A stretch of 64,000 bases of DNA, from NCBI RefSeq assembly GCF_014653945.1, contig NZ_BNAU01000004.1, positions 1 to 64,000 on the forward strand. The letters are read 5' to 3'. This DNA is from Amycolatopsis deserti. GTDB lineage: Bacteria; Actinomycetota; Actinomycetes; Mycobacteriales; Pseudonocardiaceae. Numbering within the stretch: the stretch's first letter is position 1; each line of letters begins with the position of its first letter. The notes under the pieces were generated by a model. The model did not search any database. It was given only the letters and a program-made list of their open reading frames with translations, and was not told the origin of the DNA. Below are positions 1-64,000 of the stretch, piece after piece. The position numbers were made by a program, and so were the translations under genes.

Positions 1-1
1 T

Positions 2-106
2 CGGGTGCAGATGTCGCAATCCACACCGAACCCGGAGGTCCTCACCCATATCAAGATCATCGTCAGCGTGTCAGCCATCACCAACGTCCCCGAACAACAC
101 ACCTAG
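2..106 (+). other. Possible 3' end of an unidentified gene
   Basis: The frame starting at base 2 is open from the window edge to a TAG at 104-106 and would encode about 34 C-terminal residues. It is too short to recognise. The stop lies in the CTAG that also holds the lepB stop on the other strand, so this gene and lepB would be convergent neighbours separated by the IS insertion. Two other frames are also open here, so the call is weak. Confidence 0.25.
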
Positions 107-107
107 G

Positions 108-120
108 GCGTGTCCTGTAA
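108..120 (+). repeat. Left terminal inverted repeat of the IS
   Basis: The sequence GCGTGTCCTGTAA matches the reverse complement of 1026-1038 at 12 of 13 positions. The target duplication CTAG lies at 103-106, one base outside the repeat. Confidence 0.75.
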
Positions 121-121
121 G

Positions 122-985
122 TCATCTGAGCCTGAGGATGATGGCGGCGATGGTGAGTTCGGCTTGGTAGTAGGCGGCGCGTTTGGCGTAGCGGGTGGCC
201 AGGTCGCGGAACTGTTTGTTCCGGTTGAAGCAGCGTTCGACCACGTTGCGCCGTTTGTAGAGGTCCTGATCGAAGGCGGGAGGACGCCCGCCGCGGGAAC
301 CTTTCGCCGCGCGGCGGGCGATTTGGTCCTCCCGTTCCGGGCTAGTGAACCGGATCCGCCGGTCCCGCATCGCCTGCCGGGGTGGAGGGGTGCGAATAGG
401 CCTTGTCCGCGATCACCATCTCCGGCCGGCTCCGCGGTCGCCCGGGACCGATCCGGGCTACTCGAAGACCGTCGAGCAGCGGCAGTAGCTGCGGATTGTC
501 GCCGGCCTGACCGCCGGTGAGCTGTACCCGCAGCGGCAGGCCTCGACCGTCGACCATGAGATGGATCTTGCTGTTCAGTCCGCCCCGGGACCGGCCGAGC
601 CCTTCCCCGTCGACCGCGAGCGCCTCGACGGCGGGCGTGCAGCCCCCTGTTTCCGAGCCCCAGCCGCGTGCTGGTGCGCCCGGACCACACTGGAGTCGAC
701 GCTGATGACCCAATCGACGTCGCCGACCGCATCGTCTTTGACGATCACCTCGTCCAGGATCTTCTGCCAGGTGCCGTCCGCGGTCCACAACCGCAACCGT
801 TCATGCGCGGTCTTCCACGGGCCGTACCGTTCGGGCAGGTCACGCCAGGGTGCGCCGGTGCACAGCTTCCACAGGATCGCGTTGATCACCTGCCGGTGAT
901 CCCGCCACCGCCGTCCCCGGCCCGACACCGGCAACAACGGCTCGACCCGCGCCCACGCCCGATCCGTCAGCTCACCCCGACCCAC
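122..985 (-). pseudogene. IS5-family transposase split over three frames
   Basis: The N-terminal part (985 to about 640) holds a DUF4096-type region (LTDRAW, WRDLPERYGPW) and the first DDE region (SVDSSVVRAHQH). The middle part, in a second frame, has GRSRGGLNSKIHLMVDG and VIADKAYS. The C-terminal part, in a third frame (370-122), has RRNVVERCFNR and ends at the TGA at 124-122. A single shift between orfA and orfB is normal in this family and can be programmed. A second shift near 375-395 separates VIADKAYSHPST from RDRRIRFTSPE, so a full-length transposase probably cannot be made. A base-calling error is the other explanation. Confidence 0.75.
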
Positions 986-1025
986 CCACGAACCAAGATC
1001 AAACCAGACAACCCAGCTAGATCAA

Positions 1026-1038
1026 TTACAGGACAAGC
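1026..1038 (-). repeat. Right terminal inverted repeat of the IS
   Basis: Read on the minus strand this is GCTTGTCCTGTAA, one mismatch from the left repeat. The second CTAG copy follows directly at 1039-1042 and includes the lepB stop codon. Confidence 0.75.
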
Positions 1039-1752
1039 CTAGTCCACGGTGCCCCAGCGGCCGGGCGGGAGCACGATGAACCGCGCCTTGCCGATGATGT
1101 TGTCCACCGGGACGGGGCCCTGGTCCTCGCAGCGCGAGTCGCATGAGTTGTTGCGGTTGTCGCCCATCACCCAGACGTAACCGGACGGCACGACGACCGG
1201 CGGGAAGGAGTCCTGCCACTGGCGCGCCGGGTCCTGCCAGTGGATGTAGGGCTCGTCCAGCGGCCGGCCGTCGACGAGGACCCGGTTCCGGTCGTCGCAG
1301 CACTGCACGGTCTGGCCGCCGGTGGCGATGATCCGCTTGACGAAGTCGCGCTCGTCCGGCGGCGCCAGCCCGAACACCGAACCGGCGTCCTGGAAGAAGC
1401 GCACCACCGCGTTGCTCGACCGCCCGCTCGGCGCCTCGCTCCCCACCCACGTCTCCGGGCCCTTGAACACCACGACGTCACCCCGTTCCGGGTCGGTGAA
1501 GTCGTAGGTGATCTTGTCGACCAGGATCTTGTCGCCGTAGCACCCGGCGCAGCCGTGCAGCGTCGTTTCCATCGACCCCGAAGGAATCGTGTACACCCGC
1601 GCGACGAATTGCTGGAACACGAACGCCAGCACCAGCGCGACGACGATCAGAATCGGCAGTTCGACCCAGAACGGGCGCTGTTTCCGGTTCCGCCGCCACC
1701 ATTTCTTCGGCCGGGCGGTGCTGTCCTGACCTGCGTCCTCCGGGTTCGGCAC
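1039..1752 (-). CDS. lepB: Signal peptidase I
   Basis: This is a membrane-bound S26 serine protease (237 residues) that removes signal peptides from exported preproteins. A basic cytoplasmic N-terminus leads into one transmembrane segment (about 32-52). The catalytic serine is S60 in PSGSM and the general base is K139 in VKRIIATGG; box E (GDNRNNSCDS, about 197-206) is intact. Several cysteines (HGCAGC, QCCDD) are unusual but occur in actinobacterial members. The TAG stop lies in the CTAG duplicated by the IS element, so the protein is complete. It is probably the general secretion peptidase. Confidence 0.93.
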   Translation of the reverse strand: MPNPEDAGQDSTARPKKWWRRNRKQRPFWVELPILIVVALVLAFVFQQFVARVYTIPSGSMETTLHGCAGCYGDKILVDKITYDFTDPERGDVVVFKGPETWVGSEAPSGRSSNAVVRFFQDAGSVFGLAPPDERDFVKRIIATGGQTVQCCDDRNRVLVDGRPLDEPYIHWQDPARQWQDSFPPVVVPSGYVWVMGDNRNNSCDSRCEDQGPVPVDNIIGKARFIVLPPGRWGTVD

Positions 1753-1776
1753 CGCGCCAGGCTATCGAAACCGGCG

Positions 1777-2805
1777 CTAATAGGGGTTGACCCGGTCCCG
1801 GAACTTCGCGGCCACCTCGTCGGTGTCGGACTTCGGGTAGGAGATCCGCGCCGGGTCACCGTCCGATGTGTACCGGCTGTCCGGGCTCTGCCCGAGCTTG
1901 TCCAGCCACACCGCCGAACCGTATTCGGCCTCTTCACCCGTCGATCCCTGGGAACGGATGCGCGGGATGTTGAGCGGGTCGAAGTCGGCGGTGAACGGTG
2001 ACGCGGACGGGTTCGAGCCGACCAGGAACGCGCCCTGGTAGCGGTAGCCGGTGCCCTGCAACGCCAGCTCCTTCGGCCGCGGGTGGATGCCGAACGGCAG
2101 CGCGATCGTGGTCGGGTTCGCCTGCGGCGCGGCCCGGCGGATCAGCGCGTCCAGCTCGCCGATCTCGGCCTGCGCGGTCCGCTCGTCGGCCTCGCGCAGG
2201 TTGGCGTGGGTCTTGGTGTGGTTGCCGACGTCGAAGCCGTGGTCCAGCAACCACGGGATGGTCCGGGCGCCGCCGGGGTCGCCGAACGGCTCGGCGTTGA
2301 CGTAGAACGTGGCGACCGGCCGGAACCGCGGGTGGCTGCGCGCGAAGTCGAGCATGATCGCGACCGCGGTGCCCGGCACCGGGTTGCCGTCCGGGCCGAG
2401 CGCGAACTGGCTCGGGTCGCCGTCGTCGAAGGTGAGGACCACCGGGTGCGTGCCGGCCGGGACGTCGATGCGGCCCGCGGTGAAATCGGCGGCCGAGACC
2501 GGGACGTAGCCCTCGCGGTCGAGCCGCTCCAGCTCGGCGCGGAAGTCGTCCGGCGTGCGGTCGTAGACCGATTCGGGTTCGGTGACGATCCGGTGGTACA
2601 TCAGCACCGGCACGCGGCCCAGCTCGTTGGCGCGCACCGTGGCCGGCGCGGCCGGGACCGCCGCCGGGGCCGACGAGCGCAGCGGCGCGAACGCGGCCCA
2701 CTCCTCGCCGCCGTCGCTCTGCTCGTGCGGGTGACCCTCGACGACCGTGGTGCACGCGGTGATCAGGAACAGGACCGCTACGAGGGAAGCCAGCTTGGGT
2801 GTCAC
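1777..2805 (-). CDS. Polysaccharide deacetylase lipoprotein (NodB fold)
   Basis: This predicted lipoprotein (342 residues) has a lipobox ending at C18 (FLITAC), a proline- and alanine-rich linker, and a carbohydrate esterase 4 (NodB) domain. Visible metal and catalytic motifs are TFDDGD (about 125-130) and NHTKTH (about 195-200). It should remove acetyl groups from cell-wall or extracellular polysaccharide outside the membrane. I chose GTG at 2805 because GGAAGG lies just upstream; an upstream ATG at 2913 would bury the signal peptide. It is divergent from the DUF4015 gene at 2933, across 127 bases that should hold both promoters. Confidence 0.85.
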   Translation of the reverse strand: MTPKLASLVAVLFLITACTTVVEGHPHEQSDGGEEWAAFAPLRSSAPAAVPAAPATVRANELGRVPVLMYHRIVTEPESVYDRTPDDFRAELERLDREGYVPVSAADFTAGRIDVPAGTHPVVLTFDDGDPSQFALGPDGNPVPGTAVAIMLDFARSHPRFRPVATFYVNAEPFGDPGGARTIPWLLDHGFDVGNHTKTHANLREADERTAQAEIGELDALIRRAAPQANPTTIALPFGIHPRPKELALQGTGYRYQGAFLVGSNPSASPFTADFDPLNIPRIRSQGSTGEEAEYGSAVWLDKLGQSPDSRYTSDGDPARISYPKSDTDEVAAKFRDRVNPY

Positions 2806-2932
2806 GCCTTCCAACGTGCGCCGTCCGTAGCGTGGAGGCAACGGGGTGTAACCCGAAGGGATGGATTCCGGAATGACCCGCTCGATCCGGGGAATGTGCC
2901 CGCTGCTCGGCACACCGGCGCGGGAGGGTTAC

Positions 2933-4507
2933 ATGGGCAGGCACCGGACACGGTCCCAGAACACGGTTCTGATCCTCGTGGCCATCATCGCCACGGTCGC
3001 CATCGCGGCCACCCCCACGGTGGTGCAGTCGCTGCCGTTCGGTCTCGCCATCCAGGGTCTCGGCGACGGGGTCACCACCAACGCGGAGTCGTTGCGGGAC
3101 ATCCGGGTGCTGGCCGCGCGGGACAGCGACCTCGACCGGGTCGCGGTCACCCTGGACGACCAGCCGGTGACCACCCAGCGTGACGGCGGCCGGCTGGTCC
3201 TGCCGCCGCTGAAGATCGGCGACGGCGAGCACACCCTCGTCGCCCGGCTGCCGAACGAGATCCCGGGTCTGCCGGACGCCGAGGTGTCCCGCACCTTCCA
3301 CGTCGACAACACCGCGCCGGAGCTGTCCTTCCAGCCGATCGAGATCAGCGATCCACGCAAGCCGGTGACCCTGCGCGGCACGGCGAAGGGCGCGGACAAG
3401 GTCACGGTGCAGGGCGAGGAGGTGAAGGTCAACGAGTTCGGCAACTTCACCGCGACCATCCCGACTCCCCCAGCGAAGATCGAGATCGGCGCGCAGGACG
3501 CGGCGGGCAACCGCGCGGCCGGCCGGGTGCCGGTGCGGGCGCGGCACCCCGGGATGCGCGGCGTGCACATGACCGCGGTGGCGTGGACGGCGCCGGCGCT
3601 GCGCGATCCGGTGCTGCAGATGGCGCGGGACGGCCTGATCGACACCGTCCAGCTGGACATCAAGGACGAAAGCGGCGAGGTCGGCTACGCCTCGCAGGTG
3701 CCGCTGGCGAAGGAGATCGGCGCCGCGAAGAACTACTACGACCTGCACGGGGTCGTCGAGCAGCTGCACAAGGAGGGGGTCCGCGTCGTCGGGCGGCTGG
3801 TCGCGTTCCGGGATCCGATCCTGGCGCGGGCGTCGTGGGAGTCCGGCGAGCGCGACCGGGTCGTCCAGAACGCCGACGGGCAGCCGTGGGCGGGCGGGTA
3901 CGGCGAGTACGCGTTCACTAACTTCGCCAACCGCGAGGTGCGGGAGTACAACATCGCGCTGGCGACGGAAGCGGCGCGGGCCGGGTTCGACGACATCCTC
4001 TACGACTACGTGCGGCGGCCCGAGGGACCGATCGAGCAGTTGCGGTTCCCCGGCCTGGAGGGCACGCCGGAGGAGGGGATCGTGGACTTCCTCGCCGAGA
4101 GCCGCAACGCCGTGCGGGCCGAGGGCGCGTACCTGGGCGCGTCGGTGTTCGGGATCGCGGTCAACCGGCCGACGCAGATCGGGCAGGACATCACCGCCAT
4201 GGCGCGCAAGGTGGATTACATCTCCCCGATGATCTACCCGTCGCACTGGGGAGCGGGCGAGTACGGCGTCGCCGATCCGGAGTCCCAGCCGATGGAGATC
4301 ACCCAGCGGTCACTCGCGGCGTTCGCCGAGAAGGCGGCCGGGACGCAGACCGTGATCATCCCGTGGATCCAGGCGTTCAGCATGTCCGTCCACTACGGAC
4401 GCGACCAGATCCGCGCCCAGCTGGACGGAGCGCGCGCCAACGGGATGGATTCGTTCCTGCTGTGGAACGCGTCGTGCAAGTACGACCCGGCGGACCTCGC
4501 GCCGTGA
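2933..4507 (+). CDS. DUF4015 putative glycoside hydrolase, membrane anchored
   Basis: The protein has 524 residues: an N-terminal transmembrane or signal segment (about 11-30), then beta-rich Ig-like regions (about 45-210, with HVDNTAPELSF). The C-terminal TIM-barrel domain (about 215-520) matches the DUF4015 putative glycosyl hydrolase family; recognisable parts are DGLIDTVQLDIKDESG, FDDILYDYVRRP and VDYISPMIYPSHWG. The family is thought to act on cell-surface polysaccharide, but the substrate is unknown. The start ATG is preceded by GGGAGG. Its divergent partner is a polysaccharide deacetylase, which supports an envelope role. Confidence 0.8.
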   Translation: MGRHRTRSQNTVLILVAIIATVAIAATPTVVQSLPFGLAIQGLGDGVTTNAESLRDIRVLAARDSDLDRVAVTLDDQPVTTQRDGGRLVLPPLKIGDGEHTLVARLPNEIPGLPDAEVSRTFHVDNTAPELSFQPIEISDPRKPVTLRGTAKGADKVTVQGEEVKVNEFGNFTATIPTPPAKIEIGAQDAAGNRAAGRVPVRARHPGMRGVHMTAVAWTAPALRDPVLQMARDGLIDTVQLDIKDESGEVGYASQVPLAKEIGAAKNYYDLHGVVEQLHKEGVRVVGRLVAFRDPILARASWESGERDRVVQNADGQPWAGGYGEYAFTNFANREVREYNIALATEAARAGFDDILYDYVRRPEGPIEQLRFPGLEGTPEEGIVDFLAESRNAVRAEGAYLGASVFGIAVNRPTQIGQDITAMARKVDYISPMIYPSHWGAGEYGVADPESQPMEITQRSLAAFAEKAAGTQTVIIPWIQAFSMSVHYGRDQIRAQLDGARANGMDSFLLWNASCKYDPADLAP

Positions 4508-4511
4508 CCGG

Positions 4512-5537
4512 TCAGGGCGGGAGCGGCTCGATCTCGTCCGGCGTGGTGTAGCGGTACCGGTCGCCCACCCGGATCTCGAGGTGCAGGTATCCCTCCTCAT
4601 CGGACAGTACCGCCTGGACTGTCCCGATCAGACCGTCACGCAGGCGAACCCGGCTACCGGCGGACACCGCGACGCCGGCGACCACCACCTCGTCGGTCTC
4701 GGGTGACACCGCGCCGGCGTCCCACCAGGTGTCCTCCGGGATTCCTCGGCGCAAGTACTGGATGCGCTCTTCGCTCTCCGGAACGAGGGTCGGGTGGTCG
4801 TACAGCGCGACCGGCGCGGCCAGCACCGCGGCGTCGTTGTCGCCGAGCAGAACCGGCCACAGGCGGTGGCTCCGACACTGCTCGGCGGCCGTCCGGGCCC
4901 ACGGCGGCGGCTCGGTCAGCGACACGAACCGGCCGGCGTTCACCGCGAGCACCACGTGGACGGCCAGCATCGCGTGCCGCAGCGCCTCCTCGCGCGGCGA
5001 GTCCGGCTCGTACCACTCGGTGGTGTTGACGACGTCGGCGCGCAACCGGATTCCGTTGCGGCCGCCCAGGACCTGCGCGCTCAGCCGCAGCTCGCCGGTG
5101 ACCGACCAGCTGCGGCGGACGAGTTTCCCGGTCTGGCCGAGGATTTCGGTCCGCTCGGCGCCGCCGACGACGAACGGGACGCAGGTGCGCTGGCCGGTCA
5201 GCTCGGCGAGCGGCAGCACCGCGTCGATCTCGCGCTCGACCGCCCCGTTCCAGCTCGTGTACTCGGTGCCGTCCACGGTCAGCGACGTCACCGGCTCGTA
5301 CCCGCCGTCGTCGCGGCGGCGGCACACGACGCACTCCTGGCTCTGCAGGAACCGCAGCCGGACGTGCAGCACGGCGTGCGAGCGGGGTTCGAGCAGGCAC
5401 TCCACGCGGCAGTCGGCGAAGTCACCGGCCCGCGGGGACGCGAACGCCGGCGGCATCAGCGCGCCGAAGTCCGGCGTCCGCGGGTGGTACAGGACGGCGT
5501 CGCCGATCGCCCTGGCGGTGTCGAACGCGGTGGTCAT
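4512..5537 (-). CDS. Conserved hypothetical protein (341 aa)
   Basis: I do not recognise this family. It has no signal peptide or membrane segment and looks cytoplasmic. The C-terminal 50 residues (VRLRDGLIGTVQAVL, HLEIRVGDRYRYTTPDE) resemble a small beta-barrel of the SH3 or KOW kind. A CVVC pair near residue 70 could bind metal or form a disulfide. It ends four bases from the DUF4015 gene, in convergent orientation, so it is not part of that operon. ATG at 5537 gives the first plausible N-terminus (MTTAFDTARAIGDAV). Confidence 0.65.
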   Translation of the reverse strand: MTTAFDTARAIGDAVLYHPRTPDFGALMPPAFASPRAGDFADCRVECLLEPRSHAVLHVRLRFLQSQECVVCRRRDDGGYEPVTSLTVDGTEYTSWNGAVEREIDAVLPLAELTGQRTCVPFVVGGAERTEILGQTGKLVRRSWSVTGELRLSAQVLGGRNGIRLRADVVNTTEWYEPDSPREEALRHAMLAVHVVLAVNAGRFVSLTEPPPWARTAAEQCRSHRLWPVLLGDNDAAVLAAPVALYDHPTLVPESEERIQYLRRGIPEDTWWDAGAVSPETDEVVVAGVAVSAGSRVRLRDGLIGTVQAVLSDEEGYLHLEIRVGDRYRYTTPDEIEPLPP

Positions 5538-5713
5538 GCGACACGGTAGGACTGTAACGCACGTCACACAAGCATGGTCGCCCGCGGCGGGGACGTAAAC
5601 GCTGGTCAAACACGGTTCAGAGCCGATCGGACACCGTTCGTGGTTCACCCGATCAGCCCAGTTCCGCGGGCACCGTACGCGGGTACGGCTTTCGGACACC
5701 GGGAGGGCGACCG

Positions 5714-6382
5714 ATGCGCACCGAACTGATCGACGCCCTGCTCGAACTGCTGGCGCGCGAATCCGAGGACTTCGACGTGCACCGGTTCGCGCAGGATCTC
5801 GCCGAGCGTGCGGCGGTTCTCGTACCGGCCCGCGACGCCGGCGTGGTGTTGTCGTTCCCGGCCGAGCCGAAGGAGATGGTCGCGGGCACCGGAGCCGCGG
5901 AGGCGCTCGTGCGGTTCCAGCTCGAACACGGCGGGCCCGTGCGCGAATGCCTCCACAGTGGATCTTCGGGCGGTGGTCCGTGGCCGCGGTTTTCCGCTGC
6001 CTGCGCGGAAGCCGGTTACTCCTCAGTAGAAACGTTGCCAATTCAGGTGGATGGAGAGGTTTTCGGCGCGCTGTGCCTGTTCGACGCCGGCGGGAACGCG
6101 CACGGGGCGGGGCTTCGGCTGGCGCACGCGGCGGCGCTTCGCCTGGCCCACCAACGGGATCTGCACCAGCTCGGTGTGCGGTTGCGGCACCTGCAGACCG
6201 CGTTGGACAGCCGGATCGTCATCGAGCAGGCGAAGGGGATGCTGGCCGAGCGGCACAAGATCGGTGTGGACACTGCGTTCGAGGGTCTGCGGCGGTACGC
6301 GCGCGACCACAACCAGCGGGTCGCGGACCTGGCGCGCGCGATCGTCGACGGCCGCGACCCGGTGCGGCCGAACGATTTCTGA
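5714..6382 (+). CDS. GAF-ANTAR RNA-binding antiterminator
   Basis: This 222-residue protein has an N-terminal GAF-like sensory domain (about 20-140) and a C-terminal ANTAR domain (about 155-212, with LQTALDSRIVIEQAKGMLAE and the downstream aromatic and arginine residues typical of the fold). ANTAR proteins bind paired hairpins in nascent RNA and prevent transcription termination; the GAF part would sense a ligand or redox state. The ATG is preceded by GGGAGG. No obvious paired-hairpin target is visible beside it. Confidence 0.85.
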   Translation: MRTELIDALLELLARESEDFDVHRFAQDLAERAAVLVPARDAGVVLSFPAEPKEMVAGTGAAEALVRFQLEHGGPVRECLHSGSSGGGPWPRFSAACAEAGYSSVETLPIQVDGEVFGALCLFDAGGNAHGAGLRLAHAAALRLAHQRDLHQLGVRLRHLQTALDSRIVIEQAKGMLAERHKIGVDTAFEGLRRYARDHNQRVADLARAIVDGRDPVRPNDF

Positions 6383-6537
6383 CGGTTTCCGGGGGACGAA
6401 GGGTCGTGTTCCGGAGATTTGCCGGTTAGCATCGGGTTCCGCCGTCGCCAGGAGGCAGGCAGACGGCGGAGACGGAATCCGCTCCGGACCCCGGCGGTAC
6501 CCGCTGTTGGAATGCTCGATGCGAGGGGAGCACCCGG

Positions 6538-6864
6538 ATGACGACCACGTCCCACGACCACCAGCTGCAGGCGGACGCTTTCGGCGTCGGGGAACGGCTG
6601 ATGTACCTCGACCGCGACAACGACGGGCCGGACAAGGTGACCGTGCGTGTGGGTGTCGTGTCCGGGAAGTGCCGGACCGGCGAGGAGGGCCTGCTGGTGC
6701 CGATGACCGACGAGGACGGCGGGGAGCGGTGGGTCGCCGCCTCGGACGTCCTGGGCAGCGGCTCGAGAGCGGGCAACCGCCACGAGACCGATCGGCCCGC
6801 CCGGTGGCGGCACCACCTGTCGCCCGGTGGGCGGCACCACCGGCAGGAGTCTTCGGGGGCGTGA
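6538..6864 (+). CDS. Small hypothetical protein (108 aa)
   Basis: A short soluble protein, N-terminally acidic and C-terminally rich in H, R and G. The central part (VGERLMYLDRDNDGPDKV, GEEGLLVPMTDEDGGERW) looks like a small beta-barrel. GAGGGGAG lies about ten bases before the ATG. The last 25 residues run toward the repeat island and may be weakly conserved. No function can be given. Confidence 0.55.
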   Translation: MTTTSHDHQLQADAFGVGERLMYLDRDNDGPDKVTVRVGVVSGKCRTGEEGLLVPMTDEDGGERWVAASDVLGSGSRAGNRHETDRPARWRHHLSPGGRHHRQESSGA

Positions 6865-6879
6865 GGTTGGTTCGGGCGG

Positions 6880-6945
6880 CCGGGCGGTGACGTCGGGCGG
6901 CTGGGCGGTGACGCCGGGCGCCCAGGCGGTGACGTCGGGCGGCCG
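6880..6945 (+). repeat. 21-base tandem repeat
   Basis: About three near-identical copies of a GGCGGTGACGTCGGGCGGC-like unit begin at 6884, 6905 and 6926, exactly 21 bases apart. Looser copies continue to about 7060 (GCGGTGACCCCTGGCGG and similar). No gene is apparent here. Confidence 0.7.
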
Positions 6946-7064
6946 GGCTCGGTTTGGGCGCCCGTTCGAGCGGTGACCCCTGGCGGCCGGGCTTGGGTCG
7001 GGTGGTGCCCGTTCGAGCGGTGACTCCGGCGGTTCGGGCGGTGGTTCGGATGCTGTTTAGTGGT

Positions 7065-7575
7065 GACGGCGGGCGTTCGGGCGCCGACGCTGGGCGCCCG
7101 GGCGGTGGGTTCGGGCGGGGGTGTCGAGCGTCCGTTCGGCCTAACCCGGGCAGGGGACTTTGGCGGAGGCAATTTTCGGCGGGTCCGGGCGCGCGGCGCG
7201 CTCAGCGAGGCCAACAGGCCCCACGCCTACCCGCCCCACAGCGAGTGCCGTCACCCAGCCAGCCCCGTGCGCTCGAATGTCGCGGGTCCAGCCGACCCCC
7301 GGGAGACAAGCGTCGCTCACTCTCCGCGATCGACCGCGAGGTCAACCGGTCACCGAGGAGCAGCCGCGCTCCGCTCGTTATCCACCACGTAGTACCTGCC
7401 GACGCCGCAGACGCCGGGCCCACACGCGGGGGCTTCACACCCTGCCGCCTACGGCTGGCGCGGGAACAGTGTGCCCACCCTGTTCGCTACGCCTGGGAAT
7501 CAACCTTGATCACGGGCGAGCGGGTTGGTGGCCCGGGCTGGGTAGACGTGGGCCTGGTGAGTGGACCACTCAAGC
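7065..7575. other. Intergenic stretch with no clear gene
   Basis: Open frames exist on both strands, as expected at this GC content, but none has a recognisable domain, a good ribosome-binding site or codon bias that stands out. I see no tRNA or strong terminator. Confidence 0.5.
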
Positions 7576-7580
7576 CGCGT

Positions 7581-7985
7581 TGAACGGCCGTTCACGCGGA
7601 CCCAGCAGCCGCGATGGGCGAGCGCTCCGCGGCGAGGCCCGCATCGGCTCGCCCCGGGTCGCATGAATGGGCAAGTCGTGAAGCGATGAATGGTCCGTTC
7701 ACGCCCCGCGGGGCCGGGATAGGCGTTGGGGCCGGTGGTGAGTTGCCCAGGTCGCGCGGATGGGCCAGTCGTGCGTCGATGAACGGACCGTTCATGCACG
7801 CGGTGAGCGGGTAAAGGGAGCGGCGGCCGGGAGGTGGGGCACCGGGCGGGTGAGTGGACCAGTCGCGCGGCGATGAATGGGCCGTTCATGCCGACGAGGG
7901 GAGCTGGGGCATGGAGTCGGGGGCGCGGTGGGGCGCCAGGGGATGGGTGCGTGGGCCAAGCGTGAAGGGATGAACGGGTCGTTCA
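7581..7985. repeat. Five spaced copies of a TGAAYGGNCCGTTCA palindrome
   Basis: Copies lie at 7581-7594, 7687-7701, 7780-7794, 7874-7888 and 7971-7985, spaced 93 to 106 bases apart. The copy at 7779-7795 is perfect (ATGAACGG-A-CCGTTCAT). Each is preceded by a loosely conserved block such as GGGCCAGTCGTG, so the true unit is about 95 bases with the palindrome at one end. A sixth, slightly damaged copy is at 43248-43262. Confidence 0.75.
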
Positions 7986-8086
7986 TCGACGGGCGAGGCG
8001 GGAGGGGGTTTAGGCTGGGCGGGCCGGTGGGGAACCGGACCGCCCAGTGTGCTTCCGATTGGCTGGGTCAGTCAGTGGATCAGCGC

Positions 8087-8345
8087 CCCCGGCGGGAAGT
8101 GCCGCCAGGCCGGATCGGCGCCCCAGGAGCGACGGGCCACCAGCCGGGATCAGCGCCGCGGGAGCGACGAGCCGCTAGGCGGGATCGGCGCCCCGGGAGC
8201 GAAGAGCCAGCTGGGCGGGGCCAGCACCCAGGGAGCGAACAGCCGCTGTTGCGGGGCCAGCACCCAGGGAGCGAACAGCCGCTGTTGCGGGGCCAGCACC
8301 CAGGGAGCGAAGCGCCGCTAGCCGGGATCACCGACCTCGGAGCGA
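8087..8345 (+). repeat. 36-base tandem repeat (minisatellite)
   Basis: About seven degenerate copies of a 36-base unit. The last three start at 8221, 8257 and 8293, and the 36 bases following 8221 and 8257 are identical. There are no unique spacers. The period is a multiple of three, so the plus strand can be read as a 12-residue repeat (GASTQGANSRCC), but no start signal supports translation. Confidence 0.8.
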
Positions 8346-8370
8346 CCGGGCCACCAGCCACGAACCGCTG

Positions 8371-9588
8371 TCAGCAGTTTGATGGCGCCTCCCTTCCGGC
8401 GAAACGCTCGGTGATCCACTTGTGGGCGTCCGCGTTGCCGGCGAAGATGCCGCTCAGGTGGTCCGACACGTACGTGCTCCACTGTTCCCGCACGCCCGCC
8501 GCGCAATAGTGCTTGTGCAGCGCGTCCGCTTGTGGGGTGTTCACGATCTCGTCCAACGCCGCGTGGTACTGGAACACCGGGACGCGTGGTGGCGCCGCGC
8601 CCAGCTTGTTTTCCGCCAGGCGCGCCTGCCACGCCTGCGTCTCCAGCGGGTTCGACGTCGTGTAATCCGAAATTCTCTTGAACGCGTAGTTCGTCAGCAG
8701 CTCCACCACACACGCGTTCTGCTTGGCCGCCGCGATCTCCTTCCGGCCCGTCTCATTCAGGTACGAATCCAGCCGCAGCTCGGGATACGCCGCATCCAAA
8801 CCAGCCGCCGCGAAGGCCAGGAAACCGAAACCCAGGTACCCGTCCAGGCCCTTCGCCACCTCGGTCAACTCCGCCGGCACACCGCCGGCCACCACACCCA
8901 CCAGATTCATCTCCGGCGCGTACGTCGGCTGCTTCTCCGCCGCCCACAGCGCTCCCCCGCCGCCCTGCGAGTAGCCCTGGAAGATCACCTTCGCCCCAGC
9001 GGACAAACCGGCCTGCGAGAAACGCTGCGCGGCCCGCACCGAGTCGATCACCGCGGGGCCCATCGACTGGCCGGTGATGTACGTGGGCACGGTGTTCGGC
9101 GAGTAACCCTCGTAATCCGTGACCGCCACGGCGTAACCACTCGACAGCGAGTCGTTGATCGCCGGCTGGTCGTACAGCGTTCCGCGCTCGATGGCCTTCG
9201 ACGGGGTGCACTTGAACGCCGGCCCCTGCGTCCCCACGGCGAAACCGACGATCGGCGCCTTCGACCGGTCCACCCCCTTCGGCACCAGCACCGTCCCGGT
9301 CACGGCGTTCCGCTCCCCCAACGCGTTCGTCGACAGGTACATGACCTCCCACGCGTCCGCGTTCGCCGCGTTCATCAGCGGCACCGTCGGCCGCCAGCGG
9401 ATCACGTCACCCGGACTGCCCGCCGGAAGCGGTGACGGCGGGGTGTAGAACGAATCGTCGAACGGACCCGGCAACACCGGGCTCGCGGCGACCGCGGACG
9501 GCGGCGAAAACGCCACCGCCCCGCCCGCGAACAACATCAAACCCACCAGCGCGGCCAGCAGCCGACGCCGGAATTCACGGTTCTTCAC
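8371..9588 (-). CDS. Secreted LIP-family lipase/esterase
   Basis: An alpha/beta-hydrolase of 405 residues resembling the secretory lipase (LIP) family. A signal peptide spans about 1-35 (RRRLLAALVGLMLFAGG). The nucleophile serine is in GYSQGGGG, and the C-terminal SDHLSG region probably supplies the catalytic histidine. It would hydrolyse or transfer acyl esters outside the cell. GTG at 9588 is preceded by AAAGGAG. It starts 11 bases after the antigen-85-like gene and is the last gene of the fadD - pks - accD block. In Mycobacterium the corresponding locus also holds a secreted lipase (Rv3802c), though of a different (cutinase-like) family. Confidence 0.88.
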   Translation of the reverse strand: MKNREFRRRLLAALVGLMLFAGGAVAFSPPSAVAASPVLPGPFDDSFYTPPSPLPAGSPGDVIRWRPTVPLMNAANADAWEVMYLSTNALGERNAVTGTVLVPKGVDRSKAPIVGFAVGTQGPAFKCTPSKAIERGTLYDQPAINDSLSSGYAVAVTDYEGYSPNTVPTYITGQSMGPAVIDSVRAAQRFSQAGLSAGAKVIFQGYSQGGGGALWAAEKQPTYAPEMNLVGVVAGGVPAELTEVAKGLDGYLGFGFLAFAAAGLDAAYPELRLDSYLNETGRKEIAAAKQNACVVELLTNYAFKRISDYTTSNPLETQAWQARLAENKLGAAPPRVPVFQYHAALDEIVNTPQADALHKHYCAAGVREQWSTYVSDHLSGIFAGNADAHKWITERFAGREAPSNC

Positions 9589-9599
9589 ACGTTTCTCCT

Positions 9600-10592
9600 T
9601 TACAGACCAAGAGCCGGAGCGAGCACCGGCCACGAGTTGTGCAGTGCCCGTTCCCAATACGGCCAGCTGTGCGTGCCCGCGCCGTAGTAGTCCACAGTGG
9701 CCGGAACGCCCATCAGCTTCAGCTTGTCGGTGAAGCTGCGGGACGTGAGCAGCGCCGCCGGTTCGAGCGGATCCCACTGCCCCGGCTGATCCAGCGGGCC
9801 GGTCCGGCCATCGCCGCACGAGATGTAGAGCGCGGTACCGCGCAGGTCGTCGATGTGGTTGTACGGATTGCGCGACCACCAGATCGGCCAGCTCGCCTTC
9901 TCGTCACCCCACAGGTCGAAGAAGTTGTAGTGCCCGGCCCGGACCAGGATGCCCTGGATCACCTCGGGTGTACCGGGGAACAACGTGTTCGGAATTCCGC
10001 TGTAGGAAGCCGCCGCGCCGAACATTCCCTTGTGGAGGAACGCGTACGCCAGCGCGCCATAACCACCGATCGAAACCCCGGCCACCGCTCGCCGAGTGCC
10101 GCCGCGATACCCGCGTTCGACGATCTGCCGAACCTCTTCCGTGTGAAACTTGTCCCAGTCCGGTGTGGACTTCAGCCCGAAGTTCCACCACTTCGTGTAC
10201 ATGCCGGCCTCGCCGTCGGAGGGCATGACGACGATCGCGTCCTTGTCCGCGATGAACGCCTTCACGTCGGTGAACCGGTCCCACGACTGGTAGTCCGCCG
10301 GCTCGCAGCACCCGTGCAGCAGCCACAGCGTGGGCCAGGTCCGCGCGGGCTCGGCGCGCCACCTCGCGGGCACGATCAACCGCACCATGCCGGTCTTGCC
10401 CAGCGCGGGCGAGTCGATCTCCAGGTCGACCGTCCGGTCGTCGATCCAGGTTTCGGTGACCACTTTCGCTCCGTCGTCGGCGCTGACGGCCGACACCGGC
10501 GCGGCCACCGCGGTACCGGTGACCATGGCGACGACGGGCAACACCAGCAAGACCCAGCGGCGTCGGTGGCGCCCGGCCCGATCGGTTCTCAT
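9600..10592 (-). CDS. Antigen-85-like secreted acyltransferase/esterase
   Basis: An esterase-D/antigen-85-type alpha/beta-hydrolase (330 residues). A long positively charged signal peptide covers about 1-36. LWLLHGCC precedes the domain core; the nucleophile is S174 in AGVSIGGYGAL, and the C-terminal GTHSWPYWERALHN (H308) is very like the THSWEYW segment that carries the catalytic histidine of mycobacterial Ag85. Ag85 proteins transfer mycoloyl groups onto trehalose and arabinogalactan. Here the acyl donor would be the product of the adjacent PKS (inference). ATG is preceded by GAGGAG, and the gene lies 20 bases after accD. Confidence 0.85.
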   Translation of the reverse strand: MRTDRAGRHRRRWVLLVLPVVAMVTGTAVAAPVSAVSADDGAKVVTETWIDDRTVDLEIDSPALGKTGMVRLIVPARWRAEPARTWPTLWLLHGCCEPADYQSWDRFTDVKAFIADKDAIVVMPSDGEAGMYTKWWNFGLKSTPDWDKFHTEEVRQIVERGYRGGTRRAVAGVSIGGYGALAYAFLHKGMFGAAASYSGIPNTLFPGTPEVIQGILVRAGHYNFFDLWGDEKASWPIWWSRNPYNHIDDLRGTALYISCGDGRTGPLDQPGQWDPLEPAALLTSRSFTDKLKLMGVPATVDYYGAGTHSWPYWERALHNSWPVLAPALGL

Positions 10593-10612
10593 CGGTTCTC
10601 CTCAGGTGTTTC

Positions 10613-12193
10613 TCACAGCGGGATGTTGCCGTGCTTCTTCGCCGGCAACGTCTGCCGTTTCGTGCGCAGGGTGCGCAACGCGCGAGCCACCTGCAGCCGG
10701 GTCTGCGACGGCGGCACCACCATGTCCACGTATCCGCGCTCGGCCGCCAGGTACGGGCTCGCGTGGTGCTTGCGGTACTCCTCGGTCAGCCGCCGCACAG
10801 CAACGGCACTATCCTCAGTGGACAGTCGGGCCAGCTCGTGCCGGTGCAGCACGCCGACCGCTCCTTCCGCGCCCATCACCGCGATCTCCGCGGTCGGCCA
10901 GGCGAGGTTGACGTCCGCACCCAGGTGCTTGGACCCCATCACCGCGTACCCGCCGCCGTACGCCTTGCGCGTCACCACGGTCACCTTCGGCACGGTCGCC
11001 TCGGAATAGGCGTAGATCAGCTTCGCGCCGCGGCGGATGATGCCCTGCCGCTCCTGCTCGGTGCCCGGCAGGTACCCGGGCACGTCGGCCAGCGTGAGGA
11101 TCGGGATGCCGAACGCGTCGCAGAACCGCACGAACCGGGCGGCCTTTTCGGACGCGTCGATGTCGATCACCCCGGCCTGCCGCAGCGGCTGGTTGGCGAC
11201 GATCCCGACCGAGCGCCCCTCGATCCGGCCGAACGCGCAGATCATGTTGGGCGCGAACGCGCCGTGGATCTCGGTGAACTCGCCGTCGTCGACCAGCCGC
11301 CGGATCACCTCGGTCATGTCGTAGGCCTGGTTGAGCGAGTCCGGGATCAGCCGGTCAAGCTCGAGGTCGCCCGGGGTGATCTCGCGGGACGTCTCGTCCG
11401 CGTACTCCGGCGGCACGTCCAGGTTGTTGAGCGGCAGGTACCCGAGCAGGGTCTGCACCCAGTCGATCGCGTCGCGCTCGTCAGCCGCCCGGTGGTGCGC
11501 GTTGCCGGAGATCTCGCTGTTCACCGCCGCGCCGCCGAGCTGCTGCGCGGTCACACGCTCACCGGTCACCGCGTGCACGACGTCCGGCCCGGTCACGAAC
11601 ATGTGCGAGGTGTCCTCGACCATGACGGTGAAGTCGGTGATCGCCGGCGAGTACACCGCACCGCCCGCGCACGGCCCCATGATCATCGAGATCTGCGGGA
11701 TCACCCCGGACGCGTGGGCGTTGCGCCGCCCCAGCTCGGCGTAGTAGGCCAGCGACACCACACCCTCCTGGATGCGCGCGCCGCCGGAGTCGTTGATGCC
11801 GATGACCGGGCAGCCGATCGACATCGCCAGGTCCATCACCTTGAGGACCTTCTCGCCGAAGACCTCGCCCATGCTACCGCCGAACACGCTGAAGTCCTGC
11901 GAGAACAGGCACACCTGCCGACCGTCCACAGTGGCGTGCCCGGTCACCACGCCGTCGCCGTAGGGCCGGTTGCCGTCCATGCCGAACTCGGTGCAGCGGT
12001 GCCGCGCGAACTGGTCCAGCTCCACGAAGGACCCGTCGTCGACGAGCAGGTCGATGCGCTCGCGAGCGGTCAGCTTGCCCTTGGCGTGCTGCCGGTCGAT
12101 CGCGCGCTTCTCCGCGATGCGCACGGCCTCGTCCTGACGGGCGGCCAGATCGGCGATCCGGTAGGCCGTCGTCGGGGCGAACGGGATGTCCAC
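10613..12193 (-). CDS. Acyl-CoA carboxylase carboxyltransferase (beta) subunit
   Basis: A 526-residue biotin-dependent carboxyltransferase of the PccB/AccD type. Both crotonase-like halves are complete: [24 protein letters not shown] and [12 protein letters not shown] in the first; [21 protein letters not shown] and [15 protein letters not shown] in the second. It would move CO2 from biotin to an acyl-CoA, supplying a carboxyacyl extender. The closest match I recall is AccD5/PccB rather than AccD4, so chain length is open. No biotin carboxylase alpha subunit is encoded nearby; it must come from elsewhere. GTG at 12193 has GAGGT upstream and lies eight bases after the PKS stop, implying translational coupling. 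Confidence 0.92.
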
Positions 12194-12201
12194 TGCGGAC
12201 C

Positions 12202-15200
12202 TCACCTCTTCCCGGTCATCCGGTCGCCGAGCGCCGCCGCGATGACGGACACGTGCGGCGGATCGATCATCGAGACGTGGTCGCCGGGCACCGGCACGAT
12301 CTCCAGGGCCGGGCAGAACTCGTCCCAGCCCAGCGACTCGTCCTCGCGCAGGTAGCGCGGGTCGAGCGCGGTCGTCAACGGGTGCGGCTCCCGCGCGCGG
12401 AACAGCACCACCGGACCGTCGTACCGCCGGGGCGTGTACCGCTCTGCCACCCGGGCATCCACATAGGACGTGTACTGGTGGTGCAGCACGCCCTCCCCCA
12501 GCCCGGGCACCTTCTCCGCCAGCTGCCGCATGACCAGCCTGATCTGCTCGTCCTCGCCGAGCCGGGCCAGGTCGTCGCGCGGGATGTCCAGGGTGACGCC
12601 GTAGGTTCGCGAGATGTGCGTGGCGAACCGGTCGAACCGGTCCAGCAGCTCCTCGGCGGGCGTCTCGGCCGGCAGCGGCAGGATGGTGTCGATCAGGAAC
12701 ACCAGCTCGACCGGTTCGTCCAGCTGCCGCGCACACTCGTAGGCAAGGCAGCCGCCGAACGACCACCCGCCGAGCCGGTACGGCCCGTGCGGCTGGATCT
12801 CCCGGATCATCTCCAGGTACCGGGCAGCCTTGGCCTCGACGGTGTCCACATCGTCCAGACGCTCGAAGCCGTAGACCGGGAACTCGCCGGGCAGGTCGCG
12901 CACCAGTCGCGTGTAGACGCTCGCCGGACCGCCCGCGGGGTGGAACAGGAACACCGGCCGCCCGCTTCCGGCACGCAGGCAGCGCACCGGTCCCGTACCC
13001 TCGATCTCCGCACGAAGCAGGTCGGCCATCGCGGCGATCGTCGGCCGGTCGAACAGGTTGTCCGGGAGGTCCGGGAGTTCCGCCGCCATCGCCGCGCGCA
13101 ACTGCTCCGGATCACCGGGGAAGTCCTCGTGCACACCCGAGAAGCGGCCGAGCACGTCGTGCCAGTGCCGGGCGACCCACCGCTCGGCGGGATCCCGCGG
13201 CCCGATGACCACCTCGGCGACCGGGGCGGGGCCGGTGGAGAACCCGGCCTGCTCGGCGAGGTGGGCCGCCAGTTCGGCGAGGCTCGCGCCGCGCAGCAGC
13301 ATCGGCACCGGTAGCGGTAGGCCGAAGTCGCGCTCGACCGCGCCGCGGGCCCGCATCGCGAGCAGCGAGTCCACGCCGAGCTGGGTGAGCGGGACGTGCC
13401 GGTCGACCTGCTCCGGTGCGAACCCCATCAGCCCGGCGACCAGCGACGTGAGGTGGTCGGCGATGGCCGCGTGCCCGGTCGCCGGTTCCAGCGCGTCCAG
13501 GCCGGGCCAGGCCGGGGCCGCCGTGCGCCGCGGCACGAGCAGGTCGAAGAACGGCCGGTCGGCCAGGCGCGGGAACAGCTCCAGCACCGCCTCCGCGTCG
13601 AGCCGGGCCACGCCGGTCGCCACGCGGTCGCGGGTCAGCACGGCCTCCAGCGCTTCCAGCGCCTCGGCGGTGCCGAGCGGTTCGAGCACCGGGTTCGTGG
13701 TGCCGACCGCGGCGCCCGCCTCGCCCCACGCGCCCCAGTTGATCGTCTCGGCCGGCAGGCCCTGCGCGCGGCGCCAGGTGACCAGCGCGTCGGCGTAGGC
13801 GTTGGCCGTCGCGTACGCGGTCTGGCCGGGTGAGCCGAACAGCGCGGCCGCCGACGAGTAGACCAGCCACCAGTCCAGGTCGTGGCCGAGCGTGGCCTCG
13901 TGCAGCCGCCAGGCGCCCGTCGCCTTCGGCCGCCACGCCGTCGTCAGCTGCTCGGGGGTCAGCGACATCGCCGCACCGTCGGCGAGCACACCCGCCGCGT
14001 GCAGGACACCGCGGAGCGGCACTCCCCCGCTGGTCGCGGCCTCGACGAGCCGTTCCGCCACACCGGGTTCGGCGATGTCCCCCGCCACCACGACCGCGCC
14101 GCGGACATCGACCTCGCGCGCGGTCCGTCCAGACAGGACGATCCGCGAAGCACCCCGCTCGGCCAGCCAGCGCGCCGCGACCAGACCCAGCCCGCCGAGG
14201 CCACCGCTGATCACGTACGCGCCGTCGCGGACCGCCGGCCGCTCGGCGGCCCCGAGCCTCGGCCGGGTCAGCCACCGGGTGTGCCGGACGCCCCGCCGCC
14301 ACGCGATCTCGTCGTCCGGGCCGTCCGCGCGCAGCTCGTCCGGCAGCCGGTCCAGCGACTCCGGGTCGACGTCGACCAGGCTCGCGTGCAGCTCGGGGTG
14401 CTCGAACGCGAGCACCCGGACCAGCGCCCGCAGGCACGCCAGGTCCGGACGCCCTGGCTCATCGGGATCGACCGCGGCCGCCGAGCCGGTCACCAGCCAC
14501 AGCCGGGCGGGTGACTCGGCCAGCTCGGCGACCACCCGCGTGACCTCGTGCACGAGCGCCGGACCGTCCGCATCCCGCGCGAACCACACCACGCCGTCCG
14601 GGCGGGTCGCCAGCGCCGCGCGCAGCGCTTCCCGGTCGCCGGGCGGAACCACGACCACCCGGTCGTCGCCGAACCGCAGGCCCGGGTCGCCGTGGTGCAG
14701 CAGCACCCAGGTCCGGTCCTCCTCGGCCGCACCGGGCAAGTCGGTCCGCGCCCAGCTGGCCTCGAACAGCTTGGCGGACAACGGAACCGGCAGCGCGGCC
14801 CGCCGGAACCGGCGGGCGTGCACGTCGCGGAACTCCACCAGCACGCTGCCATCGGCGGCGGCGAGCTGAACCGTGCCGCGCAGGTCGTCGCCGGTCAGCG
14901 ACTCGACCACCGCGACGGCCCGCACCCCGGACCGCGGATCGCCCGCGACCGTGACCGCCCCGATCGACATCGGCAGGAACAACCCGTCCGCCTCGCGCAG
15001 CGCGGGACCGGTCGCCGCGGCCAAGGCGTGCAGGCAGGCGTCAGCCAGCGCCGGGTGCAGCACGTGCCCCGCCGGCTTGGGCATCTCGACGGCCGCCGAC
15101 GCGCGCCCGGCCACCGCGGTGACGTCGCGCAGCAGCCGGAACGCCGGGCCGTAGCTCATGCCCATCGCGTCCAGCGCCGGGTAGAGGTCGACCGGCGCGC

Positions 15201-18200
15201 CGTCGACGGCCCCCAGCGGCCGCAACGGCACCGGCTCGCCGACCCGGGCGGTCGCGTGGCACACCCAGTCGCCCGGTTTGGTGTGCACGCTGATCACGCC
15301 ATCTGCCAGCGAGGTCGTGACCTCCTGCTCCGCGCCCAGCGGCAGGATCTGACGCAGCTCGACGTCGGTGACGCACGGCCCGGCCGCGGCCAGGGCCAGC
15401 TCGACGAACCCGGTGGCCGGGAAGATCGGGGTGCCGAAGGCGGCGTGGTCGGCGAGCCAGGGGTGCCGGTCGGTGCCGATTTCGCCGCGCCACACCCGCT
15501 GGTTGCTGCCGGGCACCTCGGCGTGCGTGCCCAGGAACGGGTGGCCCGCCGTCCGCGCCGGCCGCTGAGCCCAGAACCGCTCGTGCCGCCACACCGTGCC
15601 GGGCAGGTCGGCGACCGGTTGTGCGGGCTCCCGAGTCCGCAACGCCGAAGGATGGCCGAGGACGTGCAGGCGGGCCAGGCTGGTCAGGAACGCGATCCGC
15701 TCGTCGGTCTTGCGGCTCGCGGTCGGCAACCCGGTCCCCCCGGCCTGCTCGATCGCCGCCAGGGCCACCGGATGCGGCGCGATCTCGACGAACGTGCCGT
15801 GCCCGTCCTCGACCGCCGCGGCCAGTGCCTGGGCGAACCGCACTGGGCGGCGCAGGTTCGCCGCCCAGTAGTCCACATCGAACAGTGGTTTGTCCCGTGG
15901 ATCGTCCAGCACGCTGGTGTAGCACGGCACCTCCGGACTGCCCGGATCCACCGTGAGCCCGGCGCGGAAGCGGTCCAGGATCGCGTCGACCGCGGGCGAG
16001 TGCCCGGCCCCGCTCACCGGCAGCAGCTTCGCGAACCGGCCCTGACCCTCCACATGCGACACCAGCGACGCGACCGCGTCCACGGCACCGGTGACCGTGC
16101 ACTGCGTCGCCGACGCGTACACCGCGACCTCGACCGCGGGAAACTGCGCGATCTCCGCGGCCGCCGCCTCGACCACGGCCATCGCACCCGCGCCGGCCGC
16201 GTCGATCTCGCCGAGCAGCCGGGCACGGGTCGTCATCACCCGCAGCCCGTCCGCGACATCCAGCGCCCCGGCGACCACGGCGGCGGCGACCTCGCCCATC
16301 GACTGCCCGAGCACCGCCGCCGGGGTCACGCCGTGCGCCCGCCACAGCCCGGCGAGGGCGACCTGCATCCCGAACAACGCCAGCTGCGTCGCCGCAAGGT
16401 CCGGCGGTTCCCCGGCCAGCATCTCGCGCAGCGAGAGCCCGGCCTCGGCGCGGAACACCGCGTCGAGCCGGTCCACCTCGGCCGCGAACGCGGGCTCGGT
16501 CGCCAGCAACCGCCGTCCCATGCCGGACCACTGCGAGCCGTAGCCGGAGAACACGAACACGACCCCGTCCAGCCGGCCCTGCCCCGGCTCCACCTCGCGC
16601 AGCGCGGCAACCAGCTCCGCACGCGAGGAGGCCACGACGGCGGCACGCACCGGCAGGTCGTCGCGATGGTGGGCCAGCGTCGAGGCCACCGCGCTGAGCG
16701 GCACGTCCGACGACTCGACCCACCGGGCCAGCTCCGCGGCCCGGTCCCGCAGCCCGTCGGCCGACCGGTCGGACACGGCGAAGACGTGCGGGCCCTCGAT
16801 GTCTTCGAACCGCGGGGTGGCGGGCCATTCCTCCAGCACGACGTGCGCGTTGGTGCCGCCGAACCCGAACGCCGACACGCCCGCCCTGGCCACGCCGGAG
16901 TAGCGCGGCCACGGGGTCGGCTCGGTGACGACTCGCAGGCCGTCGAAGTCGATGTGCGGGTTCGGGTCGCGGAAGTGCAGGCTCGGCGGCACCCGGCGGC
17001 GGGACAGCGCGAGCACGGTCTTGATGAAGCCGGTGATGCCGGCCGCGCCCTCCAGGTGGCCCAAGTTGCTCTTCACCGAGCCGAGGAGCAGCGGCCGGTT
17101 CGCGTCCCGCCCCAGCACGCGCTTGAGCGCGCCGGCTTCGATCGGGTCGCCGAGCAGAGTCCCGGTGCCGTGCGCCTCCACGTAGTCCACAACGGACGGA
17201 TCCAGCGCGGCCGCCGCGTAGGCGTCGCGCAGCAGCGCGGCCTGCGCCTCCGGGTTGGGCGCCGTGATGCCGTTCGACCGGCCGTCGGAGTTGACCGCGC
17301 TGCCGCGGATCACCGCCAGCACCCGGTCGCCGTCACGGCGGGCCGCGCGCAGCGGCTTCAGCACGACGACCCCGCAGCCCTCGCCGCGCGCGATCCCGTC
17401 CGCGCCCGCGTCGAACGGCTTGCACCGGCCGTCCGCGGCGAGCACCCCGGCCTCGGCGAAGTTCGCCGTGATCCCCGGCGACAGCAGCAGGTTCACGCCG
17501 CCGACCAGCGCGGTACCGATCTCGCCGCGCTGCAGGCTCTGCACCGCCTGGTGCACGGCGACCAGCGACGACGAGCACGCGGTGTCGATCGTGAGGCTCG
17601 GACCACGCAGGTCGAGCAGGTACGACAACCGGTTCGCGGCGATGCTCGCGGCGGCGCCGGTGCCGGACCACGCGTCGATCGCCGACACGTCGGTCATCGT
17701 GAGGTAGCCGTACTCGCTCGCCGACAGCCCGACGAACACGCCCGTCCGCGTGCCTCGCAGCGACGAGGGCGGGATGCCCGCGTGCTCCAGCGCCTCCCAG
17801 GCGACTTCGAGCAGCAGCCGTTGCTGCGGGTCCATCGCCTCGGCCTCGCGCGGGGTGATGCCGAAGAAGGCGGCGTCGAAGCCCAGCGCGTCGTCGAGGA
17901 ACCCGCCCCGGCGGGGCAGCGCGGCCAGCTCGGTGGCGGTCGCGAAAGACTCCCAGCGACCTTCGGGCACCTCGCCGATCCCGTCGCCGCCGAATTCCAG
18001 GAGCCGCCAGAACTCCTCCGGGGACGAAATGCCGCCCGGCAACCGGCAGCCGAGGCCGACGACAGCGACCGGCTCACCCGGCTCGGGGGTCCACCGCGCC
18101 GGTGACCCCGGTTCCACTTCGGACAGTGCGGCGACCAGGTCCGTGATCGTCGGGTGTTCCCAGACCAGGGTCGCGGGCAGGGACCGGTCGAGGAGCCGCC

Positions 18201-18339
18201 CCAGGTCACCGGTCAACGTCATCGCGTCGCGCGAGGACAACCCGGTTTCCCGCAGCGGTTTGGCCGGGTCGACCTCGGCAGCGGGGATTCCGAGCATGGT
18301 GGACACCCGGTCCACCAGCCAGGCACGCAGGTCGGTCAT
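12202..18339 (-). CDS. Pks13-like single-module PKS: ACP-KS-AT-DH-KR-ACP-(ACP remnant)-TE
   Basis: 2045 residues. ACP1 (1-75; S36 in TGLSSRDAM, very like the Pks13 N-terminal ACP); KS (88-505; C255, H390, H428); AT (593-890; S680 in GQSMG, with SGAGHS at 776-781 where YASHS or HAFHS is usual); DH (932-1180; H965 in [11 protein letters not shown]1100 in DACLH); KR (1370-1560; GGLGGLG, Y1509, LAD in place of LDD); ACP2 (S1658 in LGVDSLL); a carrier-like segment without the serine (1716-1781); TE (1790-2045; S1860 in GWSFGG, H2021). All active sites look intact. By analogy with Pks13 it would condense a FAAL-activated acyl chain with a carboxyacyl unit, then reduce and dehydrate on the enzyme. 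The ATG overlaps the fadD stop (ATGA). Confidence 0.9.
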
Positions 18340-20009
18340 GCGAGCCGCCGCGCGTCGAGCGAGCCGTCCAGGTAACGCTGCCGGGTCAGGACCCGGCTGA
18401 TCTTGCCGCTCGACGTTCGAGGCACCTCGCCGGGTTCGGTGAACACCACGTCGCGCAGCCGCAGGCCGTGCACAGCGGAGACTTCGGCCCGCAGCCACGC
18501 GGCCACCTCGTCGAAGTCGGCCTCGGCGTCGCGGGCTCGCTCCAACACGACCACGGCGACTTCACCGTCCAGACCGGGCACCGAGAACGCGGCGGCGGAG
18601 TGCGGCCGGACCACCGGATGCGCTTCCACGGTCTGCTCGACGTCCTGCGGGTAGTGGTTGCGGCCGTCGACGATGATCAGGTCCTTCATCCGGCCGGTCA
18701 GGAACAGCTCGCCGTCGAAGATCACCCCGAGGTCGCCGGTCGCCAGCCAGTCCCCGGACTCGCCCGGCGCCCGACGGCCGAAGGCCGCGTCCGGCCGGTC
18801 CCAGTACCCCTGGCCGATGTTCGGGCCGCTGACCCAGATCTCGCCGACCGTGCCGTCCGGCACCGGAACACCGTCCGGATCCACGATCCGGATCCGCTGG
18901 CCGACCGGGCGGCCGCAGGACACCAGCGTGGTGGTGGCCCCGCCGGAGGCCGGGCTCGCGGTCCCCGCCGCCAGCCGGTCCCGGTCGAAGGTGACCTGCC
19001 GCGACGGCGTTCCGGCGTCGGTCACCGACACCAGCACGGTCGCCTCGGCCAGGCCGTAGGACGCGCGGTGCACCTCCGGCCGCAACCCGCACTCGCCGAA
19101 GGCGTCCTGGAACTTCGCGATCGTGGACGGCAGAACCGGTTCGCTGCCGTTGATCAACGACACCACCCGGCTCAGCTCCAGGTAGCTCTTCTCCCGTTCG
19201 GACACCCGGGACGCGCTGTAGGCGTAGGCGAAGTTCGGCGCGGCGCTGATCGCACCCGGGCTGGCCGACAGCGCCCGCAGCCAGCGTTCCGGCCGCTCCA
19301 GGAACGCCAGCGGGTCCATCAGCACCGAGGTCAGGCCGCCGACCACCGGCGCACCAACGCCGAGGATCAAGCCCATGTCGTGGAACAGCGGCAACCAGCT
19401 CACGGTCGACGTGGTGCCGCGCCGCCCGCCGTAGGCCCGCAACGCCTGCTGTGCGTTGGTGACGACGTTGCGGTGCGTCAGCATCACGCCGGCCGGGCTG
19501 CGCGTGGACCCCGAGGTGTACTGCAGGTACGCCAGGTCGTCCGGGTCCGGGGCCGGCCACTCCCGCGTGCCCGAGCTCGCGGGAACCGTGTCCACCACCA
19601 GGATTTCCGGGTCCGCCACCAGGCCCTTCACGTCGTCGCGCTCGTCGTCGGTGGTCAGCACGAGCGCGGGCGAGCAGTCGTCGAGCACCGTGGCCAGCCG
19701 GTCGCCGTGCCCGGGCAGCGACGGCGCGAACAACGGGACGGCGACCAGGCCGGCGCGGATCGCGGCGAGGAAGGCCACCACGTAGTCGACGGACTGGTTC
19801 ACCAGGACGGCCGCGCGGTCACCCGGCTCGGCCAGCTCGCGGGCGTGCTCGGCCACCGCGCTCACGCGGTCGTCGAGTTCGCGCCAGGTCAGGGAGATCG
19901 CGTGCCCGTCGGCGCTGGTGCGGTAGTCCAGGAACGTCACGGCGATCTCGTCGCCCTGCACGCGGGACCAGTATCCGAGCATGGTGGCGAACGAAGAATT
20001 CTCTGTCAT
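18336..20009 (-). CDS. Fatty-acyl-AMP ligase (FadD32-like)
   Basis: A 557-residue ANL-superfamily adenylating enzyme of the FAAL branch. Motifs: YTSGSTRSPAGVMLTH (about 164-179), SWLPLFHDMGLI, LINGSEPV, SYGLAEAT, TGDLG and GRNHYPQDVEQTVE, the last typical of FAALs, with the C-terminal lysine in TSSGKIS. FAALs activate fatty acids as acyl-AMP and pass them to an ACP rather than to CoA; the overlapping PKS begins with such an ACP. It lacks the N-terminal extension of mycobacterial FadD32. ATG at 20009 is preceded by GAGGGA, and a strong promoter lies just upstream. Confidence 0.9.
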   Translation of the reverse strand: MTENSSFATMLGYWSRVQGDEIAVTFLDYRTSADGHAISLTWRELDDRVSAVAEHARELAEPGDRAAVLVNQSVDYVVAFLAAIRAGLVAVPLFAPSLPGHGDRLATVLDDCSPALVLTTDDERDDVKGLVADPEILVVDTVPASSGTREWPAPDPDDLAYLQYTSGSTRSPAGVMLTHRNVVTNAQQALRAYGGRRGTTSTVSWLPLFHDMGLILGVGAPVVGGLTSVLMDPLAFLERPERWLRALSASPGAISAAPNFAYAYSASRVSEREKSYLELSRVVSLINGSEPVLPSTIAKFQDAFGECGLRPEVHRASYGLAEATVLVSVTDAGTPSRQVTFDRDRLAAGTASPASGGATTTLVSCGRPVGQRIRIVDPDGVPVPDGTVGEIWVSGPNIGQGYWDRPDAAFGRRAPGESGDWLATGDLGVIFDGELFLTGRMKDLIIVDGRNHYPQDVEQTVEAHPVVRPHSAAAFSVPGLDGEVAVVVLERARDAEADFDEVAAWLRAEVSAVHGLRLRDVVFTEPGEVPRTSSGKISRVLTRQRYLDGSLDARRLA

Positions 20010-20052
20010 CGAGTCCCTCGGGGAAATCCGTGCCCGAAAATCCGTGCGCTGG

Positions 20053-20082
20053 AGGTTATTTTCGGGCTGTTCAACGTGTCAA
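20053..20082 (-). promoter_or_regulatory. Sigma-70-type promoter of the fadD-pks block
   Basis: On the minus strand TTGACA (20082-20077) is followed after 18 bases by TAACCT (20058-20053). Both hexamers are close to consensus, which is unusual in this GC-rich genome. Transcription would begin near 20046, about 37 bases before the FAAL start. It implies that the five-gene PKS block can be expressed apart from the transporter genes upstream. Confidence 0.6.
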
Positions 20083-20097
20083 TCGGCCGGTATCGGT

Positions 20098-21519
20098 TTA
20101 CTCACCGCGGGACGAGGATCCGGCGGACTTCGTTGTCACGGCGGGAAGAACTTTCCGGGCGGGAGCGCGGAACACCCACAGGGCGAGCACCGCGCCGGCG
20201 ATTTCCAGGGCGGCCGCGACGAGCAGCCCGGCCGTGTAACCCGTGGCGAGGGCGGGCCCGCCCAGGGCGCCTTCGTCGAGCCGAGCGGCACGCACGGCGG
20301 TCAGCACCGCGCCGATCAACGCGACTCCCATCGCGCTGGACAGTTCCCGGGACGCGGTCAGCAGGCCCGATGCCGTGCCCGCGTGCCGTTCTTCGGTGAT
20401 TTCCAGCGAATACGAGGTCAACGGTGTGGTCAACGCCGAGCCCGCGCCGATCAGGAGCAGCCCGGGGATGCGCGGCGGCACCTCGGGGATGTGGTTGATC
20501 GCGGCCACCGCGAGCAGTCCCAGAGCCACCACCAGCAGCCCGGCGCACACGGTCCGATGTGGACCGAGGCGGGCCATGACCCACGGGACCGCCGGGGTCA
20601 CCGCCATGATCGCGACCGCGACCAGCACCAACGGCAACCCCGCCCCCACCGGGCTCAGGCCGAGCGAGTCCTGGTGCAGCAACGGCGTGAAGAAGAAGAT
20701 CCCGGACACCCCGAGCCCCCACAACAGTTGCACGGCCAGCGCGCCGGTGAACACCCGCTCCCGCACCAGATCGCGCGGTACGAGCGGGTCCCGCGCCCGG
20801 CGTTCGCGAATGGCGAACCACGCGATCAGAGCCAGCCCGCCGAGCAGCGGCGCCGCCTCGGACAGCCGGGCGTCGTCGCCCAGCCCGACCAGCGCGGCCG
20901 CGACCAGCACGAGCCCGGCCGTCACCAGCACCATCGCCGCGAGCGCCGGGCGCCGGGCGTCGCGCACCCGGCCGGTACCCGCGGTCGCGGGCAGCAGCAC
21001 GAGCATGACCAGCACGAACGGCAGGTTGCTGAAGAAGATCCAGCTCCACCCCACGTACTCGGACAGCAGTCCGCCCAGCGTCGGGCCGAGCGCGAGCGCG
21101 ACCGCCAGGCACGCCGTCCACAGGGTCGCGCCGATGGCCCGCTGCCTGCTGTCCAGGTTGGTGCGCAGCAGGCTGAGCAGCGCGGGCACCAGGAACGCGG
21201 CGGCCACGCCCTGCACCACGCGCGCGGCGATCAGCAGCGCACCGGTGGTCGCGAAGCCGCCGGCGGCCGCGCCCAGCCCGAACGCGACGAGCCCGCCGCC
21301 CAGCGTCCCCCGCTGCCCCCACCGGTCCACCAGCGTCCCGGCGACCAGCAGCAGGCCCGCGAACGGGAGCATGTAGCCGATGCTGACCCACTGCAGCGTC
21401 GCGAGGTCCAGCGAGAGGTCGTGCCCGATCGAGGGCACCCCGGCGGCGACGATGGTGTTGTCCAGGGTCGTCACGAACGCGCCGAGCGCGACGACCAGCA
21501 GCGTGCGGCCCGGGTTCAC
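20098..21519 (-). CDS. MFS exporter, DHA2 (14-TMS) type
   Basis: A 473-residue membrane transporter with about 14 hydrophobic helices and the usual early MFS motifs (LDNTIVAAGVPSI near residue 20, DRWGQRGTLGGG near 65). Relatives are proton-driven exporters of drugs and lipophilic compounds. GTG at 21519 lies six bases after the R2lox stop. Same strand as the PKS block and 88 bases upstream of fadD, so it may export the product or an intermediate; a resistance role is equally possible. Confidence 0.85.
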   Translation of the reverse strand: MNPGRTLLVVALGAFVTTLDNTIVAAGVPSIGHDLSLDLATLQWVSIGYMLPFAGLLLVAGTLVDRWGQRGTLGGGLVAFGLGAAAGGFATTGALLIAARVVQGVAAAFLVPALLSLLRTNLDSRQRAIGATLWTACLAVALALGPTLGGLLSEYVGWSWIFFSNLPFVLVMLVLLPATAGTGRVRDARRPALAAMVLVTAGLVLVAAALVGLGDDARLSEAAPLLGGLALIAWFAIRERRARDPLVPRDLVRERVFTGALAVQLLWGLGVSGIFFFTPLLHQDSLGLSPVGAGLPLVLVAVAIMAVTPAVPWVMARLGPHRTVCAGLLVVALGLLAVAAINHIPEVPPRIPGLLLIGAGSALTTPLTSYSLEITEERHAGTASGLLTASRELSSAMGVALIGAVLTAVRAARLDEGALGGPALATGYTAGLLVAAALEIAGAVLALWVFRAPARKVLPAVTTKSAGSSSRGE

Positions 21520-21525
21520 CGCCGC

Positions 21526-22458
21526 TCACCGCACCGCGTCTTCGTCGTGGAAGTCCTCTTCCAGCTGCTCCGGGCTGTAGTCGAGGTCGATCCGGTCCAC
21601 CGGCGTGCCGCGCGCCGACTCGATGGCCTTGAGCCGGCGCATCGCGTGGTCGGCGGCGTATTCCATCACCCCGTCCAGCCGCAGGTCGAACGGGTCGCCG
21701 TCGAGCTTCTTCGTGGTCCACTCGATCTGCGCGATGGCGTGCGGCAGCAACGCCTGCATCTCGTCCTGCACCACCTGCCAGTTCGCGTCGTCGGCGGCGA
21801 CGTGGCGGCGGCAGGTGAAGGTGCCCCACGCCATGTGGCGGCGTTCGTCGTCGCCGATGCGGCGGATCAGCTCCTGCATCCCGGGCAGGATCCCGTGCGC
21901 CCGGCAGGCCCGGTTCCACACGAAGTAGCCGGTCAGCGCGAGCACGCCCTCGACGACGTGGTTGTAGACCACCGAGGCGCGGACCTGGTTGGCCGGGCTG
22001 GGCTCGTGTTTGAGCCGCTCCAGCGCGGTGGGCAACGCGTCGTAGAAGATGGCGCGGTAGCCGGGGTTGTCCTCGACGTGCTCGTGCAGGTTGCCGGTGA
22101 CCCCGACGGCGTCCAGCCACAGCCGGAAGCCCTGCGTGTGCTTGGCCTCCTCGAAGCAGAACTGGGTCAGGTACATCTCGTCGGCGAACCGGCCCTCGGC
22201 GGCCATCGCGGACAGGAACGGCTGGATGTCGTGCGTGACCGCCTCCTCGCCACCGGCGAACTGCGCGCACAGCATGGTCGCGGCGAACCGCTGCGTGTCC
22301 GACAGCGCCGCCCAGTCCCGCGCGTCCTGGCCGAAGTCGATGTCGGCGGGGTTCCAGAACTTCGCGTTGCCCTTGGCGAACAGGCGCAGCGGCAGGACGT
22401 CCCAGTTCAGGCCGCCCGCCCGCAACGCGGTGAACTCCTCGCGGATGGTGGTGGTCAC
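21526..22458 (-). CDS. R2-like ligand-binding oxidase (R2lox)
   Basis: A 310-residue ferritin-like protein very close to the mycobacterial R2lox (Rv0233) type. Metal ligands are visible in [15 protein letters not shown] (about 102-109), YNHVVEG and [11 protein letters not shown]. The V and Y that form the Val-Tyr ether crosslink in R2lox (V74, Y165) are present. Known members carry a Mn/Fe centre, bind a long-chain fatty acid and are thought to oxidise lipids. Placement in a lipid-assembly directon supports modification of an acyl chain (inference). GTG at 22458 directly abuts the upstream TGA. Confidence 0.9.
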
Positions 22459-24033
22459 TCAAGCCCTCCCGGGGTGCACGGGGACGTCGAGCCAGGCCGG
22501 ATCGGCGGCGGTGGAGGCGAACCCGAGCCGGCCGCCGCCGGAGTTCCAGTCCAGGAACAGCGGGTCCTTGGAGTCGATGACGAGCGCGAGGTGGTGTCCC
22601 GCGGCGACGGTGTAGGCGGTGGGGGTGAACACGAAGTCGGCCGGCAGCGGTTGCCCGGGCGTCGCGGTCTTCCAGCTGTAGGGCAGGTAGCTGATCAGGC
22701 TGCCCAGGCCGAAGCGGTCGACGTCGTAGACGTAGGCGACCGCGGTGCCGGTGGCCGCGGGCGGGACCACCGTGAGGTGCGCGTGCATCGAGCCGCGGAT
22801 TTCGACTGGTTGGCCGCTGGACGTCTGGCTCCACACCGCGCCGCTGCCGGGGTCCACTTGGGGCAGGAAGATGTTCGGCGGGTTGCCGGTCATCGCCTCG
22901 AGGCTGTAGGTCGCCAGCGGCAGCCCGCCGTCGGCGACCGTGTCCCGGTTGGCCGCTACGCCGCGGGTCCACACGGCCGGCTGGTCCTGCAGGGTGTCCG
23001 CGCCCAGGTAGGTCCGACGTGGCTCGCCCAGCACCTCGTCCCAAGTGGACTGGTAAGCCGGTTGCTGCATGCCGGGGCGGGCACGGGTGACGACCGGTGG
23101 TTCGCCCGCGATCGAGGTGTCGGTGCCGGCCACGTGGGCGTCGAACCAGCGGTAGACCGAGGTCCAGGTGTCGCTGGGGAGCCCGAGCAGGCCGCCGGAT
23201 TCGGCGGCGGCGTGGTCGCCGGGCAGGAACTCCGCGCGCTTCGGCCCGGTCAGGCGCTGGTAGAAGGCGGCCATCTGGCCGGGCGGGAACATGGTCTCGC
23301 TCCAGGTCTGGATGGCCAGCACCGCGGGCCGGTTCGCGTTGATGCGATCGAGGTAGGTGACCGGTGAGCGGGGCCGGGCCCACGCGATCACCGCGTCGGA
23401 GTCGGCATCGGAGATCCGCGGTTGCAGGTAGGTCCGCAGCATCGCGTCGGTTTCCGCGCTGAGGGTGCCGTTCGCCTTGCCGGACAGGTAGAGCACCAGT
23501 CCGGCCAGCCCGTGCCGGGTGTCGTTCGTGCTCAGCGAGGCGACCAGGTCCGCCCAGCCGCTGAGCGAGGCCACCGCGCGGATCCGCGAGTCGAACCCGG
23601 AGGCGATCAACGCGATCCCGGCGCCGTAGGACACCCCGCCTACGCCGATGCGGGACGGGTCGGCTTCGGTGTTGCGCAGGGCCCAGTCGATCACGGTCGT
23701 GACGTCGGTGATGTCGTCCGGCCCGGCGACCTCAACCTCGCCGGTCGATTCGCCGAAACCCCGGGCACCGTAGGAAACCACGACGTAACCACGGTTCGCG
23801 AGGTCGCGGGCCGGGATGATGTTCTGCGTCCGGCCGCCACCCCACGCTCCGATGAGGACGGCCAGCGGGTGTGGTCCCGGCGAGGCGGGCTTCATCACCA
23901 TCGATCCCAGCGCGACTCCGTCGGCGGTGTGGATGTCGAGGAACTCCGTGTCGAATCCCTCGGCCGCGGCGGGTATTCCGGGGAGGACCGCCCCGAGCAA
24001 CGCGAGAACGACAGCGGTCACGCGGTGTTTCAT
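22459..24033 (-). CDS. Secreted CocE/NonD (S15-type) hydrolase
   Basis: A 524-residue exported alpha/beta-hydrolase. The signal peptide is about 1-24 (VVLALLGAVLPGIPAAA). The nucleophile is in GGVSYGAG, a GDHAA segment probably carries the histidine, and the C-terminal third is the jelly-roll domain of X-Pro dipeptidyl-peptidase/CocE proteins. Members hydrolyse esters or peptides; the substrate is unknown. ATG at 24033 gives a proper signal peptide, whereas the upstream start at 24069 would not. It is in line with the MMPL gene (32-base gap) and abuts R2lox. Confidence 0.8.
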   Translation of the reverse strand: MKHRVTAVVLALLGAVLPGIPAAAEGFDTEFLDIHTADGVALGSMVMKPASPGPHPLAVLIGAWGGGRTQNIIPARDLANRGYVVVSYGARGFGESTGEVEVAGPDDITDVTTVIDWALRNTEADPSRIGVGGVSYGAGIALIASGFDSRIRAVASLSGWADLVASLSTNDTRHGLAGLVLYLSGKANGTLSAETDAMLRTYLQPRISDADSDAVIAWARPRSPVTYLDRINANRPAVLAIQTWSETMFPPGQMAAFYQRLTGPKRAEFLPGDHAAAESGGLLGLPSDTWTSVYRWFDAHVAGTDTSIAGEPPVVTRARPGMQQPAYQSTWDEVLGEPRRTYLGADTLQDQPAVWTRGVAANRDTVADGGLPLATYSLEAMTGNPPNIFLPQVDPGSGAVWSQTSSGQPVEIRGSMHAHLTVVPPAATGTAVAYVYDVDRFGLGSLISYLPYSWKTATPGQPLPADFVFTPTAYTVAAGHHLALVIDSKDPLFLDWNSGGGRLGFASTAADPAWLDVPVHPGRA

Positions 24034-24065
24034 GCGGCCGACGCTAACGATCAAATGCTTGCCGC

Positions 24066-26048
24066 TCAACGGATCCGCCCGGCTTTGTCACGTGCGGTAG
24101 GAACTGGCGCGGCGGGATGCTCACGCCGGCGCGAGGGCCACCAGTTCGCCGCGCCCAGCCGGACCATGACGGCGGGCACGAGCAGGCAGCGGATCACGAC
24201 CGCGTCCACCAGCACGGCGACCGTCAGCCCGACGCCGGCCTCGCGAACCACGCGACTGTCCACGAACGCGAACGCCGCGAACACCAGTGCCATGATCAGC
24301 GCGGCCGCGGTGATCGTCCGTCCGGTCGAGACGAGTCCCTCGACGATCGCGGTACGCGTGTGACCGGTGCGGCGCCAGTCTTCCTGGATACGCGAGATCA
24401 GGAAGACCTCGTAGTCCATCGACAGTCCGAACAGGCCGGCGAACAGGAACACCGGCAGGTACGGCTCGATCGGGCCGCCGAACACCGCCACCACTACGCC
24501 CAGCGTCGCGCCCGCGGTGAGCAGGTTCATCACCGCCGCGGTCAGCGGGATCAGCACGCTGCGGAACACCAGAGCCAGCAACAGCACCGAAATCGCCACG
24601 ACGGCGGCGAGGAAGAGCGGTAACCGGCTGGTCACCGCCGCCGAGAAGTCGGTCTGCACGGCGACCGCGCCGCCGACGTGCCACCCCGGGCCGGTGACCT
24701 CGCGCAGCCAGGTCACCAGCTCGGCCGTGGCCGGATCGTCCGGGCCGGTGCGGGGCGTCACGGTGAGGACCGGTCCCTGCGGCGGGCTGACCCCAGCCCT
24801 GGTGGCGACGATCTCACGCAGGGCTTGGGTCGCCGCTGCGTCGGCTCGATCGGTGACGAGGACGAGCTGGGCGTTGGCGCCCGGGCCGAAACCCTCGGCG
24901 AGCAGCGTGTCGGCGATCTTCGTCGGACTGCCCGGCGGGTCGTGTCCGGCGCCGGGCACCCCCAGCCGCAGCACCAGCGCGGGCGCCGCCAGCACGGCGA
25001 TGACCAGCACAGCGGCGATCGCGTAGGGCGCGGGACGCCGGGTGACCGAGCGGGCCAGCCCGGCCCAGCCGGGGCCCGGTGCGGAATGTCTGGGCAGCTT
25101 GCGCATGCCGGTGAGCCGGAGCAGCGCCGGGAGCAGTGTGAGCGCCGCGAGCATGGTGAGGGCGACCGCCGCGGCCGAGGTGATGGCGATGCCGTCGAGG
25201 AACGCCAAGCCGACGGTGAACATGCCGGCCAGCGAGACGCAAACGGTGACACCGGCGAAGACCACGCTGCGGCCGGACGTTTCCGCCGCGCGTTGCAGCG
25301 CTTCGGCCGGTGGCATACTTTCGCGCAGGCCCTGCCGGTACCGGGTGAGCACGAACAGCGCGTAGTCCACGCCGACACCGAGCCCGAGCAGCGCGGCGAT
25401 CTCCGTGCTGATCTTCGGCACGGTCAGCACGTGCGACAGCAACACGACCACGGCCAGCGCCGAGCCGACCGACACCGCGGCGGTCACCACGGGCAGCACC
25501 ACGCAGGTGAGCGAGCCGAACGTGATCAGCAGGACGATCGCGGCCGCGAGCAGGCCGATGCCGGCGTTGCCGAGGTTGGGCGCGCCGACGGTCATCGCGG
25601 CGAGCTGTCCCGAGACGCCGACGGTCAGGTTGTCGGATTGCGCGGCTTCGAGGAGTTCCTGGGCCGGCTCGGGGCCGAGTTGCTCGGCGGGGGCGTCGAA
25701 GTTGACGAGGATCACCGCGGTGCGCCGGTCGGCCGACACCAGTTCCGGTGCGGCGTAGGGCGAAACCACCTGCGTGACGCGGTCCACACGGGACAGTCTT
25801 CGGAGCAGCGGCTCGATCTGGTCCCGGGCGGTGTCGATCGTGCCCGTCGTGGCGATGACCACGCGTTCGGTGTCGCCCTTGGGCAGCAGCTCGGCGGCGC
25901 GCGTGCTGTCCGCGGCCGGCAACGCGACGGTGTCCCGGTACGCGGCGCCGGTGTGCTGCGCGGCGAGCACGAGACCGGCGAGTGCGAGCAGCCACCCGGC
26001 GATCACCCAGGGCGCGTGCCGGAAGCACCGCGACGCGAGTCCTGCCAT
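24066..26048 (-). CDS. MMPL/RND-family transporter
   Basis: A 660-residue RND-type exporter with two homologous halves. Each has one N-terminal helix, a periplasmic-type loop and five helices. GLGVGVDYALFVLTRYR in the first half and LSMDYEVFLISRIQED in the second are the MMPL signature segments with membrane aspartates. MmpL proteins export lipids, MmpL3 being the trehalose-monomycolate flippase; this one is shorter and closer to the YdfJ-like group. ATG at 26048 follows GGAGGAGG. It is the first gene of the nine-gene directon and is divergent from a PucR-type regulator. Confidence 0.88.
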   Translation of the reverse strand: MAGLASRCFRHAPWVIAGWLLALAGLVLAAQHTGAAYRDTVALPAADSTRAAELLPKGDTERVVIATTGTIDTARDQIEPLLRRLSRVDRVTQVVSPYAAPELVSADRRTAVILVNFDAPAEQLGPEPAQELLEAAQSDNLTVGVSGQLAAMTVGAPNLGNAGIGLLAAAIVLLITFGSLTCVVLPVVTAAVSVGSALAVVVLLSHVLTVPKISTEIAALLGLGVGVDYALFVLTRYRQGLRESMPPAEALQRAAETSGRSVVFAGVTVCVSLAGMFTVGLAFLDGIAITSAAAVALTMLAALTLLPALLRLTGMRKLPRHSAPGPGWAGLARSVTRRPAPYAIAAVLVIAVLAAPALVLRLGVPGAGHDPPGSPTKIADTLLAEGFGPGANAQLVLVTDRADAAATQALREIVATRAGVSPPQGPVLTVTPRTGPDDPATAELVTWLREVTGPGWHVGGAVAVQTDFSAAVTSRLPLFLAAVVAISVLLLALVFRSVLIPLTAAVMNLLTAGATLGVVVAVFGGPIEPYLPVFLFAGLFGLSMDYEVFLISRIQEDWRRTGHTRTAIVEGLVSTGRTITAAALIMALVFAAFAFVDSRVVREAGVGLTVAVLVDAVVIRCLLVPAVMVRLGAANWWPSRRREHPAAPVPTARDKAGRIR

Positions 26049-26213
26049 CCACCTCCTCCCAACCTGGCCGGAGCGCCAAGCTAGCAACGGGTTCCGCGCC
26101 GGGAACAGGGGTGACGAGGTTTTTCGCTTGGCGGTGACACATTTTCCGCGACGGGTGCGTCCGGCCGTGACAGTCTCGACTAGCGAGCGTTGCGCGGTCC
26201 GGGAGGATGTGCG
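26049..26213. promoter_or_regulatory. Divergent promoter region between MMPL and PucR genes
   Basis: 165 bases separate two divergent genes and must hold both promoters. The stretch around 26118-26150 (TTTTTCGC, ACACATTTTCC) is AT-richer than its surroundings. I see no clean palindrome or consensus -35/-10 pair. Confidence 0.4.
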
Positions 26214-27404
26214 TTGATTCCGGACATGGCGACCAGTCAGGCACGCAGACTGTGGTTCTCGCTGCCCGCCGAGCTCGCCCGGCGGTTCCGCCCGCACGCG
26301 GACCGGCTGGCGACGAAGATCCTCGACGAGATCCAGCACGCGGTGCCCGAGTACGCCAAACCGCTGGAGGGGCAGTTCGGCGAGGTGATCGTGCGTGCGA
26401 TCGAGCAGGCCGTGCTGAGCTGCCTGGACAGCATCGAGGACACGCGGTCCACATCGGACCACTGGGGCCGGATGTTCCACGAGGTCGGCAGGCGCGTCTA
26501 CCACGACGGCGGGAGCCTGAACTCGTTGCAGGCCGCCTACCGCGCTGGTGGTCAGGCGGCGTGGCGGTACGTGTCGAGCTTCGGCCAGTCGATGCGCTTG
26601 CCGGTGCCGATGCTGTGCGTGAGCGCGGAGGCGATCTTCGCCTACGTGGACGAGATTTCGTCGTACTCGGTGGAGGGTTACACGCTGGCCCAGGCGCGGG
26701 CGACGGGCACGCTGGAACGTCGGCGGCGCCGGTTGCTGGAGCTGATCCTCGCCACGCCGCCGTCGTCACCGGCGGCCGTGGCGTCGATGGCGAAGGCGGC
26801 GCAGTGGGAGGTGCCCGAGTGGGTCACGGTGGTGGCGCTGGAACCGTTGGCGGAGGAGCAGTTCCCGCCCGTCCTCGGCGCGGACGTGTTGGTGGACCTG
26901 GAAGGCGCCTCACCGTGCCTTCTCACGCCCGACCCGGCGCGCGACCTGGCGGAGATGCCGCATTGGCGAGCGGCGGTGGGCCCGCGGGTGCGGGTGTCGG
27001 ACGCCGCGACGTCGCTGCACTGGGCGCGGCGGACGCTGGAGCTGGTGGGAGCGGGTGTCATCCCGGCCGCGCCGGTGGTGCACAGCGCGGACCACCTGAC
27101 GGCGTTGTGGTTGCTGCAGGACCGGTTCCTGCTGGACGAGCTGTCGGCGCGGGTACTGGCGCCGTTCGGCCCGCTGACGCCGAAGCAGCAGCTCCGGCTG
27201 GCCGAGACGCTGCTGGCGTGGGTCAAGTGCAACGGAAACACACTCGACATCGCTCGGCTGCTGGACATCCACCCGCAGACGGTGCGGTACCGGGTGGCCC
27301 AGCTCGGGGAGCTGTTCGGGGACCGCCTGGGCGACCCGGAGGAGCGGCTGAAGATGCAGATCACGCTGGAGGCGCACCACCTGCTGGGGACGCGGCCGGA
27401 GTAG
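26214..27404 (+). CDS. PucR-family transcriptional regulator
   Basis: About 396 residues. The N-terminal half is a helical sensor-like region as in actinobacterial PucR/CdaR-type proteins. The C-terminal about 70 residues hold the PucR helix-turn-helix (ETLLAWVKCNGNTLDIARLL, DIHPQTVRYRVAQLGELFG). It should bind DNA and respond to an unknown ligand. TTG at 26214 sits seven bases after GGGAGG and is preferred; ATG at 26226 lacks a close ribosome-binding site. It is divergent from the MMPL gene and is the best candidate regulator of the lipid directon. Confidence 0.8.
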   Translation: MIPDMATSQARRLWFSLPAELARRFRPHADRLATKILDEIQHAVPEYAKPLEGQFGEVIVRAIEQAVLSCLDSIEDTRSTSDHWGRMFHEVGRRVYHDGGSLNSLQAAYRAGGQAAWRYVSSFGQSMRLPVPMLCVSAEAIFAYVDEISSYSVEGYTLAQARATGTLERRRRRLLELILATPPSSPAAVASMAKAAQWEVPEWVTVVALEPLAEEQFPPVLGADVLVDLEGASPCLLTPDPARDLAEMPHWRAAVGPRVRVSDAATSLHWARRTLELVGAGVIPAAPVVHSADHLTALWLLQDRFLLDELSARVLAPFGPLTPKQQLRLAETLLAWVKCNGNTLDIARLLDIHPQTVRYRVAQLGELFGDRLGDPEERLKMQITLEAHHLLGTRPE

Positions 27405-27413
27405 GTGGTGCGG

Positions 27414-28769
27414 TCAGGAGAGCTCCGCGAGCACCTCGTCGGCGGTGCGGCGCCCGGACCGGACCGCGCCTTCCATGTAGCCGTTCCACTCGACGGCGTA
27501 CTCCGCACCGGCCCAGTGGATCCGGCCGACCGGCTCGCGCAGGACATCTCCGTAGCTGGTCCACACGCCGGGCGCGAAGTGGGCGCCGTAGCAGCCGCGG
27601 GTGAACTCCTCGGCGCTCCAGTCCTTCTCGACGTAGGAGGTCGGGGCGGCGGCCTCGGGACCCAGGTACCTCTCGAAACAGGCGAGCACGGAACGGCGAC
27701 GCTCGCCGTCCGGGAGCCGCTGCCAGCGACGCGCCTCGCCGCCTTCGACGAAACCGAGCAACACGCCGACCTCGGCCTCGGGCGGTGACACGTCGAAGGT
27801 CACCTTCACCGGCCCCTCGTCGGAGATCGCCTGGCCGTTGAGCCCCCGATCGCGCCAGAACGGCGTCGGGTACGAAGCGAAGACCTTGACCACGGTGCCG
27901 GCGGGGAGCTTCTGGGTCAGTTGGTCGCGCCAGGCCGGGAGCACCGGGTCGTAGTGCAGGCGCCCGGCGAGCGTCGGGGGGACGGCGACGATCACGCGCT
28001 GGGCGGACAGCGTCTCGCCGGAGCGCGTGGTGACCGTGACGCCCTGGTCGTCCTGGGCGATGGTGGCGACCGGGCAGCCCAGACGCACGTCGACCTTCTC
28101 CGCGAGCCGCTCGGAGACGAGCACCGAGCCTCCGACCACGCGGTCGCGCTGCGCGCCCTGGTCGACGGAGATGAGCGTCTCCAGGTCGGCGTTGCTCTTC
28201 GTGTAGAACAGCGCGTGGAGCAGCGAAATGTCCTGCGCGTCGGCGGCGAACAGCGCCTCGGCCACCACCCGGAAGTAGGCCCGGCCACTCGCGGTCCGCA
28301 GGTTGCGCCGGACCCACGACTCGTAGGTCTGGCCGTCGAGGACGGCTGCCTTCTTGTGCGTCCAGGGCTTCTCGAGGTCGATGCTGCGGGCGAGCCGCTG
28401 CCACCGGAGCAGTCCCTGGGCGAGGTCGGCGAGCGCGAACGGGTGCAACTTGGGGGTCGCGCCCTTGTGGCTGGCCAGGCGGGACCGCTTGCCGCCCAGC
28501 TGGAGCAGCAGTTCGCCCTCGTCGTTCCACGTCGGGAACGTCTCGAGGCCGAGCTCGTCGACGAGGGCGTACATCTCGTCGTGGCCCTCGCCGAGCCAGG
28601 TGCCGCCCAGCTCGATCGGCGCGCCCTCGATCTCCCCGCCCTCGGTGCGGCCGCCCACGCGGTCGCGCGCCTCCAGCACGGTCGCGGTCCGGCCGGCGGC
28701 AGCCAGCTTGCGCGCGGCGCTGAGGCCGGCCAGGCCCCCGCCCACCACGATGACGTCGACGTCCGGCAT
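27414..28769 (-). CDS. Flavin monoamine oxidase family protein
   Basis: A 451-residue FAD amine oxidase. It has an N-terminal dinucleotide fold (VIVVGGGLAGLSAARKL), an arginine-rich flavin segment (EARDRVGGRT, LGGTWLGEG) and the C-terminal FAD-closing region (GRIHWAGAEYAVEWNGYMEG). Relatives include monoamine and putrescine oxidases, which deaminate amines to aldehydes with H2O2; the substrate cannot be read from the sequence. ATG at 28769 is nine bases after GAGAGG. A tetR gene lies directly upstream on the same strand with a palindrome in between. Confidence 0.85.
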   Translation of the reverse strand: MPDVDVIVVGGGLAGLSAARKLAAAGRTATVLEARDRVGGRTEGGEIEGAPIELGGTWLGEGHDEMYALVDELGLETFPTWNDEGELLLQLGGKRSRLASHKGATPKLHPFALADLAQGLLRWQRLARSIDLEKPWTHKKAAVLDGQTYESWVRRNLRTASGRAYFRVVAEALFAADAQDISLLHALFYTKSNADLETLISVDQGAQRDRVVGGSVLVSERLAEKVDVRLGCPVATIAQDDQGVTVTTRSGETLSAQRVIVAVPPTLAGRLHYDPVLPAWRDQLTQKLPAGTVVKVFASYPTPFWRDRGLNGQAISDEGPVKVTFDVSPPEAEVGVLLGFVEGGEARRWQRLPDGERRRSVLACFERYLGPEAAAPTSYVEKDWSAEEFTRGCYGAHFAPGVWTSYGDVLREPVGRIHWAGAEYAVEWNGYMEGAVRSGRRTADEVLAELS

Positions 28770-28794
28770 CCAGCTCACCCTCTCGAGGTCGAGT

Positions 28795-28808
28795 CAGTCG
28801 TATGACTG
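28795..28808. promoter_or_regulatory. Candidate operator upstream of the amine oxidase
   Basis: CAGTC-GTAT-GACTG is a perfect five-base inverted repeat around four bases, in the 81-base gap between tetR and the amine oxidase start. It could be bound by the adjacent TetR protein, but it does not match the palindrome in front of tetR itself. Confidence 0.4.
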
Positions 28809-28850
28809 GTTTCATGGAGAGTAGGGCGGCGACGAGCCACCGACAAGGGG

Positions 28851-29465
28851 TCAGCTGGATTTTTCGCGCCGCACGCCGGCCAGCGACACCCACGTCTCGA
28901 TCATCACGTCGAGGTCACCGCGCGAGCGGGCGTCGTCGGGGTCGCAGACGTGCTGCAGGATCAGCCCGTCGATCCCGGCCACGATGACCCGGGCGAGCTG
29001 GTCGAACGGCACCGCGCAGGTCTCCCCGGCCCGGCCGGCCGCCTGCCGGCACCACTCGGCGACGACGCCGCCGTAGCGCTCGTACTGCCAGCGGGCCAGG
29101 CTCTCCTGGCCGGCCGCCCGCAGGGCGTAGGTGGTCAGTTCGTACTGCATGAGCTGAAGGCCGGTGTGGCCGGAGACCAGCCGGGACCAGAAGCCGGCGA
29201 CCCCCTCGCGGATCGCGTGCGCCAGCCCGTCCTCGAGCTGCGCGGATTCCTCGAGCACCTGGGCGATCTCGTGGACCACGTCCTCGATCACCGCACGCAG
29301 CAGCTGTTCCTTGGTGCGGAAGACGTACTGCATCGTGCCCAGCGGCACGCCCGCCTCCGCGGCGACGGCGCGCAGCGAGGTTTTCGCGACACCGTCGCGC
29401 GCGAGTGCGCTACGGGCCGCGGCGATCAGTTGCGCACGACGAACGGACGACTCGACATGTGCCAC
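28851..29465 (-). CDS. TetR-family transcriptional regulator
   Basis: A 204-residue repressor. The N-terminal helix-turn-helix (about 8-52: LIAAARSALARDGVAKTSLR, VAAEAGVPLGTMQYVFRTKE) has the TMQYVF recognition helix seen in BetI-like members. The C-terminal ligand domain is helical and has a TetR_C-type end. GTG start. It lies directly upstream of the amine oxidase on the same strand, so local control is likely, perhaps sensing an amine. Confidence 0.85.
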   Translation of the reverse strand: MAHVESSVRRAQLIAAARSALARDGVAKTSLRAVAAEAGVPLGTMQYVFRTKEQLLRAVIEDVVHEIAQVLEESAQLEDGLAHAIREGVAGFWSRLVSGHTGLQLMQYELTTYALRAAGQESLARWQYERYGGVVAEWCRQAAGRAGETCAVPFDQLARVIVAGIDGLILQHVCDPDDARSRGDLDVMIETWVSLAGVRREKSS

Positions 29466-29478
29466 GGCAACCCCTCGG

Positions 29479-29496
29479 TTCGGTCAGGCGACCGAA
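29479..29496. promoter_or_regulatory. Candidate TetR operator
   Basis: TTCGGTC-AGGC-GACCGAA, a perfect seven-base inverted repeat with a four-base centre, lies 13 bases before the tetR start. Size and place are typical of an autoregulatory TetR site. Confidence 0.6.
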
Positions 29497-29528
29497 ATCG
29501 TGCCACACCGCCTCGCCGCCCGCTGCGA

Positions 29529-30425
29529 CTACTCCTCGAGCTGCTCGCGGATCAGCTCCCGCTGCCACGGCGTCAGACGGCGCAACTGCAGGTCCAGCAC
29601 CGCGCGCGCCTGCAGTTCGCTGACGCCGAGCACCCGCTCCACCGCCGCCTGCGCCGACGCCGGATCCGTCGACTCCCACAGGGCGTCCACCAGTTCGCGG
29701 CGCCGCTCGTAGACCGCCAGCAGTCCGCGCAGCACCGTGGCGCGGTCCTCCCGCGCCCGGCTCGCCCGGGAGCGGAAGAGCGCCGTGCGCAGGATGGACT
29801 TCCCGAACAGCTCCGAGTCCTCCGGCTGGTCCGCCATGACGCGCTGCTCCACCAGGTCGAACCCGGCGAAGATTTCGCGCAGGTCCTCCGCCGAATAGGC
29901 CAGGCCGCCGCCGAGGCTGCCTTGCGCGTACACCTCGGAATCGGACAACGCGGACCCGCCGTCGCCGAAGGTGACCAGCCCGAAGTGCCCGCCCGGGGCC
30001 AGCGCGCGCCGCAGCATCTCCACGTAGCTCAGCCGCCGGTGCGGCGCCAGGTGGTGGAAGCAGCCGGAGTCGTAGACCAGGTCGTAGCCGCCGCGCAACG
30101 ACATCTCGAACACGTTCCCGCGATGGAACGTCACCGCAGCGCCCGCCGGCGTGCGCTCCCGCGCCCATGAGATCGCCTCGGCCGACATGTCGACCGCGTC
30201 CACGTCGAAGCCCCGCGCGGCCAGCCACCGCGCGTTGCGCCCCGCCCCGCACCCGACGTCCAGCGCCCGCCCCGGCTGGATCAGCCCGCGCTCGACCCAG
30301 GACACCAGGTTCTCGTCCGGCTTGTCCACGAGGAACGGCCCACTTCGGTCGGGGGAAACGCCGGGCGCGACCATCCCGTCGAGCAGGCGCAGCACGTCCT
30401 CGGCCGAGCGGATCTCGCGGGTCAC
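29529..30425 (-). CDS. SAM methyltransferase fused to a GyrA-like coiled-coil tail
   Basis: 298 residues. The N-terminal part (about 30-215) is a class I methyltransferase (ALDVGCGAGRNARWLAARGF at about 54-73, then the acidic motif AVDMS). The C-terminal part (about 225-298) resembles the tower/coiled-coil region of DNA gyrase A: EDRATVLRGLLAVYE, then LGVSELQARAVLDLQLRRLT compared with the gyrase pattern of ...A.AILDMQLRRL. It lacks the gyrase tyrosine domain. The tail may be a dimerisation or DNA-contact module. Its GTG overlaps the TGA of the broken glcG frame. Substrate unknown. Confidence 0.8.
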   Translation of the reverse strand: MTREIRSAEDVLRLLDGMVAPGVSPDRSGPFLVDKPDENLVSWVERGLIQPGRALDVGCGAGRNARWLAARGFDVDAVDMSAEAISWARERTPAGAAVTFHRGNVFEMSLRGGYDLVYDSGCFHHLAPHRRLSYVEMLRRALAPGGHFGLVTFGDGGSALSDSEVYAQGSLGGGLAYSAEDLREIFAGFDLVEQRVMADQPEDSELFGKSILRTALFRSRASRAREDRATVLRGLLAVYERRRELVDALWESTDPASAQAAVERVLGVSELQARAVLDLQLRRLTPWQRELIREQLEE

Positions 30426-30833
30426 CGGTCACCCCCAGAGGTCGGCGGGCGCCGGATCGGCCAGACCGTCATGGCCCGCACTCTGTCAGCGGCGCCCCGC
30501 TTCGGCAAGGCCGCCACGCCCGCCTCCCCGCCCGCGGTGTCCTGCTCGACCGAACCGGCGCTTACCCCGATGGCCCCGATCACCTCCCGGCCCCGGACCA
30601 GCGGGATCCCGCCGCCGAAGATGACCAGGCCGCCGTTGGTCACCGGGCGCGGCCGCCTCCCCCAGCTGGGCCGTCGTCATCTTCAGCAGCGCCGCCGTCC
30701 GCGCCTTGCGGATCGCGATGTCGATGCTGCCCAGGATCGCGCCGTCCTGCCGGGCGAACGCGATCAGGTGCCCGCCGTCGTCGACGACGGCCACGTTCAT
30801 CGGCTGCCCGATCTCCTCGCCTTCGCGCGGGAG
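30422..30833 (-). pseudogene. Broken GlcG/HbpS-type haem-degrading domain protein
   Basis: The N-terminal half (IGQPMNVAVVDDGGHLIAFA, then SIDIAIRKARTAALLKMTT) and the C-terminal half (TNGGLVIFGGGIPLV, EVIGAIGVSAGSVEQD) of a GlcG-family protein lie in different frames, shifted near 30640. About ten residues between them and the first 15 or so are also missing. The C-terminal part could still be translated from an ATG or GTG near 30643. The stop overlaps the methyltransferase start (GTGA). Confidence 0.7.
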
Positions 30834-30878
30834 CACGACTGGAACTCGTTGATGGCGACTGCTTCGCCGGTGTCCTGT

Positions 30879-31241
30879 GTGGAGGTTGCGGCGGCCGGGG
30901 AGCGGCTGGATCCCGAGACGTACCAGTGGGCTTCGGCGTCGCTGAGCGTGCCGGTGGTGGACCACTGGTGGCAGACGGAAACGGGCTAAGCGATCGCGGC
31001 GAATCCGCGCGGCCTGGAGCCGCTGCCGCTGAAGCCGGGTTCGCCGAGCGTGCCGATGCCGGGATACGACGTGCGGATCCTGTCGGAGTCCGGTGCGGAG
31101 TTGCCGCGCGGGTCGGAGGGCGCGGTGTGCATCCGGTTGCCGCGATCCGGGAATCCCGAAGGGCCGCCAAGAGCCGCCCCGTCGACGATCGAGGACCCCG
31201 CGGTGCTGGACAAGCTGCGCGAGGTGCTGTCAGGGACGTAG
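30879..31241 (+). pseudogene. Remnant of an acyl-CoA synthetase (PrpE/AcsA-like)
   Basis: Plus-strand fragments keep the core of a propionyl/acetyl-CoA synthetase: GERLDPETYQWAS and VVDHWWQTETG, then in the same frame AIAANPRGLEPLPLKPG and SVPMPGYDVRIL, and a C-terminal piece (STIEDPAVLDKLREVL). A TAA at 30987-30989 stands where tryptophan is expected. The roughly 200 residues between the middle and the end are missing. No start remains, so this is a decayed gene. Confidence 0.75.
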
Positions 31242-31955
31242 GGATTCGCCGGTCGCCGGATCCACGATCGCGGTGATGTCCACGGTCCAGAAGAAGTCGA
31301 TCTGCCTGTCGATGTCCGGGCTGATGTTGGTCGTGACGTGGGCGTACTCGTCGCCGAGGTCGTACCCCCAGGCGATGTTCCACACGTCCAGCCGCTTCCC
31401 GTCCCGCAGCACGACGTGCGTCAGGACGCCGTCGCGCTGCCGGAGCAGCTGGATGATCGCGTCATCCCGCGGCGGCGGCTTCGCGCGGACACCCTTGCCA
31501 AGTCGCCGTGCGCGATGCCGGATCCGCTGGGTTGCCCCGGCCTTGGCGAGGTGTTCCAGGAGGTCGATCAGCCCGGCGGTCGGGTAGCCATCATCCAGCC
31601 AATCCAGCGCGCGTTCCGGCCAGAACTGGCCACCCCACTCCAGCGCGAGCCTGAGGAGCCGGTCCCAGGGTGGCGGAGTCGGCGCCCCGGCGGTCAGCCG
31701 TGCGACGTCGGAGTAGCGCTGTTCGAGGACGGGGAGCAGTTCCCTCGGGTACTGTTCCAGCGGCCGGGAATCCTCCGCGGCGCGGCCGAGGACCCACCGC
31801 CCGTCACCAGCGAGGCCGAGGACCAGCCCGTGGTCGCCGACCCGCACCACCGGTTGCCAGCCGCCGCTTCCGTCCACACCGGAAGGGTAACCATCGGCCA
31901 CCGCCGGGCGCACAGGTACGCACCGGAGGTGCCGGGCCACCGGCCGGCCCATCAC
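31230..31955 (-). CDS. Hypothetical protein (up to 241 aa)
   Basis: I do not recognise the family. It is soluble, tryptophan-rich in the middle (PPPWDRLLRLALEWGGQFWP) and has a beta-rich C-terminus (VVLRDGKRLDVWNIAWGYDL). The N-terminus is uncertain: the first 26 residues are arginine- and proline-rich, and a GTG about 26 codons in (VDGSGGWQPVV) is as likely. Its 3' end overlaps the prpE remnant by 12 bases. Confidence 0.55.
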   Translation of the reverse strand: MMGRPVARHLRCVPVRPAVADGYPSGVDGSGGWQPVVRVGDHGLVLGLAGDGRWVLGRAAEDSRPLEQYPRELLPVLEQRYSDVARLTAGAPTPPPWDRLLRLALEWGGQFWPERALDWLDDGYPTAGLIDLLEHLAKAGATQRIRHRARRLGKGVRAKPPPRDDAIIQLLRQRDGVLTHVVLRDGKRLDVWNIAWGYDLGDEYAHVTTNISPDIDRQIDFFWTVDITAIVDPATGESLRP

Positions 31956-32014
31956 GACCGGGTCGCGCGGCGGAGGTCCCTACCGACGACCAGCTGCCCT
32001 GGCCGGCGAACCGC

Positions 32015-32761
32015 TCAGGCCGCGGGTCCGCGGCCGAGGACCTGCACCGACGTCCGGCCCTTCCGGCTCGTCAGCGCGACGTCCACCCACGTGGCGTTGT
32101 TGGTGCGGTCGCTTTCCACGAACAGGCCCTGCGCGTCGGCTGTGGCGAGGAGTCTGTAGTGGCCATCGGGGAGGCCGGTGATGTCCACGAACTGGTCCGG
32201 CAGCGTCCATGCGTACCGGTCCGCCCAGCCGACCGACAACCCCATCGACACCGACAACCAGTCCCGCTTCCCGCAACCGCTCGCCGGGTACACTTTGGAC
32301 CGCGGGGCGCCCTGCAGGGACCGCCGGTAGGAATTGGTGTCGTAGAAGCAGAAACCGGCCTTCGCGGACACGCTGACCACGCCGCCGTCCAGCCGCACGA
32401 GCTGGTAGGTCTCGAGGTCGCGGATGTGCCAGTGGTCGTGCCCGTCACCGCCGTACACGAGCCCGGCCGGCACCCCCACGTCCGCCCGCGAACCGTCCGC
32501 CCGCGGCACCCGCTGCACGACCCGGAACGGCGCGTCCACCGACGCCCGCGCGGCCTCGACCTCGAACGGCCCCCGCCCCACGTTGACGATCGTCGCCGAG
32601 AACCGGAGCTGCCGCTGCCCCGACGGGCCCGTCGTGACCTTCACGTCGGTGAGCGGCGCCATGCCGAGGTCCGGGCGCAGCTCTTCGGCCGCGCCGGCGA
32701 CCCCCGGGGCGAGGATGAGCAGAACGGCCGCCATCGCGAGCGGCCCGATCCGGCGGAGCAC
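32015..32761 (-). CDS. Lysyl-oxidase-like secreted copper protein
   Basis: A 248-residue exported protein. Signal peptide about 1-24 (RRIGPLAMAAVLLILAPGVA). The domain has the lysyl-oxidase copper motif GHDHWHIRDLETYQL and cysteines around FCFYDTNSYRR and SGCGKRDW. Bacterial members of this family are mostly uncharacterised; a copper-dependent amine-oxidase-like activity is inferred only from family. GTG at 32761 is preferred because GGAGGT lies five bases upstream; the TTG at 32776 would place that motif inside the gene. Confidence 0.8.
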   Translation of the reverse strand: MLRRIGPLAMAAVLLILAPGVAGAAEELRPDLGMAPLTDVKVTTGPSGQRQLRFSATIVNVGRGPFEVEAARASVDAPFRVVQRVPRADGSRADVGVPAGLVYGGDGHDHWHIRDLETYQLVRLDGGVVSVSAKAGFCFYDTNSYRRSLQGAPRSKVYPASGCGKRDWLSVSMGLSVGWADRYAWTLPDQFVDITGLPDGHYRLLATADAQGLFVESDRTNNATWVDVALTSRKGRTSVQVLGRGPAA

Positions 32762-32831
32762 GGTTACCTCCGGCAACAGTCAGTGGTCGCCGGAGACTCA
32801 ACCCCAGCGCTGGGCACCTCGGGAAACCGAG

Positions 32832-32905
32832 TGCCCCCGACGGGGTTCGAACCCGCACTGAATCGATTTTAAGTCGACTGCCTCTGCCGGTTGGGCTACG
32901 GGGGC
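32832..32905 (-). tRNA. tRNA with anticodon UAA and a short variable loop
   Basis: A 74-base cloverleaf. Acceptor GCCCCCG/CGGGGGC with discriminator A, D arm at 32896-32880, anticodon stem GTCGA/TCGAT around the loop CTTAAAA, a five-base variable region (TCAGT) and T arm GCGGG-TTCGAAC-CCCGT. No CCA is encoded. UAA reads the leucine codon UUA, but bacterial leucine tRNAs normally have a long variable arm, which is absent here. Leucine is the default call; the charging identity is uncertain. Confidence 0.85.
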
Positions 32906-32974
32906 ACCGTCAGCCTAGGCGAACGGCGCCCGCGACCCCAGCACAGGTCAGCACTTCACAGCCGGCCGCGCGGG

Positions 32975-34300
32975 TCAGGACTTCGAAGCCCGCGCGAACT
33001 CTTCCTTCGGGTTGTTGATCTGCCCCAGCGACACGACCTCGCGGCGGAACAGGCCGCCCAGCATCCAGTCCAGCAGGATGCGCACCTTGCGGTTGAACGT
33101 CGGCATCGCCTTGAGGTGGTAGCCCCGGTGGAACAGCCAGGCCGGGAAGCCCTTGATCTTGAGGTTCAGCGCGTCGGCCACGCCCTTGTGCAGGCCCAGC
33201 CCGGCCACCGCACCCAGGTTCTTGTGGAAGTAGTCCGTCGGCTGACCGCCGCGCAGCACCTTGATGATGTTCTTCGCCAGGTGCCGCGCCTGCCGGACCG
33301 CGTGCTGCGCGTTCGGCGGGCAGGTGGCCGTCGGGTCGGACTCGGTGCGCGACAGGTCCGGCACGGCGGCGTTGTCACCGGCGGTCCAGACGTCCGGGTG
33401 GCCGACGACCTGCAGCGCGGCGGTCGCCTCGACGCGGCCGCGCTTGTCGATCGGCAGGTCCGAGTTGGCCAGCACCGGGTTGGCCTTCACGCCCGCGGTC
33501 CAGATGATCGTGTCGCTGTCGAACTCGGTGCCGTCCGAGAGGACCACGCGGCCGTTCTCGAACGACTTCGCCGCGGTCGACAAGTAGACCTCGATGCCGC
33601 GCTTCTCCAGCTGCTCGACCGTCCACACGCCGAGGGTCTCGCGGACCTCGGGCAGGATCCGGCCGGCGGCCTCGACCAGCACCCAGCGGATGTCCTCCGG
33701 CTGGATGTTCTCGTAGTACCGCGTCGCGAACCGGGTCATGTCCTCGAGCTCGGCCAGCGCCTCGATGCCCGCGAACCCGCCGCCGACGACGGTGAAGGTG
33801 AGCAAGCGCTTGCGCAGCTCCGGATCCAGCGTGCTGGCCGCCTCGTCGAGCTTGGTCAGCACGTGGTTGCGCAGGTAGATGGCCTCACCGATGGTCTTGA
33901 TGCCGATGCCCTCTTCGGCCAGGCCGGGGATCGGCAGCAGCCGCGGGACGGCGCCGAGCGCGACCACGAGCACGTCGTAGTTCAGCTGCTCGATGTGCCC
34001 GTCGGCGGCCTCGACCGTGACGGTCTTGCGCTCGTGCTCGATCTTGTTGACCCGCGCCGTGAGCACGTGGCAACGCTTGAGCACGCGCCGCAGCGGCACC
34101 ACGACGTGGCGCGGTTCGATGGCCCCAGCCGCCGCTTCCGGCAGGAACGGCTGATAGGTCATGTGCGGCTGAGGGTCGACGATCGTCACGGAGGCTTCGT
34201 TGGCGCGGAGCTTCTTCTGGAGTCCCAACGCGGTGTAGAGCCCGACGTAACCGCCACCCAGAATGAGGATCCGAGTCGGTTCCGACTTCGCTGCGGCCAT
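32975..34300 (-). CDS. ndh: Type II NADH dehydrogenase
   Basis: A 441-residue single-subunit NADH:quinone oxidoreductase at the membrane face, passing electrons from NADH to menaquinone without pumping protons. FAD-binding GGGYVGLYTALGLQ is near residue 15 and the NADH fold VVGGGFAGIEALAELEDM near 170. The second flavin segment is VWTAGDNAAVPD, and NAQHAVRQARHLAKN is typical of NDH-2. The C-terminal amphipathic part (LLDWMLGGLFRREVV) should anchor it. ATG at 34300 is eight bases after GGAAG. Confidence 0.92.
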   Translation of the reverse strand: MAAAKSEPTRILILGGGYVGLYTALGLQKKLRANEASVTIVDPQPHMTYQPFLPEAAAGAIEPRHVVVPLRRVLKRCHVLTARVNKIEHERKTVTVEAADGHIEQLNYDVLVVALGAVPRLLPIPGLAEEGIGIKTIGEAIYLRNHVLTKLDEAASTLDPELRKRLLTFTVVGGGFAGIEALAELEDMTRFATRYYENIQPEDIRWVLVEAAGRILPEVRETLGVWTVEQLEKRGIEVYLSTAAKSFENGRVVLSDGTEFDSDTIIWTAGVKANPVLANSDLPIDKRGRVEATAALQVVGHPDVWTAGDNAAVPDLSRTESDPTATCPPNAQHAVRQARHLAKNIIKVLRGGQPTDYFHKNLGAVAGLGLHKGVADALNLKIKGFPAWLFHRGYHLKAMPTFNRKVRILLDWMLGGLFRREVVSLGQINNPKEEFARASKS

Positions 34301-34384
34301 GGGCACATCTTCCCACTCCCACCAGCCGGGCGCTCGTAGACCCTCCCCACCTGTGACCAGGGTCGCGGACCTGCGCGAAACGAT

Positions 34385-35092
34385 TCAGAGCAGCCCGGCC
34401 ACCGCGGCCGCACGGCCCAGCACGTCGCGCAACATGGCCGGGGTGAGGCGTCCGGTGAAAGTGTTCTGCTGCGAGACGTGAAATGACCCAAAAAGGTGAA
34501 GATCCGGGCTTCCCGGCAGGACGATGTGAGCGCCGTGGCCGAACTTGGGCGCCGGTTTCGGCACCGTCCAGGTCTGCGCGAGCACCGGCAGCAGGGCCTG
34601 CCAGCCGAACGCGCCGAGCACCACGACCGCGCGGAGTGTCGGAAGTAACAGCTCGAACTCCCCCACCAGCCAGGGACGGCAGTTGTCCCGCTCGGAAGGC
34701 AGCGGCTTGTTGGCCGGCGGCGCGCACTTGACCGGCGCGGTGATCCGGACGCCCTTGAGCTCCAGGCCGTCGCCGATGTGGGTCGACGTCGGCTGGGACG
34801 CCAGGCCGAGGTCGTGAAGCGCCTGGTAGAGGAAGTCGCCCGAGCGGTCGCCGGTGAACATGCGGCCGGTGCGGTTGGCGCCGTGGGCGGCCGGCGCGAG
34901 CCCGACGATGGCCAGCGACGCGTCCGCCGGCCCGAACCCGGGCACCGGCCGTCCCCAGTACGTCCAGTCGGCGAAGGCGGCCCGTTTGGTCGCGGCGACC
35001 TCCTCGCGCCAGGCGACCAGGCGCGGGCAGCGGCGGCAACCGGTGACCGCGGTGTCCAGTTCGGCCAGGGTGCGGGGCTTTCGTCGGGTCAC
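34385..35092 (-). CDS. Uracil-DNA glycosylase, family 5 (UdgB-type)
   Basis: A 235-residue DNA-repair enzyme that excises uracil and some oxidised bases. Motifs: CRRCPRLVAWREEVA (two of the Fe-S cysteines), FGPADASLAIVGLAPAAHGA, NRTGRMFTGDRSGDFLY, the third cysteine in VKCAPPANKP, and HVSQQNTFTGRLT. GTG at 35092 is used. An ATG at 35125 is possible, but it would overlap the divergent carboxypeptidase start at 35124 and has no clear ribosome-binding site. Confidence 0.88.
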   Translation of the reverse strand: MTRRKPRTLAELDTAVTGCRRCPRLVAWREEVAATKRAAFADWTYWGRPVPGFGPADASLAIVGLAPAAHGANRTGRMFTGDRSGDFLYQALHDLGLASQPTSTHIGDGLELKGVRITAPVKCAPPANKPLPSERDNCRPWLVGEFELLLPTLRAVVVLGAFGWQALLPVLAQTWTVPKPAPKFGHGAHIVLPGSPDLHLFGSFHVSQQNTFTGRLTPAMLRDVLGRAAAVAGLL

Positions 35093-35123
35093 GGTGTCAG
35101 TGTGCTCCGCTAGGTTGGCGATC

Positions 35124-36596
35124 ATGCCGGAAACCCCCGAAGAGGAGACGAAGACCGAGGCCGCGCCCGAACCGAGCGACGACCTCGTCACCACGCAGCA
35201 CACTCTCACCGTCAAGCGGCGCAAACTCGCGTACACCGCCCAGACCGGACGAATCGTGCTGCGCAAGGAAGTGCACACCGACGGCAAGTTCGACGGTTAC
35301 ACCGCCAAGGCCGAGGTGTTCCTCACCTCCTACACGCTCGACGGCGCGGAGCCGGGATCGCGGCCGGTGACGTTCGCGTTCAACGGCGGCCCTGGCTCGG
35401 CGAGCGTGTGGCTGCACATGGGCGTGCTGGGGCCGCGCCGGGTCGTCTCCGGCGACGTCGACTCGCCCGAGCCGCCGCCGTACCGGGTGGTCGACAACCC
35501 GGAGACGCTGCTGGTGCACAGCGACCTGGTGTTCATCGACCCGGTGTCCACCGGTTACTCGCGGCCGAAGAAGGGCGAGAGCGCCAAGGACTTCCACGGG
35601 TTCACCGCGGACGTGGAGGCGGTCGCCGAGATCATCCGGCTGTGGACGTCGCGCAACGGCCGGTGGCTGTCGCCGAAGTACCTGGCCGGCGAGTCGTACG
35701 GCACACTGCGCGCGGCGGCGCTGGCCGGGCACCTGCAGGAGCGGCACGGGTTCTACCTGAACGGGCTGATGCTCATCAGTTCCGTGCTGGACATGGGCAC
35801 GATCCGCTTCACCGAGGGCAACGACCAGCCGTACCCGCTGTTCGTGCCGACGTACGCGGCGATCGCGCACTACCACGGCAAGCACGGCAAGCGGAAGCTG
35901 GCGGACGTGCTGGCCGAGGCGGAGGAGTTCGCCGCGCGCGAGCTGCCGTGGGCGCTGCAGCGGGGTGCGCGGCTGACGCCGGAGGAGAAGGCCGCGGCGG
36001 TGCGGAAGCTGGCGTCGCTGACCGGGCTCGATGAGTCCTATGTGGACCGGGTGAACCTGCGGATCGAGCACGTGCGGTTCTTCACCGAGCTGCTGCGGGA
36101 GCGCGGGCTGACCACGGGCCGGATGGACGGCCGCTTCACGACGTGGGAGCCGGACGGCGGACGCGAGCTGATGAGCGACGACGCGTCGGTGTCGCGGATC
36201 ATCGGGGCGTATTCGGCTGGTTTCAACCACTACGTCCGGTCCGAGCTGGGGTACGAGAACGACCTGCCGTACGAGGTCCTGTCGATGGACGTGGTGCGGA
36301 ACTGGTCGTACTCGGAGTTCGAGGGGCGCGCGGTGTCGGCGGTGGAGGCGCTCAGCGCGGCGATGCGGGCGAACCCGCACCTGAAGGTGCACGTCGCACT
36401 GGGCTACTACGACGGCGCGACGCCCTACTACGCGGCCGAACACGTGCTGGCGCACCTGCAGATCCCGGAGAACCTGCGGGGCAACATCGAGTCGGCCTAC
36501 TACCCGGCCGGGCACATGATGTACGTGCACGAGCCGTCGCGGCTCCAGCAGGCGAAGGACTTGGCCGACTTCGTGCGGTCGAGCAGCAACCGTTAG
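35124..36596 (+). CDS. S10-family serine carboxypeptidase
   Basis: A 490-residue carboxypeptidase-Y-type peptidase. NGGPGSASVWLHMG (about 91-104) forms the oxyanion region. The nucleophile is in AGESYG, the aspartate in GYYDGATPYY and the histidine in YPAGHMMYVH. There is no signal peptide, so it appears cytoplasmic, which is common for actinobacterial members. It should remove C-terminal residues from peptides. A strong hairpin follows its stop. Confidence 0.88.
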   Translation: MPETPEEETKTEAAPEPSDDLVTTQHTLTVKRRKLAYTAQTGRIVLRKEVHTDGKFDGYTAKAEVFLTSYTLDGAEPGSRPVTFAFNGGPGSASVWLHMGVLGPRRVVSGDVDSPEPPPYRVVDNPETLLVHSDLVFIDPVSTGYSRPKKGESAKDFHGFTADVEAVAEIIRLWTSRNGRWLSPKYLAGESYGTLRAAALAGHLQERHGFYLNGLMLISSVLDMGTIRFTEGNDQPYPLFVPTYAAIAHYHGKHGKRKLADVLAEAEEFAARELPWALQRGARLTPEEKAAAVRKLASLTGLDESYVDRVNLRIEHVRFFTELLRERGLTTGRMDGRFTTWEPDGGRELMSDDASVSRIIGAYSAGFNHYVRSELGYENDLPYEVLSMDVVRNWSYSEFEGRAVSAVEALSAAMRANPHLKVHVALGYYDGATPYYAAEHVLAHLQIPENLRGNIESAYYPAGHMMYVHEPSRLQQAKDLADFVRSSSNR

Positions 36597-36599
36597 ACG

Positions 36600-36636
36600 G
36601 GTGATCCGCCGGCCCGGGCGGGGCCGGCGGATCACC
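36600..36636 (+). terminator. Transcription terminator hairpin
   Basis: A perfect 16-base stem (GGTGATCCGCCGGCCC paired with its complement) with a five-base loop begins three bases after the S10 stop. There is no U-tract, as usual for actinobacterial terminators. It can act in both directions. Confidence 0.85.
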
Positions 36637-36759
36637 GCTATGGCGGTTCTCGTCGCGCGATCAGCTTTCGCAACTCACGCCAGTGAACGTTCTCGAAACG
36701 ACCGTTCTGGCCGCGCCGATATCCCGTGGGTGAACGTTGATCAACCCGAAGAGGCGGAC

Positions 36760-37164
36760 ATGCGGCAGCGCAGCAGGAGAACGTGGCGGTGGGCGACCGC
36801 GCCCGGAGCGGTGGTGCTCCTGGCGGCCGTCGGTGCGTGCGGAACCGGAACCTCGCCGACAACGCCGGGTAGGCAGACCGCGAGCAGTTCGGTGGCTCCG
36901 GTGAGCGCGCCGAGTTCCGCGGCACGCACCTCGGCGGAGCTGATCACCGTGCCCGACGTGTCCGGGCTGAACCACCAGCAGGCCCAAGACACGATGCAGG
37001 CCGCGGGCCTGTACAACCTGCGCGAAGTCGACGGGAAGGGCCTGGGCCGGGTGCTCGTCGTCGACAGCAACTGGGTTCAGGTCGGCCAGGACCCACCCGC
37101 GGGCACGAAGGTCACCGCCGACACGGTGATCACCCTGACCGCGATCAAGTACACCGACCGCTGA
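36760..37164 (+). CDS. PASTA-domain lipoprotein
   Basis: A 134-residue exported protein with a lipobox (LLAAVGAC), a Ser/Thr/Pro linker and one PASTA-like domain (about 60-134: ITVPDVSGLNHQQAQDTMQA to VITLTAIKY). PASTA domains bind muropeptides or lipid II, often as parts of kinases or PBPs; here it stands alone. ATG at 36760 follows AAGAGG and fits the signal peptide. Confidence 0.75.
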   Translation: MRQRSRRTWRWATAPGAVVLLAAVGACGTGTSPTTPGRQTASSSVAPVSAPSSAARTSAELITVPDVSGLNHQQAQDTMQAAGLYNLREVDGKGLGRVLVVDSNWVQVGQDPPAGTKVTADTVITLTAIKYTDR

Positions 37165-37236
37165 ACAGGGGCAACAATCGTTGAGAATGCTCCGTTCGGA
37201 GCAGTGAGCCACCGCCGGACGGGGAATCCGACAGGC

Positions 37237-37446
37237 ATGACGGAGAAGCCGGACCCAGCGGTGCTCGCTTCGATGCGACACCGCCTCCGCGTGGGCTCGA
37301 CCCTGGTGACGGTCGCTCTGCTCGCAGCGGTGCTGGCCGTCGCCATCGGCTGGGTGAGCATCTCCGCGGCCGCCGCTCCTATCGCGGGTCTCGCTGTCGG
37401 AGCCGGCATCGGCTGGTGGCAGTACGCGCAGAGCCGCTCGGCATGA
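37237..37446 (+). CDS. Small membrane protein (69 aa)
   Basis: Two hydrophobic helices (about 18-40 and 44-60) follow a short basic N-terminus. The function is unknown. ATG at 37237 is chosen over the GTG at 37204, which adds only polar residues. The gene ends just before a hairpin shared with the convergent S8 peptidase. Confidence 0.5.
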   Translation: MTEKPDPAVLASMRHRLRVGSTLVTVALLAAVLAVAIGWVSISAAAAPIAGLAVGAGIGWWQYAQSRSA

Positions 37447-37450
37447 GAAA

Positions 37451-37475
37451 GGCCGCTCCCACCGCGGGAGCGGCC
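37451..37475. terminator. Bidirectional terminator hairpin
   Basis: GGCCGCTCCC, a five-base loop, then GGGAGCGGCC: a perfect ten-base stem between convergent genes ending at 37446 and 37507. Confidence 0.8.
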
Positions 37476-37506
37476 CCTCCACAACTCAGCGGCGCAGCTC
37501 CGCACC

Positions 37507-39228
37507 TCAGCCGCGCAGGTAGGCGCCTCCTCGCGTCACCGCGGCGTACGCGTCCACCGCGCCGTGGCCGTAGAAGCCGTTGAACGACGGCGTCCCCTGG
37601 CAGGTCGCCGTGTACGTGGCGTCGCGGCCCTCGTCCAGGTAGTCCACCGTCGGCGGCACCGGGCACGCCATCTCAGCCGCCGTGCCCTCGATCACCCGCT
37701 GCACCGCGTCGGGGCTCATCGTGATCCCGCCGCGGCCCGCCCGGCCGTACTCGGACACGATCAGCGCCGCCACGCCCGTCGCGTGCGGGGTGGCCATCGA
37801 CGTGCCCTGCAGGAACTGGTAGTACGCGACCCGGCCGTCCTTCGTGACCGCCTTCTGCACGCCCGCGGCCACACCATCCGGCGTCACGTTGCCGTCCGCG
37901 TCGATCATGCCCTCCGCGACACCGACGTTGCGCGGGTACGCGGACAGGATCATGTTCTCGTTGGTGCGGTACCAGTCCGTGCCGAACCCGTCGCGGAAGA
38001 AGCCGCCCGGCGCGGACACCGAGATCTGCTCCAGACCGTAGTTCGAGTAGTCCGCCTTCGCGCCGGACGGGCCGAACGCGGAGACCCCGATGGTGTGCGG
38101 ACCCTCGACCGGCAACGACAGGCAGGTCGCGTTGTCGATCGTGCGCGGGTGCGCCGACGACGCCGGGTAGTCCGGGCTCGTCGTGTCCGGCTGCGGCGCG
38201 CCCAGGTCGGTGTGCTGGTTGCCCAGCGCCGCGACCTCGGTGACGCCCTTGCGGTAGGCGTAGTTCATCGCCCGCGTCATGGCCTCGGTGATCGTGCGCT
38301 GCTCGATCTGCTGCTCGGCCGAGTCGGCCGGGTTCGACGCGCAGTTGTAGAGCCACGGGTCCACGTAGAAGCTCATGTTGACCACGTCGATGCCCGCGTC
38401 GCCGGCGTAGGTCAGCGCGTCGACGACCGGCTGGAGGAAGAAGAGCCCGTAGTCCTGGCCAGCGCGCAGGTTCACGATCGTCACGTTCGGGGCGACGCCG
38501 GAGATGCCGAACCCGTCCGCGGCCGCGGCGATCGTGCCGGCGACGTGCGTGCCGTGCCCGTTGTCGTCGTGGTCGGCGGGGTCGACGCAGCCGCGGAACT
38601 CGCACGGCCCGTCCACGACCGCGCCGGTCGGGTCGGTCGGGATGTCGCGGGTGAAGTTGCGGGACGCGGCGCGGTCGAAGTTGGGGGCGATGTCGGGGTG
38701 CGAACCGTCGACACCGGTGTCGATGATGCCGACCTTGACGCGCTTGTCGCCCGGCTGCACGGTGCGCGCCATGTCCGAGCGCACCGACTTCAGGCCCCAC
38801 AGCTGGTCGTCCAGCGGATCGGTGCCGGTGGCGCCGGTGGTCGCGCCGCTGCTCTTCGGCGCCTGGCGGCCTTCCTTCTCCACGTCGGACCGCTTCGGTG
38901 CGACCTTCCCCGTGGGCGCCTGGCCGATCGCGATCGCCTTCGCCGCGCCGTAGACGTCCTCGTCGGCCGACACGCGCTGCACGAAACCGTTCGCCGGGGC
39001 GCTCGCGGTGATCAGGCCGACCGCTTCGTTGGTGCGCAACACGGTTCCGCCGGCCTCGCGGATGGCCTGCTCGGCGGCGGCGACGCTCTGTTCACCGGCG
39101 GCCAGCACGGTGAACTCCGTGGCCGGCCCGGACAGCGCGGCGGGTTGGGCACTCGCGCTGGGAAGAACGACGGCCCCGCCGATCAGCGGGACCGCGAGCG
39201 CCGCGATGAGCAACCTGGTTCGTCTCAA
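37507..39228 (-). CDS. Secreted S8 (subtilisin-like) serine protease
   Basis: A protease of about 573 residues with a signal peptide, an I9-like propeptide region (to about 110) and a peptidase S8 domain. The triad lies in VGIIDTGVDGSHPD, DNGHGTHVAGTIAAA and GTSMATPHATGVAAL. It should mature outside the cell and degrade proteins. I prefer TTG at 39228 because AGGAGG lies just upstream of it; starting at ATG 39243 would place that ribosome-binding site inside the gene. Confidence 0.88.
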   Translation of the reverse strand: MRRTRLLIAALAVPLIGGAVVLPSASAQPAALSGPATEFTVLAAGEQSVAAAEQAIREAGGTVLRTNEAVGLITASAPANGFVQRVSADEDVYGAAKAIAIGQAPTGKVAPKRSDVEKEGRQAPKSSGATTGATGTDPLDDQLWGLKSVRSDMARTVQPGDKRVKVGIIDTGVDGSHPDIAPNFDRAASRNFTRDIPTDPTGAVVDGPCEFRGCVDPADHDDNGHGTHVAGTIAAAADGFGISGVAPNVTIVNLRAGQDYGLFFLQPVVDALTYAGDAGIDVVNMSFYVDPWLYNCASNPADSAEQQIEQRTITEAMTRAMNYAYRKGVTEVAALGNQHTDLGAPQPDTTSPDYPASSAHPRTIDNATCLSLPVEGPHTIGVSAFGPSGAKADYSNYGLEQISVSAPGGFFRDGFGTDWYRTNENMILSAYPRNVGVAEGMIDADGNVTPDGVAAGVQKAVTKDGRVAYYQFLQGTSMATPHATGVAALIVSEYGRAGRGGITMSPDAVQRVIEGTAAEMACPVPPTVDYLDEGRDATYTATCQGTPSFNGFYGHGAVDAYAAVTRGGAYLRG

Positions 39229-39294
39229 GGAACTCCTCCTCATCCGGGTGAAGAGGAAGTTACCTCCGCGAACGGGCGAACCGGTACGAAAACC

Positions 39295-40815
39295 CTACCT
39301 TCGTCGGGTCCCGAACAGGCCGCGCGTGATCTCCCGGCCGAGCGAACTCGCCGCGGAGCGGACGAACGAGCGGACGGCCGGGTTGTCCATCGCCTGCCGC
39401 AGGAACCCGGGTTCGGCCTTCTCCGGTTCCCGCTCGGGTGCCCGCTCGGGTGCCCGCTCCGGCTCAGCCGGTGCGACCCGGGCCGCGAGGCGCTCGTAGG
39501 CGGACTCCCGGTCGATCGTCTCCCCGTACTTCGCCCACAGCTGCGAGGCGCCGGCCGCGGCTCGCACCGCCTCCGCCCCGATCGAGCCCATCTTCGACCG
39601 CGGCGCGCGCAGCAAGGTCCAGGCCACCGGCGTGGGCACCCCGCGCTCGGACAGCACGGTCACGATCGCTTCGCCGATCCCCAGGCTGGTCAGGGCCTTC
39701 TCCAGGTCGTAGGCGTCGGTGACCGGATAGGTCTTGACGGTCCGGCTCAGCGCCTTCTGGTCGTCCGGGGTGAAGGCGCGCAGCGCGTGCTGGATCCGCG
39801 CGCCGAGCTGGGACAGCACCGCGTTCGGCACGTCGGTGGGCAGCTGGGTGCAGAAGAACACCCCGATGCCCTTGGAGCGGATCAGCTTCACGGTCTGCTC
39901 GATCCGGTCCAGGAACGCACTGGACGCGCCGTCGAAGAGCAGGTGCGCCTCGTCGAAGAAGAACACCAGTTTGGGCGCGTCCAGGTCGCCTTCCTCGGGG
40001 AACTCCTCGAACAGCTCCGCGAGCAGCCACATCAGGAACGTGGAGAACAACGCCGGCTTGGACTGCAACTCGTCCAGCTCGAGCAGGTTGAGCACGCCGC
40101 GCCCGTCCACCTGCCGGGTCAGGTCCCGCACGTCGAGCTCCGGCTCGCCGAAGAACTCCGCGCCGCCCTGGGCCTCCAGGTTGGACAGCGCGCGCAGGAT
40201 GACCCCGGCGGTGGCCGGGGCGACCCCGCCGATGCCCTTGAGGTCGTCCTTGCCCTCGTCGCTGGTCAGGTGCGTGATCACCGACCGCAGGTCCTTGAGG
40301 TCCAGTAGCGCCAGTCCGCGCTGGTCGGCCCAGTGGAAGATCAGGCCGAGCGTCGACTCCTGCGTCTCGTTGAGACCGAGCACCTTGGACAGCAGGATCG
40401 GGCCGAAGCTGGTGATCGTCGCGCGGATCGGCACGCCCTTGCCGCCGGTGCCGAGCGACAGGAACTGGACCGGGAACGCCTCGGGCCGCCAGTCGTCCCC
40501 GGTCTGCTCCGACCGTTTCGTGACGCGGTCGCCCGCCGCCCCGGCCCCGGGTTCGGCGAGGCCGGACAGGTCGCCCTTGACGTCGGCGAGCACCACCGGC
40601 ACCCCCGCCGCGGACAGCTGCTCGGCCAGCAGCTGGAGCGTCTTGGTCTTGCCGGACCCGGTGGCGCCGGCGACCAGCCCGTGGCGGTTGAGCATCGCCA
40701 GCGGCAGCCGGACCGCGGCGCCCGGATCGGGCGTGCCGTCGATCATGACGGCGCCGAGTTCGAGGGCCTTGCCGTCGGTCGCGTACCCCGCCGCGATCTC
40801 CTGTGCCTTGGTCAT
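39295..40815 (-). CDS. HerA-like/DUF853 ATPase (YjgR type)
   Basis: A 506-residue P-loop ATPase. Walker A GATGSGKTKTLQLL is near residue 51, Walker B KLVFFFDEAHLLFDGA near 285, and sensor-like motifs follow (FFCTQLPTDVP). The DUF853 family is related to HerA/FtsK translocases; its role is not established. The tail is rich in EPERAP-type repeats. ATG start. Confidence 0.85.
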   Translation of the reverse strand: MTKAQEIAAGYATDGKALELGAVMIDGTPDPGAAVRLPLAMLNRHGLVAGATGSGKTKTLQLLAEQLSAAGVPVVLADVKGDLSGLAEPGAGAAGDRVTKRSEQTGDDWRPEAFPVQFLSLGTGGKGVPIRATITSFGPILLSKVLGLNETQESTLGLIFHWADQRGLALLDLKDLRSVITHLTSDEGKDDLKGIGGVAPATAGVILRALSNLEAQGGAEFFGEPELDVRDLTRQVDGRGVLNLLELDELQSKPALFSTFLMWLLAELFEEFPEEGDLDAPKLVFFFDEAHLLFDGASSAFLDRIEQTVKLIRSKGIGVFFCTQLPTDVPNAVLSQLGARIQHALRAFTPDDQKALSRTVKTYPVTDAYDLEKALTSLGIGEAIVTVLSERGVPTPVAWTLLRAPRSKMGSIGAEAVRAAAGASQLWAKYGETIDRESAYERLAARVAPAEPERAPERAPEREPEKAEPGFLRQAMDNPAVRSFVRSAASSLGREITRGLFGTRRR

Positions 40816-40890
40816 GCCGGCCTCCCCGCGTCTGCGCGCGGCCAGCGTAAGCCGGTTCCGGCGAATTCGCAGCTCAGGCCAATCCGCGGT

Positions 40891-41844
40891 TCAGGCGAGC
40901 GAGAGGGCGATCCCGTCGAGGATGTCGTGCTCGCTGACCACCAGTTCGGCCGGTCCGCCGCGGCGGCCGATCTCCTCGGCGAGGATCTGCACGATCAGCC
41001 CGCCGCCGCCGATGACGTCGACCCGGCCGGGGTGGATCACCGGGTTCGCGGCGCGCGCCTCGTGGTCGGCCTCCAGCAGCTGGCCGGACACGCGGGTGAT
41101 GTCGACCGGGGTGAGCCGCGACAGGTGCGTCCGCTCCGAGTCGTACTCGGGCAGGCCCTGGGCCACCGCCGACAGCGTGGTCACCGTGCCCGCGACGCCG
41201 ATCCACGTCCGGGCCTTCGACACGTCCACCACGTCGAACGCCTCGGCCAGCACGCCGGTCGCGAACTCGCGCGCGGCGACGATCTCGTTGGAGGTGGGCG
41301 GGTCCGACTTCAGCGCCCGCTCGGTGATCCGCACGCAGCCGATGTCCACCGACTTGGCCGCGGTGATCGACGCGCGCTTGCCGTCCCAGTCGCCGAGCAC
41401 CAGCTCGGTCGAGCCGCCGCCGACGTCGACCACCAGGAACGGGCCGTCGTCGGGGTCCTGCTCGCCGACCGCGCCCAGGAACGAGAGCCGGGCCTCCTCG
41501 TCGCCGGAGATCACCTCGGCCTCGACGCCCAGCACCTCGCGCGTCATGGCGAAGAACTCGTCGCGGTTGCTCGCGTCGCGGGTCGCGGAGGTGGCGACCA
41601 TGCGCACCTTCTCCACGCCCTTGCGGCGCGCGGCGATGGTGTAGTCCTTGAGCGCGTCGCGGGTGCGCTCCAGCGCCTCGGGGGCCAGCCGGCCGGTCGC
41701 GTCCACACCCTGCCCGAGCCGCACGATCCGCATCTCCCGATGCAGGTCACGCAGGTCGAAGGTGCCGTCGTGACGCTCGGTCAGCTCGGCCACCAGCAGA
41801 CGGATGGAGTTCGTTCCACAGTCGATCGCGGCAACACGGGGCAT
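40891..41844 (-). CDS. ppx: Exopolyphosphatase/guanosine pentaphosphate phosphohydrolase family
   Basis: A 317-residue actin-fold phosphatase. AIDCGTNSIRLLVAE is the phosphate-1 motif, MVATSATRDASNRDEF follows, then VVDVGGGSTELVLGD and the C-terminal VIGGGGLIVQILAEEI. It hydrolyses polyphosphate and/or pppGpp. The short length is typical of actinobacterial Ppx/GppA proteins. It belongs to the conserved eno - ftsB - DUF501 - ppx neighbourhood. Confidence 0.88.
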   Translation of the reverse strand: MPRVAAIDCGTNSIRLLVAELTERHDGTFDLRDLHREMRIVRLGQGVDATGRLAPEALERTRDALKDYTIAARRKGVEKVRMVATSATRDASNRDEFFAMTREVLGVEAEVISGDEEARLSFLGAVGEQDPDDGPFLVVDVGGGSTELVLGDWDGKRASITAAKSVDIGCVRITERALKSDPPTSNEIVAAREFATGVLAEAFDVVDVSKARTWIGVAGTVTTLSAVAQGLPEYDSERTHLSRLTPVDITRVSGQLLEADHEARAANPVIHPGRVDVIGGGGLIVQILAEEIGRRGGPAELVVSEHDILDGIALSLA

Positions 41845-41853
41845 GCGCCCACC

Positions 41854-43017
41854 CTACGGGGTGGGCCGGGTCGTCGATCCCGTGGTCGAGGTCTCCGCCT
41901 CCGTCTCCGGCGGCCCGCACGGGGACGGCGTCTCCGAGGCCGGGGGTGTCGTGGTGGTCGTGGTCGAGGTCGGCGACGTGGTGGTCTCGCAGGTCGGCGA
42001 GGTTTCCGGTGGTGTCGTGGTCGTCGTGGTGGTGGTTGTGGTGGTGGTCGTCGTCGTGGTGCCGCCGGTGGTCGTGGTCGTGTTCAGGTCGGTGCGCCCG
42101 GCCGGTGAGGGCAGCGTGGTGACCGGTGGGGCCGCGAGGATCGACGGCGGCGGCGCCACCGGGGGCGGGGTGGGGACGGCGGTCGCGGAGGGCGCGCCGA
42201 TCGGCACCTCGCTGTCCGGCAGCAGGGCGACGCCGCTGCGGTAGGCCTCGGCCCAGCGGATCACGGTTTCCACGTAGGCGTCGGAGTTGTTGTAGCGGTA
42301 GATGGCGGCGCGCAGCTGGGCCGGGTCGGCGAGGTCCAGACCTCCGGAGCACAGGTAGCGGGCGGTGGCCAGGGTGGCGTCGTAGATGTTGTTCGGGTCG
42401 GCGACGCCGTCGTGGTTGCCGTCGGCGGCGTAGAAGTTCCAGGTGGTCGGGATGAACTGGGTGGGGCCGACCGCGCGGTCCCACACCGTGTCGCGGTCCC
42501 AGCGGCCGCCGTCGCTGTCCGGGATCGCGGCCACCGGGCCGACGCCGTTGAGCTGCGGGCCGAGGATCGGCTCGCGGGTGGTGCCGTTCGCGTCGACGTA
42601 CCCGCCGCGCGCGTGGTTGGACTCGATGCGGCCGATGCTCGCGATCAGGGCCCAGTCGATGTGGCACTCCGGGCGTTCTCGGGTCATCAGGTCGGCCGCG
42701 TTGCGGTAGGCCTTGAGGGCGGTGCCGGGGATGCCGAGGGGGCCGGTGGGGAGGTCCTCGGGCGGCACCGGTTCCGGCGGTTTGGGCAGTTCGCCGTTGA
42801 CGCTGACGCGCAGGATCTCCGGCGGTGACCCCTGGACCGGACCGACCGCGCGGCTCTGGTCGACCGGCGTGGTGGTCGACCAGGTTTCGGTGCCCCCGCT
42901 TGCCAGGCCGGCCGGGATGACGGCGAGGACGCCCCCCATCGCGGCGAGGGTGGTCTTGTGGGCGAGGCCGATTCTTCGCGCCTTGCGGCGGGCGGCCCTC
43001 ACACGAGTCCGGCGCAC
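41854..43017 (-). CDS. Lytic transglycosylase with a threonine-rich tail
   Basis: A 387-residue exported protein. A basic N-terminus and signal segment (about 20-40) lead to an MltB/SLT_2-type domain: ALIASIGRIESNHARGGYVD carries the catalytic glutamate, and AVGPTQFIPTTWNFYAADGN follows. It cleaves peptidoglycan strands. The last 110 residues are Pro/Thr/Ser-rich with a run of more than 15 threonines, a likely wall-spanning or glycosylated tail. GTG at 43017 is eight bases after GGAGGG. Confidence 0.85.
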   Translation of the reverse strand: MRRTRVRAARRKARRIGLAHKTTLAAMGGVLAVIPAGLASGGTETWSTTTPVDQSRAVGPVQGSPPEILRVSVNGELPKPPEPVPPEDLPTGPLGIPGTALKAYRNAADLMTRERPECHIDWALIASIGRIESNHARGGYVDANGTTREPILGPQLNGVGPVAAIPDSDGGRWDRDTVWDRAVGPTQFIPTTWNFYAADGNHDGVADPNNIYDATLATARYLCSGGLDLADPAQLRAAIYRYNNSDAYVETVIRWAEAYRSGVALLPDSEVPIGAPSATAVPTPPPVAPPPSILAAPPVTTLPSPAGRTDLNTTTTTGGTTTTTTTTTTTTTTTTPPETSPTCETTTSPTSTTTTTTPPASETPSPCGPPETEAETSTTGSTTRPTP

Positions 43018-43247
43018 ATTCTCTTCCCTCCCCGAGCAGACGACACATCCGATGCTGAACCGCGGGATGTGAAGTCCGTGTTACCGAAAGGTGCATCGCG
43101 TAGAGGGGGCGGAAGTGTTAGCCGGAAGTTCCGCAGTAGGTGGGGTTTTTTATCGGCCGGGTGCGGGTTTTGGTTGGTACGAACGGACCATTGGTGCGGG
43201 TGCGAGTGGGAATCTCGTGGAGCCTCGGTCTGCCGGTGGTGTGCCGT
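43018..43247. other. Upstream region of the lytic transglycosylase gene
   Basis: No convincing gene. Part of it must hold the promoter for the transglycosylase. The stretch around 43140-43185 is comparatively T-rich and I see no defined site. Confidence 0.4.
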
Positions 43248-43262
43248 TGAACGGTCCTTTCA
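43248..43262. repeat. Distant copy of the TGAAYGGNCCGTTCA palindrome
   Basis: TGAACGGTCCTTTCA differs by one base from the palindrome family at 7581-7985, 35 kb away. It sits at the edge of the 23-base tandem array. Confidence 0.6.
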
Positions 43263-43289
43263 AGTGGTGCGGTGGTTGGGCCGTTCGGC

Positions 43290-43797
43290 GGTGTGCGAGC
43301 CGGCCGGTCGCGCGGGTGCGAATGGTCAGGTCACGCGGGTGCGAGTGGCCGGGTCGCGCGGGTGCGAGCGGTGCACCCGCGAGCGTGCAAGTGGTCAACT
43401 CGCGCCGGTGCGAGTGGTCCATCCGCGAGCGGCCAGTTCACGCGGGCGCGAACGGTCAGCTCACGCAGGCGCGGGCGGTCAGGTCGCGCGGGTGCGAGCG
43501 GTCAGGTCGCGCAGGCGCGAGTGATCAACTCGCGCAGGTGCGAATGGTCAGGTCACGCAGGCGCGAGCGGTCACCTCGCGCGGGTGCGAGCGGTCCACCC
43601 GCGAGCATGCGAATGGTCAACTCGCGCCGGTGCGAGTGGTCCATCCGCGAGCGGCCAGTTCACGCGGGCGCGAACGGTCAGGTCATGCGAGTGCGAGCGG
43701 TCCATCCGCGCGCGGAACCACTCCCGCGGGCGCGAGTGGTCACCTCGTGCGGGCGCGAGTGGTCACCTCGTGCAGACACGAGCGGTCCATCCGCGCG
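43290..43797. repeat. 23-base tandem repeat array
   Basis: About 22 degenerate copies of a 23-base unit (roughly GTGCGAGTGGTCAGGTCGCGCGG). The GTGCGAG core falls at 43316, 43339, 43362, 43385 and 43408, exactly 23 bases apart, and continues to the DUF501 stop codon. Larger blocks are also duplicated: the unit group around 43385-43445 recurs near 43615-43675. There are no unique spacers, and the period is not a multiple of three, so it is not a coding repeat. Confidence 0.85.
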
Positions 43798-44319
43798 CTA
43801 CCCCTCCGCAGCGTCGGCCGCGCAGTCGCCGCTGGGCCAGTCCTCCTTGAGCAGCTCCAGCGTCTCGTCGCCGAAGGGGTTCACTCCTGGGCCCATCGCT
43901 AGGCTGTGCGCGAGGTGCACGTGCAGGCACTTGACCCGCCCCGGCATGCCGCCCGCCGTGACCTCGTGCCCCAGCGGCTCCAGCGCGTCCCGCTGGGCGA
44001 GGTACGACTCGTGCGCCCGGCGGTAGGCCGCGGCGAGCTCCTCGTCCACCGCGAGCCGGTCGGTCATCTCCTTCATGATCCCGGACGCCTCGAGCCGCCC
44101 GACCAGCGACGTCAGCCGAGGGCACGTCAAGTAGTACAGCGTCGGGAACGGGGTGCCGTTCTCCAGCCGCGGGTTGGTCTGCACGACGGACGGGTGCCCG
44201 CTCGGGCAGCGCGCCGCGACCGCCCGCAGCGCACGCGCGGGCCGTCCGAGCTGCTCGGAGATGATGATCCGGTCGGCCTCGGTGACCGGTTCGAACGAGG
44301 GCAGGTCCGTCTTGCTCAC
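43798..44319 (-). CDS. DUF501 family protein
   Basis: A 173-residue actinobacterial protein of unknown function, always close to eno and ppx. Conserved parts: EADRIIISEQLGRPARALRA, PRLENGTPFPTLYYLTCPRL and GGMPGRVKCLHVHLAHSLA, whose Cys and His residues look like a metal site. GTG start. It runs right up to the repeat array downstream. Confidence 0.85.
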   Translation of the reverse strand: MSKTDLPSFEPVTEADRIIISEQLGRPARALRAVAARCPSGHPSVVQTNPRLENGTPFPTLYYLTCPRLTSLVGRLEASGIMKEMTDRLAVDEELAAAYRRAHESYLAQRDALEPLGHEVTAGGMPGRVKCLHVHLAHSLAMGPGVNPFGDETLELLKEDWPSGDCAADAAEG

Positions 44320-44345
44320 GAACCCATTGTCGCAGCCACCGACCG

Positions 44346-44526
44346 CTCACCGCCGACGGTGCTCCACAACCGCGGACACCACGCGCCGTCACCGGAGGCC
44401 ACCGGGTCCAGCCCCACCAGCTTCCGCGTCCCGGGCGCGACCTCCCGCAACCACCGCCGGCTCAACCGCCGACGGTGCTCCACAACTGCTGGTACCACGC
44501 ACCGTCGCCGGAGGACACCGGGTCCG
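44346..44526 (-). repeat. Tandem partial duplication of the ftsB 3' end
   Basis: 44461-44526 (the last codons of ftsB) and 44346-44410 (downstream of its stop) are about 85% identical over 65 bases. Both translate to DPV-A/S-SGDGAW, a short gap, then LWSTVGG. The second copy is out of the ftsB frame and follows its stop codon. Confidence 0.8.
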
Positions 44527-45004
44527 GTCGCGCCTCCTCCGCCGCCTTGGGCGCGTCCTCGGGCAGCTGCACCATGTACGGCGTCTCCCCCGGCATCACG
44601 TACCGCAGCCGCCGCCGTGCCTCCGCCTCCACCTGCGCCGGGTCGGACACCGCGGCCTTGCGCTGCTCCAGCAGCGCGACGTCGTGCTGCAGCTGCGCCT
44701 GCCGCTGCTCCTGTTCGGTCACCTCGGCGCGCTGCGCGAGGTACGTGCGCAACGGCACGGCGACCGTGAACGCCAGCGCGCACACCACGATCGCGAGCAC
44801 CGCGGCCCGCCGCGTCGTGGACATCCCCAGCACGCGCGCCGCGCCGGCACCGGGCTTCCCCTGGCTCCGGCGCAGGCGCGCCTTCCCGGCGGCGACCCGC
44901 CGGGCCAGCTGCGGACGGCGCGCGGGCGCACCCTCCGCACGCCGGGCCGATGAGCCCTCCGTGCGGCGGGGGCGCCTCGCGCGCTGGGTTCCGCGTTGCG
45001 TCAT
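44462..45004 (-). CDS. ftsB: FtsB/DivIC-type septum formation initiator
   Basis: A 180-residue division protein. An Arg-rich cytoplasmic N-terminus (1-60) precedes one transmembrane helix (about 67-86) and a coiled coil (about 88-125). The conserved segment AEARRRLRYVMPGETPYMV is the FtsB signature in actinobacteria. It should act in the FtsQLB complex. The gene lies ten bases after eno on the same strand. Confidence 0.88.
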   Translation of the reverse strand: MTQRGTQRARRPRRTEGSSARRAEGAPARRPQLARRVAAGKARLRRSQGKPGAGAARVLGMSTTRRAAVLAIVVCALAFTVAVPLRTYLAQRAEVTEQEQRQAQLQHDVALLEQRKAAVSDPAQVEAEARRRLRYVMPGETPYMVQLPEDAPKAAEEARPDPVSSGDGAWYQQLWSTVGG

Positions 45005-45013
45005 CTACCCCGG

Positions 45014-46309
<1,296 letters not shown>

Positions 46310-46378
46310 TCATCGGTTTGTCCAGCGAAGACGCGACCAGGGTAGCCGCCATCGCCGTTCACCCGGTGGAGGCACGCG

Positions 46379-46831
46379 TCACTCGGCGGCCCGGACCTCC
46401 TGCCACCCGGACGGCAGATCCGCGGTGTCGGAGATCTGCTGCCAGAACGTCCAGCTGTTGCCCCCGCAGTCCAGCACGGTGAACACGCGCGCGCCGTAGG
46501 GCTGGTCCTGCGGCGGCGGCACGTCGCAGCCCTCGCCCAGGGCCGCGCAGACGTGCTCGTACTGCGCGTCGGCGTCGGGCACGTACACGACGTTGAGCTG
46601 CCCCACCGGACGGTCCACGCCCTTGGCCTCCCAGTAGTCGGCGCCGACGGCGGCGAGCAGGATCTCGGCGTCACCGGCGGCCACCACGGCCTGGAAGACC
46701 TGGCCGGAGGCGTCCACGTAGCGGACCTTCTCGGTGAAGCCGAAGACGCGCACCAGCCAGTCCAGCGCCTCCGTGGCATCCGTGTAGTACAGGTAGGGCG
46801 AGAGTCCCAGATACCGCGGTTCTTCGCTCAT
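46379..46831 (-). CDS. VOC-family (glyoxalase/bleomycin-resistance-like) protein
   Basis: A 150-residue protein with two beta-alpha-beta-beta-beta repeats of the VOC fold (LSPYLYYTDATEALDWLVRV; PDADAQYEHVCAALGEGCDV; then GARVFTVLDCGGNSWTFWQ). Typical metal residues are not all present, so it may bind a ligand without catalysis. ATG at 46831. It lies 78 bases upstream of eno on the same strand; the gap probably holds the eno promoter. Confidence 0.8.
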   Translation of the reverse strand: MSEEPRYLGLSPYLYYTDATEALDWLVRVFGFTEKVRYVDASGQVFQAVVAAGDAEILLAAVGADYWEAKGVDRPVGQLNVVYVPDADAQYEHVCAALGEGCDVPPPQDQPYGARVFTVLDCGGNSWTFWQQISDTADLPSGWQEVRAAE

Positions 46832-46915
46832 GACCGGTTAGTGCATCATGCCGCCCCGAGCCACCCTCTTCGCCCCTGCCGAAACCCGCTTGTCGGGGGT
46901 AACGTCGATCAGAAG

Positions 46916-47320
46916 ATGGATGACTCAGAGACCCCGCGGGGAACAGCAGGCCGGCACCCGCTGCACGCGTTTCGCGAGGCCGAGGATCTCGTCGAGAAGC
47001 GCCGTCCGCTGGACGCGCTCAAGGCGCTGCAACCGGTGCTGGAAAGCGAACCGGACAAGCCGAGCGTCCAACTGCTGGCCGGGCGCGCCTACTTCCACTC
47101 CGCGCAGCTCAACCGCGCCGAGCAGGCTCTGACGCGGGTGCTGGAGCTCGATCCGTCCGATCACTACGCGCGGTTCGTGCTGGGACGCACGCTCCAAAGG
47201 TTGGGACGGCTGGTCGAAGCTCTGGGACAGCTGCGCATGGCGTGGGCGATGAATCCGGTGCCGGAGTACCAGGACGCGTTGTCCGAGGTGAATGCTCGGG
47301 TTCGTCTTCAGGAGAGTTGA
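46916..47320 (+). CDS. Tetratricopeptide-repeat protein
   Basis: A 134-residue helical protein with about two to three TPR units (EDLVEKRRPLDALKALQPVL, AGRAYFHSAQLNRAEQALTR, ARFVLGRTLQRLGRLVEALG). It is probably a small protein-protein adaptor. ATG at 46916 begins the acidic MDDSETPRG; the ribosome-binding site is weak. Divergent from the VOC gene. Confidence 0.75.
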   Translation: MDDSETPRGTAGRHPLHAFREAEDLVEKRRPLDALKALQPVLESEPDKPSVQLLAGRAYFHSAQLNRAEQALTRVLELDPSDHYARFVLGRTLQRLGRLVEALGQLRMAWAMNPVPEYQDALSEVNARVRLQES

Positions 47321-47471
47321 TCTTCCGGCTGGTTTGTTCGCCGTGTTGGGCGGCGGTTCAAAGATCAAGAGATGTCCTCGCCGGACGGGCAGGCTCCGGG
47401 ATGACGGGGAATGCAGGCACGTCACCTCGGGTGGGTGGTCGCTGGGTGCAAAGCACGGCGCTGGCGCGCCG

Positions 47472-48137
47472 CTAGCGGGGGGCGGCCTTGGCGATCGTGG
47501 TGGCGGTGTCGAAAATTCGCTGCGCGTCGGGGGCCAGGGGTGGGGCGCTGGTGATCGCGGCCCACCAGCCCTGCGGCGTGGCCAGGTCGGCGCCCGTCGA
47601 GCAGAGGGATCTCGCCACGGTCAGCGCCGCGTCGTCGATGTCCTTCGGGTCCGGCTGCTTCCCATCGGCCGTGGCGCGGGCCGACCACTGCTTCCACGTC
47701 TCCTCCGGAACCGGGAGCGGGCCGGTGCCGACCGCTTCCACCTGGCCGATCGCGGCGAGCGTGGCCCACGACAGGTGGCATCCGGACCACTCCGCGCGCA
47801 TCCACATCTCCGCCCGGCCGTAACCGGCGATCAAGCGGGCCGGCAGCTTCGTCGCCGCGGCGACCTCGTTCGACCAGGTGTCCAGCGCCTTCAGGTCCGA
47901 CTCCCGCGGCCGGTCCTCCGGGGCGAGCCGGGCCGGCGGCGGCGCCGTCGCGCCCACCGGCGGCTCCGAGGTCCGCGCGGCCACCGCCGGCTGGACCGGC
48001 TGCGGGTCCTCGCCGGGGCGCGTCACGCCGATGGTCAGGATGAGCACCAGCCCGGTCCCGGCGACCGCCGCCCCGATCAGGACACGCAGTGAAAACCGCC
48101 GGATCCGGGCGTCCCCCGGCTGAGTGGGTTCTGCCAC
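47472..48137 (-). CDS. Membrane-anchored lytic-transglycosylase-like protein
   Basis: 221 residues: a short cytoplasmic N-terminus, one transmembrane helix (about 18-40), a proline-rich linker and a shortened MltB/SLT-like domain. LSWATLAAIGQVEAVGTG parallels the IGRIESNH segment of the true transglycosylase at 41854-43017 and keeps the glutamate but not the following SNH. A substrate-binding or inactive homologue is possible. It ends 151 bases from the convergent TPR gene; that gap holds no visible feature. Confidence 0.65.
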   Translation of the reverse strand: MAEPTQPGDARIRRFSLRVLIGAAVAGTGLVLILTIGVTRPGEDPQPVQPAVAARTSEPPVGATAPPPARLAPEDRPRESDLKALDTWSNEVAAATKLPARLIAGYGRAEMWMRAEWSGCHLSWATLAAIGQVEAVGTGPLPVPEETWKQWSARATADGKQPDPKDIDDAALTVARSLCSTGADLATPQGWWAAITSAPPLAPDAQRIFDTATTIAKAAPR

Positions 48138-48284
48138 CCGAACAGGTTATCCAGTCGCACTGCCGAACGGATCACACAACTTCGTTATCGACCCGTTCCC
48201 ATGGCGGCTAGCTGCGCAAACACGGAAAGTAGCGCCCGATTTGCGAGGTAACTCCGTTCAGCCGGCCAAGATCGGGATGGACAA

Positions 48285-48303
48285 TCAGGTGAGGCTTACC
48301 TAA
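48285..48303 (+). promoter_or_regulatory. IdeR/DmdR iron box upstream of efeUOB
   Basis: TCAGGTGAGGCTTACCTAA matches 16 of 19 positions of the actinobacterial iron-box consensus TTAGGTTAGGCTAACCTAA. It lies 35 bases before the efeU start, where iron-loaded repressor would block transcription. Confidence 0.8.
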
Positions 48304-48337
48304 ACCTAAGCCGTCCGATGCGTACAGGGAGGCCCCG

Positions 48338-49177
48338 TTGCTGTTCTCGAGTTTGCTCATCGGCCTCCGGGAAGGCCTGGAAGCCGCGCTCGTGGTGAGC
48401 ATCCTCGTCGCCTTCCTCGTGAAGACCGACCGGCGTCCGGCGCTGCGCTGGGTCTGGCCGGGCATCGCCGCGGCCGTGGTCCTCTCGATCGGCGTCGGCG
48501 CGATCCTGACCTTCACCACGGCCCAGCTGTCGTTCGAGCAGCAGGAGCTGCTCGGCGGGAGCCTGTCGATCGTGGCGGTCGGGTTCGTCACCGCGATGAT
48601 CTTCTGGATGCGCAAGGCGTCGAAGAGCATCGCCGCCGAGCTGCGCGGCAAGATGGACGAGGCGCTCGCGGTCGGCCCGCTCGCGGTCCTGCTGCTGTCC
48701 TTCCTCGCGGTGGGGCGCGAGGGCCTGGAGACCGCCGTCTTCTTCTACGCCGCCGTGCAGACCGCGCAGGGCGGCACCACGCAGCCGCTGATCGGGTTCG
48801 CCGTCGGCATCGCCATCGCGGTCGCCATCGCCTACGGCCTCTACCGCGGCGCGATCCGCTTCGACCTCGGCAAGTTCTTCACGATCACCGGCGTGCTGCT
48901 GGTGTTCGTCGCCGCCGGTGTCCTCGGCTACGGCCTGCACGACCTGCAGGAGGCCGGTTTCCTGCCCGGCCTGCACACCCTCGCCTTCGACGCGTCCGCC
49001 GCCGTCCCGGAGACCTCGTGGTACGGCGCGCTGCTCAAGGGCGTCTTCAACTACTCGCAACAGACGACCGTGCTCCAGGCCATCGCCTGGATCGCCTACG
49101 TCGTGATCGTGCTGCCGCTGTTCCTGCGGCGGCCCGCTGCCAAGACCACCCCCGTGGTGGCCGGTTCCAAGGAGTGA
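48338..49177 (+). CDS. efeU: FTR1-type iron permease EfeU
   Basis: A 279-residue membrane protein with about seven helices. The two iron-ligand motifs REGLE occur in helices 1 (GLREGLEAALV) and 4 (VGREGLETAVF). It imports iron as part of the EfeUOB system. TTG at 48338 follows AGGGAGG. First gene of an iron-regulated operon; its TGA is five bases from the efeO start. Confidence 0.93.
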   Translation: MLFSSLLIGLREGLEAALVVSILVAFLVKTDRRPALRWVWPGIAAAVVLSIGVGAILTFTTAQLSFEQQELLGGSLSIVAVGFVTAMIFWMRKASKSIAAELRGKMDEALAVGPLAVLLLSFLAVGREGLETAVFFYAAVQTAQGGTTQPLIGFAVGIAIAVAIAYGLYRGAIRFDLGKFFTITGVLLVFVAAGVLGYGLHDLQEAGFLPGLHTLAFDASAAVPETSWYGALLKGVFNYSQQTTVLQAIAWIAYVVIVLPLFLRRPAAKTTPVVAGSKE

Positions 49178-49179
49178 CC

Positions 49180-50307
49180 TTGCGCAAGACCCCCCTCGCC
49201 GCCGCGGGACTCGGCGCGCTGCTCGCGCTGTCCGCCTGCTCCGGCGGTGCCCAGAACACCACCGCCGCGGGCGGCCCGATCACCGTCGACGCCACCGACA
49301 CCGCGTGCACCGTGTCGGCGACGACCGCGAACGCCGGCCACCTGACGTTCGAGGTGACCAACAAGGGCACCAAGGTCACCGAGTTCTACCTCTACGCCGA
49401 GGGCGACCGGATCATGGGCGAGGTCGAGAACATCGCCCCCGGTCTGACCCGGAAGCTGACCGTCGAGGTGCCCGACGCCGGCACCTACCAGACCGCGTGC
49501 AAGCCGGGCATGTCCGGCGACGGCATCCGCGGCGCGTTCACCGTCACCGGCGGCGCCACGCGCCAGGCCGACGCGAACACGAAGCTGGGTGACGCCGCCA
49601 AGAGCTACGCCACCTACGTCGCCGGCCAGAGCGACGCGCTGCTGACCGAGACGCAGAAGTTCGCCGACGCCGTCAAGTCCGGCAACGTCGCCGACGCCAA
49701 GGCCCGCTACGCCCCGACCCGCGTGTACTACGAGCGCATCGAGCCGGTCGCGGAAAAGTTCGGCGACCTCGACCCGGCCATCGACGTCCGCGAGGCCGAC
49801 CTCGAGGAGGGCCAGCAGTTCACCGGCTTCCACCGGCTGGAGAAGGACCTGTGGGTCACCGGGCTGCAGGCCGACAGCGCGCAGATCGCCGACAAGCTCG
49901 TCGCCGACGTGACCACCCTCGTGACGCAGGCCAAGACGATCGAGCTGTCCCCGCTCGACCTCGCCAACGGCGCCAAGGAACTGCTCGACGAGGTCGCCAC
50001 CGGCAAGATCACCGGCGAGGAGGAGACCTTCTCGCACACCGATCTGTGGGACTTCCAGGCCAACCTGGACGGCTCCGAGGCCGCGATCCAGGCGCTGCGA
50101 CCGGTCCTGCAGGAGCGCGACCCGCAGCTGGTGTCCGAAGTGGACGCCCAGTTCAAGAACGTGCAGACCCTGCTGGACGCGCAGCGCGCCGGTGACGGGT
50201 TCAAGTACTACACCGACCTGACGCAGGACCAGATCCGCGAGCTCGCCTCCGCCGTGGACGCGCTGAGCGAGCCGCTGAGCAAGACCGCGGAGGTCGTGGC
50301 GCGATGA
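49180..50307 (+). CDS. efeO: EfeO, iron-binding lipoprotein (cupredoxin + M75)
   Basis: 375 residues: a lipobox (LLALSAC), an N-terminal cupredoxin-like domain (about 30-125) and a C-terminal M75/imelysin-like domain with the HxxE motif in TGFHRLEKDLW. It should bind iron outside the membrane and deliver it to EfeU. TTG at 49180 is five bases from AAGGAG; GTG at 49174 overlaps the efeU stop but is too close to that site. Confidence 0.9.
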   Translation: MRKTPLAAAGLGALLALSACSGGAQNTTAAGGPITVDATDTACTVSATTANAGHLTFEVTNKGTKVTEFYLYAEGDRIMGEVENIAPGLTRKLTVEVPDAGTYQTACKPGMSGDGIRGAFTVTGGATRQADANTKLGDAAKSYATYVAGQSDALLTETQKFADAVKSGNVADAKARYAPTRVYYERIEPVAEKFGDLDPAIDVREADLEEGQQFTGFHRLEKDLWVTGLQADSAQIADKLVADVTTLVTQAKTIELSPLDLANGAKELLDEVATGKITGEEETFSHTDLWDFQANLDGSEAAIQALRPVLQERDPQLVSEVDAQFKNVQTLLDAQRAGDGFKYYTDLTQDQIRELASAVDALSEPLSKTAEVVAR

Positions 50308-51551
50308 CGCGGGTGTCCCGGCGCCGGCTGCTGGGGATCGCGGGTGCCGGCGTCGCTCTCGCCGGAGCCGGCGCGGCGGCCGGCGCCGGGATCGACCACG
50401 AGCTGTCCACCTCCGAAGCGCAGGCCACGCCGGACATCGTGCCGTTCCACGGCGAGCACCAGGCCGGGATCGTCACGCCCGCGCAGGAGCACCTGCACTT
50501 CGCCGCGCTCGACGTGACCACGAAGGACCGGGCGAAGCTGGTTTCCTTGCTGCGCAAGTGGACCGACGCCGCGCGCCGCATGACCGGCGGACAGGAGGTC
50601 GTCCCGGGCGGCGCGGTGGGTGGCGCGGGTGCCGCCCCGCCCGGCGACACCGGGGAGGCGCTCGACCTGCCCGCGGCGTCGCTGACCCTGACCATCGGGT
50701 TCGGCCCGTCGCTGTTCGACGACCGGTTCGGGCTCGCGGACCGGCGTCCCGCCGCGCTGGCCGACCTGCCGGCGTTCCCGAAGGACAACCTCGACCCCGC
50801 GCGCAGCGGCGGCGACCTGTGCATCCAGGCGTGCGCGAACGACCCGCAGGTGGCCGTGCACGCCGTGCGGAACCTGGTGCGGATCGGGTTCGGCACGACC
50901 GAGGTGCGGTGGTCGCAGCTCGGGTTCGGGCGCAGCGCTTCGACGTCGACGTCGCAAGCGACGCCGCGGAACCTGTTCGGCTTCAAGGACGGGACGAACA
51001 ACCTCAAGGCCGAGGACCCGGCGGCGCTCGCGCAGCACGTGTGGGTCGCGCCGGGTGACGGGCCGGACTGGATGACCGGCGGGAGCTACCTGGTCGCGCG
51101 GCGGATCCGGATGCACATCGAGACGTGGGACCGGACATCGCTGGACGAGCAGGAGCAGGTCGTCGGCCGCGCGAAGGGCACCGGGGCGCCGCTCGGGCAA
51201 TCCGCCGAGTTCGACCCGGTGGACCTGCACGTCGGCGGCGCGAACGGCGAACCGCTGATCGCGACGGACGCCCACATCCGGCTGGCGTCCGCGGAGAACC
51301 TGAACGGCGCGCGGATCCTGCGGCGCGGCTACAACTTCGTCGACGGCTCGGACGGCGTCGGGCACCTCGAGGCGGGGCTGTTCTTCATCTGCTTCAACCG
51401 CGACCCGCGCACGCAGTTCGTGCCGATGCAGAAGGCGTTGTCGGCGAAGGACGCGATGATGGAGTACATCGAGCACACCGGCTCGGCGCTGTTCGCTGTG
51501 CCGCCCGGCGTGACCGAGACCGGCTACTGGGGCGAGTCGCTGTTCGGCTGA
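50304..51551 (+). CDS. efeB: EfeB, DyP-type haem peroxidase with Tat signal
   Basis: 415 residues with a twin-arginine signal (SRRRLLGIAGAG) and a dye-decolourising peroxidase domain. The DyP motif GFKDGTNN carries the catalytic aspartate, and the proximal haem region lies around RRGYNFVDG. It oxidises ferrous iron or haem during uptake. ATG overlaps the efeO stop (ATGA). Its 3' end overlaps convergent mazG by 28 bases. Confidence 0.93.
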   Translation: MTRVSRRRLLGIAGAGVALAGAGAAAGAGIDHELSTSEAQATPDIVPFHGEHQAGIVTPAQEHLHFAALDVTTKDRAKLVSLLRKWTDAARRMTGGQEVVPGGAVGGAGAAPPGDTGEALDLPAASLTLTIGFGPSLFDDRFGLADRRPAALADLPAFPKDNLDPARSGGDLCIQACANDPQVAVHAVRNLVRIGFGTTEVRWSQLGFGRSASTSTSQATPRNLFGFKDGTNNLKAEDPAALAQHVWVAPGDGPDWMTGGSYLVARRIRMHIETWDRTSLDEQEQVVGRAKGTGAPLGQSAEFDPVDLHVGGANGEPLIATDAHIRLASAENLNGARILRRGYNFVDGSDGVGHLEAGLFFICFNRDPRTQFVPMQKALSAKDAMMEYIEHTGSALFAVPPGVTETGYWGESLFG

Positions 51552-52480
51552 GGCCAGTGGGCGCGCCACGCGTCGGCGTCCATCGCCGCCGGGTCCAGGC
51601 CGGCCGCGCGGGCCGACTTCTCCGCCGCGCGCACGTCCGCCGCGAACCGCTTCGCCACCGCGCGCAGCTCGCCCTCCGGGTCGACGCCGGAGCGCCGTGC
51701 GGAAGCGGCCAGCCGGAACAGCTGCTCGGCGGACGAGTCGCCGCCGGGGAACAGGTCCGCGGGCAGCCCGGCGCGGCCGGTGCGCTGCCCCAGCTTGCCC
51801 GCCAGCGCCACCGCGGGCTGACCGAGCGCCACACCGTCCACACTGGACTCACGCCGCTTCTCGGCCTGCTTCAGCTCCTCCCAGCGCACCTGCTGGTGCG
51901 CGGCGGTGTGCACGCGCTCGGCGTCGGTGAACACGTGCGGATGCCTGCCGACCAGCTTGGCGACCAGCGCGGCGGCCACCGCGTCGATGTCGAACGGGTC
52001 GGCGGCGTCCTCGGCCGCGACGCGCGCGTGGAAGAGCACCTGGAGCAGCACGTCGCCCAGCTCCTCGCGCAGCGCGGCGCGGTCACCCTCCTCGATCGCG
52101 TCCAGCAGCTCGTAGGTCTCCTCGACCAGGTACTGCCGCAGCGAGTCGTGCGTCTGCTCGGCGTCCCACGGGCAACCGCCCGGCGAGCGCAGCCGGTCCA
52201 TCACCTTCGCGGCCTCGACCAGGCCCGCCCCCGACGGCTGCGCGATCACCCGCGAACCGGCCCGCACCAGCGCTTCCACCGCGGGATCCGCGGCGTCCGC
52301 GGCGAACAGCACCACCGGACCGGGCTCGGCGGCCAGGTCGTCCGGAGCCGGCTTCGCGCCCAGCAGATCGGCCAGCTCAGTGTCGATGCCCGACGCGTAC
52401 ACCGCGTGCGCGCCACGCAGGAACGGCACGGCCGCCGGCGGGATCCCGGCGTCCGGGTAGGGCAGGAGCACGACCGTCAC
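51524..52480 (-). CDS. mazG: MazG nucleoside triphosphate pyrophosphohydrolase
   Basis: 318 residues. A Rossmann-like N-terminal part (to about 85) precedes the MazG domain with RLRSPGGCPWDAEQTHDSL, then VEETYELLDAIEEGD and EELGDVLLQVLFHARVA, which hold the magnesium-binding EExxE/ExxD residues. It hydrolyses NTPs to NMP and PPi, cleaning the nucleotide pool. GTG at 52480 overlaps the stop of the upstream lipoprotein (GTGA), so the two are co-translated. Confidence 0.92.
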   Translation of the reverse strand: MTVVLLPYPDAGIPPAAVPFLRGAHAVYASGIDTELADLLGAKPAPDDLAAEPGPVVLFAADAADPAVEALVRAGSRVIAQPSGAGLVEAAKVMDRLRSPGGCPWDAEQTHDSLRQYLVEETYELLDAIEEGDRAALREELGDVLLQVLFHARVAAEDAADPFDIDAVAAALVAKLVGRHPHVFTDAERVHTAAHQQVRWEELKQAEKRRESSVDGVALGQPAVALAGKLGQRTGRAGLPADLFPGGDSSAEQLFRLAASARRSGVDPEGELRAVAKRFAADVRAAEKSARAAGLDPAAMDADAWRAHWPQPNSDSPQ

Positions 52481-53469
52481 GGCTGCGCGGCACCCTTCAC
52501 CGGCACCACGACGCCGGTGGTCTCGGCGCTGCTCGGAGCGAGGTTCATGGCCACAGGATCCCACACGCCGTAGCGCGGGTTGATGCGAACGCCGGCCTCC
52601 TCGACGTACGGCTGGAGCAGCCGCTGCCCGATCGCCGCGAGCTGCGCCGGCGACGGCTGCACGGCCTGCTCGCCCGACGACGGCGCGTTCAGGTTCCGCT
52701 CGCGCACGATCGCGACGATCCACACCGCCTGTTCCTGGCTCGGCTGGAACGCGACCACCGTGCCCGGCGGCACCCCGAACAGGACCAGCGTGGCGAGGTC
52801 CGGGGCCTGCGCGGCGGGAACCGCTTCACCGACGCTCGTCCGGACCCCGGCCGCCGCGTCGGCGCGGATGACCTCGGCGGCCGCGGTCGGGCTCGCGGCC
52901 ATCTGCTCCGCCTTGGCGATCGCCCGCTCCCGCCGGTCGAGCGGCTGGGCGCCGCCGAGGTCGGAGGACACCGAGGTGTAGTCGAAGGTGACCGACATGC
53001 GGTCGAGGTACTTCTGGCCCAGCGCCTGCAGCAGGAGGCTGTCGGTGATCACCTCGCGGTGGTCGCGCACACGGTTGGCGATCTGCTGCGCCAGCTGGGA
53101 CGGATCCGCGCCGGCCGTCGACACCGGGTCGGCCAGCGGATCGTCGGCGAGGAACTGGTCGAGCAGCCGCGGGTCGATCGCCAGGCCCTCGCGCTGGGCG
53201 GCGCGGGCGAGGACGTCGTGGACCACCATCTGGCGCACGAGCTCGCGGCCGAGCAGGTCCAGCTTGTGCTGCTGGGACAGCTGCTGCGCGGCCGGCTGCT
53301 CCAGCACGGCCTTGTCCAGCAGGTCCTGCACCTGGTCGACGGCGATCTCGCGGTCGCTGAAGATCACCGCGGCGCCCACCTGGCTCGGCCCGGACCCGCA
53401 CCCGGCGAGCAGCAGGCAGGCAGCGAGCGCGGCGAGCACCGACCGGGAGCGACCCATGATCCGCATCAC
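52477..53469 (-). CDS. SurA-N-like lipoprotein
   Basis: A 330-residue exported protein with a lipobox (CLLLAGCGS). The helical N-terminal region (about 30-150) resembles the SurA/PrsA chaperone domain. A foldase-like second half (VPPGTVVAFQPSQEQAVW) lacks a clear parvulin active site. It may help fold exported proteins. GTG at 53469 follows GAGGG. Next to mazG in many actinobacteria. Confidence 0.75.
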   Translation of the reverse strand: MMRIMGRSRSVLAALAACLLLAGCGSGPSQVGAAVIFSDREIAVDQVQDLLDKAVLEQPAAQQLSQQHKLDLLGRELVRQMVVHDVLARAAQREGLAIDPRLLDQFLADDPLADPVSTAGADPSQLAQQIANRVRDHREVITDSLLLQALGQKYLDRMSVTFDYTSVSSDLGGAQPLDRRERAIAKAEQMAASPTAAAEVIRADAAAGVRTSVGEAVPAAQAPDLATLVLFGVPPGTVVAFQPSQEQAVWIVAIVRERNLNAPSSGEQAVQPSPAQLAAIGQRLLQPYVEEAGVRINPRYGVWDPVAMNLAPSSAETTGVVVPVKGAAQP

Positions 53470-53508
53470 ACCGCGTACCCTCTCATACCCGACCCGAACG
53501 GGCGAACC

Positions 53509-53793
53509 TCACTGCCCGTCCGGCCATCGCACGTGCGCGTCGTGCTCGGGGTGCTTGCGCAGGTAGGCCGCGATGAACGGGCATAGCGGCACGATGGTCT
53601 TCCCGCGCCGCACCGCGTCCTCGATCGCCGCGGACGCCAGCTTCGAACCGAGCCCCTGCCCGGAGAACGCGTCGTCGATCTCGGTGTGGGTGAAGATCAC
53701 GTTGTCGCCGCGCTCGCGGTACTCGGCGAACCCGCCCAGCTTGTCCTCGACGAAGATCTCGTAGCGGCTCTTCTCTTCGTTCCGCGTGACCAC
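53509..53793 (-). CDS. GNAT-like N-acetyltransferase (small)
   Basis: 94 residues of the short YjdJ-type GNAT family: EKSRYEIFVEDKLGGFAEYR, HTEIDDAFSGQGLGSKLASA (acetyl-CoA loop QGLGSK) and VPLCPFIAAYLRKHPEH. GTG at 53793 follows AGGAG. It lies eight bases after mfd on the same strand. Substrate unknown. Confidence 0.82.
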   Translation of the reverse strand: MVTRNEEKSRYEIFVEDKLGGFAEYRERGDNVIFTHTEIDDAFSGQGLGSKLASAAIEDAVRRGKTIVPLCPFIAAYLRKHPEHDAHVRWPDGQ

Positions 53794-53801
53794 GGGTTCT
53801 C

Positions 53802-56800
53802 CTAACCGACGGGGGCGGGCTTCTTGGTCAAGTTGATCAGTAGCTTGGTGCACCAGTCCAGCAACGCTTCGTCACGCAACGCGGGTGCGCCCATGCGGCC
53901 GCCGGCCGGCCCCTCGGTCGGCTTGGGCACCGACACCATCCGCATCGCGGCCTTGTAGTTCGCCTTCGGGTACAGGCGGTTGAGCCGGACCATCTGGGAG
54001 TCCATCAGCTCCAGCGGCGCGAACCGGATGTTGTTGCCCTGCGCGGAAACTTCCGTGACACCCGCCGAACGGCAGACGTGCCGGAACCGCGCGACCGCGA
54101 GCAGCCGCTGCACCGGGGCGGGCGGCTGGCCGTAGCGGTCGATCAGCTCCTCCTCGACCGCGCGCAGCTCGTCGTCGTCCACCGCGGCCGCGATCTTGCG
54201 GTAGGCCTCCAGCCGCAGCCGCTCGCCGGGGACGTAGTCGTGCGGGATGTGCGCGTCCACCGGCAGGTCCACGCGGACCTCGCGCAGCTCCTCCTCCTCG
54301 GCCGGCGCGTCACCGGCGCTGCGGCGGAACACGTCCACCGCCTCGCCGACCAGCCGCACGTACAGGTCGAAGCCGACGCCCGCGATGTGCCCGGACTGCT
54401 CGGCGCCCAGGATGTTGCCCGCGCCGCGGATCTCCAGGTCCTTCATCGCGACCGCCATGCCCGCGCCCAGCTCGGTGTTCTGCGCGATCGTCGCGAGCCG
54501 GTCGTGCGCCGTCTCGGTCAGCGGGGTCTCCGGCGGGTACAGGAAGTAGGCGTACCCGCGCTCCCGCCCCCGGCCGACGCGACCGCGGAGCTGGTGCAGC
54601 TGCGCCAGCCCGAGCAGGTCGCCGCGCTCGACGATCAGCGTGTTCGCGTTCGAGATGTCCAGGCCGGTCTCCACGATCGTGGTGCAGACCAGCACGTCGT
54701 ACTCGCGCTCCCAGAAGCCCTGGATGATCTTTTCGAGCTTCTCCTCGTTCATCTGGCCGTGCGCGGTGACCACCCGCGCCTCGGGCACCAGCTCGCGGAT
54801 GCGGCGCGCGGCCTTCTCGATCGAGGACACCCGGTTGTGCACGTAGAACACCTGGCCGTCGCGCAGCAGCTCACGCCGGATGGCGGCACCGACCTGCTTG
54901 TCGTCGTAGGCGCCGACGTAGGTCAGGATTGGGTGCCGGTCCTCCGGCGGGGTCAGGATCGTGGACATCTCGCGGATACCGGCCAGCGACATCTCCAGCG
55001 TCCGCGGGATCGGCGTGGCCGACATGGTCAGCACGTCGACGTGCGTGCGCAGCGCCTTGATGTGCTCCTTGTGCTCGACGCCGAACCGCTGCTCCTCGTC
55101 GACGATGACCAGGCCGAGGTCCTTGTAGCGGATGCCGGTCTGCAGCAGGCGGTGCGTGCCGATCACGATGTCCACCGTGCCGTCGGCCAGCCCGGCCAGC
55201 GTCGCCTCCGCCTCGATCTTGTCGGTGAACCGGGACAGGCCCTTGATCGTCACCGGGAACGACGCCATGCGCTGGCTGAACGTGTTGAGGTGCTGCTGGG
55301 CCAGCAGGGTGGTGGGCACCAGCACGGCGACCTGCTTGCCGTCCTGCACCGCCTTGAACGCCGCGCGCACCGCGATCTCGGTCTTGCCGTAGCCGACGTC
55401 ACCGCAGATCACGCGGTCCATCGGCACTCCGCGCTCCATGTCCGCCTTGACCTCGTCGATCGCGGCGAGCTGGTCGTTGGTCTCGGTGAACGGGAACGCG
55501 TCCTCCAGCTCGCGCTGCCACGGCGTGTCCGGGCCGAACGGGTGGCCCGGCGAGGCCTGGCGGGCGGCGTAGAGCTGCACCAGCTCGGCGGCGATCTCCT
55601 TGACCGCCTTGCGCGCCTTGGCCTTGGTGTTCTTCCAGTCCGAGCCGCCCAGCTTGTTCAGCGTGGGCAGCTCACCGCCGACGTAGCGGGACACCTCGTC
55701 GAGCTGGTCGCTCGGCACGTACAGCCGGTCGCCCGGGTGGCCGCGCTTGGACGAGGCGTACTCCAGCACCAGGTACTCGCGGGTGGCGCCGCCGACGGTG
55801 CGCTGCACCATCTCCACGAACCGGCCGATGCCGTGCTGGTCGTGCACCACGTAGTCGCCCGGCTTGAGCGCCAGCGGGTCGACGGCGTTGCGGCGGCGCG
55901 AGGGCATCTTCGCGCCCAGGTCGCGGGTCGCCGATCCGGCCGTGGCGCCGCGGCCGGTCAGGTCGGCCTCGGTGAGCACGACCAGCCGCAGCTCGGGTGC
56001 GACGAACCCCTCGGCGAGGCCACCGCAGGCGACCGTCACGATGCCCGGCGCGGGTTGGTCGTGGAGGCCGTCGGCAGCGTGCGTGGCGGAGATCCCGGCC
56101 GTGGACAGCTGCTCGACCGCGCGGGTGGCGGTGCCGTGCCCGGCCACCACCAGCACCGCGGTGCCGCCCGCGGCGAGGTGGGCGCGCAGGTCGGTGACCG
56201 CGCGCTCCAGGTCACCGCGGTAGGCGGGCGAGGCCTCCACGCCGATCTGGATGACGTCGGCGTCCTCGCTGGTCAGCTGCGACAGCGTCCACCACGGGCG
56301 GCCGGTCTCGCCGGCGTGCTTGGCGACCTCTTCCAGGTTGCGGTAGGCGGAGGCGCCCAGGTCGATCGGGGCCTGGCCCCCGCCGGCGGCCGACATCCAG
56401 GACGCTTCGAGGAACTCCTGGCCGGTGCGCACCAGATCGGCGGCGCGGGCGCGGATCTTCTCCGGATCGGCCAGCACGACGTGGGTGCCTTCGGGCATGG
56501 CGTCGGTGAGCAGCTCCAGCTCGCCCTCGCACAGCACCGGGATGAGGGCCTCCATGCCCTCGACCGGGATGCCGCCGGCCAGCTTGGTGAGCATCTCGGC
56601 CAGCTGCGCGTCGGCCGCGTACTGCTCGGCCAGCTCACCGGCGCGCGCCTTCACGTCCGGCGTGAGCAGCAGCTCGCGGCACGGCGGGGCGTAGACGTAG
56701 GACAGTTCGCCGGGCAGCGACCGCTGGTCCGACACCGCGAACGCGCGGACCTCGCTGACCTCGTCGCCCCAGAACTCGACGCGGTACGGGTGGTCGGCCG

Positions 56801-57371
56801 TCGGCGGGAAGACGTCCAGGATGCCGCCGCGCACGGCGAACTCGCCGCGCTTCTCCACCATGTCCACGCGCGTGTAGGCCAGTTCGACCAGCCGGTCCAG
56901 CAGACCCTCGAACTCCTCCTCCTCGCCGACGCGCAGCTCGACCGGCGCGAGGCTGCCCAGGCCCGGCGCCATCGGCTGGATCAGGCTGCGGACCGTGGCC
57001 ACCACCACGCGCGGGGCGCGGTCGGTGTGCAGGCGGTGCAGCACGTCCAGGCGGCGGCCGACGGTGTCCGCGCGCGGGGACAGGCGCTCGTGCGGCAGCG
57101 TCTCCCAGGACGGGAAGTCGGCCACCGCGTCCGCGCCGATCAGGCTCGCCAGCGCGGCCGTCAGCTCCTCGGCCTCGCGGCCGGTCGCGGTGACGGCCAG
57201 CACCGGGCGGCCCGCACCGGCGTCGGCGGCCAGAGCCGCGACCACCAGCTGGCGGGTGGCCGTGGCGCCGGACAGTTCCAGCAGGGGCGCGCCGGCCCGC
57301 TCGACCACCGCGCGCAGGGCGGGGTCGGGCAGGACGGCGGAGAGCAGGCCGGACAACTGCGGGTCGGTCAC
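53802..57371 (-). CDS. mfd: Transcription-repair coupling factor
   Basis: A 1189-residue SF2 translocase that removes stalled RNA polymerase and recruits UvrA. A UvrB-like N-terminal part (about 1-380), the RNA-polymerase-interaction domain (about 470-545, [20 protein letters not shown]) and the helicase core follow. Walker A is [18 protein letters not shown], motif II is [13 protein letters not shown] and motif VI is [18 protein letters not shown]. The C-terminal TRCF domain is present. GTG at 57371 follows GGGAG. Confidence 0.97.
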
Positions 57372-57426
57372 GGAAACGATCTCCCTGGAGCACGCGGGCA
57401 CACCCCTGCCCGGGTTCACGGAGGGA

Positions 57427-58356
57427 TCAGGGGCTCTCGGGTTCCAGGGTACGTCGCAGGGGCGACAAAATTTCGGCGAGTCCCGCGAGCTGGTGGTCGA
57501 TCTCGTGCGGGTCGAGGGCCGCGATGCGCAGCAGGATGTGCCGCGCCCCGGCGTCGGCGAAGCGCCTGAGCTGGGCGATCACCTCGTCCGGGCCGCCGGC
57601 GATCATCACCTGGATCCGGCCCACCCAGTCGAGTGATGCCTGGTAGGTCGCCTGGCAGTACTCCTCCAGCGCGCCGGTCCCCTCGCCGAGGTGGACGGTC
57701 GCGAAGAGGGCGGGCGTGACGTCGCGGCCGTGCTCGCGGATGGTGGCCAGGCCGCTCGCGTAGTCGGCCGGGTCGGGCGGGTAGGGCAGCCAGCCGTCGT
57801 AGAGCTGTCCGGCGCGGCGCAGCGCGGCCGGGGTGAAGCCGGCGAGCCAGACCGGTGGGCCGCCCGGCTGGGCCGGGCGCGGCACCTCGGGCAGCCAGTC
57901 GTAGTGCAGGACCTTGCCGTGGAAGGACTTCGGGTGGCCGGTCCACAGCTGCTTCCACAGCGCGACGGTGTCGTCGAGGTGCGAGAAGCGGGTCTTGAAG
58001 TCCACGCCGATCAGGTCGAACTCGTGCTCGCTGCGGCCGGGGAAGCCGGCGCCGACGCCGAGGATCAGGCGCCCGCCGGAGACGAGGTCGAGGGAGGAGA
58101 TCGTGAGCGCCGCCTGGGCGGGGTGGCGGTAGGCGGGGATGAGGGTCGCGGTGCCGAGCCGGACGGTTTCGGTGGCCTGCGCGACGGCGGTGAGCAGGGT
58201 CAGCGGTTCGACCCGGGCGCGCGACAGCGAGTCGCCCACCCAGACCGAGTCGAAGCCGAGGCGCTCGGCGCGCACGGCGATGTCCACGATGTCGCCCACG
58301 GAGCCGCCGGCCTCGAGCTGGGCCTGCCCGGCGGGGAGGAGTAGTCCGATCTGCAT
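57427..58356 (-). CDS. Luciferase-like (LLM-class) flavin oxidoreductase
   Basis: A 309-residue TIM-barrel protein of the bacterial luciferase family, likely F420- or FMN-dependent. Motifs: [30 protein letters not shown]-like strand 3, [20 protein letters not shown] and [15 protein letters not shown]. The substrate is unknown. ATG at 58356. A palindrome (ATTCCC-N4-GGGAAT) stands 35 bases upstream and recurs before the XRE regulator gene, so it is probably under that regulator. Confidence 0.85.
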
Positions 58357-58390
58357 GCCCCGAGACTCGCCGCGCCGCGGTATGACGGCA

Positions 58391-58406
58391 ATTCCCGCCC
58401 GGGAAT
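58391..58406. promoter_or_regulatory. Operator palindrome before the flavin oxidoreductase
   Basis: ATTCCCG-CC-CGGGAAT is a perfect 16-base palindrome. It shares ATTCCC-N4-GGGAAT with 58595-58610. Confidence 0.65.
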
Positions 58407-58408
58407 GA

Positions 58409-58576
58409 TCAGGCGGGCCCGCCGGGGCCGAGGTCGAACGGCTGCCGCACCGGCAGGTCGGGCTGCTCGGTCTCCACGACCTCCACCAGCTCGTCCGGCC
58501 GGACGCGCGGCGGCAGCTCGCCGAACCGCGCGAAGCGGAGGAAGTCCAGCTCTTCGTCAGTGAACCGCTCGGACAC
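58409..58576 (-). CDS. Small acidic hypothetical protein (55 aa)
   Basis: VSERFTDEELDFLRFARFGE opens a short acidic, proline-containing protein. GTG at 58576 is five bases after TGGAGG, a strong site that supports it as a real gene. It lies between the two palindromes and directly upstream of the flavin oxidoreductase on the same strand. Unknown function. Confidence 0.6.
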   Translation of the reverse strand: MSERFTDEELDFLRFARFGELPPRVRPDELVEVVETEQPDLPVRQPFDLGPGGPA

Positions 58577-58593
58577 CGGCACCTCCAGTCGGT

Positions 58594-58611
58594 CATTCCC
58601 CGCGGGGAATG
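58594..58611. promoter_or_regulatory. Operator palindrome between the small gene and the XRE regulator
   Basis: CATTCCCCGCGGGGAATG is a perfect 18-base palindrome in the 69-base divergent gap, placed to control both directions. Confidence 0.7.
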
Positions 58612-58645
58612 GCGGGCAGTGCGCTCCCGGGAGTAAGCATGCGGG

Positions 58646-59422
58646 GTGACGACGGCATTCGGAAGTGCCCTCAAGGACTGGCGCACCCGGCGGCGCCTGT
58701 CGCAGCTGGAGCTCGCCCTGCGCGCGGGCACCACGCAGCGGCACGTCAGCTTCATGGAGAGCGGCCGGTCGGTGCCCGGGCGGGGCATGGTCGTGCGCGT
58801 CGCCGAGTCGCTGCAACTGCCGCTGCGCGAACGCAACGCGCTCCTGCTCAGCGCCGGTTACGCCCCCACCTACCCGGAGACCGACCTGTCCGATCCGGCG
58901 CTGCGGCCCGTGCTCGACGCGCTGGAGCGGCTCCTCGACGGGCACGAGCCGTACCCGGCGATCGTGGTGGACCGGTTCGGCGACCTGGTCGCGATCAACA
59001 AGGCGGCCGGCATCCTCACCGAGGGTGCCGCGCCCGAGCTGCTCGAGCCGCCGGTCAACGTGCTGCGCCTGGCCCTGCACCCGCGGGGCATGGCGCCGCG
59101 GATCGTGAACTTCGACGACTGGGCGCGGCACGTGCTGGAGCGGCCGCGCCAGGAACAGGCGAAGGCGCCGCACCCGCGGCACGCGGAGCTGCTCGCCGAG
59201 CTGGAGAGCTACCTGCCCGGCCCGCCGAACCTGGACGCCGACCACCTCGGGTTCGCCGTGCCGCTGGTGCTGCGCACGTCGCGCGGCGAGATGCGGCTGC
59301 TCACCGCGATCACCACGTTCGCCACGGCCGTCGACGTGACGGTCTCGGAGCTGCGGCTGGAAACGTTCCTGCCCGCCGACGACGAGACCGCCCACATCTT
59401 CACCGGGCAACGGGCACAATGA
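58646..59422 (+). CDS. XRE regulator with MmyB-like ligand domain (MLTR)
   Basis: 258 residues. The N-terminal helix-turn-helix (about 5-62) has LKDWRTRRRLSQLELALRAG and TTQRHVSFMESGRSVPGRGM. The C-terminal MLTR domain (about 85-255) has YPAIVVDRFGDLVAINKAAG and the conserved HPRGMAPRIVNFDDWARHV. MLTR domains bind fatty acids in the structures known to me. Start GTG at 58646. It probably represses itself and the divergent small gene and flavin oxidoreductase through the shared palindrome. Confidence 0.88.
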   Translation: MTTAFGSALKDWRTRRRLSQLELALRAGTTQRHVSFMESGRSVPGRGMVVRVAESLQLPLRERNALLLSAGYAPTYPETDLSDPALRPVLDALERLLDGHEPYPAIVVDRFGDLVAINKAAGILTEGAAPELLEPPVNVLRLALHPRGMAPRIVNFDDWARHVLERPRQEQAKAPHPRHAELLAELESYLPGPPNLDADHLGFAVPLVLRTSRGEMRLLTAITTFATAVDVTVSELRLETFLPADDETAHIFTGQRAQ

Positions 59423-59426
59423 CCGC

Positions 59427-60620
59427 ATGCGCCGCATTGGGCTCGTACTGCTCGCCGGGCTCGCCGTCACGGCTTGTTCGTCTTCGCCCGCCCAGGATCT
59501 GCCCTCGACGCCGGTCACGGTCGCCGCGCCGACCACGGTCAGCGGGCAGAGCCTCGCGCTGAAGGTGGACGTCGTCGCCGGCGGCCTGCAGCACGGCTGG
59601 GACGTCGGCTTCCTGCCGGACGGCTCGATGCTCGTCACCCAGCGCCCCGGGCGGCTCACGCTGGTCGAGGGCACCGCGGTCAGCCAGGTCGCCGCCGACT
59701 TCTCCGACGTGTGGGCCCGCGGCGAGGGCGGCCTGATGGGCATGGTCGTGCACCCCGACTTCGCCACCAGCCGCCAGTTCACCACCTGCCAGACGCACCA
59801 GGAGAACGGCCGCGCGGTCGACATCCGGCTGGTCACCTGGTCGCTGTCGGCCGACAAGCGCAGCGCCACCAAGGTGCGCGACCTGCTGACCGGGCTGCCG
59901 GTCAACCAGAGCGGACGGCACTCCGGGTGCCGCCCGGAGATCGCCGCCGACGGGGCGCTGCTCGTCGGCACCGGCGACACCGCCCGGCCGGACGTGTCGC
60001 AGGACCGGCACAGCCTCGGCGGCAAGGTGCTGCGCATCGACCTGCACACCGGCGCGCCGCTGCCGGACAACCCGTTCATCTCCTCGGCCGACCCCAACGA
60101 GCAGCGGATCTACAGCTACGGGCACCGCAACATCCAGGGCGTGGCCGTGCGACCGGGCACCGGCCAGATCTTCGCCGCCGAGCACGGGCCGACGTTCGAC
60201 GACGAAGTCAACCTGATCCGGGCCGGCGGCAACTACGGCTGGGACCCGTCGCGGGGCGGCACCGTCGACTCCTACGACGAGGACGTGCCGATGACCGACC
60301 TGCAGCGGTTCCCGGACGCCGTCCGGCCACTGTGGACCTCCGGCGAGATCACCGAGGCGATCTGCGGCGCGGCCTTCGTCTCCGGGCCGCAGTGGGGCGC
60401 GCTGGACGGCAGGCTCGCCGTGGTGGCGCTCAAGGGCCAGAAGATGCTGATGTTCACCCTGGACCCGGCGGGCGCGGTCACCGAGGTCTACCTGCCCGCC
60501 GAGTTCGACGACACCTACGGCCGGCTGCGCGCGGTGCGCAGCGGCCCGGACGGCGCCCTGTACGTGACGACGTCCGACGGCAGCGACGACAAGGTCCTGC
60601 GCATCACACCGGCTGCTTGA
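59427..60620 (+). CDS. PQQ-dependent sugar-dehydrogenase-like lipoprotein
   Basis: A 397-residue exported protein with a lipobox (LAGLAVTACSS) and a six-bladed beta-propeller of the soluble glucose/aldose dehydrogenase family. Family segments: LQHGWDVGFLPDGSMLVTQR, GEGGLMGMVVHPDF, YSYGHRNIQGVAVRPG, EHGPTFDDEVNLI and NYGWDPSRGG. It would oxidise a sugar outside the cell with bound PQQ, if PQQ is available. Its 3' end overlaps the convergent permease by 17 bases. Confidence 0.85.
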   Translation: MRRIGLVLLAGLAVTACSSSPAQDLPSTPVTVAAPTTVSGQSLALKVDVVAGGLQHGWDVGFLPDGSMLVTQRPGRLTLVEGTAVSQVAADFSDVWARGEGGLMGMVVHPDFATSRQFTTCQTHQENGRAVDIRLVTWSLSADKRSATKVRDLLTGLPVNQSGRHSGCRPEIAADGALLVGTGDTARPDVSQDRHSLGGKVLRIDLHTGAPLPDNPFISSADPNEQRIYSYGHRNIQGVAVRPGTGQIFAAEHGPTFDDEVNLIRAGGNYGWDPSRGGTVDSYDEDVPMTDLQRFPDAVRPLWTSGEITEAICGAAFVSGPQWGALDGRLAVVALKGQKMLMFTLDPAGAVTEVYLPAEFDDTYGRLRAVRSGPDGALYVTTSDGSDDKVLRITPAA

Positions 60621-61983
60621 CCCGCGCGGACCGGTTGCTCAGCAGGTAGCCCACCGCGATGACCGCCGCCACGATCGGCGTGACGTAGAGCGCGACCCGG
60701 GTGTCCTCGCTGAACCCGAGCAGCACCACGACCAGCGCGAGGAACGCCAGCGCGAGGTAACCGGTCCACGGCGCGCCCGGCATGCGGAACTCCGACGCGG
60801 GCAGCTCGCCGCGGTCGCTGCGGCGGCGGTAGCGCAGCTGGCAGACCACGATGATGCCCCAGGTCCACAACACACCGACGGTGGCGACGCTGGTGATGTA
60901 GGCGAACGCCTTCTCCGGCACGAACGCGTTGATCAGGATGCCCGCCGCCATGACGACCGCCGACGCCGTGATGCTCACCGCGGGCACCTGCCGCTTCGAC
61001 AGCCGGGTGAACGCCGACGGCGCGGACCGGTGGATCGCGAGGGTGCGCAGCATCCGGCCGGTCGAGTAGATACCCGAGTTGCACGACGACAGCGCGGCGG
61101 TCAGCACGACGAACTGGATGATCCCGGCTGCGCCGTGGATGCCCACCGCGTCGAAGGCCCGCACGAACGGGCTCTCGCCCTCGTGGAACTCCGTCCACGG
61201 CACCAGCGACAGCAGCACGACCAGCGCGCCGACGTAGAACACGCCGATCCGCACCATGACGCTGTTGATCGCCTTGGGCAGCACGACCCGCGGGTTCTCC
61301 GCCTCCCCCGCGGTCAACCCGATCAGCTCGACGCCCAGGTAGGCGAACATGACGCTCTGCAACGCCAGCAGCGCGCTGCCCGCGCCGTGCGGCAGGAACC
61401 CGCCGTCGCTGACCAGGTGCGCGAACGAGGCGTGCTCACCGGCCGGGCCGATGCCGAAGACGATGACCGCGAGGCCGAGGACGATCGCCCCGACGATGGT
61501 CACCACCTTGATCATGGAGAACCAGAACTCGAACTCGCCGAACACCTTGACCGAGATCAGGTTGGCCAGGAACAACAGCCCGAGCACGACGGCGGCGGTG
61601 ACCCACTGCGGCACCTTCGGGAACCAGTACTGCACGTAGATCCCGGCCGCGGTGATCTCCGCCATCGCGGTGACCACCCACATCAGCCAGTACACCCACC
61701 CGGTGGCGAACCCGGCGAAGCGGCCGACGAACTCCTCGGCGTAGTCGACGAAACTGCGCGACACCGGCCGGTACATCAGCAGCTCGCCGAGCGCGCGCAT
61801 GATCAGGAAGATGACCACGCCCGCGACGGCGTAGGAGGCGATCAGCGCGGGCCCGGACGTCTCGATCGCCGCACCGGCGCCGAGGAACAGCCCGGTCCCG
61901 ATCGCGCCGCCGATCGCCATCATGCTGATCTGCCGGTTCTTCAGCCCCCGGGCGTAACCCTCGTCGGTTCCCTGGTCGCTCAT
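60604..61983 (-). CDS. APC-family amino-acid permease
   Basis: A 459-residue transporter with 12 helices of the amino-acid transporter (AAT) group. GLKNRQISMMAIGGAIGTGL at about 13-32 is the TM1 signature; the consensus SFVDYAEEFVGRFAGFATGW follows near 78. Relatives include CycA, AnsP, GabP and ProY. The specificity is not readable. ATG start. Divergent from padR across about 100 bases. Confidence 0.88.
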   Translation of the reverse strand: MSDQGTDEGYARGLKNRQISMMAIGGAIGTGLFLGAGAAIETSGPALIASYAVAGVVIFLIMRALGELLMYRPVSRSFVDYAEEFVGRFAGFATGWVYWLMWVVTAMAEITAAGIYVQYWFPKVPQWVTAAVVLGLLFLANLISVKVFGEFEFWFSMIKVVTIVGAIVLGLAVIVFGIGPAGEHASFAHLVSDGGFLPHGAGSALLALQSVMFAYLGVELIGLTAGEAENPRVVLPKAINSVMVRIGVFYVGALVVLLSLVPWTEFHEGESPFVRAFDAVGIHGAAGIIQFVVLTAALSSCNSGIYSTGRMLRTLAIHRSAPSAFTRLSKRQVPAVSITASAVVMAAGILINAFVPEKAFAYITSVATVGVLWTWGIIVVCQLRYRRRSDRGELPASEFRMPGAPWTGYLALAFLALVVVLLGFSEDTRVALYVTPIVAAVIAVGYLLSNRSARVKQPV

Positions 61984-62057
61984 GGCCCTCCCGTCTAACG
62001 GCTGGTCCAGACCCTAACGCGGGCTTCACGGGCGGCGGCTTGGGGCGGTTTGTAATG

Positions 62058-62083
62058 GTCGAATTCTGATGATAGATTTCGAC
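62058..62083. promoter_or_regulatory. Candidate PadR operator
   Basis: GTCGAATT (62058-62065) and ATTTCGAC (62076-62083) are an imperfect inverted repeat (7 of 8), ending one base before the padR ATG. The place suits autorepression. Confidence 0.5.
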
Positions 62084-62084
62084 T

Positions 62085-62642
62085 ATGCCACGTCGCGCAC
62101 TGGAAAACCCCCTGGTCCTCCCGGTTCTGGGGCTCCTGCTCGAGTCGCCGATGCACCCGTACCAGGTGTTCACGGAGTTGCGTGCCCGCAGCGCGAGCGC
62201 CATCAACCGGGGCACGCTGTACGACGTCGTGGAGGCGCTCGCCGCCGCGGAGTGGATCGCCCCGCGGGGCACCGAGCGCAGTGGCAACCGCCCGGAGCGG
62301 ACCGTCTACGCGCTCACCGACGGTGGCCGCGACGAGCTGGTGCGCAGGCTGGACAGCCGGATCCGCGAGCCGAAGCGGGAGTTCCCGGAGTTCCTCGGCG
62401 CGATCGCCTACGTCGGCGCGCTCGGCCCGGAGGGCGCCGTCGCCGCGCTCACCGAGCGCGCGCAGCGGTTGTCCGAACGGGCGGACGCCGATCAGGAGCG
62501 GCTGACCGCGGTGCTGGACAGCGGCGTGCCGCGCCTGCACGTCATCGAGGCCGAGTACGCGCTCCACCAGACCCGCGCCGAGATCGCGTGGGTGGAGAAC
62601 CTCGTCAGCGAGATCCGTGAAGGCTCGCTGACCTGGCCGTGA
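62085..62642 (+). CDS. PadR-family transcriptional regulator
   Basis: A 185-residue regulator. The winged helix (about 8-85: LVLPVLGLLLESPMHPYQVF, NRGTLYDVVEALAAAEWI, RTVYALTDGGRDEL) is followed by a helical dimerisation domain. A typical PadR-s2 type protein. Next gene downstream is the broken glycosidase, 11 bases away, so they may be one unit; the permease is the divergent alternative target. Confidence 0.88.
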   Translation: MPRRALENPLVLPVLGLLLESPMHPYQVFTELRARSASAINRGTLYDVVEALAAAEWIAPRGTERSGNRPERTVYALTDGGRDELVRRLDSRIREPKREFPEFLGAIAYVGALGPEGAVAALTERAQRLSERADADQERLTAVLDSGVPRLHVIEAEYALHQTRAEIAWVENLVSEIREGSLTWP

Positions 62643-62653
62643 AAGGACCGACC

Positions 62654-63595
62654 ATGCTCTTCGGCATCTACCCCGGCGGCGTCACCGGAACCGGCTCCGG
62701 TGAGCTGGCCGGCGGGCCGCCCGACGATCCGGCGCGGATCCGCCAGGCGCTCACCGCGTTGCAGGGATAAGGACCGTTCCTCGTCCGCGCCTACCTCGGG
62801 TTCGACGACTCCACCTCCGACGGTCCACATGAGACAGCGGCGCTCGCGGACGCGGCGCAGTACACCGGCGACGGCCGCGTGCTGGACCTCGTCGCGCAGT
62901 ACCAGGCCCCGAGCGGGGATGTGGACGGCTACCGCGCGTTCGTGCGGCGGCTGGTCGAGCAGTACGGCGCGGTGACCGGCACGCTGCAGATCACCGAGGA
63001 GCCGAACGTGCCGGGCAACCCGACACTCGACGGCTACTACCCGCGCGTCACCGAAGCGATCGTGGCCGGCGTCGCCGCGGCCAAGGAGCGGGCGGCCGAA
63101 CTCGGACACGACCTCCGGGTCGGCTTCAACACCACCCCGCTGTTCGGGCCGGGCGAGTCGTTCGTCGCGGACCTGGCGAAGGCGGGCGGCGCGCAGTTCG
63201 TGCGCCAGGTGGACTACGTCGGCCTGGACTTCTTCCCGGACGTCTTCCGCCCCGTCGACCCGGCCGAGCTGGCCGCGGCTGTGACGGGCCTGCTGCGCCA
63301 CCACCGCGAGAACGTCCTGACGCCGGCCGGTCTCGGTGACGTCCCGCTGCACATCACCGAGCACGGCTGGCCGACCGGCCCGGACCGCCCCGCTGAACGG
63401 CAGGCCGAAGTGGTGGAGACGGTGATCCGGGCCGCCGCGGACGCGGGCGTGAGCTGCTACACCCACTTCTCCCTGCGGGACGCGGACAGCGCGAACCCCG
63501 GCCTGTTCCACCAGTTCGGCCTCCTGCGGGACGACTACACCCCGAAGCCCGCCTTCGACACCTACCGGAAGCTGATCACCGAGTTCACCAGGTGA
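62654..63595 (+). pseudogene. Clan GH-A-like glycosidase interrupted by a stop codon
   Basis: MLFGIYPGGVTGTGSGE starts at 62654, in line with padR, with AAAGGA before it. After 38 codons a TAA (62768-62770) breaks the frame; the same frame then continues to 63595 with no other stop (GPFLVRAYLGFDDST, then a TIM-barrel with TLQITEEPNVPGNP and HITEHGWPTG, probable acid/base and nucleophile glutamates). Without readthrough only the part after a later GTG could be made, without the first barrel strands. Either a true nonsense mutation or a sequencing error. Confidence 0.75.
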
Positions 63596-64000
63596 CCGGC
63601 AGCTCGTGCACGCCGTAGATGTTCATGTCGGTGCGCAGCTTCACCTCGTTCGCGGGGATGGCGAGCCGGAGGTCCGGGAAGCGGCGCAGCAGCCCGCCGA
63701 ACCCGGCCCGCATCTCCAGGCGGGCCAGCTGCTGCCCCAGGCACTGGTGGATGCCGTGCCCGAACGACATGTGCCCGCGGGCGTTGCGGTGGACGTCCAG
63801 GGCGTCGGGTTCGTCGAAGCGCCGGGGGTCGCGGTTGGCCGACAGCAGCGAGACGACGACCGTCGATCCCTTCGGAATCGTTTCGCCGCCGAGTTCGAGG
63901 TCCTCCGTGGCGTAGCGGTAGAAGACGTCGGCGACCGAGAGGTAACGCAGGAGTTCCTCGACCGCGCCGGGCACCAGGTCCGGGTCCGCCCGCAGTTCGG
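63585..64000 (-). CDS. Cytochrome P450, C-terminal part (cut by window edge)
   Basis: About 138 C-terminal residues of a bacterial P450. The K-helix ExxR lies in VEELLRYL, the PERF-like region in [16 protein letters not shown], and the haem-binding loop in [17 protein letters not shown]. It resembles the CYP105/107 types of actinobacteria; the substrate and redox partner are not visible. The stop overlaps the glycosidase 3' end by 11 bases. The N-terminal two thirds lie outside the window. Confidence 0.92.

Follow-up and report, generated by a model that had tools for sequence, protein, structure and literature searches.

The closest described counterpart of the gene set analysed here is the mycolate condensation locus, in which fadD32, pks13 and accD4 stand together with the secreted transferases Ag85 or CmtA. 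According to a review, in the part of its text that is accessible (PMC6194230), mycolic acids are exclusive to the Corynebacteriales and Ag85 to mycolate-positive species, and the Pseudonocardiales have arabinogalactan and no mycolates. A description of Amycolatopsis (PMC11004387, accessible in part) states that mycolic acid is absent and lists a glycolipid that was not identified; this lipid report, as far as its accessible text goes, speaks neither for nor against a mycolate-like product. The second relevant system is a cryptic cluster with a single PKS module and a homologue of the carboxylase MccB, which the main text of Ray et al. (2016, PMC5187497) describes as widely conserved in Amycolatopsis. 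This cluster and our locus share an MccB-type carboxylase, an adenylating ligase and a single PKS module, but that main text treats the product as unknown. Judging from the descriptions, the operon studied here is probably this same cluster. The main text of PMC5187497 makes no mention of Pks13, antigen 85, AccD4 or an AMP ligase, and 'mycol' occurs in it only within the name Amycolatopsis; in the literature searched, with most subscription papers outside reach, we found no paper that ties the cluster to mycolate biosynthesis. The cluster itself has thus probably been known since 2016, and what is probably new here is the tie between this Amycolatopsis-type cluster and the mycolate condensation locus.

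We analysed a stretch of 64,000 nucleotides (the window) that forms the start of its contig in the 7.74 Mb genome of Amycolatopsis deserti; all coordinates count from its first letter. Five genes, all on the minus strand, encode in order of transcription a fatty-acyl-AMP ligase (FAAL), a single-module PKS, a carboxylase subunit (AccD), a secreted PS1/Ag85-like acyltransferase and a secreted lipase. The FAAL and PKS genes overlap by 4 bases, and with the best starts the following gaps are 8 (PKS to AccD), 20 (AccD to PS1-like) and 11 bases (PS1-like to lipase). The tight, one-strand arrangement that the earlier note had claimed is therefore confirmed, and the families it had named for the five products are matched by a Pfam scan. 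GC3 is 0.94 in the FAAL gene, 0.93 in the PKS gene and 0.88 in the PS1-like reading frame.

This set has the order FAAL-PKS-AccD that was also seen in ten mycolate loci, and it shares with the mycolate locus a common ancestry of the KS and AT domains, similar N-terminal ACP and AT motifs, the same AccD specificity residues and a secreted transferase of PS1/CmtA type. The differences are these: the PKS carries KR and DH domains in cis, whereas Pks13 is ACP-KS-AT-ACP-TE; both PKS and FAAL score under the equivalog cut-offs for Pks13 and FadD32; the transferase lacks the DGLRA motif and the lipase belongs to PF03583; and the transferase gene lies downstream of the FAAL gene here but upstream of it in the mycolate locus. 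The idea of a mycolate-type set outside the mycolate producers, with which this analysis started, thus stands as regards gene order, KS/AT ancestry and AccD residues, but not as regards identity with Pks13, FadD32 and Rv3802c, against which the cut-offs, the DH-KR pair and PF03583 speak.

The PKS (12202..18339, minus strand, start ATG 18339), assigned from Pfam, NCBIfam and active-site motifs, has the Pfam domain order ACP-KS-AT-DH-KR-ACP-TE, with a degenerate carrier-like stretch, read by eye, between the second ACP and the TE. The N-terminal ACP and C-terminal TE had been recognised before; the DH and KR had been missed. Domain and catalytic motifs are intact, including those of the DH, whose His and Asp are retained in 28 of 36 cassette PKSs. 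At the N-terminal ACP, Pks13 has the motif GL(S/A)SRDA, and many cassettes have GLSSRDA. For the AT motif, 23 of 36 cassettes, that of the window included, have GAGH and the other 13 a different sequence, while ten Pks13 rows have GASH (seven) or GAGH (three); the pattern used matched 22 of 31 outgroup rows and missed L263, L268 and L269, the nearest to the cassettes in the AT tree. Pks13 is the top-scoring NCBIfam family for the window PKS, yet at 1309 bits against an equivalog cut-off of 2100; this score and the DH-KR pair led us to reject the PKS as Pks13 itself. No locus in the A. deserti genome exceeds that cut-off, which is passed by 19 of 150 genomes of the order, all 19 in one family (f8).

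What relates the two enzymes is the phylogeny of their domains. The KS tree (72 rows, rooted at the midpoint) joins the cassettes (30 of type A and two of a second type, B, described below) with nine Pks13 sequences and with L063 and L072 in one clade (support 99/83 and 99/93), to the exclusion of 29 further PKS sequences from the order. The first version of this tree held 36 of the 39 type A loci (without L046, L051 and L064); near copies were then thinned and L280, which has stop codons, was dropped, and the outgroups are a subset of the remaining Pks13-profile matches among the genomes of the order. The AT tree, also rooted at the midpoint, gives a 98/98 clade of 24 of the 27 type A rows with type B, Pks13, L063 and L072; the other three (L251, L199 and L284) fall just outside it, grouped with three PKSs from family f8. 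On whether Pks13 is nested among the cassettes or sister to them, the AU test did not reject a cassette clade without Pks13 (p = 0.503). As judged from sequence, then, the KS and AT of the window PKS share a common ancestor with Pks13, and the label 'Pks13-like' given in the earlier note is upheld by both trees.

The FadD32-like FAAL (18336..20009, minus strand, start ATG 20009; 557 aa, Pfam AMP-binding) has as its best PDB match 5d6j_A (6.7e-131), entered as an acyl-CoA synthase and which we take to be M. smegmatis FadD32; the next chains are named FadD32. Against the NCBIfam FadD32 model it scores 517 bits, under the equivalog cut-off of 975, and FadD32 identity by that model was rejected. 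In the midpoint-rooted FAAL tree a split with a support of 84/85 puts FadD32 together with the cassettes and separates them from 8 of 10 other f8 FAALs; the exceptions are the cassette FAAL L204, which falls beyond the split, and the non-cassette-type L072, L283, L286 and L290, which fall on the side of FadD32.

For the AccD (10613..12193, minus strand, start GTG 12193) the best PDB match is 5inf (5.9e-242), which according to the accessible text of PMC5187497 belongs to the MccB entries that Ray et al. deposited. The specificity positions, taken from the same source and located by motif, hold Gly and Ala, as in MccB and AccD4 and as befits medium or long chains, and the PccB-like copy in the same genome has Phe and Asp there. 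Among cassette rows Ala is found in 26 of 26, Gly in 23 of 26 and Phe in none, and AccD4 rows have Gly in nine and Ala in ten of ten. Best structural match and specificity residues alike make it resemble stambomycin MccB, which unlike it works for a large modular PKS. In the AccD tree (24 of 26 cassette rows, without L249 and L250 and the own-genome copies L261 and L262) the sequences fall into a polytomy that includes the PccB-like copy and does not separate kinship with AccD4. The proposal that this protein is AccD4-like is accordingly sustained in its long-chain residues; for orthology with AccD4 the polytomy gives no backing.

The secreted transferase (9600..10592, minus strand, start ATG 10592) has a signal-like N-terminal stretch, read by eye. 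Among solved structures, C. glutamicum PS1/CmtA comes closest to it both in sequence and in predicted fold; PS1/CmtA and Ag85 are nearer to it than any solved feruloyl or esterase-D enzyme. It did not group with those enzymes, as a misread esterase should have done, and its Ag85-like character is retained. A triad of Ser, Glu and His, at positions presumed from those of Ag85, is present together with an H-x-W-P-Y-W motif, and H-x-WPYW recurs in 25 of 27 cassette transferase rows. The motif DG(L/M)RA is absent from all 27 type A and all four type B rows, while 18 of 22 mycolate-locus rows have DGLRA. Because an HGCCE-like stretch replaces DGLRA, which we take to contact trehalose in Ag85, trehalose is not assured as the acceptor. 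In the transferase tree (94 of 106 rows, those under 200 aa and hence the shortest esterase pieces dropped; 19 of 24 chosen loci gave a match for the esterase outgroup), the 22 mycolate-locus rows form one clade within a broad PS1-like family, with the PKS-linked L204 and L072 nearest to it at modest support. Most cassette transferases are closer to PS1-like proteins without a PKS. Among the 80 of 524 relatives listed in a scan of named genomes, many members, some of Streptomyces and Micromonospora included, showed no PKS nearby. Such proteins share HGCC and H-x-WPYW and outscore the mycolate-locus proteins on the cassette profile. Since PKS-free relatives share both motifs and tree position, the transferase alone does not reveal a mycolyl-type function.

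Rv3802c is a cutinase-like lipase. The lipase of the window (8371..9588, minus strand, start GTG 9588; signal-like N-terminus read by eye) matches PF03583 and, at E 0.001 in Pfam, no cutinase family, with Lipase A (3guu, 1.9e-38) as its best PDB match; it was therefore rejected as the Rv3802c counterpart, and of what had been claimed for it only 'secreted lipase' survives.

The five genes are the downstream end of a longer run on the same strand. Directly upstream lie an MFS transporter (20098..21519), EmrB/DHA2-like but under that model's cut-off; an R2lox-type ligand-binding oxidase (21526..22458; best PDB match R2lox 7qbp, 1.4e-148); a CocE/NonD-family hydrolase (22459..24033) with a signal-like N-terminus read by eye; and an MmpL-family transporter (24066..26504; PF03176), whose true start is uncertain and nearer 26.1 kb. 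All four are on the minus strand, so the unit would extend to about 26.1-26.5 kb. A PucR-type regulator (26190..27404, plus strand) diverges from it, and several relatives have a homologue of this regulator close to their cassette. The MFS gene is a conserved neighbour, with homologues in 14 of 16 PKS-bearing loci, and R2lox occurs in eight of the 16. By analogy with a Geobacillus R2lox reported, in the accessible text of PMC10867098, as an alkane hydroxylase, the R2lox protein could hydroxylate the fatty chain. The MmpL protein has MmpL3 as its best PDB match (1.8e-47); its gene adjoins the cassette in all three own-genus upstream stretches compared, and weaker MmpL homologues are found near some other PS1-like genes.

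Relatives of the transferase at E 1e-20 occur in 100 of 249 Pseudonocardiaceae genomes. Twenty transferase-bearing loci were picked by hand across the ranking of the matches listed; 16 of them have a PKS homologue (L046 being incomplete) and 14, in six genera, have FAAL, PKS, AccD and transferase, frequencies that argue against a chance association. The lipase is not constant among the twenty. Several further loci also carry a PS1-like gene and a PKS in the same stretch. Within the genus the window FAAL (88-100% identical) is found in 5 of 19 genomes, the whole cassette in all five, and a divergent relative in two more (G249 and G242; FAAL 47%, KS 67-69%, PS1-like 35%), with the PS1-like gene of G242 on another contig; presence this patchy argues against a core wall lipid. 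Two more families of the order, f2 and f13, have related PKS cassettes; in f2 no transferase lies in the same stretch. Type B comprises four loci in genus g16 with the domain order of Pks13 and no DH or KR matches; its PKS L188 scores 1278 bits, below the Pks13 cut-off, and the two loci scanned both have genes for an SDR and a glycosyltransferase next to that of the transferase. CmrA was considered for this SDR without finding support: it matched no more than general SDR families, all at scores under their cut-offs, and a genome search gave many similar SDRs.

Because a Pks13-related condensing enzyme is combined with a secreted mycolyltransferase-like protein, A. deserti probably synthesises a branched lipid that resembles mycolates, along a related though distinct route, and exports it; we hold with moderate confidence that the operon is a mycolate-like lipid cassette. 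The FAAL would adenylate a fatty acid and load it onto the N-terminal ACP, and the MccB/AccD4-type carboxylase would supply a medium or long alkylmalonyl-CoA that the AT loads onto the C-terminal ACP. A single Pks13-type Claisen condensation by the KS would then give an alpha-alkyl beta-keto thioester. Reduction by the in-cis KR would turn this into the beta-hydroxy acyl, from which the DH may remove water to leave the alpha,beta-unsaturated acyl. Release by the TE would place the chain on a small polar acceptor, the MFS protein (and in this genus also MmpL) would export the ester, the PS1-like protein would move the acyl group to a second acceptor outside the cell, and the lipase would trim or recycle the ester. 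The product is thus most likely an alpha-alkyl beta-hydroxy or alpha,beta-unsaturated fatty acyl that is exported and transacylated outside. Domains, active sites, specificity residues and KS/AT ancestry are backed by the sequence; chain lengths, acceptors and the direction and place of transfer, including attachment outside the cell, are what we infer from them. Counted against the mycolate-like reading are the intact DH, a domain that Pks13 lacks, the absent DGLRA, the closeness of most cassette transferases to PKS-free PS1-like proteins, the variable AT motif, the AccD polytomy, the FAAL split at only 84/85, an AU test that decides for neither position of Pks13, and the patchy presence.

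The main rival reading is a secreted metabolite of glucolypsin type, that is, a glycolipid or macrodilactone formed as a dimer of 2-alkyl-3-hydroxy acyl sugars, with the PS1-like protein serving as extracellular esterase, dimerase or self-protection and not as wall acyltransferase. Kibdelosporangium belongs to the Pseudonocardiaceae. In the accessible text of PMC4365757, glucolypsin is described as glucose acylated with 2-methyl-3-hydroxy chains, and Kibdelosporangium is given as the source of a related dilactone. Such alpha-alkyl beta-hydroxy acyl sugar chemistry, as in glucolypsin and cycloviracin, would suit the type B loci, of which the two scanned have an SDR and a glycosyltransferase, and both the patchy cassette and the conserved, drug-exporter-like MFS fit a metabolite of this kind. 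Against this reading, no glycosyltransferase match was obtained among the operon genes scanned, the alpha branch indicated by the AccD residues and the AT motif is longer than methyl, and the DH is intact. We consider this reading unlikely, though not negligible.

A separate question, compatible with the readings above, is whether the FAAL-like ligase has the role proposed for SamR0482, in which it would supply the acyl-CoA from which the extender is built and would not load the starter. According to the accessible text of PMC5187497, a SamR0482 homologue accompanies the MccB-type carboxylase in both of the further clusters that have one, but the closest PDB relatives of the window ligase are FAALs, FadD32 first, and the PKS has a Pks13-like N-terminal ACP, so this role appears improbable. 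A last reading, which we consider very unlikely, is that FAAL, PKS and AccD yield a free product, an alpha-branched enoic acid or polyketide, and that the secreted transferase and lipase are only neighbouring esterases. It draws on the widely intact DH, the inconstant lipase and the PS1-like genes that stand alone in Streptomyces and others, and is opposed by the occurrence of a PS1-like gene and the PKS in one stretch, in 16 of the 20 loci sampled from several genera and in the further loci.

In favouring a mycolate-like lipid cassette we also note that nothing obtained groups its PKS or FAAL firmly with a cluster for an unrelated secreted polyketide, the grouping that had been named as fatal to the original proposal. 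The arabinosyltransferase encoded in the genome (PF04602, 607 bits) is a further point in favour of the cassette reading. A wider proposal, which we offer tentatively and with considerable doubt, is that Pseudonocardiaceae reported to be free of mycolates make alpha-alkyl beta-hydroxy (or 2-enoyl) lipids that are esterified outside the cell, possibly on arabinogalactan, and that the mycolate pathway arose from older, dispensable secreted-lipid cassettes. Lipids of such cassettes, if made, could escape the standard TLC for mycolates. For the origin of the mycomembrane lipids, a homologous condensation-and-transfer cassette in such bacteria provides a concrete relative to test.

Directly downstream of the lipase gene that ends the cassette, between positions 7687 and 7985 of the window, lie four near-palindromes of the form TGAACGGNCCGTTCA, each with 0-1 mismatch and with start-to-start spacings of 93-97 bases. 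A fifth copy is found at position 43248, so that the window holds 5 matches vs 0.28 expected, and two loci from the organism's own genus (L039 and L040) carry exact copies of a related pattern. Elsewhere in the window, positions 32015-32776 encode a lysyl-oxidase-like protein with a match to PF01186, a family that is uncommon in bacteria.

Two other genomes of the genus contain a divergent relative of the cassette (L284 and L287; KS 67-69%, FAAL 47%), and no AccD match was found within these stretches. The organism's own genome has a second FAAL (44%) within the stretch G000:C1:694000-713999 (L288), and about 20 kb from it, at G000:C1:722541, lies another KS-bearing ORF of 2139 aa. In the type B loci of genus g16 (L186-L189), a PKS in Pks13 domain order, with no match to DH or KR, occurs together with FAAL and MFS genes; in L188 and L189, genes for an SDR and a glycosyltransferase come after the divergent gene for a PS1-like transferase.

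PS1-like genes are also found away from any such cassette. Three Streptomyces loci (L076, L077 and L078) have one with a window-type lipase nearby and no PKS match in its vicinity. In Sciscionella and a relative (L056 and L065), an MmpL gene is located close to a pair of PS1-like genes, and the PKS is absent there. In Nonomuraea candida (L072), the PS1-like gene has a related PKS, MmpL and FAAL in its vicinity, and in the transferase tree its product adjoins the mycolyltransferase clade, with modest support.
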